Shown one piece after another: positions 1 to 45,102 of a stretch of 45,102 nt of DNA. How positions within the stretch are numbered: the first letter of the stretch is position 1; each line of letters opens with the position of its first letter. A program made the translations under genes and the position numbers. The notes under the pieces were generated by a model. It did not search any database and was not told the origin of the DNA. It was given only the letters and a program-made list of their open reading frames with translations. The DNA is from a virus. The stretch is taken from the IMG/VR virus record IMGVR_UViG_3300033388_008211, positions 1 through 45,102 of that record; one strand, written 5' to 3'.

Positions 1-57
1 TCCCGCAGGATATAAAATCTTCCTCAACCTCGTTAAATATCTGTGCCAGTTTTTGTG
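1..57. repeat. Terminal direct repeat (left copy), circularity signature
   Basis: Bases 1-57 are identical to bases 45046-45102. The terminase reading frame continues through the join without a break, which indicates a circular or circularly permuted molecule opened at an arbitrary point by the assembler, not a true physical end. The non-redundant length is about 45,045 bp. Confidence 0.93.
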
Positions 58-1840
58 CCCTGTCGGCATCGATAATATGGTCATTCTCCTTAGAAAAAAT
101 CCTGTGTTTGCCCTCTCTCGCCGTATGGTTCGGATAGGCATGGAGAATGTCAGGATCCGGCGGATATTCAAGCTCCTGCCTTTGCATTTTTGTTGTCAGG
201 TGCTTTGTAGATAACTCCTTAAGTGTTGTCTTTGCCGCCTTACGGGTTTTACTGTCAATAATTTCGGTACCGTCTTCATTAACATCGTTAGCCGTTGATT
301 CAAACATGAAGCCCTTAAGCCTGTCTTCATAGTTCTTCTTCTCATATATCCTGAGACCGTAGAGATCTTGAGCGACTGCAGACCCTGCGTTTCCGTAATC
401 AGTTCCCCATGAAATAGACTCCTTAGGGCCGTAAAGGTCATCAAGAGCATCAATGGCCTGGCACTGCTGGTCATAAGTGACCTGTTTGAGCTGCAACCTG
501 CCGACAAGGCGCTCCCGCTTACCGATAATGCTCTTAATGAGTAGCTCAGTCGGATCAGGACTGAAACCAAAATCTCCACCGGCCCTTTTGAGCCCGGGAA
601 CAGAGTTGAAAAAGCTCCGGATAAGTTTTTTGAAATCTGAATTATTATCATCATCTACTTTGAAAAAATCTCCTGCGTCATAAACATCATCAATTAGCGT
701 GTCCAAATCGCCCGTAGGATCGTTTCCGTTCATCCTGAAGTCCAGCCGGTACCCATTGGCTATAACTTCTCCCCGGGCAGTATCGACTAATATTTTCAGG
801 CATCGATACTCAGGAATATCTTTAATGCAAAGTTTGAATAAGTGCCACGGGAAAACTGTGTGCTGCGGATCCCCGTGCTCGCCTTCGACGTTATGTTGAT
901 ATTCCGGTGCATCTGCTCCTCCAAATTTTTCTACATAGAATTCTTTCCGCTCTGCCGACCAATAAGGAGCAGGCATTAATCTTTTCGACCACTTAAAAAG
1001 CTTGAGCTTCATATTATTAATATGACTTCCAGCTTCACTTAAGGTCTTTATATCAACATCTTCTTCCTTTTTATTCTCATCACAGGCAATGGCCCTTTGA
1101 CTGAGCCTGTAATATTCTGTTTCCCTGTCACCATCCGGCACGGAGTAGATTCCCGCGTAACAAGTAGGCTTCATGGCCCTCCAGAATTCCGACCATTGCT
1201 TCTTGTTTTTATCCTTTGACGCTTCGTCTTTAACGGCAAAGGTTCTTGCGTGTACCCCTCTGTATGCCTCTCCGTCATGTCCTGACGGTCTAAAATCCAC
1301 CTTAAAGCGATTAGTCAGGTAGATAGCATGGTGCGGGTGCTTTTTGTGCCTCACGAGACATCTGCCAAGTTCCGGGTTCCACTCCAACTGGTCGGTCATC
1401 GCTTCGATGATCTCTTCCAGGTGCGTTTGCATGGGGGCCCCTATCAGGCCCGACCCATTCTTCACCGTAAACATCTTGTGAAGACACTTGGCTATAATCT
1501 CTCTTGTCTTTCCTACCTCGGCGCCACACTGGTGAAGGGTGCTGCCGTTATATCGAAGGGACTCGAGTTGATAGTCCCAGACATTGTAAGGGTCCTTGTG
1601 GTCCGGGTCCTCGGGCTCTCTCAGGAAAGCAGGTACCCAAAGACCGGCATCTTCACAAATACAAGCCAGTTGAAAATCCGCAAGGCTTGTAAAGGGCTCC
1701 GGTAATTCATTCCTTGCCAGTTGATACCATGTCCAGTCAAAGCTTTCGAGCCAGAGTTCGAACTCATACTCAGGAACTACTATCCCCTTTTTGAAATCAT
1801 CTATTTTTAGGGGCTCAATTACTTTAAGCTCACTTCGCAC
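1..1840 (-). CDS. terL: Terminase large subunit (N-terminal 613 codons; continues at 45045-45029)
   Basis: This is the DNA-packaging motor: an ATPase that drives genome entry through the portal and a nuclease that cuts concatemers. The frame is open from GTG 1840 to the window edge and ends with TAA at 45031-45029 across the circular join, giving about 618 aa. A Walker A-like motif (GAEVGKT) lies near residue 109 and a Walker B/DEA motif (FAVKDEAS) near residue 205. The C-terminal half has acidic RNase H-like segments (ILVDTARG near 352, GGDFGF near 420, IIDADR near the end). The GTG start is chosen because a GGAG Shine-Dalgarno lies just upstream and the frame is closed by TGA at 1861-1859; it overlaps the preceding gene by 11 bases. 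The call rests on motif spacing and position next to the portal; no database comparison was made. Confidence 0.86.
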   Translation of the reverse strand, partial: MRSELKVIEPLKIDDFKKGIVVPEYEFELWLESFDWTWYQLARNELPEPFTSLADFQLACICEDAGLWVPAFLREPEDPDHKDPYNVWDYQLESLRYNGSTLHQCGAEVGKTREIIAKCLHKMFTVKNGSGLIGAPMQTHLEEIIEAMTDQLEWNPELGRCLVRHKKHPHHAIYLTNRFKVDFRPSGHDGEAYRGVHARTFAVKDEASKDKNKKQWSEFWRAMKPTCYAGIYSVPDGDRETEYYRLSQRAIACDENKKEEDVDIKTLSEAGSHINNMKLKLFKWSKRLMPAPYWSAERKEFYVEKFGGADAPEYQHNVEGEHGDPQHTVFPWHLFKLCIKDIPEYRCLKILVDTARGEVIANGYRLDFRMNGNDPTGDLDTLIDDVYDAGDFFKVDDDNNSDFKKLIRSFFNSVPGLKRAGGDFGFSPDPTELLIKSIIGKRERLVGRLQLKQVTYDQQCQAIDALDDLYGPKESISWGTDYGNAGSAVAQDLYGLRIYEKKNYEDRLKGFMFESTANDVNEDGTEIIDSKTRKAAKTTLKELSTKHLTTKMQRQELEYPPDPDILHAYPNHTAREGKHRIFSKENDHIIDADRAQKLAQIFNEVEEDFISCG

Positions 1841-2549
1841 TCTTCTCCCGGCTTTTTTTCAAAGAACTTCCAATATCACTAAGCGTGTCGGCCAGTGTTT
1901 TTGTATTTTCGTCATCAGACTTATTCTTATTAACTTTCTCAATCGCAGCCGGCGTTAAATTGAAATCACCCGGGGTAAAGCCGAAATTTACAAGCATCTT
2001 ATTGTATTCCGGCAAGACGGGATTAAGCTTGAACCCTTCCCCGATCGTCTTCCCGTCTTTGTCGATCTTTTTGTCCTTAACAAGGACGCCGTTCTCGATG
2101 ATCGATTCCTTCATCATACGGAGGATATCGACCCCTCCAGCCATTTCAAGAGCGGCCATCCCCTGGAATCCGCCCATCTCTCCATCCTGAACGGCGGTAA
2201 TGATACAATCGAAGGCCTCGGCAACGAACTGCTTATCCAGACAACTATCGCCTGGCGCGGTCGTCCCGTCGGAAACAAGAGAGCAATCCTTAAACTTGTC
2301 ACAGGTGGATTTGCAGGGCCGACCCAGAAAACCGGTTATGAAAGAACTGGAATAAAGACCATGTTTCCATGAGTTCCTGGAAGAGGAGGCTTTCCCTCCT
2401 TCAGTTATAGGACCGGTAGACTTCTGGGCATTCATCTGACGCGCCTCAATTGCAGCCGGTGTCATAGTATAAGGACGCCGATTGACACGCATGTCCTTCG
2501 GTATCCCGATCTCCTCTTTTGACCCTTCTGTTTTTTCCTCTTCGCTCAT
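1830..2549 (-). CDS. Probable terminase small subunit
   Basis: A 239-aa protein immediately before the large terminase gene and overlapping it by 11 bases, so the two are translationally coupled. Residues about 43-70 carry the STGPxTxGGKxxSSRNxxKHG stretch common in bacterial and phage proteins annotated as small terminase-like. A four-cysteine patch (CKSTCDKFKDC ... C) follows near residues 78-103 and could bind zinc, which is not typical for TerS. The C terminus is charged and probably coiled. Position and coupling argue for the DNA-recognition subunit of packaging; the sequence alone would not settle it. Confidence 0.6.
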   Translation of the reverse strand: MSEEEKTEGSKEEIGIPKDMRVNRRPYTMTPAAIEARQMNAQKSTGPITEGGKASSSRNSWKHGLYSSSFITGFLGRPCKSTCDKFKDCSLVSDGTTAPGDSCLDKQFVAEAFDCIITAVQDGEMGGFQGMAALEMAGGVDILRMMKESIIENGVLVKDKKIDKDGKTIGEGFKLNPVLPEYNKMLVNFGFTPGDFNLTPAAIEKVNKNKSDDENTKTLADTLSDIGSSLKKSREKSAK

Positions 2550-2611
2550 AGTCCCTGCTATAAAGTTTATCCTACTGCCGCCCTGGTAATACTAAAGAAT
2601 ACCCCTTAAAT

Positions 2612-3106
2612 TCACTCTTTCTTTATCTCCAGTATTATCTTTGCAAATTTTATCATAGCTTCAACAGCATCAGCCCTGTTTCCTTCTTTAAGAAAGACCT
2701 TCGCAGCTTCAATCAGCTCCCTTGCCTTCACGGTTCCTTTTACCATCTCGTCAATATTGTCAGGTGAAGTGACCCCGGACACCAACAACTCTGCAACTAT
2801 TCCCTCCACTACAACGAGTGTCGTTTCGGCAAGCTCAATATCTTCCCGGAGATCTTCGACGAGAGGGAGAGTGGTGCAGCCAATAGAAATGACCAACAGT
2901 AAAATAGGCAAAACGACCCGACCTGCTTTTTTTGGCCAAAACTCATAGATGTACTTGAAAATGTTCCATACAAGCTCAAGAGAAGAGTTACTCTTTATTG
3001 CCTTGGTGTAGGCCAACATCTGCTCCAGACCAAAAACCGCGCCTAAAAACCAGGCTATATTTTCAGCGGTCAAATAAATACCTGCCAGTGCTATAAATTC
3101 TTTCAT
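2612..3106 (-). CDS. Membrane protein with internal lipobox; putative holin/spanin-like lysis protein
   Basis: A 164-aa protein following the endolysin gene with 2 bases between them. Residues about 5-30 are hydrophobic (a holin-like segment). A second hydrophobic run at about 65-77 ends in ISIGC, a lipobox-like sequence, followed by an acidic helical region (residues 83-164) predicted to be coiled. Lysis cassettes of Gram-negative phages normally include a holin and an outer-membrane lipoprotein spanin; this ORF looks like both in one chain, or the lipoprotein starts internally. No internal start with a strong ribosome site was identified. Function is inferred from location. Confidence 0.45.
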   Translation of the reverse strand: MKEFIALAGIYLTAENIAWFLGAVFGLEQMLAYTKAIKSNSSLELVWNIFKYIYEFWPKKAGRVVLPILLLVISIGCTTLPLVEDLREDIELAETTLVVVEGIVAELLVSGVTSPDNIDEMVKGTVKARELIEAAKVFLKEGNRADAVEAMIKFAKIILEIKKE

Positions 3107-3108
3107 TA

Positions 3109-3561
3109 TTATCCTCCTGTGATCTCATTAAGTTTTTCTTCCGAATAAGGGAGATATTTCTCCTCGTGGCATATAAGCGCCTGGCTATTCGACTTGTAAA
3201 GCCGTGGCAGGCTGATATGGATAAACCCTTCAGAAGGGTAGATGATGCACTGGCCGAAGTGGATGCCGCTCTTCTCGACTATCCATTTGTAAACCTCATA
3301 GATATCGGCCTCTTCTGGAAATCCATCCGCCGCTTGCCCTTCCATGTGCTGGCTGGTAGAGGAACCTCCTATCTCCCTGTTCACCTTGGAGCAGCGAAAT
3401 CCGCTATTAATCGTATACTTGCCAAACCTGTCACGGATCGGCTGAAGAAGAAAGACCGCCAGGAGCAGGAGAAAGGCCGTATCTTTTTCACCCGTTATAT
3501 TTGCTAGCCCTGTGTCGGTTTTTGTCAGTTCTTTTTTTGTAAAGTCCTTTGATAATTTCAT
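3109..3561 (-). CDS. Endolysin, peptidase M15 family
   Basis: A 150-aa peptidoglycan peptidase that would cut peptide cross-links at lysis. Zinc-ligand motifs of the M15 (VanY/ L-alanyl-D-glutamate peptidase) family are visible: SQHMEGQAAD near residues 70-79, giving the His and Asp ligands, and GFIHIS near 112-117, giving the last His. NSGFRCSKVNREIGGS before the first motif is also typical. Length matches single-domain M15 endolysins; no signal peptide is seen, so release would depend on a holin. A hydrophobic patch LLLLAVFLLQP near residues 31-41 is probably a buried helix. It sits between two membrane-protein genes, as expected of a lysis cassette. Confidence 0.85.
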   Translation of the reverse strand: MKLSKDFTKKELTKTDTGLANITGEKDTAFLLLLAVFLLQPIRDRFGKYTINSGFRCSKVNREIGGSSTSQHMEGQAADGFPEEADIYEVYKWIVEKSGIHFGQCIIYPSEGFIHISLPRLYKSNSQALICHEEKYLPYSEEKLNEITGG

Positions 3562-3667
3562 AGTTCCCCTCTCTGATTGCCCTTAAAGCCTTAAAAGCTT
3601 CGTCTATACTAATGATTCCTTCAACAAAGGCCGTCTTGATATTTTTGGTTTGAGGATCCTCATCCAA
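3488..3667 (-). CDS. Small hypothetical protein overlapping the endolysin start
   Basis: A 59-aa frame with a TTG start at 3667 placed inside the stop region of the upstream holin-like gene and preceded by AAAGGG. It ends inside the endolysin gene. The product is charged and helical (IDEAFKALRAIREGNYEIIKG). It bridges an otherwise empty 98-base gap. Coupling by overlap supports it; the 73-base overlap with the endolysin frame and the TTG start count against it. Confidence 0.35.
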   Translation of the reverse strand: MDEDPQTKNIKTAFVEGIISIDEAFKALRAIREGNYEIIKGLYKKRTDKNRHRASKYNG

Positions 3668-3905
3668 TCGTTGACCCTTTTATAGCTATTAATGCCTTAA
3701 CCCCAGCCCAGAGAAGAGTGCCTAAACAGGCTATAAAGCCACCTATAAAAGCAACAATGGCACTCTTTTTCATGAGATTGAACGTCCAAACCCAACCCTT
3801 GACAAATCGGTGATGCTCGTAATGTGTCTGAGGATCGACCCAGCGCTCTTGACGCTCTTCAGCAAAAACTTCCTTGAAGGCCTCTTTTATTGCCTCTTTA
3901 TCCAC
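3660..3905 (-). CDS. Putative holin: small membrane protein of the lysis cassette
   Basis: About 81 aa from GTG 3905, which has GGGG five bases upstream; a longer TTG start at 3923 lies inside the T-run of a terminator and is less likely. The N-terminal half is charged (KEAIKEVFAEERQERWVDPQTHYEHH) and the C-terminal half has one strong transmembrane segment (SAIVAFIGGFIACLGTLLWA). This arrangement is common for phage membrane proteins next to endolysins. It is the first gene after the terminator at 3921-3950, so it begins the lysis/packaging unit. Confidence 0.5.
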   Translation of the reverse strand: MDKEAIKEAFKEVFAEERQERWVDPQTHYEHHRFVKGWVWTFNLMKKSAIVAFIGGFIACLGTLLWAGVKALIAIKGSTIG

Positions 3906-3920
3906 TAAAACCCCAAAAAA

Positions 3921-3950
3921 CAAAAAAAGCCACCCATTAAGGCGGCTTTC
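3921..3950 (-). terminator. Rho-independent terminator before the lysis cassette
   Basis: Read on the minus strand, AAAGCCGCC pairs with GGTGGCTTT (one G-T pair) around the 6-base loop TTAATG, followed by TTTTTTTG. It would end transcripts coming from the second cassette array before the lysis genes. Confidence 0.85.
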
Positions 3951-4112
3951 GATACATTGATTTTGTTGGTTACTCCCGGTAAACCCTCAGGAGGCTTAAA
4001 ACAAAAAGCGGTCATTACATCTTGAGCTCCGAATCTAAAGACTAAGATATGTATAACCGCAACTATACTCTTTTATATATGGACATTCCTACACCATGCC
4101 TGTCATTTTCTT
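3951..4112. other. Intergenic segment between terminator and second attI-like element
   Basis: No convincing gene. An A/T-rich minus-strand stretch (around 4040-4080, with TTATACAT) might hold a promoter, but I see no clear -35/-10 pair. Any promoter here would still meet the terminator at 3921-3950 before the lysis genes. Confidence 0.4.
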
Positions 4113-4174
4113 ATATCCGGTTTACCCCCTCAATAGTATCCATAAGGTGACATATGTCTGACTAAACATGGTTA
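4113..4174 (+). other. attI-B: attI-like site B (second copy, without adjacent integrase)
   Basis: A 62-bp element matching 12673-12734 at 59 of 62 positions in the same orientation. It contains the perfect palindrome GACATATGTC and ends ACATGGTTA; similarity to the other copy stops right after GTTA, the point where an integron integrase would cut (G^TT). Immediately to its right begins a second cassette series. In copy A the left end covers the intI start codon; here the equivalent triplet is altered (ATG to ATA) and no intI sequence follows, so it is a duplicated site, not a remnant of a second integrase gene. Confidence 0.75.
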
Positions 4175-4178
4175 TGCA

Positions 4179-4329
4179 CTACCACGCTATACCTTTAATG
4201 TGTATTTCTTTGTCGCAGTCTGGGCAGTCTATCTTTTTTTCAAACTTGTCATGTTCCTCATTCCATATACCATTTGGACAAGCTTTCAACGAACAACTCA
4301 ATATCAAGTCTTGCTTCTACAGTTTTCAT
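4179..4329 (-). pseudogene. Broken cassette gene B1: phage zinc-ribbon protein remnant
   Basis: The frame begins MKTVEARLDIELFVES at ATG 4329 and stops at 4258. A second, shifted frame then continues ACPNGIWNEEHDKFE ... IDCPDCDKEIHIKGIAW to TAG at 4181-4179. The two parts read like the start and end of one family of short phage proteins with a CPxC zinc ribbon, so a deletion or frameshift has broken it. It occupies the first cassette after attI-B, in reverse orientation, and ends a few bases inside the attI crossover core like its neighbours. Confidence 0.55.
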
Positions 4330-4342
4330 AAGATCATCCCCG

Positions 4343-4440
4343 TGCATAACCAGGCGTTTCAAAGGAAATTTACCACGGATTCCGCCCGACTATTTGAAGT
4401 TTTGTCCAGTGGCAAATTCCACTGAACTTGAATGTTAGTT
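4343..4440 (+). other. attC-B1: attC-like site B1
   Basis: Left arm begins GCATAAC (4344-4350) and the right arm ends with the core GTTAGTT (4434-4440). The arms pair over AAAGGAAATTTACCAC against the reverse complement of GTGGCAAATTCCACT, as in folded integron attC hairpins. The stop codon of the next reversed cassette gene is the TTA of this core. Confidence 0.7.
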
Positions 4441-5286
4441 TGTTGCCGCCATCAAATCAAATCTGTCGAACTCGTCGCCATTACCATTGCAGCCCCATTG
4501 AGACGTAGTGTGCTTGTTCTTTCTAATGCCATCCAATAGTTGATTCTCTGCAATCCGAAGAAACCAGTTTTCTATATGTGTGTCTGCCCTAAGTAATCCG
4601 CGCTTAATGTCTCTCATGCCTTCGCTGAAAGCAACATGCACTGCTTCGTTTACATTGTCTCCGCAGACCCCTTTGAATTTACTCTGTAGTATTTTCCTCA
4701 TTTTGTCAGTCTTTTGCATTACGAAACTGTCGAGGGCCATCTGGTTGCCATCAATAAAGGCCAAAACCTTTTTCCCTAATTCAGAATGAACCGACTTTCT
4801 AAATTGAATCAACCCGTCATTATCTACAGGCGGGTTTTCCCACCACCATTCGATATTGTCAGCGCGGCAGTCTAGGGCATTCCCGTTTTTAAATGTTACA
4901 TGGGCGCTGTCAAACTTATTAGGGATAAATGCTTTGGCTACCTCCAAGTGAACATACAAGAATTTAACCCAGCCTCTTGTAGCCCTCCTATCCAAATAAA
5001 CACGCTTCTTAGGGGTGTTCATATGACTTCTTTTTTCGATCTGTGGTTTTATCAATACCCCTAGGGTTACAAGAGACTTAACACGCCCCATATTGCTAAC
5101 CTGATACCCCTCTGCCTCTTCAATGTCGGCCCACAACTCCCCAGCCAAGTCCTCAACTGGCATGGCCTCCGGCAATATGCGCCCCAATCTCCATATTTGC
5201 TGATAATGTTTATTGCAGAAGCCTTTAGATAGATGGGGCTTTTCGCAGTCTCTTATCATACATTGTGTGTATTTAATTCTTGCCAT
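4435..5286 (-). CDS. Zinc-finger / NUMOD4 / degenerate HNH protein with sigma-70 region 2-like C terminus (cassette B2)
   Basis: A 283-aa protein with an unusual domain order. Residues 9-30 form a Cys/His finger (C9, C14, C24, H27) common in front of phage HNH proteins. Residues 51-76 match NUMOD4 (WADIEEAEGYQVSNMGRVKS). Residues 112-150 follow the HNH_3 fold (VHLEVAKAFIPNK ... VTFKNGNAL ... NIEWW), but the usual catalytic VNH is VTF, so cleavage activity is probably lost. Residues 186-262 resemble region 2 of ECF-type sigma factors: a helix, then NEAVHVAF at the place of the acidic 2.2 helix, then ENWFLRIAENQLLDGIRKNK, which fits the WLyrIArNlaiDhlR signature. No region 4 is present. ATG 5286 has GGAGAGGTG upstream. 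It is reversed within its cassette and ends on the attC-B1 core. It may be a DNA-binding regulator derived from a homing-type nuclease. Confidence 0.6.
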   Translation of the reverse strand: MARIKYTQCMIRDCEKPHLSKGFCNKHYQQIWRLGRILPEAMPVEDLAGELWADIEEAEGYQVSNMGRVKSLVTLGVLIKPQIEKRSHMNTPKKRVYLDRRATRGWVKFLYVHLEVAKAFIPNKFDSAHVTFKNGNALDCRADNIEWWWENPPVDNDGLIQFRKSVHSELGKKVLAFIDGNQMALDSFVMQKTDKMRKILQSKFKGVCGDNVNEAVHVAFSEGMRDIKRGLLRADTHIENWFLRIAENQLLDGIRKNKHTTSQWGCNGNGDEFDRFDLMAATN

Positions 5287-5315
5287 TTAATCACCTCTCC
5301 TCAAAGTTAAGATCC

Positions 5316-5392
5316 AAACTAACAAAACGCTGCACACGACCGCTAACGCTCATTCCATTCGCTATCGCGACTCGTGAGCTTGGCGTTATGCC
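5316..5392 (+). other. attC-B2: attC-like site B2
   Basis: Begins AACTAACAAAACGCTGC (from 5317) and ends GAGCTTGGCGTTATGCC, core G5385^TTATGCC. The inner arm CACACGACCGC is shared with attC1, attC5 and attC-B3. This is a textbook-looking attC: AACAA on the left, GCGTTA on the right, about 77 bp. Confidence 0.85.
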
Positions 5393-5751
5393 TGCTGCTG
5401 GCAATCTGAGCAGCCGTTGCATTTTTCACCGCCAGGGAATACCTTGTAGCCCGAACACCTTCTTTGCTCTTTTTCTGCCAAGTGTTGCGCCCGGGTCTTT
5501 CCGAAATGTTTTTCAGCGCATTTCTGGCAAAAATATACTCCGCAATAGAGGCACCTAAATGCCAACCAGAGAGGGAATTCTATTTCACAAGAACAATTTA
5601 CAGCTGAGGATTTCATAGCCTGCATGGTTTGCTTTCTCACAAACTCACGTTTCTCCAGGTCAACGTCAGGCATAACAAATTTATGCAACCGACCGCTACC
5701 CGTGGTGCTTAATTGATCTGCCTTGCTTCCTGTTTCCGTTTTCTTGCTCAT
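5386..5751 (-). CDS. Cysteine-rich zinc-binding cassette protein (B3)
   Basis: A 121-aa protein with start ATG 5751 (AGGAG six bases upstream) inside the loop of its own attC. Residues about 53-80 contain C-x-C ... CLYCGVYFCQKCAEKHF, a treble-clef-like zinc site, and a second cluster CSGYK ... CNGCSDC lies at the C terminus. Residues 19-30 (GRLHKFVMP) are encoded by the left arm of the attC. The stop TAA is the reversed TTA of the attC-B2 core. Function unknown; small zinc proteins of this kind are common accessory phage genes. Confidence 0.7.
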   Translation of the reverse strand: MSKKTETGSKADQLSTTGSGRLHKFVMPDVDLEKREFVRKQTMQAMKSSAVNCSCEIEFPLWLAFRCLYCGVYFCQKCAEKHFGKTRAQHLAEKEQRRCSGYKVFPGGEKCNGCSDCQQQA

Positions 5752-5795
5752 ACGTCTCCTTTCTAAATGCGGCCGCTGATAATGCCGTTCGGCAT
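5669..5795 (+). other. attC-B3: attC-like site B3
   Basis: Left arm GCATAACAAATTTATGCAAC then CGACCGC; right arm GCGGCCGCTGATAATGCC then core G5787^TTCGGC. The long central loop carries the ribosome site and start codon of the reversed cassette gene. The core is less regular (GTTCGGC) than the GTTATGC type. Confidence 0.7.
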
Positions 5796-6265
5796 CAAAC
5801 CTTAGGATAAACCGAAATATCTATCACCTTGTAGAATCCATCAAGTTGTATATTTGCACCAACCCGCCCAAGGGGCTTATTCTCAATGCCCCCAACAAGC
5901 TTTCCATTTAAGCCATTTTTGAGGTGCAACAATAAGTCTATCGGGTCAACGGCCTTTTTTGTCCAGGGTGCCGCAATCACATCAAGGTCACGCTCCTTTG
6001 AACCATGCTCCCCAATGGCATAGCCAACCTCATACGCTAACTCACGGATAAGATCAATTGGTGGTAACTTTGGCTCCTCCCAACCTTCGCATGGCTCAAA
6101 TGTCGCTTCCCCACATTTCCAGCATTTAGCGCCTTTTCGGGGGGCCTTACATTGGGGGCAACGCCGAACCCCGTCATTCGAGAGGGCTTTGCTAACAGTG
6201 TTGTCTTGTTTACTTTGGTCGATCACAGCATGGTTTCTCAGGCTTATTTTCGTTGTCTCTTTCAT
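5795..6265 (-). CDS. Phage-type accessory protein with N-terminal zinc ribbon (cassette B4)
   Basis: About 156 aa from ATG 6265 (TTAGGG upstream; the longer frame begins with TTG and is not preferred). A zinc ribbon CPQCKAPRKGAKCWKCG lies near residues 36-53. The rest (LPPIDLIRELAYEVGYAIGEHG ... RDLDVIAAPWT ... GFYKVIDISVYPKV) resembles a family of phage hypothetical proteins that looks nucleotidyltransferase-like (RDLDVIA). No function can be assigned with confidence. It ends TGA eight bases inside the attC-B3 core and begins inside the degenerate last attC of this array. Confidence 0.7.
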   Translation of the reverse strand: MKETTKISLRNHAVIDQSKQDNTVSKALSNDGVRRCPQCKAPRKGAKCWKCGEATFEPCEGWEEPKLPPIDLIRELAYEVGYAIGEHGSKERDLDVIAAPWTKKAVDPIDLLLHLKNGLNGKLVGGIENKPLGRVGANIQLDGFYKVIDISVYPKV

Positions 6266-6292
6266 TTGCAAAACCCTAATTTAAACGTACTA
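6190..6292 (+). other. Degenerate terminal attC of array B
   Basis: TTGCTAACAGTG (6190-6201) could be a left arm and GCAAAACCCTAATTTAAACGT then ACTAACG a right arm whose core reads GTACTAA instead of GTTCTAA. Arm pairing is weak. It marks the probable right end of the second array; the last site of the first array is degenerate in the same way. Confidence 0.35.
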
Positions 6293-6299
6293 ACGCCTA

Positions 6300-6491
6300 T
6301 CAAATGCGCACATCCAATAATAATGTTGTGCACTCCACCTTACTCTCACCCCCCTCTCTTAAATTATTTATTATTTTAACTTCAATATTTTCCACTATCA
6401 ATCCTGTTTCTTCGGAGAATTCCACAACTAGTTTACGTATAGCAATCTCAATTTGCATTTTCTTGATCTTAATCTGCTCAATATCCATCAT
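6300..6491 (-). CDS. Small hypothetical protein, not recognised
   Basis: A 63-aa protein with ATG 6491 preceded by AAAGGAG. It is mostly alpha-helical in appearance (IEQIKIKKMQIEIAIRKLVVEF) followed by a beta-rich charged end (VENIEVKIINNL). No motif was recognised. It lies between the Mor-like regulator gene and the last degenerate attC and is probably the last resident phage gene before the array. Confidence 0.6.
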   Translation of the reverse strand: MMDIEQIKIKKMQIEIAIRKLVVEFSEETGLIVENIEVKIINNLREGGESKVECTTLLLDVRI

Positions 6492-6499
6492 AGACTCCT

Positions 6500-6820
6500 T
6501 TAATTAGCGGGGAAAAAAGAAACAAGAGGTTTATGGACTATCCTCCTGATCTGCCGGACGCTTAACTTTTCTTTAAATTCCGCCTCTACGATCTCAGCAA
6601 TTTCAGAATAAGTGTTTTTAATGAATAACTGTTTAATATATTGGTTTCTAAGGGTGATAAATATCTGAGTAGAGTGAGGCACCTTTACTTGCTCCCCGTA
6701 ATGTTCATTACATATTCTCTTGAGAACCATTGAACCTTTTGGAAATCCGAATATCTCATTCAAGAGAACTTCTATTTTCCCCATAAACCCATAAGTTTCT
6801 TCATTCAAATCACTAGACAT
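6500..6820 (-). CDS. Mor-like helix-turn-helix regulator
   Basis: About 106 aa from ATG 6820, which has AGGAAAGGGAAG just upstream; a longer frame to 6916 runs through the recombinase gene and is not used. The N-terminal half resembles a dimerisation domain. The C-terminal residues 70-100 (YIKQLFIKNTYSEIAEIVEAEF then LSVRQIRRIV) fit the HTH of Mor/C-type phage activators. It overlaps the end of the recombinase gene by eight bases, so the two are coupled. It could activate a late promoter; no target site was identified. Confidence 0.5.
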   Translation of the reverse strand: MSSDLNEETYGFMGKIEVLLNEIFGFPKGSMVLKRICNEHYGEQVKVPHSTQIFITLRNQYIKQLFIKNTYSEIAEIVEAEFKEKLSVRQIRRIVHKPLVSFFPAN

Positions 6821-7760
6821 CTTCCCTTTCCTCCAATTCTTTCCACCTTTTATCAGATATGGCCGTCTTCTTAAGGACCTTGTCGGATATGACGATATAA
6901 CCCTGTGTCGTTTCAACGCTGGAATGTCCCAGGAGCATAGATATCTCTATTAAACCATGATCAGCATCGTAGAGATCCGTAGCGAATGTAGCGCGCACTT
7001 TATGGACGAAAACCCGCTCATTTTTTATACCTACGGCCGCAGCGTATTTCTTTAGAATATTATTGTATGAAACTTTCGAGAGGTTTGACCCCACCTGAGG
7101 AGGGCGGAAAGATACAAACAAGGCTCTCTCTCCCGGGGCGGCATACTGCTCTCGTATAAAAAGCCAGTTCCGGAGATTGGAAGAGGCGCGGCGCCGTAAT
7201 CTGACAGTGCGCTCCTTTGCACCTTTTCCCTGGATATAAATATAGATATCGTTACCGGTGAAGCGAAGGTCATCGATAACCATCTCTCGGATCTCTTCCA
7301 CCCGGGGGCCACAACCGTAAAGAACGGTAAGTATGGCCAGATCACGGATCCCCATAGGAGAGGTCAGGTCAGGTGCGGTGAATATCGCCTTTAGTTGAGC
7401 TGTGCTGAACTTCTGAGGCATCACCTTCGCCACTTTCGGCGAAGGAATTCTGACGGCAGGATCCTCGTTCTTATCTATGGCACCGTCATAAGCAAGAAAT
7501 GCGAAAAATTTCTTAATGGCTGCCAGCTTCGAGGCTCGGGAGCTGTTCTTCATATTCCCCTGGTTATAAAAGAGGTCCTTTAGCCAGTCCTCGATATCGG
7601 CCTGAGATATAGTATCGGTTCCCCCCTCGACCCCCCTGGAGGCAATCCATTTTTCAAAGCGGGTTAAGGTGTAACAATACCTTTTAATCGTTCCATCTCT
7701 AAAGCCTAGAACAACCCTTAAGTGCTCTTGAAAACGCGGTAGACAGTCTGAAATAGTCAT
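6813..7760 (-). CDS. Tyrosine recombinase (phage integrase/XerC type)
   Basis: A 315-aa site-specific DNA recombinase. The N-terminal core-binding domain (about 1-100, SAM-like helices) is followed by the catalytic domain with all usual residues: R153 in GCGPRVEEI, K179 in QGKGAKER, H253-x-x-R256 in HKVRATF, H279 in LLGHS and Y288 in QGYI. It lacks the IntI-specific insertion, so it is distinct from the integrase at 11610-12674. It is the better candidate for a prophage integrase or a dimer-resolution recombinase. ATG 7760 is preceded by GGGGGGAA. It follows the origin-like region and leads the operon that ends in cassette array B. Confidence 0.9.
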   Translation of the reverse strand: MTISDCLPRFQEHLRVVLGFRDGTIKRYCYTLTRFEKWIASRGVEGGTDTISQADIEDWLKDLFYNQGNMKNSSRASKLAAIKKFFAFLAYDGAIDKNEDPAVRIPSPKVAKVMPQKFSTAQLKAIFTAPDLTSPMGIRDLAILTVLYGCGPRVEEIREMVIDDLRFTGNDIYIYIQGKGAKERTVRLRRRASSNLRNWLFIREQYAAPGERALFVSFRPPQVGSNLSKVSYNNILKKYAAAVGIKNERVFVHKVRATFATDLYDADHGLIEISMLLGHSSVETTQGYIVISDKVLKKTAISDKRWKELEEREDV

Positions 7761-8179
7761 TTCCCCCCGGCCCCCCTGTTTTTACCCTTTTTCAAAAACC
7801 TATTACAATTTATAGTGACAATTAGGGTAAGAAATCTAGCTTTTAAACCTATATTTTTAATGGGGGGGGTGGTACTCATAATCATAGTAAATACACCAAG
7901 AGTTAACATATTAAAGCTTATAAGACACAATAAAGACAGTTAAGTATTTGTTTTATATAACTATCTTATTTTACCACTAGTTATCAACAGGTAAAAGAGC
8001 CTAGTTATTAACAATTCATTTAGCTTCGTTCCAACACCATTCAAAAAGATACACCAATACAGAGACTCAACAGGATCAATTTAAGCTAGTAGTGATAAGG
8101 GTTAAAGAACAATTAAACACTCTTTTAAATACCTTTATAAAACACTCTTTTCAGAAACCTTTTAACTACGATTCATAAA
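7761..8179. other. Non-coding A/T-rich region upstream of the recombinase
   Basis: No gene of reasonable size. It contains a DnaA-box-like TTATCAACA near 7980-7988, a run of eight G (7862-7869) and A/T-rich DNA. A promoter and perhaps an attP for the recombinase may lie here, but I cannot point to a convincing one. Confidence 0.5.
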
Positions 8180-8430
8180 GAAAAGAAGGTGATCAACTAT
8201 AACCTGGTGATCATACCCTCCTTGTCCGGCCTTCCCGTTTCCCGTAACCTACATCAAACCCTTATCCAGTAAGGGCCAACAACCTACGGGAAACCGTTAG
8301 AGATACCCTTAGACTTCCCGTAGATTTCCCCCACTTTCCCGTAGATTTCCCCCCCGATTTCCTGTGCGATTTCCCGTTATTTATATTTATATTTCAATAA
8401 CTTAGATAGATATATATATAAAGGGAAATC
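8180..8430. other. Candidate replication origin with iterons and A/T-rich segment
   Basis: Two exact 18-bp direct repeats (TTCCCGTAGATTTCCCCC) lie at 8315-8332 and 8336-8353, a 21-bp period or two helical turns. A diverged third copy follows (TTTCCTGTGCGATTTCCCG, about 8358-8376) and a related CTTCCCGTTTCCCGTAA lies near 8230. GGTGATCA occurs twice near 8190-8215 and a TTATCCAGT DnaA-like box near 8262. The right edge (8376-8422) is nearly all A/T, as in a DNA-unwinding element. It borders the primase-helicase gene. Confidence 0.55.
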
Positions 8431-8433
8431 GAT

Positions 8434-8467
8434 TCTGAAAAATGCTCTCACTCTGAAAGAGCTTTTG
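8434..8467 (-). terminator. Terminator after the primase-helicase gene
   Basis: On the minus strand GCTCT (8462-8458) pairs with AGAGC (8448-8444) and is followed by ATTTTTC. The plus strand also ends in TTTT, so it may act both ways. It separates the early operon from the origin region. Confidence 0.6.
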
Positions 8468-8486
8468 ATAAAAAAATATAGAATCA

Positions 8487-11400
8487 TCACCAATCTATAG
8501 CCTTTATTTCCTTACTGAATCTCCAGTAATTGTCGTTGTTCTTGAGGAAGTAAGGCGCCAGCTTCTTATTCTTCCCTAACAGTAGCTCCCACCCTCCCTT
8601 TACCAGGATATCTTTATCGTTGCCTATCCTTGCACCCAACGCCGAAGCATTAGCAAAAGGGTTAGGGATATGCTGCCCTTTCAGGTATCTGGTCATAAGG
8701 GTATGCAGGTCCTTCGAGGAAACGATAAATTCGAAGCGCTGCACCCGGGTCATAAAGAGATCCTCGTCATCACCGTTATATTCATAAGGCTCGGTAAGAT
8801 AGAAACTTTCAATATATTGAATATCTTCGTAGATTTTAACCTTGGTGTCGTCATAATAATAAGGCTTTTTAAAATACCTGTGCTCCTCATACTTAATGTT
8901 CTGTCCCAGCTTCCGGATAGTAAAGCAGACCTCTTTCTGAAGGCCATCTATATGAGTCAATAGAGTATTGGAGGTGAGCGCCGTTTCCGCTGCTTGGTCG
9001 TCCTGATACTCTATCCACTTTTTAAGGATCATAGCCGCGTCTTTTTTTGCCGAATGCTCTTTGTTCACCGGTATGTGCTTAAGCAGTGCCTCGAGGATTA
9101 TCATCATAGTGCAGAGGTGCTCATTATTTCGCTCTTTATTATGCCCGGGAAAGTGAGTGTTGATCTCTTGCATCCAGAAGGTCCTCTCCTTCATCCTGGG
9201 AAGAACTTCACGGCCGATCATTTTAAGGATCGCTGAAATCATCATCGGCCTGTCCCGTAGGATATCCCCCAGACATTCGCTATGAACGTAGCCACCTTCC
9301 ATGCGGTACCTGCCCTCGCAGATTATTGGAAAGGTCCTATTTATCAGCTCCGGATATTTACCCGGGAAAGGCTCGATAGAGGTGATCATCCCCATGGAAT
9401 CCAGCTTCTGGTAGACAACGTCCGTGTCGCTCCCAGCTGCAGCCTTTGGCGTCATAGCAGAGTTGGCCAGGAAGAGGAGAAAATCAACCACACCCTGATT
9501 AAGGTTTTGGTTCTCTATGTTGTCCAGGAAAATAATAGGGTTTCTCGTTGCGATCCTCTTTGCAGCCGCACCCGTTCCCCTTCCTATAAAGGTCTCTCCA
9601 TAGATGAGCTGACTCCATCTTTCGGCAACCTTCGATTTTCCCACCTGGCTTGATCCGATGATCTGCACCAACCCCCTGTCTGTCTGGTAGTTTATAAGGA
9701 ACGTAGAGAGTACCCAGCAGGCTAGGAAGTACCTTTGAGCCGGCTCACAGGGCATAGGGTCCATTAAATGTTTTTTCAGCGCGCTAAAGCCTTCGGCTTC
9801 GCTGGTGTTGGGTTTATAAGCGAGTTCGCGAATCTGTGGTGAAGAGTTCAACAACACCGAATTTTCATTCGTGCCGTTGTCTATGGTGACCGGCTCTTCG
9901 CCGGCAGTTACTTTTATGATTTTGTGCATAGGAAGGGTCAGGTTGTAGTAGACAGTGGCCGTCTCCCTGCAGGTATATGTCCAGCTCATCATATCCACAG
10001 GTTCGCCCTTATCGATGCAAAAGGTTTTTAGGTAATACCATACCTGAGTACCCGGAGATTCGCATTTTCCAAGGTGCGTCAGGCGCAGCATTATGGCATT
10101 GAAAGGGTTGTTGTCGCCTATCTCGTAAATAACCCCGTGATAAAAAATCCACGCTTTAGAGTCTGACGTTTTAAAGAAACGTCCGGCGTTATTCTCGAAC
10201 CATTTATAAATATGATCGGCAACTGTTCTGGCTTTGTGATGTTTATAGTCCCTGAAACGCTCTTCCAATTCGCCGTGAAGGTCTGCACTACCCGCCTGCT
10301 CAAGAATACTCTCGACCCCTTTTATGGAAAGAGGTATAGCCTTGGCCAACACCTCCGTATAAACCTCACGCTCAGCATGGGAAGTCAAAGAGTTAATCCA
10401 TTGAGGGATTCGCCGCTCCTTCAAAACTACGATAGTATCCTTTGTGTCCTTAATCAATTTTAGAAGCTCAATCTCCCACTCCAGGGGCGAAAACGCCGCC
10501 TTCATCAGCTCCTTAATGGCCTTCCTGGCCGCTGCTTTATCCTTCTCCTTTAGTATTCCCTGGATAAAGTCGTCAGGGTCCTTCGCTTCTCCCGGGTGCA
10601 TAATAATCCGGACGTCTACGGAAGACTCTTCCAGACCTTTATAGAGAAGCCTTGTATGAGCTGGTCCTCCCTGTGACTTCTTAGGATCCTTGTCGGGGTC
10701 CTTATCAAACCAGAGGTAAACCGTCTTGCCGGCACAATGGTTTTTGACCTTCTTAACCTGGTCATTACCCGGTCCTCCGCAAGTGCCTACAACGTTCTTG
10801 AACCCGGCATCGATGAGGCTGGCTATGTCGTGCTGACCTTCAACTATGAAGAGGTCCCCATACGGCCCCAAGGCGGCGTGATTGATAAACCAGTCCTTCT
10901 TGATTCCTTTCATCTGCTGGGCGGTGAACTTCTTCTCCGGATCTTTCACGGTGAGGCAGATCACCTTGCCGGCATGATCGATGACAGGGAATACAGCCAT
11001 ATCTTTTTTCCAAAAGAAGTCCCTCGTCTGCTTTAAAGGTTCTCCTTTTGGATCTTTGTCTACGACCAGACCATGATTCACCAGCTCTGAAGTAGTGAGA
11101 CCTTCCTTCCTGAGAGCTTTACCAAGACCACCATCCGTCCACCCCATCTCCATGGTTTCCATTGTCTCATCAAAGTGGCCACGATCGGTAAGGAAGTACT
11201 TAATGGCCTTGTCGCTACTGCCGTCCGCCCTCACCCCTTTATAGTATTGGAGGGCAAGGCGCAGCGGGTTTTTTTTCTCGCTCTCGGCCTGTTCCTGGAT
11301 CTGCTTCACTGAACCAGATCCGGATGGAGGGGTGAGCGCGACATTCCCGATCTCCGCGCAGATCCTCAAAGCCTCGGCCTTGTCTACACCGTCACAGGTC

Positions 11401-11600
11401 ATAACCAGGTCGATGACAGAACCAGCCAAAGGGCAGGAAAAGCAATTAACAAGGTTGTCCCCCTCATCGATGCTGCAGCAGTCATGTCCGCCACAATTCG
11501 GACATTCATCGGCAAAACCCTTAACCACCTTTCTGCTATACCGGGCAAGTGCCTCGTTAATCGATACCGCCAGTTTTACCTTCTTAAAATCATCGCTCAT
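8487..11600 (-). CDS. Primase-helicase (CHC2 zinc finger, TOPRIM, ATPase)
   Basis: A 1037-aa replication protein. Residues 33-56 form a CHC2-like zinc finger (CPNC ... CFSC). A TOPRIM domain begins near residue 250 (FIVEGQHD) and continues with a DxD-type motif near 295 (WFDKDPDKD), the catalytic signature of DnaG-type primases. The C-terminal half holds a P-loop ATPase with Walker A near residue 650 (GSSQVGKSK) and Walker B near 692 (IIFLDNIE), resembling superfamily 3/D5-like or plasmid helicases more than DnaB. This would prime and unwind at the nearby origin. It follows the integron integrase by nine bases and is probably co-transcribed with it and the cassette array. The only obvious replication enzyme here, so a host DNA polymerase is presumably used. 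Confidence 0.82.
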   Translation of the reverse strand: MSDDFKKVKLAVSINEALARYSRKVVKGFADECPNCGGHDCCSIDEGDNLVNCFSCPLAGSVIDLVMTCDGVDKAEALRICAEIGNVALTPPSGSGSVKQIQEQAESEKKNPLRLALQYYKGVRADGSSDKAIKYFLTDRGHFDETMETMEMGWTDGGLGKALRKEGLTTSELVNHGLVVDKDPKGEPLKQTRDFFWKKDMAVFPVIDHAGKVICLTVKDPEKKFTAQQMKGIKKDWFINHAALGPYGDLFIVEGQHDIASLIDAGFKNVVGTCGGPGNDQVKKVKNHCAGKTVYLWFDKDPDKDPKKSQGGPAHTRLLYKGLEESSVDVRIIMHPGEAKDPDDFIQGILKEKDKAAARKAIKELMKAAFSPLEWEIELLKLIKDTKDTIVVLKERRIPQWINSLTSHAEREVYTEVLAKAIPLSIKGVESILEQAGSADLHGELEERFRDYKHHKARTVADHIYKWFENNAGRFFKTSDSKAWIFYHGVIYEIGDNNPFNAIMLRLTHLGKCESPGTQVWYYLKTFCIDKGEPVDMMSWTYTCRETATVYYNLTLPMHKIIKVTAGEEPVTIDNGTNENSVLLNSSPQIRELAYKPNTSEAEGFSALKKHLMDPMPCEPAQRYFLACWVLSTFLINYQTDRGLVQIIGSSQVGKSKVAERWSQLIYGETFIGRGTGAAAKRIATRNPIIFLDNIENQNLNQGVVDFLLFLANSAMTPKAAAGSDTDVVYQKLDSMGMITSIEPFPGKYPELINRTFPIICEGRYRMEGGYVHSECLGDILRDRPMMISAILKMIGREVLPRMKERTFWMQEINTHFPGHNKERNNEHLCTMMIILEALLKHIPVNKEHSAKKDAAMILKKWIEYQDDQAAETALTSNTLLTHIDGLQKEVCFTIRKLGQNIKYEEHRYFKKPYYYDDTKVKIYEDIQYIESFYLTEPYEYNGDDEDLFMTRVQRFEFIVSSKDLHTLMTRYLKGQHIPNPFANASALGARIGNDKDILVKGGWELLLGKNKKLAPYFLKNNDNYWRFSKEIKAIDW

Positions 11601-11609
11601 TATTTATCC

Positions 11610-12674
11610 TTAATGTAAAATTTTTGGGCTTTGTATCTCTTCTATAACAGGACTTCCCGGCACCACCCTATCTATGGTATTAACTATTCCCGGCCTTTTC
11701 GGAGCCTCTTCTGTTAAATCATCATAAGGGCTGCGGACAGTGCATTGCTTCTGCATCACATGAGTATAAACCATTGTGGTGGATATGTCTTTATGTCCCA
11801 AAAGCTCCTGTATCGTTCGAATATCATAGCCAACCTCCAGCAGATGTGTCGCAAAGCTATGGCGAAAAATATGACAAGTCACCCTCTTGCGGACCCCCGA
11901 TTTCAATGCGGCACGCTTAACAGCTTTGGGAAGATTGTCCTCATGAATATGTGTCCTGATCATCTTGCCTTCTTTGGACTTGATGATATTCTTCGAAGGG
12001 AACACATATTGCCACATAAGCTCCCTGTCGGCATTCGGATATTTCCTGGGAAGGGCGTTCGGCATATCAACGCGCCCACACTCCTTTTTAAGATCTATAC
12101 TGTGCTGGCTTTCAACCTTATCGATCTGGGCCTTGAGAGAGGACACAAGCCGCTCGGGAAGCATAGTGATCCTGTCCTTACTTCCCTTTCCTTCACGTAC
12201 AATCACTTGGCCGCGAGCGAAATCAATATCCTTGACACGAAGGCGCAGGCACTCCTTAAGCCTGAGTCCGCAACCATATAAAACAGAGGCCATCAGGCCG
12301 TTAACGCCGCTCATTTCATTAAGAACAAGATTCACTTCATCCCTGGTAAGCACCACAGGCAACCTCTTCGGCTTCTTGGCCCTCACAGCATCGATCTCGC
12401 TATTTACTTCAAGGCCGAAGACTCGCTTATAGAGAAAAATAAGAGCGCTCAAAGCCTGGTTCTGGGTGGATGCTGAAATATTCCCAGTCTTTGCACGATA
12501 CGTCAAAAAGGCCTCGATCTTCTTTTCCGGAGAGATGTCAGGTCCATAACCATTAACCCTGAGAAAGTGGATATAAGCCCTTACATGACTGGCATACGCA
12601 TCAAAGGTCTTGATAGAGTAATGTTTCAAAAAAACCTTTTCCTTCAACTTTGCGATCGTCTCTTTCTCGTTCAT
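11610..12674 (-). CDS. intI: Integron integrase (IntI family tyrosine recombinase)
   Basis: A 354-aa recombinase that would insert and excise gene cassettes by attI x attC and attC x attC recombination on folded single-stranded attC DNA. The N terminus has the IntI-like [18 protein letters not shown] (68-85) and [11 protein letters not shown] (104-114). Catalytic residues are R138 (GCGLRLKE), K163 (GKGSKDR), H268 and R271 ([12 protein letters not shown]), H294 (LLGHKD) and Y303 (MVYTHV). The insertion that separates IntI from XerC/D is present at about 200-226 ([19 protein letters not shown] then WQYVFP). The ATG at 12674 overlaps the attI-like element. A C-terminal tail of about 35 aa extends beyond most IntI proteins. 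It lies between the array and the primase gene on the phage-sense strand, so the early phage operon can express it. No LexA-like box was seen. Confidence 0.93.
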
Positions 12675-12734
12675 GTCCGGTTTACCCCCTAAATAGTATC
12701 AATAAGGTGACATATGTCTGACTAAACATGGTTA
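12673..12734 (+). other. attI-A: attI-like site A beside the integrase gene
   Basis: The 62 bp between the intI start codon and the first cassette, ending CATGGTTA with core G12731^TTAGCA. It is repeated at 4113-4174 (59/62 identical). It includes the palindrome GACATATGTC and the G/C-rich block TTTACCCCCT. Position, length and the exact end at the crossover core fit an integron attI. Confidence 0.8.
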
Positions 12735-12762
12735 GCACTCTAAACACTTAAAGGAGAATTAA

Positions 12763-13107
12763 ATGGACAACATAATAAAATTCCCCACAAAGTTAGTTCG
12801 CAACAAAATAGCTTTTGAAGAGGCGTTAAAAAAAGAAATGTCACATGTCGCAATGGATGCAGCCTTAAAAGATGAATTAACGCAGCGAATGACAGCCATT
12901 TGGGAAAAGTATCAATTCGAATATCAGCTGCAATATACATTACCATTGCCCTCTTCCATGACACAAGTTGAAATTGACAATATTCGTTCATCGATCACGA
13001 AATCTATCCAGGGGTTTCATGATGGTTTCTACGGTTTTTTGGATACCCTTCTCACCGAAAGGATTGCCGCTGATCGTAAGCTTTTCTTTATGGAGCACAA
13101 TCTTTGA
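12763..13107 (+). CDS. Cassette A1 protein, the only plus-strand gene
   Basis: A 114-aa protein with AAAGGAG seven bases before ATG 12763. It begins MDNIIKFPTK and has an acidic/amphipathic helical middle; no domain was recognised. It lies next to attI in the usual integron position and orientation (same sense as the attC), unlike every other cassette gene here, so phage transcription would run through it antisense. Expression would need a Pc-type promoter inside intI or attI; I could not identify one with confidence. Confidence 0.7.
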   Translation: MDNIIKFPTKLVRNKIAFEEALKKEMSHVAMDAALKDELTQRMTAIWEKYQFEYQLQYTLPLPSSMTQVEIDNIRSSITKSIQGFHDGFYGFLDTLLTERIAADRKLFFMEHNL

Positions 13108-13157
13108 TTCCTTGGCTTTATTTAATGAAATATCCGGCGTTCTAACGGCAGTCATTG

Positions 13158-13284
13158 TGCTAACCAAACGCTGCACCCGACCGCTAATAGTGGTTTTGAT
13201 TTGAGTTAATCTGCTTTTAAAGTTATTCATATTGTTCTCCATGTCACTAGCGCATTTCGCGGCCGGTGACCTCAATCGTTATAT
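13158..13284 (+). other. attC1: attC-like site 1
   Basis: Left arm TGCTAACCAAACGCTGCACC then CGACCGC; right arm GCGGCCGGTGACCTCAATC then core G13278^TTATAT. The arms pair over TAAC...CACC.G.CCGC, with the left arm one base longer, as expected for the extrahelical bases that set attC polarity. The loop carries a reversed ATG with GGAG upstream (13230). Confidence 0.85.
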
Positions 13285-13545
13285 TTCTAAGCGGTTAAAT
13301 TCACCTTCATACCGGTAAAACTCATCGCTGCCTGGGAAGCCGTATGCGGCACCATCAAAAATGTAGATTCCGGCATCTGCCGGGACTTTCGATCCCTCAG
13401 CAAAGAAGTCATCAAGACATGCGCCGTACTCATCAACATCGGTTTTTACTTCAGGGTTATCGGCAGGCTCCATTAATTCAAGCAAGCATCCGCCTCCGCC
13501 TAAGCCAATCGCTACTTTAAGTTTTACGCTAGTAATTCGTTCCAT
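13279..13545 (-). CDS. Small acidic cassette protein (A2), not recognised
   Basis: An 88-aa acidic protein with GAGGTG upstream of ATG 13545. A glycine-rich hydrophobic stretch (VAIGLGGGGCLLELM) lies at 12-26; the rest has many Asp, Glu and Tyr (IYIFDGAAYGFPGSDEFYRYEG). No family recognised. The stop TAA is the reversed TTA of the attC1 core, and the gene start lies 14 bases before the left arm of attC2. Confidence 0.7.
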   Translation of the reverse strand: MERITSVKLKVAIGLGGGGCLLELMEPADNPEVKTDVDEYGACLDDFFAEGSKVPADAGIYIFDGAAYGFPGSDEFYRYEGEFNRLEI

Positions 13546-13558
13546 TTTTCACCTCGAA

Positions 13559-13652
13559 ATATAACAAAATTCTGCAAGGGACATGCCCTTACTGGGTTCA
13601 ATTTCTATTCGACACATTCCCAAAGGGCAAGCCCCTGAGAAAACCGTTATCT
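13559..13652 (+). other. attC2: attC-like site 2
   Basis: Left arm ATATAACAAAATTCTGCAAG then GGACATGCCC; right arm GGGCAAGCCCCTGAGAAAACC then core G13646^TTATCT. The left arm has an extra A (GGGACATG against GGGGCTTG) at the place where Vibrio VCR sites have their extrahelical base, which sets plus-strand polarity. Confidence 0.88.
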
Positions 13653-13967
13653 TGCAAGCCCTTTCAGGAAAGTCTTGATCTGTTTAATAACGTGATCAAA
13701 GTTTTCGTCATTAGTTTCTTGCCTTTTCTTAACATCCACGCCTGTCCTTTCGTTCACATGATTCACAATCGCCATCGCAAGACACTCTAGGTCGTAAGGG
13801 GCGATGCCACATAACCCCACGCTGCAAGCTACTTCGGCCACATCGTCTTTTCCAACGTAAGAAATGGCTTCATTTATTATGGCCCTATCAAATTGCTCAT
13901 GAGGGCAATCAACTCCGAAGCGATCTTTCACACGCTTTAAATGTTTTATTAAACTTTGTTTGTCCAT
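13647..13967 (-). CDS. Cassette A3 protein, not recognised
   Basis: A 106-aa protein with GGAGGAGATGGAGAA before ATG 13967. It is largely helical with three cysteines (CPHEQFD, CSVGLCG, CLAMAIVNHV) and a basic C terminus. No family recognised. Stop TAA is the reversed TTA of the attC2 core. The start lies within the proposed attC3 hairpin. Confidence 0.68.
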   Translation of the reverse strand: MDKQSLIKHLKRVKDRFGVDCPHEQFDRAIINEAISYVGKDDVAEVACSVGLCGIAPYDLECLAMAIVNHVNERTGVDVKKRQETNDENFDHVIKQIKTFLKGLAR

Positions 13968-14015
13968 TTCTCCATCTCCTCCAGCGTCCGAAGACCCTGA
14001 GCTTAATTGTTAGAG
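13883..14015 (+). other. attC3: attC-like site 3 (left arm weak)
   Basis: The right arm CTGAGCTTAATT then core G14009^TTAGAGC is clear. A matching left arm is only approximate (CCTATCAAATTGCTCATGAGGG near 13884) and would include the start of cassette gene A3. The stop of the next gene falls on the core as elsewhere. Confidence 0.5.
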
Positions 14016-14210
14016 CTTTGGAGTAAACTCAAGGCATTCTTCCTTGTGCTCCACTTTTACAAGCTCAAAATATTCTTCTGGATAATCATCAACTAATTTT
14101 AAATAACTCATTCGAGCAGGCCTTTCGATGGATGATTCAAATATTACTTGCAGCCAGCTTTTATCAACACTTTTTATTTGTTGTCTTACTTCAAATTTAA
14201 ACATAATCAC
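14010..14210 (-). CDS. Small cassette protein (A4), not recognised
   Basis: A 66-aa protein, ATG 14210 with AGAGGTG upstream. Mixed beta/alpha, charged (FKFEVRQQIKSVDKSW ... YPEEYFELVKVEHKEE); no cysteine cluster or membrane segment. Its stop TAA is the TTA of the attC3 core read in reverse. No family recognised. Confidence 0.65.
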   Translation of the reverse strand: MIMFKFEVRQQIKSVDKSWLQVIFESSIERPARMSYLKLVDDYPEEYFELVKVEHKEECLEFTPKL

Positions 14211-14301
14211 CTCTAACCAATCGTTGAAAAAGGACTGGCTTATACGGGTTTCGTTTCAAGTAGGCTTGGTTGCGCCAGCCCTTTAACTCTAATCGTTATA
14301 T
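14211..14301 (+). other. attC4: attC-like site 4
   Basis: Left arm CTCTAACCAATCGTTG then AAAAAGGACTGGC; right arm GCGCCAGCCCTTTAACTCTAATC then core G14295^TTATAT. Arms pair strongly (AAAGG.CTGGC); the left arm is one base longer, giving plus polarity. Confidence 0.88.
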
Positions 14302-14535
14302 GTGCAGTCCTAAAATACAACCAAAGTCTTTCTCTGTAAAAAAGGCAATCAAACTGTAACCCTCCATTCCGGCTTCCACTTCTACTTCAACCTTTTCCCT
14401 CAACTTCTGGCATTCTCCCTCAGAAAACTTGTCTGTTGGTCTCTCCCAGTATTTACAAACATCACATATAACAATCGGCTGCACCCGACCGCTTTCAGCG
14501 GTCTCCTCCTGGTTTTCAACACTGTCTTTTGGCAT
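14296..14535 (-). CDS. Cysteine-containing cassette protein (A5)
   Basis: About 79 aa from ATG 14535, chosen because AGGAGAGG lies just upstream; a longer frame to 14607 has no such site. Residues 24-42 contain CDVCKYWERPTDKFSEGEC, a possible metal-binding cluster with a further Cys near the end. Residues 15-21 (SGRVQPI) are encoded by the attC5 left arm, and the start codon lies in the attC5 loop. Stop TAA is the reversed TTA of the attC4 core. The CKYWE...GEC pattern occurs in small phage and bacterial hypothetical proteins. Confidence 0.68.
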   Translation of the reverse strand: MPKDSVENQEETAESGRVQPIVICDVCKYWERPTDKFSEGECQKLREKVEVEVEAGMEGYSLIAFFTEKDFGCILGLHI

Positions 14536-14588
14536 AGCTTCCTCTCCTTTCAATCTTGGGTTCGCGGCAAGTGAGCCAAGCGTTCTAA
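14466..14588 (+). other. attC5: attC-like site 5
   Basis: Left arm ATATAACAATCGGCTGCACC then CGACCGC; right arm TTCGCGGCAAGTGAGCCAAGC then core G14582^TTCTAAG. Belongs to the same subfamily as attC1, attC-B2 and attC-B3. The large loop holds the ribosome site and start of the reversed cassette gene. Confidence 0.85.
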
Positions 14589-14791
14589 GGCTTCCCAGCC
14601 ACACCACAATAGCCTTTTCTTGGCATCCCTTTTGGCGTTCCTATTTCATCTCTCCACATCATGCAACTGGAGACTATGCAGCTTGCCGCCTCATAAGTAA
14701 TCTCTTGAGAGTTTTTCAGCGAAGCATTGGAGCCTTCTATTTTCAATTCTGGGCACCACTTCGTTTTTGCTTCTTCTTCTGTCCAATACAT
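14585..14791 (-). CDS. Phage-type cassette protein with GYCGxAGKP end (A6)
   Basis: A 68-aa protein, ATG 14791 preceded by AAGGAGG. It contains KWCPEL near 11-16, then a cysteine/methionine patch (CIVSSCMMWRDE, about 39-50) and ends GYCGVAGKP. This order matches a family of short phage hypothetical proteins of unknown function, an indication that cassette genes come from phages. Stop TAG begins directly after the GTT of the attC5 core (GTT^CTA). Confidence 0.7.
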   Translation of the reverse strand: MYWTEEEAKTKWCPELKIEGSNASLKNSQEITYEAASCIVSSCMMWRDEIGTPKGMPRKGYCGVAGKP

Positions 14792-14817
14792 TTTATTTCC
14801 TCCTTAATAGGCCCGCC

Positions 14818-14907
14818 TTAGAACCAGCGGGTCAACCAGACACCTAACGGTGTCTTTGAGTTTCATAGTGGGCTTGGTTTAGGTGCTTGTTACCCTTTTA
14901 GTTATAT
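14818..14907 (+). other. attC6: attC-like site 6
   Basis: Left arm TTAGAACCAGCGGGTCAACC then AGACACC; right arm GGTTTAGGTGCTTGTTACCC then core G14901^TTATAT. The left side includes a perfect hairpin GACACC-TAAC-GGTGTC. Nearly identical to attC8 and attC10, so these cassettes share a source or were copied. Confidence 0.85.
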
Positions 14908-15075
14908 TTCTCTATAAAGAATGTCATACATCCAAAAACAGCATATTAAAAATTCTATGTCGTGCCTATTTATCAAGCTTATACTTCCAGCGAGACAAAC
15001 GCACATAGTAATATATATCAGCCCAGTTGCCCTTCTCTCTTTAAGGTCAGATATGCTTGCGTCTTTAGCTTTCAT
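14902..15075 (-). CDS. Small membrane protein in cassette A7
   Basis: A 57-aa frame with GAGGTGAAAG before ATG 15075. A charged start (MKAKDASISDLKERRATG) is followed by two hydrophobic stretches (LIYITMCVCLAGSISLI and FLICCFWMYDILY), so it probably sits in the inner membrane. The stop TAA is the reversed TTA of the attC6 core. No family recognised. Confidence 0.6.
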   Translation of the reverse strand: MKAKDASISDLKERRATGLIYITMCVCLAGSISLINRHDIEFLICCFWMYDILYREI

Positions 15076-15102
15076 CTTTCACCTCATAAATAAAGTTTTA
15101 AA

Positions 15103-15233
15103 ATATAACAAGTCACTGCAAAAGGACTTGCTGTTAGCGGTTTTGAATCGAACTGTCCGCGCTTAAACCAATTTTCCCACATGGGAAATATGGTCGGCTT
15201 TAATCCGCAAGCCCTTGAGTTCTAGCGTTCTAA
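15103..15233 (+). other. attC7: attC-like site 7
   Basis: Left arm ATATAACAAGTCACTGC then AAAAGGACTTGC; right arm CCGCAAGCCCTTGAGTTCTAGC then core G15227^TTCTAAG. Inner arms pair over AAGG.CTTGC...GCGG and the loop contains a further palindrome (TTTCCCACATGGGAAA). Close relative of attC11. Confidence 0.87.
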
Positions 15234-15442
15234 GGCTTCTCTATCCTATTTGCAGAAACTCTCATCGCCGACATTATGCTATCTACATCACAACTCGAAA
15301 CATCCGCAGCGAATATTATTTCCATGCATATTTTAAAGTTATGTCCGGCTAAGGCGCATCTCTTTAATTTGATGTGAAATTCATCAAGCTCATAACGGTC
15401 GTTTGCGCTCAATATTACGTCTAATTCTTTTAATGTCTCCAT
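15230..15442 (-). CDS. Small cassette protein (A8), not recognised
   Basis: A 70-aa helical protein with GGAGATGAT before ATG 15442. It has three scattered cysteines and many acidic residues (METLKELDVILSANDRYELDE). No motif recognised. The TAG stop follows directly on the GTT of the attC7 core. Confidence 0.65.
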   Translation of the reverse strand: METLKELDVILSANDRYELDEFHIKLKRCALAGHNFKICMEIIFAADVSSCDVDSIMSAMRVSANRIEKP

Positions 15443-15465
15443 ATCATCTCCTCAATAAGCCCGCC

Positions 15466-15555
15466 TTAGAACCAGCGGGTCAACCAGACACCTAACGGTG
15501 TCTTTGAATTTCATAGTAGGCTTGGTTCAGGTGCTTGTTACCCTTTTCGTTATAC
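15466..15555 (+). other. attC8: attC-like site 8
   Basis: TTAGAACCAGCGGGTCAACC on the left; GGTTCAGGTGCTTGTTACCC then core G15549^TTATAC on the right. Differs from attC6 at only a few positions. Confidence 0.87.
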
Positions 15556-15556
15556 A

Positions 15557-15763
15557 TTAATCGTGATAACCATAAGGCTTTCCACAATTAATGCAAAATT
15601 CACTATCTGTTCCGTCAATAATTTCTCTATATCCTTTACCCTTGAAATGGAAACAAATTCCAACTTTCCATAGGTGATAATAATGTTTTACTTTGTAGTA
15701 ATATTTGGGGCCGTAATGACCTAAATAAATTCCCAACAAAATGTATAACAATTCATTCAACAT
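15557..15763 (-). CDS. Small membrane-anchored cassette protein (A9)
   Basis: A 68-aa protein starting in the loop of attC9 (GGAGGAACG before ATG 15763). Residues 1-19 are hydrophobic (LLYILLGIYLGHYG), a probable N-terminal anchor, followed by a Tyr/Lys-rich region (KYYYKVKHYYHLWK) and a CxxC pair (FCINCGKPYG) that could bind metal. The first residues MLNELLYI are encoded by the attC9 arm itself. The stop lies seven bases inside the attC8 core. Confidence 0.65.
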   Translation of the reverse strand: MLNELLYILLGIYLGHYGPKYYYKVKHYYHLWKVGICFHFKGKGYREIIDGTDSEFCINCGKPYGYHD

Positions 15764-15816
15764 CAGTCGTTCCTCCTTTGGACGGCTGCGCCGCCAGTTA
15801 ATTCAAGTCGTTATGT
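15743..15816 (+). other. attC9: attC-like site 9 (aadA-like subtype)
   Basis: Left arm GTATAACAATTCATTCAAC; right arm GCCGCCAGTTAATTCAAGTC then core G15810^TTATGT. The TAACAATTCATTCAA / TTAATTCAAG pair is very like attC sites of mobile-integron resistance cassettes. A GGCTGCGCCGCC hairpin forms the tip. Confidence 0.85.
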
Positions 15817-15827
15817 TTACTTTCCTC

Positions 15828-16004
15828 TCAATAGAACCATCCACTATAAGGAACTTCGTAAGGTTCTTTGCAAGGTTCTTCTCGTTTCGGTAGTGATTCC
15901 CTATCCATTTCCTTGAGCGGCTGGCTGCATATATCGTGATGAGGAATATTGTCTTCATCTGATTTATCACTTAGCGGGATCTTTATTTTTTTAGAAAAAC
16001 TCAT
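15828..16004 (-). CDS. Small hydrophilic protein in cassette A10
   Basis: A 58-aa frame with AAAGGAGAAAAAAGG before ATG 16004. Highly charged and probably unstructured (MSFSKKIKIPLSDKSDEDN ... PLKEMDRESLPKREEPCKE), ending PYEVPYSGWFY. No family recognised. It ends 17 bases inside the attC9 core and is the only gene in the cassette. Confidence 0.5.
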   Translation of the reverse strand: MSFSKKIKIPLSDKSDEDNIPHHDICSQPLKEMDRESLPKREEPCKEPYEVPYSGWFY

Positions 16005-16033
16005 CCTTTTTTCTCCTTTCTTCCACTGGCAAA

Positions 16034-16123
16034 CATAAACAGCGGGTCAACGCAGACACCTAACGGTGTCTTTGAGTTTCATAGGTAACTTGGTTCAGGT
16101 GCTGGGTACCCTTTTCGTTAAAC
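16034..16123 (+). other. attC10: attC-like site 10
   Basis: Left CATAAACAGCGGGTCAACGC then AGACACC; right GGTTCAGGTGCTGGGTACCC then core G16117^TTAAAC. Same subfamily as attC6 and attC8, including the GACACC-TAAC-GGTGTC hairpin. Confidence 0.85.
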
Positions 16124-16339
16124 CCATTTCTTTTGAAAGGTCTGAGTCCTGTAGTAAGCTTTATTTCCACCGTCATAAACGACCATGCCAGGCTGAAGCT
16201 TTTTATACGCCGTGAAATCTCTTGTGGCAGTCGCTGGGCCTATCCCAAAAAAGTCCATAATTGCGCCTCTATTTACATAGCCGTATTCACCCAAAAGAAA
16301 ATCAATCATTCTCAATCTCTGTTCTATTGCGTATTTCAT
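16118..16339 (-). CDS. Winged-helix DNA-binding protein (WYL/DeoR N-terminal-like), cassette A11
   Basis: A 73-aa protein consisting only of a winged HTH: RLRMIDFLLGEYGYVNRGAIMD (helices 1-2), FFGIGPATATRDFTAYKKL (turn and recognition helix) and a short wing (VVYDGGNKAYY). The arrangement resembles the N-terminal DNA-binding part of WYL-type regulators, without the WYL ligand domain. It could regulate the phage operon or host genes. GAGGTTCCC lies before ATG 16339. Stop TAA is the reversed TTA of the attC10 core. Confidence 0.65.
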   Translation of the reverse strand: MKYAIEQRLRMIDFLLGEYGYVNRGAIMDFFGIGPATATRDFTAYKKLQPGMVVYDGGNKAYYRTQTFQKKWV

Positions 16340-16353
16340 GGGAACCTCAAAGG

Positions 16354-16484
16354 GTTTAACAAGTTACTGCAAAAGGACTTGCTGTTACCGGTTTTAAATT
16401 TCAGTTATTCGATATTTTCGAATAACTCAGCTAGAGTCAAGGCGTTGCTCTTAATCCGCAAGCCCTTAACTCCCACATTATGGT
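16354..16484 (+). other. attC11: Terminal attC-like site 11 (degenerate core)
   Basis: Left arm GTTTAACAAGTTACTGC then AAAAGGACTTGC and right arm CCGCAAGCCCTTAACTCCC match attC7, but the core reads CACATTATGG where GCGTTCTAAGG is expected. It closes array A. The loop holds a TTATTCGA...TCGAATAA palindrome. Loss of the crossover G would prevent normal cassette exchange at this end. Confidence 0.75.
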
Positions 16485-17275
16485 CTCTGGTATTCAACTT
16501 TCACCCCCAACCTCTCCGCCATCTCTTTCAGTTTCTTCTTTGAAATCGACTTGCCATTAATAACGTTCGACACGTCCCTCGGATTGAAATTATGAGACGC
16601 TGCAAAAGCCGCCTGACTTGCGCACCCTTTCATCTTTTCAGATATAGCGACGGCCACCATTTCAACCGTTTCAGAAAATACTGAAACATTCCCTTTACCC
16701 GTTTCAGTATTTTCTGAAACAAATCGGCGGCAGAATTTCACCGCTGAAATCTCTGTCAACATTACAACGAAAAAGACCGCCGACAGCATCACGGCTACGG
16801 CATAAAGCCTCCATGACGCTTCAGCCTTTTCGGGTGCCGATATTTCTTTCCTGTAGTTCTTACGAGCGGTATTGAGGAGGGCTTGTGTCGGTTCAACACG
16901 GTCGGCAGATCGCTTATATTTCTTACTGTTCTCCTCATGTTTTTTAAGAGAGGCCTCCAGCTGTGCCATCTCATCCAGGTACGATGCGGCCATAACTGAA
17001 GACACTTTAACTTCTCCGATCTTTTCGAAAACGGGTGTTGATATCTGGTACCACGGACCGGCAATAAGAAGCGTTGCGATAACAACACGAACCTTTGGCA
17101 GCTGGTTGGTATACCAGTTCCAAAGCATGGCTCCATGCAGCGCGATCGAGAAGGCAATCCCACTGTAATAATCACCGGTGAATTCCTGCCAGAAGGGAAT
17201 GCTGTGGATCTGCATCAATCCAGTCGAGAGGATGATCACAACTATGGCCATCTTTTTATCAAGTGTTTTGTTCAT
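16478..17275 (-). CDS. Multi-pass membrane protein with cytoplasmic helix-turn-helix domain
   Basis: About 265 aa from ATG 17275 (AAAGGAATTGAT upstream), preferred to 17305. Three or four transmembrane segments lie in the N-terminal 90 residues (AIVVIILSTGLMQIHSI; SGIAFSIALHGAMLWNW; VVIATLLIAGPWYQI), then a charged coiled coil (about 110-165), a further membrane segment near 175-195 (LYAVAVMLSAVFFVVML) and a C-terminal XRE-like HTH (ASQAAFAASHNFNPRDVSNVI). A membrane-tethered DNA binder is unusual in phages; it might sense membrane state or tether replicating DNA. Its last codons overlap the attC11 right end, where the stop TAA is the TTA of the degenerate core. Confidence 0.6.
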   Translation of the reverse strand: MNKTLDKKMAIVVIILSTGLMQIHSIPFWQEFTGDYYSGIAFSIALHGAMLWNWYTNQLPKVRVVIATLLIAGPWYQISTPVFEKIGEVKVSSVMAASYLDEMAQLEASLKKHEENSKKYKRSADRVEPTQALLNTARKNYRKEISAPEKAEASWRLYAVAVMLSAVFFVVMLTEISAVKFCRRFVSENTETGKGNVSVFSETVEMVAVAISEKMKGCASQAAFAASHNFNPRDVSNVINGKSISKKKLKEMAERLGVKVEYQRP

Positions 17276-17286
17276 ATCAATTCCTT

Positions 17287-18180
17287 TCAGGCAGTTTTCT
17301 GCCATAAATCACCCTGAGGATTAATGACAGCAGCCCATCTGTCTATCTGCTCAGGAGACAGATCTTTCTTCGTCATGATCAGTTCGTCTGCAGATCGAGA
17401 CCCGCCCTGGATGGAATTCTTCGAACCTCCCACAACTTCGTACTTCCACAACTCTTCAGGATAAAGCTCCCGTACTAAAGGATGATCATAAAAAGTACAG
17501 ATTACCGGCGCCGGCGTTCTGATCAGGAGGGAAGCAAGCTCCCTCTGCCGATCTTCTGTAAGGTTATCGCGATAATAGGCCGAAAAATCAGGGTAAGGAG
17601 GGTCTACAAAAAGGACAACGCCCTCTTTATGGCCGTACTTCTCTATGAGGACGACGAAGTCAAGGTTTTCCAGCACAGTATTCCGAAAGAATCGCCCAAA
17701 CTTCGCGAATGACTTTAATACGTTGTTATACTTATTGACCTCTTTCATGTAATCACAATCCTTGAATGATACGGCAAAACCTCCGGAGCGCACCTTTCCC
17801 CCGAAACAAAAGATATGCTTGTAAAAAGTCATTCTCGCCCTCTCAACAGGATCGTCGACCTCCTTGAAGCTATGTCCACCCTTCACATGTATTGCATGGT
17901 CTTCATTGAAAATCTGCCTCGATGCCGGCGTCCATTTAAGCTTTCTAAGAAGGGCCGCACGTTGCTTATCATCAGCCATAACCTTGAAGAGGTTTATGAA
18001 GTCGCAATTGATATCGTTATAGATTCGCCGATTGTATCCGCTGTGAATCGTAACGGCGCCGGAACCTCCAAAGACGTCGACGAGGCATGTCTTACCCGTA
18101 GCATGCAGCCGCTTGGAAATCTGACCAGCCAGCTTATACTTGCCGCCGATATAAGGTATGAAGTGTTGTTTTCTGCTCAT
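17287..18180 (-). CDS. dam: DNA adenine N6-methyltransferase (Dam/D12 class)
   Basis: A 297-aa protein with the D12-class layout. The SAM-binding motif is near residues 34-42 (VDVFGGSGAV), preceded by IPYIGGKYKL at the N terminus, and the catalytic FVDPPYPDFS is near 191-200. It would methylate adenine in a short DNA site to protect phage DNA or to regulate early genes. The candidate origin contains several GATC sites, but the target sequence is not known. It overlaps the upstream HNH gene by four bases (ATGA type). Confidence 0.88.
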   Translation of the reverse strand: MSRKQHFIPYIGGKYKLAGQISKRLHATGKTCLVDVFGGSGAVTIHSGYNRRIYNDINCDFINLFKVMADDKQRAALLRKLKWTPASRQIFNEDHAIHVKGGHSFKEVDDPVERARMTFYKHIFCFGGKVRSGGFAVSFKDCDYMKEVNKYNNVLKSFAKFGRFFRNTVLENLDFVVLIEKYGHKEGVVLFVDPPYPDFSAYYRDNLTEDRQRELASLLIRTPAPVICTFYDHPLVRELYPEELWKYEVVGGSKNSIQGGSRSADELIMTKKDLSPEQIDRWAAVINPQGDLWQKTA

Positions 18181-18983
18181 ACTGCCGCCGCCTCTTTCTT
18201 TAAGCTCGATGCCTTCTGTGCCACTCTCGCAATCGCAATCGCCGACAATTTAAGCTCTCCTGCCAGGTCCCCGTAACTATTACGGTTAAGGTAAGCATTC
18301 ACAGCTCGGCTAATCAGCATCAAATTATCCTGCTCACAATTTTCTTTATCCCCATCCAGGAAGGTGAGCATGTGCCCTACAGGAAGAGATCCGTTTTCTT
18401 TTATCCAGAGGTAAAGATGTTTCAATTTCCACCTGGTCATCTGCCCTTTTACATAAGGATTAGGTTCGTTAATCTTCACTTCAACATAGCCGTCTTTTGT
18501 GATACGTTCGGAGCCTACCGGCTGCCAGTTGGGGGGCACAGTACCTTTTATGAAACTGCCGCTATTTGCAGAGGTCAAACCCTTAGTGCCTTTATTCCAG
18601 GAAACATGGCCTTTCCCGAAATGGCCATCTCTTCCGCAGTTAATACCTTGATTATGAACACAGGAAACTATCTGACTGACCCTTATTTCCGTCTTAAATT
18701 TTTTATTAAACTCGACAGTTAACTCATTACGACTGTATGTCTTATATTGCTCTTTAATAAAGCTCACCTGCTCCTTCGTGAAGAGTACTGACCTCTCACC
18801 TTTCACAAGTCCGGGCTTGCGGCCACAGGTGAACCCTCGGCTCGATAGTGCCGTCTTGATTGCCTTTTCGCTTTTATCCAGATCAAATTTCTCATTGAAC
18901 GCCTGGGTAAGCTCAGGTAGTCTTATTTCCTTGTACCCAAGGCAAAGAAAATACAGTTGCTCTTGTGAATAGATAAACCTCAC
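18177..18983 (-). CDS. HNH family protein with N-terminal repeated HTH
   Basis: A 268-aa protein. Two related helical repeats near 1-50 and 70-115 (LFTKEQVSFIKEQYKTYSRNELTVEFNKKF type) look like tandem HTH modules. The GKGHVSWNKGTKG stretch near 122-135 is typical of phage HNH proteins. The C-terminal HNH_3-like region runs from about 155 (VGSERITKDGYVEVKI ... HLYLWIKENGSLPVGHMLTFLDGDKENCEQDNLML). The position of the central His appears as HMLTFLDGDK, so the catalytic HIDG is partly altered (H-x-L-T-F). It may act as a nicking or homing-type nuclease. Confidence 0.75.
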   Translation of the reverse strand: MRFIYSQEQLYFLCLGYKEIRLPELTQAFNEKFDLDKSEKAIKTALSSRGFTCGRKPGLVKGERSVLFTKEQVSFIKEQYKTYSRNELTVEFNKKFKTEIRVSQIVSCVHNQGINCGRDGHFGKGHVSWNKGTKGLTSANSGSFIKGTVPPNWQPVGSERITKDGYVEVKINEPNPYVKGQMTRWKLKHLYLWIKENGSLPVGHMLTFLDGDKENCEQDNLMLISRAVNAYLNRNSYGDLAGELKLSAIAIARVAQKASSLKKEAAAV

Positions 18984-19459
18984 TTTGAGCTCTTATCTTC
19001 CAATTTTAAAAAATCCGCTATATTGCCCGGACTTACTGTCTTTATTACATCAAGGGTAAGCCTACCCGTGCTAATAACCTGCTTGCCTATCTCAGCTATA
19101 GCCCTTGACCTGTCTATCTCATTCTCTAACGCAGCACCTTCCAACGCTGGATCACTCAATCTCTTGAGTGAATCAAACAGGCTCTCATTTAATACAGATA
19201 GTCCATTACTCATAACAGCACCTCCTGAATTTGAATCATCATTCCCTTCAATCTCCAGTTCTTGTTCAACTGTATCACTACATTCATGACACTTCCTCTG
19301 TTCTTTAGTGAGACTCCGGATTCCTTCTCTATCAAACTGGTTCCTTATTGCCACAACACGAGTTCGGCACGTTTCAACCTCTATCTCCATATTAAAAGGT
19401 TTACAATACCTGGTAGGCACAACTTCAACTTTAACTATCGGTTCCACTTTTAGCCTCAC
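18980..19459 (-). CDS. Phage hypothetical protein, possibly two products
   Basis: A 159-aa frame from GTG 19459. The first 80 residues have CHEC and other cysteines (possible zinc site). An internal ATG at 19213 (residue 83) is preceded by AGGAGGTG at ideal spacing and would give a 77-aa product (MSNGLSVLNESLF...) of the same length as small helical phage proteins. Either the long form is a fusion of two genes or both forms are made. It overlaps the neighbouring ASCH gene by 29 bases. Function unknown. Confidence 0.6.
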   Translation of the reverse strand: MRLKVEPIVKVEVVPTRYCKPFNMEIEVETCRTRVVAIRNQFDREGIRSLTKEQRKCHECSDTVEQELEIEGNDDSNSGGAVMSNGLSVLNESLFDSLKRLSDPALEGAALENEIDRSRAIAEIGKQVISTGRLTLDVIKTVSPGNIADFLKLEDKSSK

Positions 19460-19811
19460 TCTCCCTCATATTGAAAAATCCTAGCCTGCCCTTACAGGCC
19501 TGATACTCCACCTCGATGGGGTCCTTCAGGACAAAACCTATTTCTCCGAAAAACCACTTACTATCCATCTCCTTAACGCAATCTACAATCTCCACGGATC
19601 CAACAAAACCGCCCCTGGGTAAACTATGCTGGTCAGGTGGCACGATGCCGAAGTTTTCCTCGATCCACCGGGCCCCTTCATAGTCATATTTCTTAGAGGC
19701 ATGCAGCATCACCCTCTCGCGGATCCCCGTCGACCAGGTTCTATTCTCTACATCCTTCCCGAGGTTAAATATGGCCCAGATCCAAGGCTGACGGATGCTA
19801 AGGGCTTTCAT
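19431..19811 (-). CDS. ASCH domain protein
   Basis: A 126-aa protein with the ASCH signature: SIRQPWIWAIFNLGKDVENRTW at 5-26, MLHASKKYD near 35-43, GGFVGSVEIVDCV near 67-79. ASCH domains bind or process RNA or modified nucleotides and are common in phage early regions. Start ATG 19811 overlaps the stop of a 15-residue leader frame (ATGA). Confidence 0.82.
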   Translation of the reverse strand: MKALSIRQPWIWAIFNLGKDVENRTWSTGIRERVMLHASKKYDYEGARWIEENFGIVPPDQHSLPRGGFVGSVEIVDCVKEMDSKWFFGEIGFVLKDPIEVEYQACKGRLGFFNMRESEAKSGTDS

Positions 19812-19855
19812 GGCAGCAACTCCTCCTCAGCCCACTCGATCTTTGTCTTACTCAT
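19808..19855 (-). pseudogene. 15-residue leader frame, possible remnant of a DUF5131 (Gp37/Gp68-like) gene
   Basis: MSKTKIEWAEEELLP followed by TGA. MSKTKIEW is the usual opening of DUF5131 phage proteins, but the remainder is missing. Its stop overlaps the ASCH start, so it may now act only as a coupling leader. Confidence 0.35.
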
Positions 19856-20118
19856 GATCTCCCTGTTCTTATCACTCTAAGGAAATCACAATCCAGATCT
19901 TCCGGAGACTCATTGGATGTAATCACACAAAATTCAGGATGTGCTTCTGCCGGCAACGCTCTAAGCTCAACCTCAATAAACGTTTCCAGATTATCCCCTT
20001 TGTCGTAATTATCAATGAATATAGCCTTATACCCTCTGGCTTTATATTCCCGACGCAAGCCATTAAGTATTAAACTCTTCCCTGATCCACTTGGCCCTGT
20101 AATCAATATCTTGTGCAT
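19852..20118 (-). CDS. Small P-loop NTPase-like protein
   Basis: An 88-aa protein beginning HKILITGPSGSGKSLIL, a clear Walker A (GPSGSGKS) at residues 8-15. AIFIDNYDKGD near 33-43 may carry a Walker B-like Asp, and VITSNESPEDL near 65-75 resembles a sensor motif. It is much shorter than kinases or AAA proteins, so it could be a truncated or minimal domain. AGGAGG precedes ATG 20118. Confidence 0.7.
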   Translation of the reverse strand: MHKILITGPSGSGKSLILNGLRREYKARGYKAIFIDNYDKGDNLETFIEVELRALPAEAHPEFCVITSNESPEDLDCDFLRVIRTGRS

Positions 20119-20164
20119 AAAACCTCCTTTAATCCTGCCTGCCCCGTAGCCTTGCGGTATGGGG

Positions 20165-20593
20165 TCAAAAACCTACCCCAACCTGTCCATCCTTTGGCGG
20201 CAACCCATCTAAAGACATTTGCCCTGTTTTTACTGGCTCACCCTGAGTCTCTAACAGATTCTCCATCGCCTTAAAATACCTGTTATATATCTTATTCGTA
20301 ACGCTGCCCCATTCCCTTACTACCTCTTGATAAGACTCAAAATCCTTATCATTAAAAGAGGTCGATGCCTCACCTTCAAACCACATCTTGCCGAGCCGAT
20401 CAAGGAGCGTTTGTTCTTCCTGCTTCTGTTCCGGAACGTTATCGATGGCCCAGAGGTAATAGCCTGGCCGGGCTTCAATATCAAGCCCTGCTGCCTTAAG
20501 CTTTTCAATACCACCAGTCAACAGATCCATTATGGTCCGCTCTGTCTTCTTGAAATACCCCTCGTAGCTCTCTTTACCGCTCCACTCGTCCAT
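20165..20593 (-). CDS. Hypothetical early protein, not recognised
   Basis: A 142-aa acidic protein (MDEWSGKESYEGYFKKTERT...) with no recognised domain. It is mainly helical and rich in Trp, Glu and Lys. It ends QMSLDGLPP KDGQVGVGF; QMSLDGL resembles a sliding-clamp-binding motif (QxSLDL type), which could tether it to the host beta clamp. That is inference from a short motif. Confidence 0.6.
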   Translation of the reverse strand: MDEWSGKESYEGYFKKTERTIMDLLTGGIEKLKAAGLDIEARPGYYLWAIDNVPEQKQEEQTLLDRLGKMWFEGEASTSFNDKDFESYQEVVREWGSVTNKIYNRYFKAMENLLETQGEPVKTGQMSLDGLPPKDGQVGVGF

Positions 20594-20624
20594 AATTATC
20601 TCAATTCAACTTTAAATAAATATA

Positions 20625-20810
20625 CTATGTAGTTCCCTCAAAATATTTAACGAAATCTACGTTCATCTCACCTAAAACTTTAAACTGAATATCCGTTAAA
20701 TTAAATATTTTTTTACTTTGGTCGTAAGTAAGTGATCCGATTAATTTTGTTAATGCCTCGGCTTCTTCTGAATTCAACTCTAATGTAACCCCACTACCTT
20801 TTATTTTCAA
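20625..20810 (-). CDS. Small hypothetical early protein, not recognised
   Basis: A 61-aa protein with GGAGGAAC upstream of ATG 20810. Two short helices (EEAEALTKLIGSL and IQFKVLGEMNVDFV) and a charged core; no motif recognised. It lies just downstream of the palindromic repeat at 20831-20888. Confidence 0.6.
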   Translation of the reverse strand: MKIKGSGVTLELNSEEAEALTKLIGSLTYDQSKKIFNLTDIQFKVLGEMNVDFVKYFEGTT

Positions 20811-20830
20811 AAGTTCCTCCTTTATTTAAA

Positions 20831-20888
20831 GTAGGGGCAATCCCTTGTGGTTGCCCTTCTCCAGGGCGGGCACGAGACCTGCCCCTAC
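20831..20888 (-). repeat. Palindromic dispersed repeat, copy 1
   Basis: A 58-bp element bounded by GTAGGGGC and GCCCCTAC inverted ends, with a nested GGGCGGGC/ GCCC inner arm. It matches 28905-28962 in the opposite orientation at about 51 of 58 positions. This style of repeat is common in bacterial chromosomes, so it probably came from the host. Confidence 0.8.
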
Positions 20889-20907
20889 AATTTAAAATAT
20901 TTGTCGC

Positions 20908-21027
20908 TTAAAAAAAATGATGGGGGCCGTCGTGTAGCCACAACATAATGCACTTAATCTTGCAAGGCACCATTGCCTCAGGGTATGAGACCAAAACATC
21001 ATTGTCTTGAGCATCACCCCACCCCAT
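20908..21027 (-). CDS. Short hypothetical protein coupled to the SSB tail
   Basis: A 39-aa frame whose ATG (21027) overlaps the TGA that ends the DDDIPF frame (TGATG). The sequence (MGWGDAQDNDVLVSYPEAM ... CKIKCIMLWLHDGPHHFF) has a CxxxC pair. No Shine-Dalgarno; translation would depend on coupling. Not recognised. Confidence 0.4.
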   Translation of the reverse strand: MGWGDAQDNDVLVSYPEAMVPCKIKCIMLWLHDGPHHFF

Positions 21028-21266
21028 CAAAAAGGAATATCATCATCTGGTTTATCATCTTCCGGCGTCTCTTCCCCGGTGGACGGCTTCTCCTCCTCCA
21101 CGGTTGTCTCTTCAACTTCCTCTATCTTTTCCGCAACAGGCCGCAGCGGCTTTACCAGGTCGCCGTGATCATCCTCCTCGATCTGCATTGCCCCTTTGAT
21201 GCGGAAAAAGCCGGCCTCTTTAATATCGAAAGCAAGCTCTGGAGGGATACAAACCTTCAGGGGAGG
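21027..21266 (-). pseudogene. In-frame continuation of the SSB-like gene with acidic DDDIPF tail
   Basis: These 79 codons follow directly, in the same frame, after the TAA at 21269-21267 that ends the SSB-like frame. They encode PPLKVCIPPELAFDI... and a Glu/Asp/Thr-rich region ending DDDIPF, the classic C-terminal tail by which SSB proteins bind partner enzymes. There is no good start or ribosome site at the beginning, so this looks like the second half of one gene split by a single stop codon. Confidence 0.65.
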
Positions 21267-21680
21267 TTATTGGTCGCTTATTGATACCAGCGTCTGCCCT
21301 TCCGTCTTACCATCCTTAAAAGAGACAACGCGGCCCACAAGAACAAAGGTCATTCGGTTCTTACTGTGCTGGTCATTTTCCGGGTCCCAGGGCGCAATTT
21401 CTAATATATTCACGCTTGTTTTGGTGGCGTCATGACGTCCTATATATTGCCCCATCATTCCACGGGTATTCACAAGCTGGTCTACCTTGAACTTCTTCTT
21501 ATAATCAAGGGCCTTAGCCTCGCTCCAGACATTCAGGTATATCTTCACAGGCCCATATTTAAGACCCTGGCATCCTAGCTTTATTGATAGGTAATCCTTC
21601 TTTTTGGAAGTCTTTTTCATCGTCAGGGATAAGATCTTCCCCCAACCGTTCATAGCGTTATATGGTTTACATTTTTTCAC
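21267..21680 (-). CDS. ssb: SSB-like OB-fold protein, prematurely stopped
   Basis: A 137-aa frame with beta-rich, basic OB-fold character (KKDYLSIKLGCQGLKYGPVKIYL; MTFVLVGRVVSFKDGKTEGQTLV). SSB proteins coat single-stranded DNA in replication and recombination. Here the frame ends at TAA after SISDQ, but the next 79 codons continue in frame to a DDDIPF tail, which would make a 217-aa SSB with a normal acidic end. The stop could be a true mutation, a sequencing error or a readthrough site. Single-stranded DNA binding also bears on attC folding, so its state matters for cassette exchange. Confidence 0.65.
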   Translation of the reverse strand: MKKCKPYNAMNGWGKILSLTMKKTSKKKDYLSIKLGCQGLKYGPVKIYLNVWSEAKALDYKKKFKVDQLVNTRGMMGQYIGRHDATKTSVNILEIAPWDPENDQHSKNRMTFVLVGRVVSFKDGKTEGQTLVSISDQ

Positions 21681-21877
21681 TTTGTCTCCTTATGCTTCCA
21701 TGTGGGGCACCCAACTGAACTGGATGTCGTACAAAGTTTTGTATCACTGGTATATTTATGAAGACAGGTCTCGCATGTCATCGGCACTACCTTAAAAACG
21801 CCGTTGACTTTAACGGCCTTGGCGTTGTGTTCTTTTTGCAGGAATTCTATCCATGCAACTACGATCGGTGTTAGCAT
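21677..21877 (-). CDS. Small cysteine-rich protein, probable zinc finger
   Basis: A 66-aa protein; residues 34-59 contain CETCLHKYTSDTKLC...C, a likely zinc site of four Cys. Start and stop overlap neighbouring genes (4 bp at the SSB side, 1 bp at the other), so it is translationally coupled. Early phage genes of this kind often block host functions, but none can be assigned here. Confidence 0.62.
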   Translation of the reverse strand: MLTPIVVAWIEFLQKEHNAKAVKVNGVFKVVPMTCETCLHKYTSDTKLCTTSSSVGCPTWKHKETK

Positions 21878-22098
21878 TATATAACTACTTCCTTACTCTG
21901 CTCACCAGGCACTATCAGCCCCTCGCTTCCGCCTTTGCATTTGGTGCAAGCCTTAAGCGTGAAAGGGTCCATGCGATGCGTAAACTTCTTGTTATGAGTG
22001 GCAATATTCGCCTTGGTTTTCCGGTTATGGCATACCATACCCCGAACCAGCTCAGTCAGGGCAAGGCAATAATATTCTTTATAATCTTCTATCTTCAT
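21877..22098 (-). CDS. Small cysteine/histidine protein, not recognised
   Basis: A 73-aa protein with GGGGGAG upstream of ATG 22098. It has C11, C23 and a CTKC pair near 51-54, with His residues between, so metal binding is possible. It is the second gene after the early promoter, beyond the long hairpin at 22141-22207. Confidence 0.6.
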   Translation of the reverse strand: MKIEDYKEYYCLALTELVRGMVCHNRKTKANIATHNKKFTHRMDPFTLKACTKCKGGSEGLIVPGEQSKEVVI

Positions 22099-22140
22099 GA
22101 CTCCCCCTTAATGGATTTCTCTGTGATAATCTTTTTGTGG

Positions 22141-22207
22141 TAAAACAAAAGAGGCCCTGTCTCCACCAAATATCCCCGCCAAGGAATATTCAGTTTTAAC
22201 AGGGCCT
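22141..22207 (-). terminator. Long two-part hairpin after the first early gene: terminator or attenuator
   Basis: Outer stem AGGCCCTGT (22207-22199) pairs exactly with ACAGGGCCT (22160-22152). Inside it AATATTCC pairs with GGGATATT around TTGGCG. On the minus strand CTTTTGTTTTA follows. It lies between the first and second early genes, where an attenuator or an antitermination site would act. Confidence 0.6.
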
Positions 22208-22432
22208 TTCTGCGTCTTCAGCACAAAAGGTTTGTGATTGAGGTACCAGCTCTAACGTGTGGCCTTTTGCGCTTTCAACCTGAATTGCTTTAGATAGTTC
22301 TTTGAGTTTTATACCGATATTTATTTGCAGCTTACGTCTTTCAGTCCCTAAAGGGAGGGCTGCGACCAAATGGTCGGCTATTCTTAGCTGCTCAAGCTGT
22401 AAAAGGAAGTTGGTCATCGGCTGGTACCTCAT
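22196..22432 (-). CDS. First gene of the early operon, not recognised
   Basis: A 78-aa, largely helical protein (MTNFLLQLEQLRIADHLVAAL ... INIGIKLKELSKAIQ). It begins about 20 bases after the predicted transcription start, so it is the first early product. No HTH or catalytic motif is clear. Its stop codon lies within the stem of the long hairpin. A role in regulating the switch to later genes is possible only by position. Confidence 0.58.
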   Translation of the reverse strand: MRYQPMTNFLLQLEQLRIADHLVAALPLGTERRKLQINIGIKLKELSKAIQVESAKGHTLELVPQSQTFCAEDAERPC

Positions 22433-22458
22433 GAGGGTTAGATTTCCTATCTGTTTAA

Positions 22459-22487
22459 AGCATAGTTCTACTTTTACAAAGTGTCAA
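22459..22487 (-). promoter_or_regulatory. Strong sigma70-type early promoter
   Basis: On the minus strand TTGACA (22487-22482) and TATGCT (22464-22459) are separated by exactly 17 bases, close to the sigma70 consensus. The spacer contains the inverted repeat ACTTT-TAC-AAAGT, a possible operator. It is placed to drive the early operon leftward through replication genes, cassette array A, intI and the primase. Confidence 0.88.
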
Positions 22488-22498
22488 GTTTTTTTATT

Positions 22499-23338
22499 TT
22501 ATGCCAGATCTTCCGCCCTGGCGACAGGTCTATCAACTACAAGTAATGACTCCCATCCGGTATATGCCTCGGTTTCAGATGTCCTCACTATGACAGCGGC
22601 AGTGTATTTGCCGTGCAGGGTATCCGTATCCGCATAAGCAAAAGGTATTATCCCCTCCACCGTATCAACGCCGTCAACATCGACGACATCCCAATCAGTC
22701 CCTTCTATAAGTTCTTTCGTAACAATAGGGGCATTTTTGAGATCTTTACCTATAGCGAACCAGAGCTTAAGACCTGTAGGATTTCCTTCAAACCCGAATG
22801 GGATATCGATATCCTCGGATTCCTTAACAAAGTATTTACCGCCACTGGCCCAGTAAATGTTTTTAACATATCCCGTCGCGGACAGAATATTCACCCGTTC
22901 TGTTGTGATTCCCGCAATCTCCACTTCAATTGCATCATGCCCGGCAGTAAGATTTGTCTCCATATCTTGAGAAGTAGTCTCTAGTGCACAAAGGGCCAGC
23001 CTGGCAAGCTCCGCGCTCACATCTAAAAACTCTTGAGATATGGCGTTAACGCTATCAATAGTGGCTTCATATACTACAATATACTGCTTTGCTGTTATAG
23101 CTGAAAAATCAATTAAAGCCGTATGCCATCCCGTTTTACCGAGTTTGTTTGCCGTAAGCGTGACCACCCCAGAAGCCCCGATTCCGGTATCAATTTCAAG
23201 ATCGTTATTTGCACCATTGAGTTTATAGAAAGTAGCCTTTATATTGGAAGCTGTAAATTTGGCCCCGGTTGAAAACTGGCTCGTAGTGATAGCAATAATA
23301 AGTTTCGCTGTATTGCCTTGTTTGAATACTCTAAACAT
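22499..23338 (-). CDS. Baseplate/receptor-binding accessory protein (BppU-like)
   Basis: A 279-aa protein with two parts. Residues 1-95 are beta-rich (MFRVFKQGNTAKLIIAI ... TLTANKLGKTGWHTALIDF), resembling the N-terminal anchoring domain of phage baseplate upper proteins. The C-terminal part from about 160 is a beta-sandwich (FVKESEDIDIPFGFEGNPTGLKLWFAI). It is the last gene of the structural operon, following a LamG-like protein. A role in host contact is inferred. Confidence 0.55.
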   Translation of the reverse strand: MFRVFKQGNTAKLIIAITTSQFSTGAKFTASNIKATFYKLNGANNDLEIDTGIGASGVVTLTANKLGKTGWHTALIDFSAITAKQYIVVYEATIDSVNAISQEFLDVSAELARLALCALETTSQDMETNLTAGHDAIEVEIAGITTERVNILSATGYVKNIYWASGGKYFVKESEDIDIPFGFEGNPTGLKLWFAIGKDLKNAPIVTKELIEGTDWDVVDVDGVDTVEGIIPFAYADTDTLHGKYTAAVIVRTSETEAYTGWESLLVVDRPVARAEDLA

Positions 23339-24473
23339 TTAGGATACCTCTATTAATTAGTTGAAGACCGCCACCGCCCGCCGCGCCATCTGGAAAAGTC
23401 GCATCGACTTCCAGCAAGACTCTTGACTTACTTTCATAAGTTCCATCGCTTGCATACACTCCGACCACTTTAAAGCTATTCGTATCGTCGGTAATAGTAG
23501 GGTTCCCCTCAGCCCTTAATGCCGCTAATGTCAAGGATGAACCTAAGGCCCCATTATTTGCAGCATATTTAAACTTAACGTCCGTATTCCCTGCCGCTTG
23601 AATCACACCATCTTTAAACATCCAGCATTTAAGAGTACTCATATCAAGCTCTGCACCTACCGGAATAGCTGTCCATATTGCGGCAGGCGAAGGTGAAGCG
23701 TCTGAATAGGTGGGGTATGCAGCGGTTGGGGGAGTAAAGTTAGATGTATGTCCCGGTACGCCTTTATCCATTGCTATTTCGTCAATACTACCGCCAAACC
23801 ACAATGAAGAGGGAGCGTCTCCTCCTATTAGGGACGCTGATCCCGGATACTGTATCGCTCCCGATTTAGTTTGTGTTCCTGTTTGTATTCCTTCTTGAAA
23901 TATTCTATAAACATCACCTGCTCTAGAAAGTTCTAAATGATTAAACATACCATTAACTAAGTCAGTATCGGACGTAAAATCAATATCCCAAGCCGTTCCC
24001 CCTATCGTAGCAAGAAACCTTACCTTTTTCCCAAAAGCTCTTAACAGCACCCCACTATAAGCACTATGTGAACGAGTGCTATAAAACACACCATTTGCTT
24101 GAGCAAAGTTAGTGCTGTACACTTGAAATTCAAAATTAAATTCTTCTGCCGCCCAATTGAGGTCGCTATGTGTAGGAATATTCAATCGGGCACCGCCTCC
24201 ATTTAATAAAAGACTGCCAGTATCAAATTTCTTTATAGCTGTGTCAACTTGAGCACCACCTACCGCCGTTATAATGTGGTTACTTGCAGACGCATCAGGG
24301 AAGTCAGGCGAGCCATCATCACCATCACAATGCACCAAAAGTTTTCTAGTCGCAGGTATAATACTAGCAAGCCCTACCCTATCCCCCTCCCCTTCAAACA
24401 CATTCTTATGTTCAATGGAGGGAGTATCTATTTGATCCGAAAGAGAAATTAATATTTTTTGCGTAAAACTCAT
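23331..24473 (-). CDS. Concanavalin/LamG-domain tail protein, probable receptor binding
   Basis: A 380-aa protein. Residues about 45-240 look like a concanavalin-A/LamG-like sandwich (LLVHCDGDDGSPDFPDAS, NFEFQVYSTN, LWFGGSIDEIAMDKG), as found in phage proteins that bind surface sugars. The C-terminal 100 residues resemble part of the neighbouring protein's beta-rich domain. The gene overlaps both neighbours by a few bases, so these tail genes form a coupled set. Confidence 0.68.
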   Translation of the reverse strand: MSFTQKILISLSDQIDTPSIEHKNVFEGEGDRVGLASIIPATRKLLVHCDGDDGSPDFPDASASNHIITAVGGAQVDTAIKKFDTGSLLLNGGGARLNIPTHSDLNWAAEEFNFEFQVYSTNFAQANGVFYSTRSHSAYSGVLLRAFGKKVRFLATIGGTAWDIDFTSDTDLVNGMFNHLELSRAGDVYRIFQEGIQTGTQTKSGAIQYPGSASLIGGDAPSSLWFGGSIDEIAMDKGVPGHTSNFTPPTAAYPTYSDASPSPAAIWTAIPVGAELDMSTLKCWMFKDGVIQAAGNTDVKFKYAANNGALGSSLTLAALRAEGNPTITDDTNSFKVVGVYASDGTYESKSRVLLEVDATFPDGAAGGGGLQLINRGILNV

Positions 24474-24943
24474 ATTTGAGTCATCTCCCCAGCCGTATTT
24501 ACGATCGCATTTTTAATGTCAACAACTTTAGAAAGAAGGGTAAACATTAAGCCGGCGTCAACAAGACCCTCAAGTATCGCGAGATTATTGATAGTATGTG
24601 TAAATACGGCAGTTGCGTGTATGGCGGCATCTCCGGTTAAGTGATTAGGGATATCTGCTGTGGCCTCTGCCACGCTTGTATATCCCGCTGCCGCCAGGTT
24701 GTCCTCAAGTTTCCTGTCTGATATCTCCATACCTATAGCTCCAAGCATGGGCGAGATATCTCTCAATATTGCGCCTAACTGTTTTAAGGTAAGCCCCTCA
24801 ATTTGAGCCAACGTCAATGGCTCCGTCACACCATAACCCGCCAAAAGATCATTAACTTTTGGAACAACAGTATTATTATAGGTATTTGTCGCGGCTCTTA
24901 GCCGGTTACTTTCATTCACTTGCATACTGGTTTTATTAGACAT
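24470..24943 (-). CDS. Tail-associated helical protein, not recognised
   Basis: A 157-aa protein, helical and Ala/Leu/Thr-rich (MSNKTSMQVNESNRLRAATN ... VVDIKNAIVNTAGEMTQI). No domain recognised. It lies between the tail-tip and LamG-like genes and overlaps the latter's start by four bases, so it is probably a tail fibre component or assembly factor. Confidence 0.55.
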   Translation of the reverse strand: MSNKTSMQVNESNRLRAATNTYNNTVVPKVNDLLAGYGVTEPLTLAQIEGLTLKQLGAILRDISPMLGAIGMEISDRKLEDNLAAAGYTSVAEATADIPNHLTGDAAIHATAVFTHTINNLAILEGLVDAGLMFTLLSKVVDIKNAIVNTAGEMTQI

Positions 24944-24980
24944 CTTAATCTCCCATCCTTATTCAGTGTTTTAGAATGAT

Positions 24981-25040
24981 TTATTGACCTGGAGTAGACC
25001 ACGCTACTTTATCCCAAGGTTTAAGGTATATTTGGTTCAT
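24981..25040 (-). CDS. 20-codon mini-gene between tail genes
   Basis: MNQIYLKPWDKVAWSTPGQ with ATG 25040 overlapping the TGA of the previous gene (TGATG) and GGAGG five bases upstream. The ribosome site is near-perfect and the product is tryptophan-containing and aromatic, so translation is likely even though the frame is tiny. Function unknown. Confidence 0.45.
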   Translation of the reverse strand: MNQIYLKPWDKVAWSTPGQ

Positions 25041-25420
25041 CAGACCTCCACCCTCAAAACCACCGTCAGCGACTCTCTGTTATACGCCACCGGGGCAGAG
25101 GTAATCTCCTCTCCATTCCATATCCTCACGGTCAGCTCATTATCATCGATATCAGTATAAGTAAAAGTCTCCATCGAACCGTTAACAACATTCTTTACAA
25201 AATCAATAAAATCATCATAGTCGGCCTTCGGAATATTATGCCAGTGAAGGCTTTCAGACTCCTCTATGGGCCCTTTGTCATAGATATAGACATCGGTGCC
25301 GTCAGTCAGGTCTTTTGGTTGTGCAAACTTCAGGGAGCGGCTCAGGTTACCTCTTGAAGGGGCCCGGCTGAATGTTACTGATCCTATAGGCGCCTCAGTT
25401 CTTTCAAATTTTATAGACAT
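25040..25420 (-). CDS. Minor tail protein, not recognised
   Basis: A 126-aa beta-rich protein (IKFERTEAPIGSVTFSRAPS ... FTYTDIDDNELTVRIWNGEEI ... LTVVLRVEV). The WNGEEI...YNRESLTVVLRVEV ending resembles small tail-tip accessory proteins of siphoviruses. It overlaps the large tail-tip gene by one base (stop/start), so the products are probably made in proportion. Confidence 0.52.
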   Translation of the reverse strand: MSIKFERTEAPIGSVTFSRAPSRGNLSRSLKFAQPKDLTDGTDVYIYDKGPIEESESLHWHNIPKADYDDFIDFVKNVVNGSMETFTYTDIDDNELTVRIWNGEEITSAPVAYNRESLTVVLRVEV

Positions 25421-28400
25421 TAATATTCCCTCGATTCCACTATTATCCGGTCATTTCGTCTAGCCCTGCCGCTTCCTGGATAGGCGTTGGTTTTCAGCAC
25501 TTCACAAACAACATCTCCCGCCGGCTCAAGAGTAAATCCCTTACCGAAAGTCAGGTCTGTATTATCCAGGAATAATTCCTTATAAAATTCCTTCTTCCTG
25601 TCCTTGAGACGGGCAATATAAAAAGCAAGCACGTCGGCGGCCATAGCCTGGTCGATAACGAAATCAAAAAAGAAGAGCTCCGGTTTTTGCCTCTCACCAT
25701 ATTTCCCGATACTCGTTGCGTCACTGCCGGACTCCAGTGCCTCATAGCTATCTTCTCCATCCTTTGTCCAGTCCCTGTCATAATGGAGGTCTATCACATT
25801 AACCACCTCATGTAAGGGTGATCGTTTGGGACCCCTAAGCGTAGTCCTATGATCTTCCTTCCGCCGTATCATATTTGATGTGACTGTCTTTAGCGGCGTT
25901 ATAGCGTCAGGCCTCCATAATAGCTGAGCCTCCCCTCCGGCAAAACGGAAATAACAGCGGCTCTGCCATGCGAGATAATTTGTCCAGTGCCTCAGTTTTT
26001 TTAATTCATTTATCACGCCGGCAAAGGTATAACCCTTTGTCTGAAATTCGCTCCCGGCATCTGTCGTGAAGTTCGTAAACCCGGCATGGACAGCAAGGAG
26101 ATGCTTCATTACGTGATCGGGCCGCTCGATAAGGGCATTCGGAGTTCCTGTATAAGTACCGCTCCCGTCATCAGGCTGGCCGTCCACGTCGGCTGTTACC
26201 TGACTTCCTATAACTGTATCTGCGGATGAGTTCCCAACAAGTCCGACGTAATACGCTTTTCCGCCGGAAATTTTAGCCTTATTTGCAAGCGTCTTCGATG
26301 ACACTCCTGTACCGACAACAGATGCTGCGGCCTTAACTGCTCTCGAAACTGACACTGTCTGAAAGTAAGAGAGTCCATTAGCATTACCTGATTCCACTTT
26401 AACTTCTAAATATGAATTTCCACCAGACAAGGTTGAAAAAGTTTGCAATACAGTTGTGTAAAAATTAAAACCCAGACCATCATTCCTCCATAACATCACC
26501 GCTACCCAAGGGCCTGTAGTACCACCACCTGCTCCATTTAATTCTGTATTTAGTCTAGCAGAGACAATTACATCAGCAAGCGACGCCCATATATTGACTC
26601 TGCAATTAACGGTATAGGTGGCTTCGGAATACGAATAACCAGGATGAGTAAATCTCGCAATAGTTTTGATCTGCGATGTAGTGAATCCTGATAAGAAATC
26701 AAACTCTTCTGCTGAGTTTTGATTGGTTATCTTAACTGCATCCTGGTTTATTCCATCATTATGCGAGACTGCATAGTCCTGTACAGTAATATTATCATCA
26801 ACCTCTATATCCACACTCTTTCTAAGAACAGGAAGAGCTGTAAATTTTACCTTCGCTTTTCCGCTATGATCCGTATACTTAGTGAAGTCACCTCCAACTT
26901 GTCTCACCCCGTCAACAAAGACGTCTCCAATACTTTTTACCGGATGATCGGCAAGCAGATACCAGTATTCTGATTGGACTTTCCCGAGATGGATACCTTT
27001 ATCATGTGTCGTTGCCGTCGTCGCACTATAGCCTCTCGTACAACCGTTCAAAGTGTTTGAACTTATAGACCCAATCCTGATCTGTTCATCCTCGACTTGT
27101 ATCACATCGAGAGCTGCAAGGCCTGTGGCATCAGTAATGTCAAAAGAGGTTGTTCCCTCTGCAATATCCTCGGCTAGAGTAGTTACCCAGCCTGCGTCAA
27201 TGGCCAGCGCCTGGAGATTTTCCACAGCCCCATAAACTATCGGTATCACTTTGCCTATATCATCAGGATCTGCATTAGGCCAGTCCGTTGTATTGAGTTT
27301 ATTTCCTATCGACTTATTGATCCCCACAGATTGATCGATAAGCTGCACGCTGCAAGTCAGCTCGTCGAGCGTCTCAAAGTCAATAATATTACCGATCCAG
27401 AAGGTCTCAGGGAAAACGCCCGATCCTTCAAAACCAAGAAACCATAAGAAAAGCTCACAGTCTGTTTTTTCCACATCATTAGAAACGTCCCATAATATAT
27501 CATCTATGGAGGGGGTCGCAGCGGGGTCAATAACAAAATCAAGGGACAGGTCAGAAACAAGAGGCGAGGCGAGCTCACTTGCAATATCCTCATCGATGGC
27601 CGACCATCTCTTTACCCACCCTTTTGTTGTGATGCCTCCTTCCCACCCGGAGACGCTAAAGACTCTGTCCGACAGATAAATAGTGCCGGTGGCGAAAGGG
27701 CATTTAAGTATCCATACAGGCGCGGCTCCGATCTTTTTATTTAACTCTGACGCAAAGGTGATTAAAGAAGCGTCAGTTTCGTCAGTTGCCTCTGCGTCGC
27801 CTTCATCGACAATAATTGATCTAAATCTAAGCGCTTCGATCTCATCGGTGGCCGTAACGTTATCAGCAACTTCCGAAAAGGCCGTTACAGCAACCTCATC
27901 GTCGGCAGTAACGTATCCCGGTATTGCCTCCAACGTCCAGTCAACAACCAATTTAGGGTAAGTAGCCGGGAAACCTATATCTACAAATTTCACCCATAGT
28001 TCGGTAATTGCAGATGAAACCCATGATGGTGTGCCGCCATCCAGATCCATTGCAAGATATGTCCCGAAGCGACTAAGGCCGGTTTTGGATATTGCCGCCA
28101 GACCGGCAGCGTTTAAAACAAAATCATTATAATCAAAATCATCGAAAGAAGAAAAAGGTATATCCGACGAATATCTGACAGCGCCAAGAGACTGATAGTC
28201 AGCGGCAACCAGCGCATCATCATCTGCAGGGGCCGCACCTACCAGCGCTAATCCAGCCTCTGCATCGCTAAGGCCCAGACTATTTTCTTTATAATCACCA
28301 TATAGCGAGACCGTTGCCGAATTAATAGTTGCATCTGTATCCAGAATAGATGTGTCAAACAGGAAAACCCCCCTGTCTATACGGGTAAATTCATCCGAGG

Positions 28401-28878
28401 TTGTTCCGCCTTTAAGAGAGGCTATAGGTCCCCAGATATCAGTTACATTAGCAAGGGTCCCTGCATTAGAACGGAGGTCATTAAAAGATTCTCCTCCCGA
28501 CGTCCTACCCACATATCCATCCACCGGCTCATTCGCGCCTGCTGCCGGATATACGGTAAGCGTATCAAAGCCGAAATTAAAGCGCAGCCGGGGGATGGGG
28601 GCAAAGCTAAACAGCCAGTCTATAAAGTGAAGAAGATACCAGAAGGGCTTCAGGCCTGAATAAAGGCGGTGGCCATACTTATCGAGATTTAGAAATTCAG
28701 TACGATAAACACCCTTCTCCTTGATCCATGTGACGCTGTCAGGCATGATCTCTTTGATCTGCTTGCCTCGCGGCACGCTTCCCGAAATCCCGAAGAAAAA
28801 CCTGCCCGGCCACATATTAGCAACGAGGAGGAGAAGCTTCTCATGTTGTTTAAACCAGCGTTTATCAAAAACCATCAA
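25420..28878 (-). CDS. Large tail-tip / host-contact protein
   Basis: A 1152-aa protein, the largest structural product. The N-terminal 95 residues are basic and hydrophobic (LLLLVANMWPGRFFF, WYLLHFIDWLFSF). A long Ser/Asp/Thr-rich beta region follows, then a part with IQVEDEQIRIGSISSNTLNGCTRG near 610, a motif seen in tail-tip and baseplate hub proteins. The C-terminal 250 residues (YLAWQSRCYFRFAGGEAQLLWRP; LEPAGDVVCEV) are also typical of hub-like proteins. Position after the tape measure supports a tail-tip role; the precise family is not certain. Confidence 0.65.
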   Translation of the reverse strand: MMVFDKRWFKQHEKLLLLVANMWPGRFFFGISGSVPRGKQIKEIMPDSVTWIKEKGVYRTEFLNLDKYGHRLYSGLKPFWYLLHFIDWLFSFAPIPRLRFNFGFDTLTVYPAAGANEPVDGYVGRTSGGESFNDLRSNAGTLANVTDIWGPIASLKGGTTSDEFTRIDRGVFLFDTSILDTDATINSATVSLYGDYKENSLGLSDAEAGLALVGAAPADDDALVAADYQSLGAVRYSSDIPFSSFDDFDYNDFVLNAAGLAAISKTGLSRFGTYLAMDLDGGTPSWVSSAITELWVKFVDIGFPATYPKLVVDWTLEAIPGYVTADDEVAVTAFSEVADNVTATDEIEALRFRSIIVDEGDAEATDETDASLITFASELNKKIGAAPVWILKCPFATGTIYLSDRVFSVSGWEGGITTKGWVKRWSAIDEDIASELASPLVSDLSLDFVIDPAATPSIDDILWDVSNDVEKTDCELFLWFLGFEGSGVFPETFWIGNIIDFETLDELTCSVQLIDQSVGINKSIGNKLNTTDWPNADPDDIGKVIPIVYGAVENLQALAIDAGWVTTLAEDIAEGTTSFDITDATGLAALDVIQVEDEQIRIGSISSNTLNGCTRGYSATTATTHDKGIHLGKVQSEYWYLLADHPVKSIGDVFVDGVRQVGGDFTKYTDHSGKAKVKFTALPVLRKSVDIEVDDNITVQDYAVSHNDGINQDAVKITNQNSAEEFDFLSGFTTSQIKTIARFTHPGYSYSEATYTVNCRVNIWASLADVIVSARLNTELNGAGGGTTGPWVAVMLWRNDGLGFNFYTTVLQTFSTLSGGNSYLEVKVESGNANGLSYFQTVSVSRAVKAAASVVGTGVSSKTLANKAKISGGKAYYVGLVGNSSADTVIGSQVTADVDGQPDDGSGTYTGTPNALIERPDHVMKHLLAVHAGFTNFTTDAGSEFQTKGYTFAGVINELKKLRHWTNYLAWQSRCYFRFAGGEAQLLWRPDAITPLKTVTSNMIRRKEDHRTTLRGPKRSPLHEVVNVIDLHYDRDWTKDGEDSYEALESGSDATSIGKYGERQKPELFFFDFVIDQAMAADVLAFYIARLKDRKKEFYKELFLDNTDLTFGKGFTLEPAGDVVCEVLKTNAYPGSGRARRNDRIIVESREY

Positions 28879-28904
28879 TCAATTACCAGTGTTTAGAGAT
28901 TTTT

Positions 28905-28962
28905 GTAGGGGCGGGTCTTGTACCCGCCCAAAAGAAGGGCAACCACGAGGGATTGCCCCTAC
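28905..28962 (+). repeat. Palindromic dispersed repeat, copy 2
   Basis: A 58-bp GTAGGGGC...GCCCCTAC element, about 51/58 identical to copy 1 but inverted relative to it. Its right end supplies the TAG stop of the gene 28959-29432, so the insertion has trimmed or replaced that gene's last codons. Confidence 0.82.
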
Positions 28963-29432
28963 AATAGACCCGGTCTCCACGTAACAATGAGCGCATCCTC
29001 AGCGGCTTTAACGTATGGACCTATTAATGCCCTGGCATACATAGTTCCGCCACCGGCAGCGTTAAAAAGGCCCGTCTCTTCAATCGTCCCTGTGCCGTTC
29101 CCTGCGGCAAAAGTCACCTCTATCTCACCTTTCCCCGTGGAAGGGAACGATGGATCCGTATCCTGCTCCCTGGTTCCCACCTGTGTGCCTAAAACCGTAT
29201 CTCCAGCGGCAGGAGCCGTGTCATCCGTCCCTATTCCGATGTAGTTGAATTTCGCAGGTTGGGCCCCGCCGCCGGCCGCACCAACTATCTGCTGTATGCC
29301 TACATTTTTACCGGTATCGACTACAAGGTTTTTATAAATGTCCCTAGCCAGCTCCTTACCATCCTTATCAATATGGATAACTGTAAGCTCACCTTTGGCC
29401 CTAACATTATTAAGCCCCTTAGTTCCCTTCAT
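28959..29432 (-). CDS. Tail protein with 3' end trimmed by the repeat
   Basis: A 157-aa, glycine-rich beta protein (LTVIHIDKDGKELARDIYKN ... FNYIGIGTDDTAP ... TFAAGNGTGTIEETGLFNA). Similar Gly/Thr-rich phage proteins are found near tail-tip genes. The last residues and the stop TAG overlap the palindromic repeat, so the original C terminus may be lost. It lies between the tape measure and the tail-tip gene. Confidence 0.6.
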   Translation of the reverse strand: MKGTKGLNNVRAKGELTVIHIDKDGKELARDIYKNLVVDTGKNVGIQQIVGAAGGGAQPAKFNYIGIGTDDTAPAAGDTVLGTQVGTREQDTDPSFPSTGKGEIEVTFAAGNGTGTIEETGLFNAAGGGTMYARALIGPYVKAAEDALIVTWRPGLL

Positions 29433-29447
29433 GCTTAATCCTCCTTT

Positions 29448-31505
29448 TTATGCGTAAGACGCTTTCAAATTCTTAAGTTCCCTGTCTATATGTCTGACCA
29501 GTTCTTTCGCCTGCTGCTCCGGCTCTTTCCCACCCACTACAGTTATGGGAATAGTTACCCCTCCAAAGTTAACCTGGGCTTTCCTGTTATTGCTCGCCAC
29601 CTCGCTACGAGTGGAGATATCCTCGCCCTGGTGAACTTGAGCTATGCCGGTCTTGGAAACAAAACGGGTTCCCACGGCGAAACTACCGAAAGGGGCATTT
29701 GGATCTGCTGATTCGACACCTCCGGATACGACAGCAGCGGAAGCCCCTCCCCTTGCAGCTACCGGCCCGCCACCTGTAGTTGTTGTCTCTAACAAGATCG
29801 TTTTCGTGGTGACGGGAGGAATGGAGGCAAGCATTGATTCAACTTCCTTGATAGCCGACTTGGCTTTGCTATTATCCACATCCATGGTGAGATTTTTCAT
29901 TAGGTCTTTAAGTTTATTGACCTCTCTTTCTGCCTCCTCCATAGCTGTTTTAAGTATTGCTTCCCGAGAGGCAGCGGCTTCTTTCTCCTGCACAACAGTA
30001 TCCTGGATAGCTTTACTCCACTCCTCGTAGCGGATGCTTACCAGATTGAACACTTCAAGAGAGCTTACTATTTCGTCCGAACCTTCCTTTACCTCTTTCG
30101 GAAGCTCTGTCAGTTGCAGCCGGATTGCCCTAAATGCATTAACCTTGGCCTCTCCCTCCATCTGCATAGCGGCCGTAGCCGATGCGTCGAGGGCGTCAAC
30201 CTGATTCCAAAACTGCTGAAATTCATCAAGGGCAGGTGCGGGGTTAAATGTCTCACTGATAGATTTGAAAATATCAGTCCCCTCCCTCTTAGTCTCTTTC
30301 TCTAAGCCCTCCCATTTTAATCTCTCCTGAGCAGCTTCTTTATGCTCCTTTCCCAACAGAGAGTAATAGCCCTTCCAGTCTTTGACCTCTTCACTTAGAA
30401 CGTTTTTTAAAAATTTTTGGTGTTCTTTAAGAGCCTTCTTTGATGCATCGACTGCGCCATCACCACCTTTAGATTTTCTAGTGATAGTCTCAGTTGCCTT
30501 GGCTACATCCTGTGCGGAAAGAAGTAAAGACCCAAAACTATCCTTAGACTCTTTCCATAAGTCTTTCGATGCTTTAGCGGCATCATCTGCTTTTTTCTTC
30601 CAATGTTCATACGCGCCACTTGAAAGACGCACCGCATCGGTAAGGCCTCCGAATCCAGAGAGAACCCTAAAAAGGCTAGAGGATACCTGTTCCGCTCCTG
30701 CTGAAATTAAATTGAGAGTACCCCAGACCAGCATTAACCCCTTAGTGACAAGAGCACTTGCCTGTAGTTTCATATTTGTGAATGCAGCTGTCATCTTCTG
30801 CATCCTTTCAAGATTAGTTAGAAGAGACAGATCGTGCCGGTCTAATGCTTCGATTCCCGCCTCGATCGTGGCGTTAAGTATGGCAGTCTTCTTCTCCTGA
30901 TCTGACAACTGTTCTACTGTTTTATTGACGCTGTCTGCATATGCCTCGTATGCCGGGCCGAGTTTTACAACTAGTCCAAGGTTGTCGAGTATGAGGGGGC
31001 TGCCACGGCCGATACCTATTGCAATATCATTAAAGGCCGAGGTGGCTGTAGTTCCCATGTCCCGCGCCTTTGCCCTTGCTATCTCCATAAGACTAGCAAG
31101 CTTTTCTATAGGTATCCCTAGAGACATCGCCTTGTTAGCCGATTCTACAAGGCTCTTATCATCTATCAGACCTGCTGAAGCCTCGCGAATCCTTCCAAAC
31201 TCTACCTCGGCATCACGCCCCATAGATTGTACCATCCCCCGGAAGGCCTGCCTTGACTGCTCAAATTGCGCTGCTTGCGCTGCAAGATCCCATGCCTTTC
31301 TTGCGGTTATCCATACACCGGCAATAGCGGCCGTCACGCCAACCCAATGAGCTTTAAAGTCGGAAGCGATAGACTTTAGATCTGCAAAGGCGCTCTTCCC
31401 TACAGACTTTACCTTATCAAAGGCCGAAGTCGCCGAGTCCTTCACAGCATTAAAAGCGCCCTTCGACTCATTTTTTCCCTTAACTATAATTACAACTTCA
31501 GCCAT
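29448..31505 (-). CDS. Tape measure protein
   Basis: A 685-aa, Ala/Lys/Glu-rich protein that would set tail length. Long helical stretches (residues 1-80 and 200-560) alternate with a hydrophobic patch near 60-75. A central KTVEQLSDQEKKTAILNATIEAGI and the VAKATET region are of the type seen in siphovirus tape measures. Its length would give a tail of about 100 nm at 0.15 nm per residue (general rule). It follows the frameshifted chaperone pair, the normal siphovirus order. Confidence 0.8.
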   Translation of the reverse strand: MAEVVIIVKGKNESKGAFNAVKDSATSAFDKVKSVGKSAFADLKSIASDFKAHWVGVTAAIAGVWITARKAWDLAAQAAQFEQSRQAFRGMVQSMGRDAEVEFGRIREASAGLIDDKSLVESANKAMSLGIPIEKLASLMEIARAKARDMGTTATSAFNDIAIGIGRGSPLILDNLGLVVKLGPAYEAYADSVNKTVEQLSDQEKKTAILNATIEAGIEALDRHDLSLLTNLERMQKMTAAFTNMKLQASALVTKGLMLVWGTLNLISAGAEQVSSSLFRVLSGFGGLTDAVRLSSGAYEHWKKKADDAAKASKDLWKESKDSFGSLLLSAQDVAKATETITRKSKGGDGAVDASKKALKEHQKFLKNVLSEEVKDWKGYYSLLGKEHKEAAQERLKWEGLEKETKREGTDIFKSISETFNPAPALDEFQQFWNQVDALDASATAAMQMEGEAKVNAFRAIRLQLTELPKEVKEGSDEIVSSLEVFNLVSIRYEEWSKAIQDTVVQEKEAAASREAILKTAMEEAEREVNKLKDLMKNLTMDVDNSKAKSAIKEVESMLASIPPVTTKTILLETTTTGGGPVAARGGASAAVVSGGVESADPNAPFGSFAVGTRFVSKTGIAQVHQGEDISTRSEVASNNRKAQVNFGGVTIPITVVGGKEPEQQAKELVRHIDRELKNLKASYA

Positions 31506-31761
31506 CTTCTTCCTTCAGCTCTAACTTCTTAATCCCTTCTTCAACAAAGGCGAGTAGTTCAATATCATCAATATCGGCGCCATACATCTTCAGTATCGTG
31601 CCGGGATCTACCAGACCACTAAGGCTGATAAGCTTTGCCCTGAGTTCCATAATCTCCCGCCCCCTCTCGCTAAGGGACGGGACCATGCAACCTTTTTCAG
31701 TTTCACATGCCGGGATCTCATCATCTGTTTCAATGGCCTCCCAGCAGTCCTCGCAAGACAC
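31498..31761 (-). CDS. Tail assembly chaperone extension (GT-like part, reached by -1 frameshift)
   Basis: An 87-aa frame from GTG 31761 (MSCEDCWEAIETDDEIPACETEKGC...), but the same frame extends upstream without a stop to the slippery site A AAA AAC at 31806-31800. It is therefore likely made mainly as a C-terminal extension of the upstream chaperone, as lambda gpGT is. It ends at the tape-measure start with eight bases of overlap. Four Cys near the start (C3, C6, C19, C25) could form a metal site. Confidence 0.7.
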   Translation of the reverse strand: MSCEDCWEAIETDDEIPACETEKGCMVPSLSERGREIMELRAKLISLSGLVDPGTILKMYGADIDDIELLAFVEEGIKKLELKEEDG

Positions 31762-31796
31762 ACCCGGGAAGTCAATCTTTGCCCGGATGTGCTCTA

Positions 31797-32168
31797 TTAG
31801 TTTTTTTCTACTTCTTCCTTTTCCTTTTCAGCAAAAAGCTGAAGGTCGGTACAGGCCTGATTGACAAAAGCAGAAAAAGAAGACCAGTTCAACATCAAAA
31901 ACGCGATATTTTCCGGGGTGCAGGGATAAGACTTCTTCTTCATGGTGAAGCCTTTCCAGTCTTTAACCACTGCCTCTCCCAGTAGTTGATCTGCCAGTTC
32001 GTCATCCACCTTTTCAACCTTCTGGTGGCTGATAAAGGTGCTCCTTTTAGCCTTTTTAAGAAGCTTCTTAAGGTCTTGCCGGGAGATATAACTGATGAGT
32101 ACCTCATCATCTCCAAAAGGAATCCACGCCTTAGGGGCTTCTTTTTCACTTAGCTGACTTAGATCCAT
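31797..32168 (-). CDS. Tail assembly chaperone (gpG-like)
   Basis: A 123-aa acidic, helical protein (MDLSQLSEKEAPKAWIPFGDDEV ... LQLFAEKEKEEVEKN) between tail tube and tape measure. The frame ends GAA AAA AAC TAA, a canonical -1 slippery heptamer. Slipping there fuses it to the frame ending at 31498, giving a protein of about 223 aa. The short and long forms would chaperone the tape measure during tail assembly. Confidence 0.75.
   Translation of the reverse strand: MDLSQLSEKEAPKAWIPFGDDEVLISYISRQDLKKLLKKAKRSTFISHQKVEKVDDELADQLLGEAVVKDWKGFTMKKKSYPCTPENIAFLMLNWSSFSAFVNQACTDLQLFAEKEKEEVEKN
31800..31806 (-). promoter_or_regulatory. Programmed -1 frameshift site (A AAA AAC)
   Basis: The heptamer lies immediately before the TAA stop (31799-31797) of the chaperone frame, in the correct register. 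The -1 frame is open through CTA ATA GAG CAC and on into the 31498-31761 frame. A short downstream CCCGG...CCGGG pairing may add stimulation; I did not fold it. Confidence 0.8.
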
Positions 32169-32194
32169 TTATTTTCTCCTTGATTAATTATTTA

Positions 32195-33244
32195 TTACGC
32201 CAGCGGATCAGTCGTCCGCTTGTTTATACCGGATATCCTTAAAGGGGTGGTAAACGCCATCCCTGTAGGGGCAACTTCACAGCCGTGGACCATCATATCG
32301 AGAGGCTCTTTTATGGCCCCCGTTTCATCTGCCGGATCGTCGTTGGTGATCTGCACGTTCGGCAATTCGATCTTAAACTCCCTGTTGTAAGGAGTCTCAA
32401 TCTGGGATCCCGTAAAGGTTATATCGATCTTCTTGTACTGATTATTATCGAGATCCTCCAACAAGGTCTTGCTCGAATGCCTGGGAAAGTTAAGCTTCAG
32501 TGTTATCTCGGGCTGATCTTCCGTGCAGGGCTCATCTATCAGATCGTTATTTTGCGAGCTCTTGTACTCTCCCGTATGCTCACCCTTTACGGCCCGCTTC
32601 GCCATCAGCTCAAATGATGAGGGATAAATCACATCTCCCCCCCCGAGAGCTGCACCTTCCTGGTTATTCATCCTGAAAACGGCATGAGAATAAAGCAACC
32701 GCTTCGACCTTTCGAAGAAAGTAACATTGTTGAAGGTGGCCAGCGTATTAACGGCAGAATCGGTTATCTTGTTGACGCTGTCCGTGTGGAGAATAAGCTG
32801 CACAGGCAGGCCCGTTTCTCCCTTGATGGTAATACCGCTGATTTTGATACTGGTATGTTCCTCAATATAGGTCTTCATCTTCTTGATATATGTCCCGAAC
32901 AGACCGTCTATATGCTCAGCCCAGTCATAGACATAGGCATATGCCGCCGTTGCTGCCTGTTGTGCCGGCGCACCCGCTATACCCATAGGGATAGCTAGCT
33001 GCCTGTCCAGTCCGTCATATCTCAAATAGCAGGGAATATCTCCGTTGACCTCGATAGGACCCGGATCGGCTTCCTTGCTGTAAGGGATCCCGAGAGAATC
33101 GTCTTTTTCAAAGTTTGTGGTCTTTTTAACCGATGTCGGCAAAACAAGCATCCCGTCGTCAGCTCCCGCCTCCTCTGCCGTATTCCATGTTGCCGCCTTC
33201 AGCAGGGCACTCTCTATCTCAACTCCTGATACACCGTCAGCCAT
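32195..33244 (-). CDS. Major tail tube protein
   Basis: A 349-aa protein with the size, beta-rich character and position of a tail tube subunit (VNGDIPCYLRYDGLDRQLAIPMGIAG; VQLILHTDSVNKITDS; IDITFTGSQIETPYNREFKIELPNVQI). Tube subunits stack around the tape measure. It lies between the connector genes and the chaperone pair. There is no sign of a contractile sheath gene nearby, which favours a siphovirus tail. Confidence 0.72.
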   Translation of the reverse strand: MADGVSGVEIESALLKAATWNTAEEAGADDGMLVLPTSVKKTTNFEKDDSLGIPYSKEADPGPIEVNGDIPCYLRYDGLDRQLAIPMGIAGAPAQQAATAAYAYVYDWAEHIDGLFGTYIKKMKTYIEEHTSIKISGITIKGETGLPVQLILHTDSVNKITDSAVNTLATFNNVTFFERSKRLLYSHAVFRMNNQEGAALGGGDVIYPSSFELMAKRAVKGEHTGEYKSSQNNDLIDEPCTEDQPEITLKLNFPRHSSKTLLEDLDNNQYKKIDITFTGSQIETPYNREFKIELPNVQITNDDPADETGAIKEPLDMMVHGCEVAPTGMAFTTPLRISGINKRTTDPLA

Positions 33245-33476
33245 TTGATGAATCCTCCTTTATTTTTTCTTCCGGAGGGGCCGCTGCCACCTCCCCTGGT
33301 TTACTTAATGAGGCGATATACTTCTCAATCACCTTCTTATTTTCTTTGCCTTTAGGCTTGAAGATCTTGTCACCGAAACGGCGCACATCGATCTCATACT
33401 CCTTCCCCTCCTCCAGCTTTCCTAATACAGGGTGAGTCGTGCCCCCGATAAGGGCGATTACTTTGACTTTTATCAT
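33237..33476 (-). CDS. Small protein near the tail tube, not recognised
   Basis: A 79-aa protein: a beta-rich start (IKVKVIALIGGTTHPVLGKLEEGKEYEIDV) and a Lys/Glu/Pro-rich end. It resembles small tail-completion or tube-associated proteins only in length and position. It overlaps the tail-tube start by eight bases. Confidence 0.5.
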   Translation of the reverse strand: MIKVKVIALIGGTTHPVLGKLEEGKEYEIDVRRFGDKIFKPKGKENKKVIEKYIASLSKPGEVAAAPPEEKIKEDSSNG

Positions 33477-33485
33477 GAAGCCTCC

Positions 33486-33938
33486 TTAATAATTCGTATC
33501 AAAATTAGTCACAAAATCAATGCCGTAAGCCGCCCACTCCTTCGATGTAAATACCAGGTATTTTCTCGTGGGCGCCAGCCTTTCTATATCGAGGCCGAAG
33601 GTCTTATTTGTCAATACCTCCATACCCTTTTTTAAAAATTTATAGATACCCTTTTTAGTATCCTTCCGCACCTTCTCATCACCCCTGAAATTCTTGGAAG
33701 CAAAAAAGACGGCAAAGGTAGCTTTTTCATTAAAGGTCTGGCCGTCTACCCATGTCTCAACACTATTTCTGTAAATAATGAAGGCGGCAGGAAATTGGAA
33801 TGTCATTTTTTTAAGATCATTCTCTTCCAGTTCGCCGGCATAATTCTTTACCGTCTTCAGGTCGGGCATCTCTCGCCTGACTGCGTTAATTATCGCGTCT
33901 TCTACTGTTTCAAAATCTAATTCAGAGTCTGAGTCCAT
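33486..33938 (-). CDS. Tail terminator/connector protein (Mu gp37-like)
   Basis: A 150-aa protein with a DUF1834/gp37-like pattern: FETVEDAIINAVRREMPDLKTVKNYAGEL at the N terminus, FPAAFIIYRNSVETW near 50-64, ATFAVFFASKNFRGDEK near 73-90. Members cap the tail tube or join it to the head. Next to DUF1320- and gp10-like genes, this position is expected. Confidence 0.65.
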   Translation of the reverse strand: MDSDSELDFETVEDAIINAVRREMPDLKTVKNYAGELEENDLKKMTFQFPAAFIIYRNSVETWVDGQTFNEKATFAVFFASKNFRGDEKVRKDTKKGIYKFLKKGMEVLTNKTFGLDIERLAPTRKYLVFTSKEWAAYGIDFVTNFDTNY

Positions 33939-34437
33939 TAAGCAACCTGTTTATCCTCTCGTTTATGATTGCAGCCATTTGAGGTTCCACCTCTTCTACG
34001 GCATCCTTCTCGAAAGGCCTGGCGCCATACTTTGACGATGAACCCTTCCCTTCGGAGATCTGTGATGCATAACGGGCGGAATCATATAATATCGCTTCAA
34101 GTGGACCCGCCGTAAATACAAGTCCCCTCGAGGTTTTACTCTTGCCCGGTTTAACAGTGTTCACCAGCCTGAGCAGATTACCTGTAACTCTCGGTATGGG
34201 GTCGCTGCCTGCCAGTTCCGGCTTTAGTGCCACGGTACGCTGCCTTCCCGACTTTTTCGCCCTTACCGTCCTGACTCCTCTTCTCGGCCCCTGCAGTCGC
34301 CTGATCGCCGCTGCATGGACCCTGTCTATAATATCCCCCAGCCCGTCTTGTATGGCTGACGGAAGTAGCTCTTCCAGCGAATCAAGACCCTTAATAAGGA
34401 CCTCGTCTCCGTCTATGACTACATTAAAACCTATCAT
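33922..34437 (-). CDS. Head-tail joining protein (HK97 gp10-like)
   Basis: A 171-aa basic protein with two helices flanking a beta region (LDSLEELLPSAIQDGLGDIIDRVHAAA ... IPRVTGNLLRLVNT ... LVFTAGPLEAILYDSARYASQI). The ASQISEGKG and ARPFEKDAVEEVEPQM stretches are like gp10-family tail-completion proteins (the family pattern YAxxxExGT...PxRPF is loosely kept). Overlaps both neighbours. Confidence 0.62.
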   Translation of the reverse strand: MIGFNVVIDGDEVLIKGLDSLEELLPSAIQDGLGDIIDRVHAAAIRRLQGPRRGVRTVRAKKSGRQRTVALKPELAGSDPIPRVTGNLLRLVNTVKPGKSKTSRGLVFTAGPLEAILYDSARYASQISEGKGSSSKYGARPFEKDAVEEVEPQMAAIINERINRLLNGLRL

Positions 34438-34862
34438 GACCCTGTTGTAGGCTCATTATAAAAATGTGATGACTTTACGGCGCCAAAAGAAATGTCTGAG
34501 GCAGTTTCTTCATCATCTTCCGTTACAGGCAGAGGCATTTTGCCATCCCGTATATCACGCAAAGTCCTGACTGCGTCTCTATAACTTACGAGTCTGGTCT
34601 CGGGGATCTCCTCTACCCGACGCTTATATAAATAATAGATCGAGATATCTACAGATAGCCCTCTGATAATAGCAGGGATAGGGACTGCCAGTGGCGTAGT
34701 GTAACGGTTGACCAGATATGCATCAATCTCACCGTCGGCCTTGTCAATCGCCTCAACAACAAAAGGGGAATGTATCTCATCCTCTTGCTCATCATCGGTA
34801 AGCTCCTTAATCGTCTCTTCCGGAAGAGCCTTTATCATATCCGCTTCAGTGCTATATGCCAT
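34434..34862 (-). CDS. Head-tail connector (DUF1320, Mu gp36-like)
   Basis: A 142-aa protein: MAYSTEADMIKALPEETIKELTDD, then AIDKADGEIDAYLVNRYTTPLAVP, then IRGLSVDISIYYLYKRR. This is the DUF1320 signature of phage connector proteins that sit under the portal. Together with the gp37-like and gp10-like genes it completes the neck. Confidence 0.82.
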   Translation of the reverse strand: MAYSTEADMIKALPEETIKELTDDEQEDEIHSPFVVEAIDKADGEIDAYLVNRYTTPLAVPIPAIIRGLSVDISIYYLYKRRVEEIPETRLVSYRDAVRTLRDIRDGKMPLPVTEDDEETASDISFGAVKSSHFYNEPTTGS

Positions 34863-34874
34863 GACTACCTTGGT

Positions 34875-34914
34875 TTAATTGCCGGGGCGGTTTTTCCCCC
34901 GCCCCGGTAATTAA
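34875..34914 (-). terminator. Strong hairpin downstream of the capsid gene
   Basis: TTAATTaCCGGGGCGG pairs with CCGCCCCGGcAATTAA around an 8-base loop on the minus strand. There is no clear T-run after it, so it may protect or process the capsid mRNA or terminate partly, giving high capsid and lower downstream expression. Confidence 0.6.
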
Positions 34915-34938
34915 ATATTAATTATTAACTATCAATTG

Positions 34939-35955
34939 TTAATTAGACGAATGCACCTTAACCAGAACGCCCGGTCTCTGGCAAAGAGGAAGAGGATTAC
35001 TCTGCGTATGCAGATCATAACCCCTTCTATGTTTCCTTTCAGCCACTTTCGCATAATAGAGCAGACCCATCGTATTGACGGTCTCATTAAAGTCGGCAGC
35101 GGCAGCAGCTGTCTTAAAGGTATCCATAGTACCCTCAGGATAGGCATGCCCCTCTCCGTCCGCAATGAATCTCCTCGCAGTCCCTTCCGCATCGCTTGCG
35201 ACTCCACGATATTCCTCGAAGGTGATGCCGCCAAACTTAAAGCCCCCACGGAGGTCCTTAGATAGGTCCTGGTTCTGGTTTTCGAAATAGGTAAAGGCCT
35301 TCTCCACCTTGGCATGCTTCGTAAACGCATCAAAGAACTCCGGGGAGACAAGACAACGAACTCCCGTACTTACCTCGCCAAGAAGGTTATCCTCTATATG
35401 CCTTGCCACCTCCAGGCATTTCCCGCGGACATCGGTGGCGGCCGTGCCGAGTTTGAAATCGATAGTTTTTGCCGTGATATCAAACTCTGTATAGAGGTTA
35501 TAGAGCTCACTTCCGTCGGCATCGAGGATGATGCCCTTGAGTGCTCCCATCCTGAGGTGCTCCAGGGTGATGGCATGCTTGTTCTTCATCGCCTGCAGTT
35601 TATCATTCATCTCATTGGTCACCGTCTGGAGCGTGTCTTCAGTCCCGAAAGACCTGACGCCGTCCACGTCCGAGGCCAGGACGATATCGTCATGGGGGAT
35701 ATGCGGAACGACAAAGGAGCGCAGTTTCCTCTTCCCCGACTTCCCGGCCGTACCGGGAGAACCTACGGGCTGCGTCTGGAGCAGAGTAAGGACGCCGTTC
35801 TTTTCTTCCACATAGATGGCCCTCGTCTTGACTCCCTTTACAGGGAAGAGCCCCATCTGTTCGAGCCTGCCGTAATTGTTGGGCAGGATGTTTATGGCCG
35901 CCGTGAGAGACGCCAGGTTAAAAGCCGGATCTTTGGCTAAATTAAACATACTCAT
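34939..35955 (-). CDS. Major capsid protein (lambda gpE family)
   Basis: A 338-aa protein with the gpE-family layout: FNLASLTAAINILPNNYGRLEQMGLF at the start, then GVLTLLQTQPVGSPG, HIPHDDIVLASDVDGVRSFG, and near the middle KGIILDADGSELYNLYTEF. The C-terminal FIADGEGHAYPEG and TMGLLYYAKVAERKHRRGYDLHTQSNPLPLC are also typical. It would form the HK97-fold icosahedral shell, with the decoration protein encoded directly upstream. Confidence 0.9.
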   Translation of the reverse strand: MSMFNLAKDPAFNLASLTAAINILPNNYGRLEQMGLFPVKGVKTRAIYVEEKNGVLTLLQTQPVGSPGTAGKSGKRKLRSFVVPHIPHDDIVLASDVDGVRSFGTEDTLQTVTNEMNDKLQAMKNKHAITLEHLRMGALKGIILDADGSELYNLYTEFDITAKTIDFKLGTAATDVRGKCLEVARHIEDNLLGEVSTGVRCLVSPEFFDAFTKHAKVEKAFTYFENQNQDLSKDLRGGFKFGGITFEEYRGVASDAEGTARRFIADGEGHAYPEGTMDTFKTAAAAADFNETVNTMGLLYYAKVAERKHRRGYDLHTQSNPLPLCQRPGVLVKVHSSN

Positions 35956-35961
35956 GATTTT

Positions 35962-36612
35962 TTATACCCCCGTTCTTGTTATTATTCCCGCTCTCTCCAA
36001 TTCAGCAAGAGCAGTACTTTTTTGTGGATCCGTAATACCTGCAGGCCATACGAGACCCGTATCTTTTGCTATGGCCTCCCTGAGAATGGCTACGCCATCC
36101 ACATCGGCGGCAGTCGCATCGGTATCGCTCGCCATAAAACCAACTGCAAGCTCCGACCCGTCCGTCCCTGCCGGTGCCAGTTGCGTCACCTTGTAGCCCG
36201 GCGCCACATTAATGACAAAGACATCGGCCACATCGAAGTCCTCTGCGCCGTCGGCAATAGCAAACTTAATCTGGTTGGCAAAGGTATCACCCACGGCAAC
36301 CTGACCAAGACTATTCCCCTGGGGATCCAGTATCTCGAAGAGACCGCCGTCTCCGACTTCCTCAATGCAGACAACTTTATAATCGCCCACCTGTACCCCG
36401 GCCAGTGCCGGCGTCGTTGCATCAAGCGTCATAACGCCATCACCTGTGCCCGTATAGTCTTGCGACACTGCACCCGTATGGAGCTTACCCACAACCATAC
36501 CTATTGTGAGGACCTGCCCTGTGATGACCGTAACCTTTTCACGGGAATAACGTATATCTTCCTCGTTAAGTATTACGTCACTAGGGTAGTTCCCCTCTTC
36601 ATATTCTGCCAT
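35962..36612 (-). CDS. Head decoration protein (lambda gpD-like, enlarged)
   Basis: A 216-aa protein encoded directly before the capsid gene. RYSREKVTVITGQVLTIGMVVGKL near residues 22-45 and AILREAIAKDTGLVWPAGIT near the end match the head-decoration (HDPD) family. It is larger than lambda gpD (110 aa) because of a central beta-rich stretch (DYKVVCIEEVGDGGLFEI). It would trim and stabilise the capsid after expansion. Confidence 0.82.
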   Translation of the reverse strand: MAEYEEGNYPSDVILNEEDIRYSREKVTVITGQVLTIGMVVGKLHTGAVSQDYTGTGDGVMTLDATTPALAGVQVGDYKVVCIEEVGDGGLFEILDPQGNSLGQVAVGDTFANQIKFAIADGAEDFDVADVFVINVAPGYKVTQLAPAGTDGSELAVGFMASDTDATAADVDGVAILREAIAKDTGLVWPAGITDPQKSTALAELERAGIITRTGV

Positions 36613-36645
36613 TTTAAAACCTCCGTATTAATTCATAATTGTTAT

Positions 36646-36680
36646 TTGATAATTGATAATTATTAACTATCAATTATCAA
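36646..36680. repeat. Perfect A/T-rich palindrome before the decoration gene end of the protease
   Basis: TTGATAATTGATA (36646-36658) and TATCAATTATCAA (36668-36680) form a perfect 13-bp inverted repeat around ATTATTAAC. A related ATTATTAACTATCAATTGTTA stretch follows the capsid gene at 34920-34940. It could stabilise mRNA ends or mark a recombination joint of the capsid/decoration pair. Confidence 0.65.
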
Positions 36681-36690
36681 TTGTTACTTA

Positions 36691-37833
36691 TTACTTCTTT
36701 GCTGCCTCCGCCCTTTTCTGAGCATCCTTAAGCAGCGGACTTTCCTCTCCCTGAGAGCCATGGTCCTTATCGTCCTGGTCCTTGCTCTTGAGGGTGAATT
36801 CCTGAGGGAATTCCTTACGCGCAACGGCCTCAAATTTATCCCTGTGAGACTTGAGTCTCTCTATGGGCCAGGTGCCGAGGAATTCAGCCTCCTTCTTCTG
36901 CTTTTCACCATCAGGCTCGACCTCTCCGATAAGTGACCCGAACCTCAAGGCATCCTCGATAAGGGATTTACGATATCCCGCCCCGTCATCCGCCTGGGCC
37001 TTCAACGTCTTGACACTCTCAATAGTAGCGTCATCACCGATGATGGCAATAATCGGCTCAAGGGTTTTATTTCTGGCAACGATCTCTCTTACCTTTTTTG
37101 CAACTACACTCTCGCTCGCATCGTCATCGAGACTGAGAGCGCCTTTTAATCCTTTTAACATGAGTTCCTCCTGTTTTTGTTGTTTTATATGAACACCTCC
37201 GTTTAAGTCGGAGATGGGTAATTCCTTGTCTTTTGCCGCCTTCTGGGACGTAGCGCCATTTTGCCCCCCGAGCCATACAAGAGAGCCCTCCTCCGCCTCT
37301 CCTGGCCCAAAATATTCGTAATAGAGCGTAAGTCCATCCTCTTTTATAGGGTTAAGATCGGAGGCATTGAACCTGATAGAGACATGGCGATATATCCCCG
37401 CATCGATGTTGTCTATCATGCTCTTGTTTTCTTCCGACTTAAGCATGTAGTTCCAGGCAAAGAGTACCTTTACCATTGCCTGCCCAGGCGGAAGCCTGAC
37501 ATCTTCACCAGTGAGCTCTTTGAATTTTTCAGGAGTTATGGTTTCTGTTTCAGCATCAAACCATAAACCTATGGGAAGAAAGTTTCTTCCGTCATGAGCA
37601 AAGAGGAAGCTCTTTCCTGGGAGGGTATTAACAAAGTCCGTAAGCATAGACTCAGGGAACCTCTCCCTATCTCTATCGATAGTGTCATGGGCCAATAGGA
37701 ATTTTCGGACATAAAGATCTTCGGCCTTTTGAGTTTTCGGAGCAAACTTATTTATCTTCTCCAGCATCTCCGGCGTGATTTCCACACCTGACTTTGTCGC
37801 TTTTTGAAAAAAACCCTTAGTGTAAGAACTCAT
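36691..37833 (-). CDS. Prohead protease with scaffold-like C terminus
   Basis: A 380-aa protein. The N-terminal half resembles a prohead protease: DTIDRDRERFPESMLTDFVNTLPGKSFLFAHD near 50-80 and MIDNIDAGIYRHVSIRF near 140-157 (with the putative catalytic His and Ser). The C-terminal half is Lys/Glu/Ala-rich and helical, as in scaffolds (IESVKTLKAQADDG ... RAEAAKK). Such protease-scaffold fusions cut themselves away during head maturation. It overlaps the next gene by four bases. Confidence 0.7.
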   Translation of the reverse strand: MSSYTKGFFQKATKSGVEITPEMLEKINKFAPKTQKAEDLYVRKFLLAHDTIDRDRERFPESMLTDFVNTLPGKSFLFAHDGRNFLPIGLWFDAETETITPEKFKELTGEDVRLPPGQAMVKVLFAWNYMLKSEENKSMIDNIDAGIYRHVSIRFNASDLNPIKEDGLTLYYEYFGPGEAEEGSLVWLGGQNGATSQKAAKDKELPISDLNGGVHIKQQKQEELMLKGLKGALSLDDDASESVVAKKVREIVARNKTLEPIIAIIGDDATIESVKTLKAQADDGAGYRKSLIEDALRFGSLIGEVEPDGEKQKKEAEFLGTWPIERLKSHRDKFEAVARKEFPQEFTLKSKDQDDKDHGSQGEESPLLKDAQKRAEAAKK

Positions 37834-38804
37834 CTCATCTCCTTGTTTTCTTTTTTAGTAAATCCATGGGCAAGTATAAGCCGCCTATATTTTTCAGACC
37901 TGACCCTTCCCGTCTTTATACATGATGCCATATGAAGAAAGGCCTCCCCCGGTTTCCCCTTCCCGTCATCAAGGAAATAACAATGTCCTGTCGGAAAGTC
38001 ATAGCTGTTATTGAAGTCATCGCAATCTATGGCATAGACATTGTCCGGAACCTTACTCATATCTTCAGGCCCGGTCATGCCCAGCCTTCTCGATACTATC
38101 TTGTTCTTCAGGTTCGTAATCTTACTTGCCGGCATGGCCATATCGTCGGAGGCATAATAGCTCACCACGTTCCTTGCCGACAAAGGTATATGCTCACCAG
38201 CCTTCCCCTTTTCAAGCGTCTCATTCACCACATCAGCTGCCATCATAAAGATATTCCTGAACAACATCGGCACGCCGTTAGCTAAATGATACCTGTCCCA
38301 GTCAAACAATGTCCTCCTCAGGACGCGGTTCCCCATCGAGTGGGCCAATATATTGACCCTCTTGAAACATTGCTCATCTTCAGTATTCGCCCCCCTCCAT
38401 GCTATAAACTTCTGCAGGAGCCTCGCAAAGGAGAAAGCGCTGGCGTCGGCAGCCTGTTGATCATCCCAATAATCCTTGATCGCTCCCAGGTCGTTGTCAC
38501 ATGGCCAGATAATAGGCACGACAAGTGCCAGGCCCGGTTCAAACTTATCGAGCATGGCCTGGAGTTTTTTAGCCCGGGGGAAGATGTCCGGCTCCGGGAG
38601 GTTTGAATAACCGTGTATATAGAAAAGTATCTGCTTATACTCTGATTCCTTCATCTGTCCCATAAAGCAGGCAGAGTCAATCATTTTATGTCCCTTCTCG
38701 CCGGCTTCACAAAACAGGACACTATTCCCGGGGGCATTATTATCTAAATGAAAAGAAAATCCATGAAGACCTTTAACCATTTCTCTATTTGTAATAAAGA
38801 GCAT
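37830..38804 (-). CDS. Alpha/beta hydrolase (DUF900-like) in the head operon
   Basis: A 324-aa enzyme-like protein. ILFYIHGYSNLPEPD near 59-73 gives an oxyanion-type HG motif and NILAHSMGNRVLRR near 151-164 gives the nucleophile elbow (HSMGN, GxSxG-like with Ala-His-Ser-Met-Gly). YAIDCDDFN and HCYFLDD in the last third are candidate acid and His. It could be an esterase acting on host lipids, teichoic- or capsule-like esters, or a head protein. It sits between the protease and an exported-protein module, which is unusual. Confidence 0.72.
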   Translation of the reverse strand: MLFITNREMVKGLHGFSFHLDNNAPGNSVLFCEAGEKGHKMIDSACFMGQMKESEYKQILFYIHGYSNLPEPDIFPRAKKLQAMLDKFEPGLALVVPIIWPCDNDLGAIKDYWDDQQAADASAFSFARLLQKFIAWRGANTEDEQCFKRVNILAHSMGNRVLRRTLFDWDRYHLANGVPMLFRNIFMMAADVVNETLEKGKAGEHIPLSARNVVSYYASDDMAMPASKITNLKNKIVSRRLGMTGPEDMSKVPDNVYAIDCDDFNNSYDFPTGHCYFLDDGKGKPGEAFLHMASCIKTGRVRSEKYRRLILAHGFTKKENKEMR

Positions 38805-38816
38805 CTTTACTTCTCC

Positions 38817-39170
38817 TTATGTTTGAAGTTTTTCTAACTCTTTATATTTATCATCAAGTTCCTTGCGCCACTTCTTACAGTTAATCTTCCTGCGTTCAGA
38901 CTGATCAGCAGCCTTCTCTTCATCAGAGCAGGCCACATCCTGTTTCTCCAGCCACTCAATACGCCTCTCGGTGTTTGTTGCTACAACCATGTTTTCTACT
39001 ACCATAACCATACTCTCTATCTGATCAGCTCTTTCATTGGTAGCGAAGTGGCTGTATGCAGCCATGCCTCTTTCTACAGAGCCTGTCAGCAACAAGCCGA
39101 AGAAGGAAAGTATTGTTATTCTTTTCTGCCATACGCTCATAGTCTCCCACTTATCCTTTGCCTTTCCCAT
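38817..39170 (-). CDS. Single-pass membrane protein with coiled coil
   Basis: A 117-aa protein. A basic start is followed by a transmembrane segment (ITILSFFGLLLTGSVERGMAA, about 18-38), then a helical charged region to the end (ERADQIESMVMVVENM ... KKWRKELDDKYKELEKL) with two Cys. An i-spanin-like or antiholin-like shape is possible, but it lies far from the lysis genes. It is adjacent to the outer-membrane barrel gene by one base. Confidence 0.52.
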   Translation of the reverse strand: MGKAKDKWETMSVWQKRITILSFFGLLLTGSVERGMAAYSHFATNERADQIESMVMVVENMVVATNTERRIEWLEKQDVACSDEEKAADQSERRKINCKKWRKELDDKYKELEKLQT

Positions 39171-39171
39171 C

Positions 39172-39822
39172 CTACTTTACCTCTTTAAAATCAAAATGAA
39201 AGTTAAACATAATCATCTTTTCTATCTCTCTGATAGAATCAAGAGAACGGTACTCTTCCCTATATAAAACAGATAGCACATCACTGAGCTTTATCCTGAT
39301 CTCTCCCTCGGTTATGTAGTCCGATGAATCCCTCATGTTGGGCTGGTAAAAATAAACACCTGAGATCCAGGCATCACCATATTTAATCCTATGAGAATAA
39401 CGACCATCACCTTCTTCAGCATCAGCTCTGTAGTGGTACAATATCCCGGTGCTTAGAGATAGTTTTCTCTCCTCGCTCTTCATGATATAATACTTAGGGC
39501 CAAACCCTACGAAATTTTCAAACCTGACGCCCATCATTTTGTTGTAGCCAACTCTCTCGTCGAACCATAGGCTTACCCTCTCGGTAATAATTGGATCGTA
39601 ACCAATGGAAACCTCGCCATTATCAGTACTTACTATGCCATCGGTTTTGCCGTAATTGTATTCAGCACGAAAGTCGAATGGCCCTGACTGGTCAGAGATC
39701 TCGGCAGACATGGTGTTACTTTCAACACTACTCGAGGAAGATGAATATGATATCCCTATGTCTCCGGCACTGGACAGCGCTGGTGATAACATGAGCGTTA
39801 TTAATAGGAATATACTCTTCAT
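39172..39822 (-). CDS. Outer-membrane beta-barrel protein (DUF481-like) with signal peptide
   Basis: A 216-aa protein with a signal peptide (MKSIFLLITLMLSPALSSAGD, cleavage after about residue 19), then alternating amphipathic beta strands (FDFRAEYNYG; GEVSIGYDPIITERVSLWFDERVGY; FVGFGPKYYIM; LSLSTGILYHYR). It ends IMFNFHFDFKEVK. DUF481 proteins are bacterial outer-membrane barrels. In a phage it could mask or alter the host surface (superinfection exclusion or lysogenic conversion). It overlaps the upstream gene by one base. Confidence 0.72.
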   Translation of the reverse strand: MKSIFLLITLMLSPALSSAGDIGISYSSSSSSVESNTMSAEISDQSGPFDFRAEYNYGKTDGIVSTDNGEVSIGYDPIITERVSLWFDERVGYNKMMGVRFENFVGFGPKYYIMKSEERKLSLSTGILYHYRADAEEGDGRYSHRIKYGDAWISGVYFYQPNMRDSSDYITEGEIRIKLSDVLSVLYREEYRSLDSIREIEKMIMFNFHFDFKEVK

Positions 39823-42092
39823 TACGAGTCCCCAATCCTTATTATCGTTATATCCATATGATCTTTAATAAAGTGAGTATCGGGAGTATCTGTCATAAAC
39901 CCTAAGCTTATCGTATCACCAGCTACTAAATCCATTTCGTGGTGTGATGGGAAAGGTATGCTATTAACTCGATCTCTAATTCTCATCGCATCTATTTCTG
40001 CTGAATCGGCATTAAGCCCGGCACCAGTGTGATAGTATTGAATTTTCACTATACCACCACTTACGAAGTCATTGGCATTAGGAGGAAATTCGTATTGAGT
40101 AGTTTGACGTCTAAAAAAGTCAGTTCCGGCAGCATCAGGGACATCGGAAGAAAACTCTTTCCCTGTTGAATCTCTTAGGTTTACCCACGCTGGTATATCG
40201 TAGTTCCACGATCTAATTTTAATAGTGTGTCCGCCATCGTACAAGCTATTATATATGGTTAGTAAATAAGGGATGTCCACATTGTACTGTGTCTCCAATA
40301 TAAAATCAGGATCACTCCCTCCCACCGCTTCGTTTATCTTAATTACGTCGGTGTCTGGATTTTGTATCCATTCTAGTGAAGAATAAGTATCCCAAGCAGT
40401 ACCGCTACCACCTGAAACTGTGAGGCTAAGAGAGATAGGTGGCCTTTCCGGCCCTACTGTCATCTCTCTACTGAAACTGTCATCGACTGATAAATTTTTA
40501 AAGATGCCTTGCGAGATCAAAGACCCTGCATTGGCCCTCAGGCTATTATCTACCAGAACAATATACTTACCATCACATCCAGTTAAACAAGAAAACGTGC
40601 CGTTCGAGAGGTTTGCTGAGATATTTCCAAATGTATTTTTATCGCTCCATGTTGTATTCGTATACCATATATCCTCGGTACTCATGTTCTGATATGTCCC
40701 AGGGTTCGAACTGTAATGAAGATTACCACCCTGGGCTGGTGCATAGATGTACCCTTCAACGGTAAGGTCCCCCGTTATAGTGTCACCTACGGTCTTAACA
40801 TACTGAGGATGATCATCATCTGACAAGCCTAGCAAGTTCCCGTGGTCAGTTGGTTGTGAACCTTTAAACTCAGTCTCGAAAGCACTCTCAACGGTAGTGA
40901 AAGCTGCTTCTGAGCTCTTAATAATAATCTTTCCGATAATGAAAGCATGTTCATTGAATTGAGAAGGCAGATTATCAACAACCGCAGCATCCTGAGCCTC
41001 GCTTAGCGTGTAATCGCCTTGACCATACACGACTTCAACGTGTCCATCTGTTTCCATGTAGACCCAATGCACGCCGTATCTTGGACCAGATAAACTAACA
41101 AGACCATCACCATCATTATAGTTACTGTTGTCTATCTGAGAAACATTTGATAGGGTTGTCCAGTTCGTAAAACTATCTATCTGATACCACACCTTGTCAA
41201 ATGTTTGAATGGAAGTCGAACTATCGAAAGCTACCGTCTGAAAATTAGTAAGACCTTCCCACCAATCGCCTGCTGTAACAGATATGTTTCTAGTGCCTGT
41301 CTCTCCGATAATGCCACCACTTGCTTGCTCTATGTGTGCGGTAGCCTTAAATCTCCTTACTGTAAGGTCAGTGGCATTACCTACTGTATGCCTTTCCGCT
41401 TCGTTTATATGAAGCTCATTTCCACTACGACTAACTATTGCAATTTGAATGGCTGTATTAAAATCCGTCCTTTCAGAAGTGTCTACGGCTACTTGAGGGC
41501 TCCCGGCATTGTATTCAACATAGATATAGTTGGTAACATTATCAGTCAATGCCACATCCTCAGCTAAAGACCAGTCGAATAGCTTCAGGTCAGCAACATC
41601 ACTATCTATTGCTCTTATCAGACCAGTACCAGCAGCTACATCTACCGTGCCATTCGCTAAATCGGTAATTCCCCCGCCAGAAATCCATCCAGCAGATTGA
41701 GTGACATTGATTGAGTCTTGAATGGAGGAGTACGTTGGTGAACCTATAATACTGTGATCATGGTTATCAGCATCGAAGGCATCCCCATTCTTAGCATTAG
41801 GATCATACATAGATTTTGCCATATCTGCGTGACCTACCCCTGTATGGATATCGAAAGCAGCCTCAAGGGTATTTAAGTCACTCGACACATTTGCAAGAAC
41901 AGGCATTGCTATCGGGTCTATTTCCGAAACCGTCAAGCCCGATGTGGTGTATCCGGTAAAATCAACGGAAGTCGCCGAAACCCCGGGGCTGACAACGCCG
42001 TCCTGGATCTTCCATGCCGGGCCGTGTTCATCAAGGGACCAGGCAGGGGATACATAGAAAAGCAGAAATATAAGAATGCTAAGCCTTTTCAT
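39822..42092 (-). CDS. Fibre-like protein with a signal peptide
   Basis: A 756-aa protein. It starts with a signal peptide (MKRLSILIFLLFYVSPAWS, cleavage near 19), then a Thr/Ser/Asp-rich beta region like phage tail fibres (HADMAKSMYD, NHDHSIIGSP, and GLSDDDHPQYVKTVGDTITGDLTV near 423-446, a motif common in fibres). The C-terminal third is a beta-sandwich (TIKIRSWNYDIPAWVNLRD). Virion fibres normally lack signal peptides, so this one would be exported to the periplasm or outside during infection. It overlaps both flanking exported genes by a few bases. Confidence 0.72.
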   Translation of the reverse strand: MKRLSILIFLLFYVSPAWSLDEHGPAWKIQDGVVSPGVSATSVDFTGYTTSGLTVSEIDPIAMPVLANVSSDLNTLEAAFDIHTGVGHADMAKSMYDPNAKNGDAFDADNHDHSIIGSPTYSSIQDSINVTQSAGWISGGGITDLANGTVDVAAGTGLIRAIDSDVADLKLFDWSLAEDVALTDNVTNYIYVEYNAGSPQVAVDTSERTDFNTAIQIAIVSRSGNELHINEAERHTVGNATDLTVRRFKATAHIEQASGGIIGETGTRNISVTAGDWWEGLTNFQTVAFDSSTSIQTFDKVWYQIDSFTNWTTLSNVSQIDNSNYNDGDGLVSLSGPRYGVHWVYMETDGHVEVVYGQGDYTLSEAQDAAVVDNLPSQFNEHAFIIGKIIIKSSEAAFTTVESAFETEFKGSQPTDHGNLLGLSDDDHPQYVKTVGDTITGDLTVEGYIYAPAQGGNLHYSSNPGTYQNMSTEDIWYTNTTWSDKNTFGNISANLSNGTFSCLTGCDGKYIVLVDNSLRANAGSLISQGIFKNLSVDDSFSREMTVGPERPPISLSLTVSGGSGTAWDTYSSLEWIQNPDTDVIKINEAVGGSDPDFILETQYNVDIPYLLTIYNSLYDGGHTIKIRSWNYDIPAWVNLRDSTGKEFSSDVPDAAGTDFFRRQTTQYEFPPNANDFVSGGIVKIQYYHTGAGLNADSAEIDAMRIRDRVNSIPFPSHHEMDLVAGDTISLGFMTDTPDTHFIKDHMDITIIRIGDS

Positions 42093-42490
42093 CTCGGTAC
42101 ACCTCCACAGGTAACGCTAACGTCCGGGTCTGTCCCTCCGGTAAGTGTCACCACATATGCCCGCAGATTAGCCATGTAACCATTGGGTATCAAGAAGGTA
42201 GCTATTCCTGCGGCCAGTTGTCCCGCACTCAATGTCTGCACCGCCATGCCTGTAGGGTCATACAGTAAACCTCCAAGGTTCCCCTCTATTCTCACCGTTA
42301 CGGCAGACGGACCGCCCGTAATCGTTACCTGGCATGTCCAGTTCTCTATATATTCGTTAATCGGTACCGCTGTGCCGGCTCCCGTTGCCGCCTGGTTTTC
42401 CATCAGGACGAAGTCCCCCGCCATTGCCGGGACTACGCACCCCGCCAGAAACATTATTACCAGTACCCCTGTTATCATTACCTTTTTCAT
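42089..42490 (-). CDS. Small exported (lipo)protein
   Basis: About 133 aa from ATG 42490 (AGGAGAGGGAGTAGCT upstream), preferred to 42514. MKKVMITGVLVIMFLAGCVV is a signal peptide with a lipobox-like FLAGC, followed by VPAMAGD, a second possible cleavage site. The remaining 110 residues form a Gly/Thr-rich beta sandwich (VTVRIEGNLGGLLYD ... VVTLTGGTDPDVSVTCGG). It overlaps the next exported gene by four bases (ATGA). Confidence 0.65.
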   Translation of the reverse strand: MKKVMITGVLVIMFLAGCVVPAMAGDFVLMENQAATGAGTAVPINEYIENWTCQVTITGGPSAVTVRIEGNLGGLLYDPTGMAVQTLSAGQLAAGIATFLIPNGYMANLRAYVVTLTGGTDPDVSVTCGGVPR

Positions 42491-42573
42491 AGCTACTCCC
42501 TCTCCTGAATTCATTATTTTGTTTTGTTATCTTCCCGCCGCGCTCTGCCATATAAGACCCCCATTATTAATAC

Positions 42574-44823
42574 TCAGCCTTCTGTGACTACCGGGCCGAG
42601 TGTACAATAACACCTGGGATGGGTATCCCTCACCGGCAGAGGCACGTCATTAATATCATAATCCCCTTCAAGGGGGAGACATATAGGGCAGGCGTCGAAT
42701 GCGGCATAATAGTGCATCTTATCTACCCCTTCGGCCTTGAACTCGTCAATCTTCGCCGTCTCAGCCGCCATAGCCATCTCTGATCTGGCCAGTCGCTCCC
42801 AGTTATCGTTTGCATTATCAAATACCTTAGAAAGCACGTCGGCCACATGCCTTGAATTCGTGCCGGCCAGCATCTGCGCCTCCATCTCGGCTATGACTTT
42901 TGTCGTTATCTCCCGGGTAGTGCCTTTCTTTACGAGCGTGAAACCATCCTTAACGAGGCCTTCATATATTTTGCTATTGTTAATGATATTAAGTACTGGC
43001 TGATCCGTGCCAAGGCTTTCCGCCGCACGAAGGAGACCGAGGCTATAGGAACGACCATAATGCCAGTCCAATATTTCATCAGGATCGGTAGCAGGGTTCC
43101 AGCTCTGAGTAAAAACTGCTATGGCTGCATAGACCGCCGCCCGCTGCTCCTCGGTGAAAGTGAAGGGTTCAATGGCAGGAGGCTCTTCCTGTTTCCCCCG
43201 TGATACCTTTGCAGGATAAGAACCCCGCCCGATGGACTTGACAACGGTATCCGTCAATTTCAGGATATCAAAAATTCTATCCTGCAGTTTATCTGTTTCC
43301 TCGACGAGGTCGGCCTCATACTCCCTCTCCACCTCGTCAAGTTCGGGATAGGGAATACGGCGGGTATTCTCTTTGCATCTGTTAAGGAGTCCATCCTGTG
43401 TGTGCTTTTTGGGGCAGCCACAGGCCCCATGGGAAGAAGTACTGCCTTTTGCAGACTCTTTTAATATAATGCGGGCTTGGTGCCCCCTGTAACTCTTCCC
43501 GGAATAACTGCCCTGAGCCCCTTCAGCCCCTGGGCCATACTGGCTGTCATACATATCCGCCTGGGCATTAAGGAACCTGGCCTGGGCCTTGGCAACCATG
43601 TCTCTAAGATTTGGAGTCTCAAAAACAAAGCCCCAGTCTCCCGGCTTATCTATTGATGTTGTAATTGTCTTCCATTTGTGCCCTCTCATAGACAGGTAGG
43701 TCGAAAAGAGCCTGATAAACTCAGGATACATGGCAAGCTGCCGGATCTTTGCGTCCTGTAGCGCTGCTTCTATCTCCAGCGTTGCCATTCTTTCCGTAGT
43801 GGACCAGTAAAGCCCCAACATCCACGAAGGAAGGTTTGTTTTAGCGACAATCTGCTCCAGGACGTGCCTTAGAGGGATTTCAGATTCCAAGACCTGGTTA
43901 TCCGCCCCGATGACTTTGATGTCGACCGTCGAATCCTTAGACCCTGCGGTTGTAAAGTCTCCGCTCCTTCCGCGCCGCTTGGCATCAATAACTGTGACAA
44001 AAGCCTCTTCCATTGCCACCCTTTGTGCTTGGTATTTGGTATCGTCGCCTCCTTTAGACGATGTATAATGCATATGATAAGAAGGATCACCGTACCTCTC
44101 GTAATTGCTCTTAATGCTGTTCTGGATAGTCATCAGTATCTGGGATACAAACTCCATAGAACGCATAATAGATACTCCGTAAGGGTCGGAGTTTTCATTA
44201 TTTATTGAATTATAAAAAACATTGGACGGATTCAATTTAACCTCATTCCATCCATCGTAAGGAACCATGTATCCATAGGGCGCATTCAGTATTTTATCAA
44301 CAAGTTGCGCGGGGTCTTTATATACTGGCCCATACATACCGACGTTAGAATACCTATACCAGGGCTCCGCCTTACCGGCTTTATTCCTGCGATATATAAT
44401 CTGCTTACTGTCGGCCACACGCAGACCTGAGATATCCTTCAGGTCTTTAGTTGCCACAAATTCAGATATGGAAAAGCCCTGCTCAAAGGTCTCATTGCTG
44501 AAATTTTCAAGGAAGGCGTGGATCCCTTTTTGTGTGTCATTAACGGGAACGGCCAGGCAAAAATCCTCAAGCTCTTTCACAATGGCCGCATTATCTCCGA
44601 TAATCTTAATTGTCCCGTTAAGAGAAATAAGACGACGAATAGCCGCATCGATGATGGGGATTCCTTCCCTCAGCGATTCATAAAACTCACCAGAAGACTT
44701 ACGGAAGACATAATCATTAAAGACCTGAGTCATGGGCCCTTGCGGATTCACCGTCATTATCTGTGGTCTGGTGCCAAGGTTGGACGGTAAGCCACCCGAT
44801 TCGAGTTTTGTTATAATGCCCAT
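42574..44823 (-). CDS. Portal protein fused to a MuF head-morphogenesis domain
   Basis: A 749-aa fusion. Residues 1-430 are a portal (SLREGIPIIDAAIRRLISLNGTI, FEQGFSISEFVATKDLKDISG, ERMATLEIEAALQDAKIRQLA). The C-terminal 250 residues are a MuF-type domain (RLARSEMAMAAETAKIDEFKAEGVDKMHYYAAFDACPIC ... DTHPRCYC), with the Cys/His cluster of the Mu gpF family. The portal would form the dodecameric DNA channel; MuF proteins often act early in infection. A cysteine-rich linker (SHGACGCPKKHTQDGLLNRCKEN) near 465-487 joins them. It overlaps the small membrane gene upstream by one base. Confidence 0.88.
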   Translation of the reverse strand: MGIITKLESGGLPSNLGTRPQIMTVNPQGPMTQVFNDYVFRKSSGEFYESLREGIPIIDAAIRRLISLNGTIKIIGDNAAIVKELEDFCLAVPVNDTQKGIHAFLENFSNETFEQGFSISEFVATKDLKDISGLRVADSKQIIYRRNKAGKAEPWYRYSNVGMYGPVYKDPAQLVDKILNAPYGYMVPYDGWNEVKLNPSNVFYNSINNENSDPYGVSIMRSMEFVSQILMTIQNSIKSNYERYGDPSYHMHYTSSKGGDDTKYQAQRVAMEEAFVTVIDAKRRGRSGDFTTAGSKDSTVDIKVIGADNQVLESEIPLRHVLEQIVAKTNLPSWMLGLYWSTTERMATLEIEAALQDAKIRQLAMYPEFIRLFSTYLSMRGHKWKTITTSIDKPGDWGFVFETPNLRDMVAKAQARFLNAQADMYDSQYGPGAEGAQGSYSGKSYRGHQARIILKESAKGSTSSHGACGCPKKHTQDGLLNRCKENTRRIPYPELDEVEREYEADLVEETDKLQDRIFDILKLTDTVVKSIGRGSYPAKVSRGKQEEPPAIEPFTFTEEQRAAVYAAIAVFTQSWNPATDPDEILDWHYGRSYSLGLLRAAESLGTDQPVLNIINNSKIYEGLVKDGFTLVKKGTTREITTKVIAEMEAQMLAGTNSRHVADVLSKVFDNANDNWERLARSEMAMAAETAKIDEFKAEGVDKMHYYAAFDACPICLPLEGDYDINDVPLPVRDTHPRCYCTLGPVVTEG

Positions 44824-45020
44824 TAATTAACCTTCCTTATGCCGAGCCAGAAAAAGATAAGACCTGAAACAAGATAGGCCGCAGGTTTATATATTTGATA
44901 AGCGCCACAAGCAATCAAAGCTGTGCCTCCAAAAATAAAACAATCCCGTAATTCAATAAATGAAAAGACCTTTGTTACCGGTTGTAGAAAAAAGTTTTTA
45001 ATTTTTATTAACAAATTCAT
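44823..45020 (-). CDS. Small membrane protein between terminase and portal
   Basis: A 65-aa protein, ATG 45020 preceded by AAGAGGAAAA. Basic N terminus, then a hydrophobic segment (FIFGGTALIACGAYQIYKP, about 29-47) and another (AAYLVSGLIFFWLGI, 48-62). It begins eight bases after the terminase stop. Small membrane genes at this spot are often of unknown function; a role in packaging or in lysis timing is possible. Confidence 0.55.
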   Translation of the reverse strand: MNLLIKIKNFFLQPVTKVFSFIELRDCFIFGGTALIACGAYQIYKPAAYLVSGLIFFWLGIRKVN

Positions 45021-45028
45021 TTTTCCTC

Positions 45029-45102
45029 TTATCTTCTCACACTGCTCCCGCAGGATATAAAATCTTCCTCAACCTCGTTAAATATCTGTGCCAGTTTTTG
45101 TG
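45029..45102 (-). CDS. terL: Terminase large subunit, C-terminal end (continuation of 1-1840)
   Basis: The frame that leaves the left edge of the window ends ...CGSSVRR then TAA at 45031-45029. Bases 45046-45102 duplicate 1-57, so only 45029-45045 add new codons. This proves the circular order TerL, small membrane gene, portal. Confidence 0.85.
   Translation of the reverse strand, partial: QKLAQIFNEVEEDFISCGSSVRR
45046..45102. repeat. Terminal direct repeat (right copy)
   Basis: Identical to bases 1-57; see the left copy. Confidence 0.93.

Follow-up and report, generated by a model that had tools for sequence, protein, structure and literature searches.

Integrons have been studied as bacterial gene-capture platforms, and phages have been thought of mainly as their accidental carriers. 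The DNA stretch analysed here (45,102 nt, an IMG/VR virus genome; hereafter, the window) carries an integron integrase gene, intI, beside cassette-like arrays, and raises the question of whether a tailed phage can hold an integron of its own or only a piece taken from a host. The first-pass annotation supposed that intI on complete phage genomes might be rare or undescribed. It is not undescribed, since phage integrons were reported in 2023: Qi et al. found three complete integrons and one In0, plus 17 CALINs, among 10,705 phage genomes, with examples in V. anguillarum p16 and p42, P1 (a class 1 integron), Shewanella M16-3, and lytic phages (CALINs) (PMC9892861). These are mostly host-derived or class 1 integrons, and phage attC sites were shown to be functional with IntI1 (PMC9892861).

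The virus genome is circular, as positions 1-57 are repeated at 45046-45102 (a 57-nt end repeat). An ORF of 624 aa spans the circular join at the place expected for the terminase, a designation based on position and ORF size, with no family match. Virion and lysis genes include those for capsid E (387 bits), a gpD-like decoration protein, the portal, the tape measure, and an endolysin. Capsid, portal, terminase (by position and ORF size only), and tail genes are thus found on one genome, which is the Caudoviricetes gene set, and the circular contig with virion genes described initially is borne out. Read along the minus strand, the order is array B, attI-B, intI, primase, presumed origin, Xer-like recombinase, Mor-like activator, array A, attI-A, and finally the lysis and terminase genes (Table 1), so that intI indeed lies between an array and the primase gene. 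A host integron joined to a phage contig by misassembly could be suspected of any single metagenome contig, but here it has only the slenderest chance of being correct: the genome is circular with an ORF across its join, the same junctions, including the intI-primase adjacency, occur in contigs from several other metagenomes, and a related phage (L140) has two arrays at equivalent places.

Table 1. Features of the integron and the neighbouring replication module, in positions of the window.
Feature	Position	Strand	Basis or remark
Candidate attI-A, head of left array	4113..4174	+	second copy of 62-nt element
Cassette A1 ORF, 42 aa	4179..4307	-	
attC A1, left array	4344..4440	+	model, 21.4 bits
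Cassette A2, NUMOD4/HNH endonuclease, 283 aa	4435..5286	-	
attC A2, left array	5317..5391	+	model, 28.4 bits
Cassette A3 gene, 121 aa	5386..5751	-	
attC A3, left array	5670..5793	+	model, 32.7 bits
Cassette A4 gene, 158 aa	5795..6271	-	phrog_35913
Mor-like late activator	6500-6916		weak match
Xer-like tyrosine recombinase (second recombinase, not IntI)	6813..7760	-	profile search; relatives
Presumed origin with repeats	7.8-8.5 kb		by eye
Primase-helicase, marks conserved intI locus	8487..11600	-	phrog_47; synteny
intI, integron integrase, 354 aa	11610..12674	-	TIGR02249, catalytic residues, tree
Candidate attI-B, adjoins intI start	12673..12734	+	62-nt repeat; crossover expected ATGG^TTA
Cassette B1 gene, 114 aa	12763..13107	+	sole canonical direction
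attC B1	13158..13284	+	model, 27.4 bits
Cassette B2 gene	13279-13545	-	antisense to attC
attC B2	13559..13652	+	model, 18.3 bits
Cassette B3 gene	13647-13967	-	antisense to attC
attC B3, partial (R' yes, R'' no)	13965..14015	+	by eye; missed by model
Cassette B4 gene	14010-14210	-	antisense to attC
attC B4, weak, long L'-R' spacer	14211..14301	+	by eye; model <11 bits
Cassette B5 gene	14296-14607	-	antisense to attC
attC B5	14466..14588	+	model, 30.7 bits
Cassette B6 gene	14585-14791	-	antisense to attC
attC B6	14818..14907	+	model, 23.9 bits
Cassette B7 gene	14902-15075	-	antisense to attC
attC B7	15103..15233	+	model, 23.2 bits
Cassette B8 gene	15230-15442	-	antisense to attC
attC B8	15466..15555	+	model, 30.1 bits
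Cassette B9 gene	15557-15763	-	antisense to attC
attC B9	15743..15816	+	model, 21.1 bits
Cassette B10 gene	15828-16004	-	antisense to attC
attC B10, degenerate relative of B6/B8	16032..16123	+	by eye; model <11 bits
Cassette B11 gene	16118-16339	-	antisense to attC
attC B11, terminal, R' broken (ATTATGG)	16354..16487	+	by eye

The recombinase had been recognized initially by its IntI-specific insertion, and the profile search proposed at that stage agrees: the 354-aa product matches TIGR02249 with 397 bits (cut-off 265), and reaches 158 bits with the XerC model (cut-off 335) and 154 with XerD (cut-off 330). In an alignment with eleven other IntIs, the insertion is retained and the catalytic residues R138, K163, H268, R271, H294, and Y303 are all present; the enzyme would be expected to be catalytically active. 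In the tree, it groups with the IntIs and not with Xer, being set apart (96/98) from two Xer-like recombinases, one of which is the same phage's own; a third Xer-like row (Rctr41k) is misplaced among the IntIs through its long branch. Identity as a Xer or phage integrase was considered and rejected, the XerC/D scores being well below their cut-offs and the IntI insertion being present.

The 62-bp element that had been placed between the intI start and the array is confirmed, and recurs where the left array starts. The two candidate attI copies are 95% identical up to G^TTA, where crossover would be expected and beyond which the cassettes diverge. An exact attI search of IMG/VR gave no match.

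Detection of attC sites relied on a two-arm model (R'', L'', L', R') with a free loop, trained on 27 arms of integrons outside the window (24 of cellular origin, in two phylum-level samples, and three from the integron of a V. anguillarum phage). It replaced a covariance model built from joined arms, which gave no matches, probably because its length limit is shorter than real attC loops; earlier hand-made hairpin finders had been too noisy. The ten best plus-strand matches in the window score 18.3-32.7 bits and are all inside two short regions, seven in the right array (13158-15816) and three in the left (4344-5793). The next plus-strand match scores 13.7 bits, and one minus-strand match (19.2) is at the level of 12 dinucleotide shuffles, which yield 0.5 chance matches of at least 18 bits per window and a maximum of 19.4. 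Pairing is seen at 128 of the 170 stem positions in the ten sites; sliding the right arm lowers this to a mean of 59 and a maximum of 81. The window thus holds several attC in one orientation, with R''/L''/L'/R', an extrahelical base, and a G^TT core. About eleven sites had been counted at first in the right array; eleven were again found there by hand, although only seven are supported by the independent model (18.3-30.7 bits), the remaining four being weak, without R'' or with a broken R', and the three left-array sites had gone unlisted. The Rfam scan of the window at gathering threshold gave no attC family match, and plain DNA folding missed the canonical attC form at most of the sites.

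Terminator-like matches overlap several attC hairpins, as would be seen if the enzyme were an ordinary Xer or phage integrase and the hairpins were terminators or chance repeats. The chance of this is next to nil, with TIGR02249 well above its cut-off, XerC/D far below theirs, and a model trained elsewhere finding sites whose stem pairing far exceeds the control maximum.

The arrays consist mostly of single-gene cassettes bounded by attC, as the first-pass annotation had stated for the right one; no attC was found beyond cassette A4, and the cassette genes have almost no Pfam or PHROG matches. Their orientation is unusual. Of the window's 15 cassette genes, 14 run antisense to attC, in the same direction as intI and the phage operon, and 10 of the 13 reversed cassettes that could be tested have their stop codon inside the R' box of the adjacent attC. 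In viral integrons, 24 cassettes are sense and 26 antisense, versus 39 and 3 in cellular ones (Fisher p = 3e-6), in calls that were automated by longest ORF and are therefore noisy, some viral arrays also being near-copies and so partly non-independent. Both the array and the flank could be assigned a direction in 23 loci, and in 22 of them the flanking phage genes run the same way as intI; as nearly all flanks run one way, comparing cassettes with flanks across viral loci offers little contrast. Given this flank direction, phage transcription would run opposite to cassettes in the canonical orientation. Promoter-like matches in a Pc search were no more numerous than in shuffles. The reversed cassettes are probably expressed by phage transcription, and inverted cassettes with R'-box stop codons provide a simple, testable signature for finding further such integrons.

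Alignments of the primase and portal revealed a phage family in IMG/VR. About ten contigs have intI directly upstream of the primase gene (L127, L132, L140, L147, L212, L226, L232, L237/L238, and L241), and many other family members have no intI at the primase locus. L140 is about 51% identical to the window phage in intI, about 30% in the primase, and 54-59% in the portal, and repeats its layout: array B, attI, intI, primase, tyrosine recombinase, array A, and an attI copy. Its attI pair is identical over 30 nt, and the crossover G of attI-A is an A. L212, 97.6% identical to L140 over 3.5 kb of the primase region, is missing about 292 bp with attC, cassette, and attI-A; array A is, therefore, dispensable or recent. 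L233, with a primase 87% identical, has no intI, and its homology to L140 starts just past the intI stop. Taken together, the absences in L212 and L233 indicate that the integron is gained and lost at set positions. The search for relatives with different cassettes at 12735, proposed at the outset, came up empty: no near-identical relative of the window phage with other cassettes was found.

The two attI copies are direct repeats, and V. anguillarum phage p16 has attC on both sides (PMC9892861), as would suit an IntI that the phage uses for its own integration, with the genome entering host integrons at attI/attC and cassettes being collected as a by-product. We regard this as highly improbable: the second, Xer-like recombinase is found in nearly all relatives checked, whether or not intI is present, and the attI copies flank the replication module and not the genome ends.

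More widely, single-sequence protein patterns gave few relatives, whereas an IntI alignment search of IMG/VR kept 80 loci, and 79 viral intI loci were scanned for attC. At least one attC of at least 25 bits occurs in 50 of the 79, and two or more of at least 20 bits in 33; at least 50 IMG/VR contigs, therefore, combine intI with attC sites, and terminase matches (two families) are found in 16 of these 50. Two pairs of near-identical phages display cassette turnover. L157 is a tailed phage (portal, capsid, tape measure, tail fibre) whose backbone is 99.9% identical to that of L155, with whole cassettes inserted or lost: the order is c1-c2-c3-c4-c5-c6-c7 in L157 and c8-c9-c2-c3-c10-c4-c6-c11-c7 in L155. 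L158 has two cassettes more than L156, which carries terminase, tail, and virion genes; every joint was checked, and all lie at G^TT. Differences of this kind are the mark that integron recombination leaves in the sequence of phage genomes; cassette shuffling is thus seen, at the sequence level, in other phage pairs and not for the window phage.

The origin of intI was addressed with trees. A quick tree contains a viral-only cluster of 25 IntIs (aLRT 85), which holds eight of the nine IntIs of the window phage's family. That of the window itself is outside the cluster, on a long branch, and its nearest neighbours in free trees are cellular; constraining it into the cluster is not rejected, with a likelihood slightly above that of the free tree. 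A single intI origin within the family was rejected (AU p ~1e-33). Because the family's IntIs are not one clade, intI has been acquired or exchanged more than once, and it appears to move among phages and to have been acquired repeatedly. Given the small cellular sampling, a viral IntI clade is a lead and not a result.

The integron could also be a passive relic, a host chromosomal fragment captured by the phage as in V. anguillarum prophages. Such precedents are known (PMC9892861), the nearest IntIs in free trees are cellular, and some attC are degenerate. Nevertheless, the window IntI, which is on a long branch, has no more than 55-56% identity to its best match in a small cellular sample, and no near-identity to a host integron was seen among the sampled cellular IntIs. 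The locus upstream of the primase recurs across the phage family, intI is intact, arrays turn over in other phages, and the cassette orientation is unlike that of cellular integrons. Hitchhiking is, overall, improbable.

We consider it very likely that the window contains a genuine, complete, two-array integron resident in a tailed phage, with cassettes read by the phage operon. A single IntI would serve both attI copies and their respective cassette arrays, which flank a replication module comprising intI, primase, presumed origin, and Xer-like recombinase. In place of a Pc promoter, transcription of the long co-directional phage operon would read the reversed cassettes, whose stop codon is usually provided by the R' box. 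Use of both attI copies, expression from phage promoters, and a benefit to the phage may all be expected on this reading.

Like the phage integrons of Qi et al., this one has intI, a candidate attI, and attC within a phage genome. Their complete integrons, however, correspond to host or class 1 integrons or are located within a cryptic prophage, whereas that of the window occupies a replication locus conserved in a phage family, with mostly reversed cassettes and a divergent IntI. As in sedentary chromosomal integrons, the IntI gene is divergent from the array, the candidate attI lies between them, and attC are oriented away from it; unlike in those, most cassette genes run antisense to attC and in the direction of intI, the arrays are short, and there is a second candidate attI with its array. 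A further tailed phage, virus Rctr41k (KX853513), also has a complete integron (intI and six attC of 33-41 bits), but its array is 3' of intI, the genes run in the attC sense, and intI is in another genomic context; the word 'integron' is absent from its source paper (PMC5099504). No later report of phage-resident integrons was found in the literature searched, which preprints and most subscription papers fell outside. The window integron is a phage-resident variant distinct from the mostly host-derived phage integrons already reported.

Some phages, then, appear to own an integron system, beyond carrying a piece of a host one. The evidence leaves evenly poised the broader proposal of a phage-adapted integron branch, with IntI lineages mainly among phages, a place beside the replication module, cassettes inverted for expression by the phage operon, and extra attI copies that let one integrase serve two arrays. 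The phage pairs offer natural before-and-after material for the study of cassette turnover. If the broader proposal is true, phages would be owners and traders of cassettes, and not mere vehicles for host integrons. A conserved phage integron with cassette turnover would provide built-in swapping of small accessory genes, plausibly counter-defence or regulatory, and would open a cassette route between phage and bacterial integrons.

A complete integron is carried by the GenBank phage Rctr41k, from a DAMO/AAA enrichment, and consists of intI, annotated in GenBank as xerD, and six attC sites (33-41 bits), with a methyltransferase among the cassettes. In the window, one cassette encodes a NUMOD4/HNH endonuclease of the homing type.

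Coordinates of integron components and repeats in the window and compared contigs
Contig	Positions	Feature
L011 (KX853513, Rctr41k)	4680-10101	complete integron
L004	6970-10376	attC sites + incomplete intI
L219	7692-9150	attC sites
L125	5677-6599; 8971-9893	duplicated attI + truncated intI
Window	4435-5286	endonuclease cassette
Window	20831-20890; 28903-28962	inverted-repeat arms
Window	34912-34945; 36629-36690	AT-rich repeats

Within the phage structural region of the window, the arms of a 60-nt inverted repeat (88% complementary) lie 8 kb apart. Short AT-rich tandem-like repeats, possibly late regulatory sites, are found in the window on either side of the capsid and decoration genes.

On the 43.7-kb viral contig L004, six attC sites adjoin an intI whose middle, catalytic portion has been lost. 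L219, a phage related to the window phage, has five attC sites upstream of the primase, without adjacent intI (CALIN). The phage contig L001/L087 (IMGVR 3300035042_000148) encodes a full-length IntI scoring over the cut-off, and no attC of at least 18 bits was found on it. Upstream of the full intI of L125, attI is duplicated together with a truncated intI, the copies being 92% identical across 923 nt; additional attI copies may arise through duplication of this kind.
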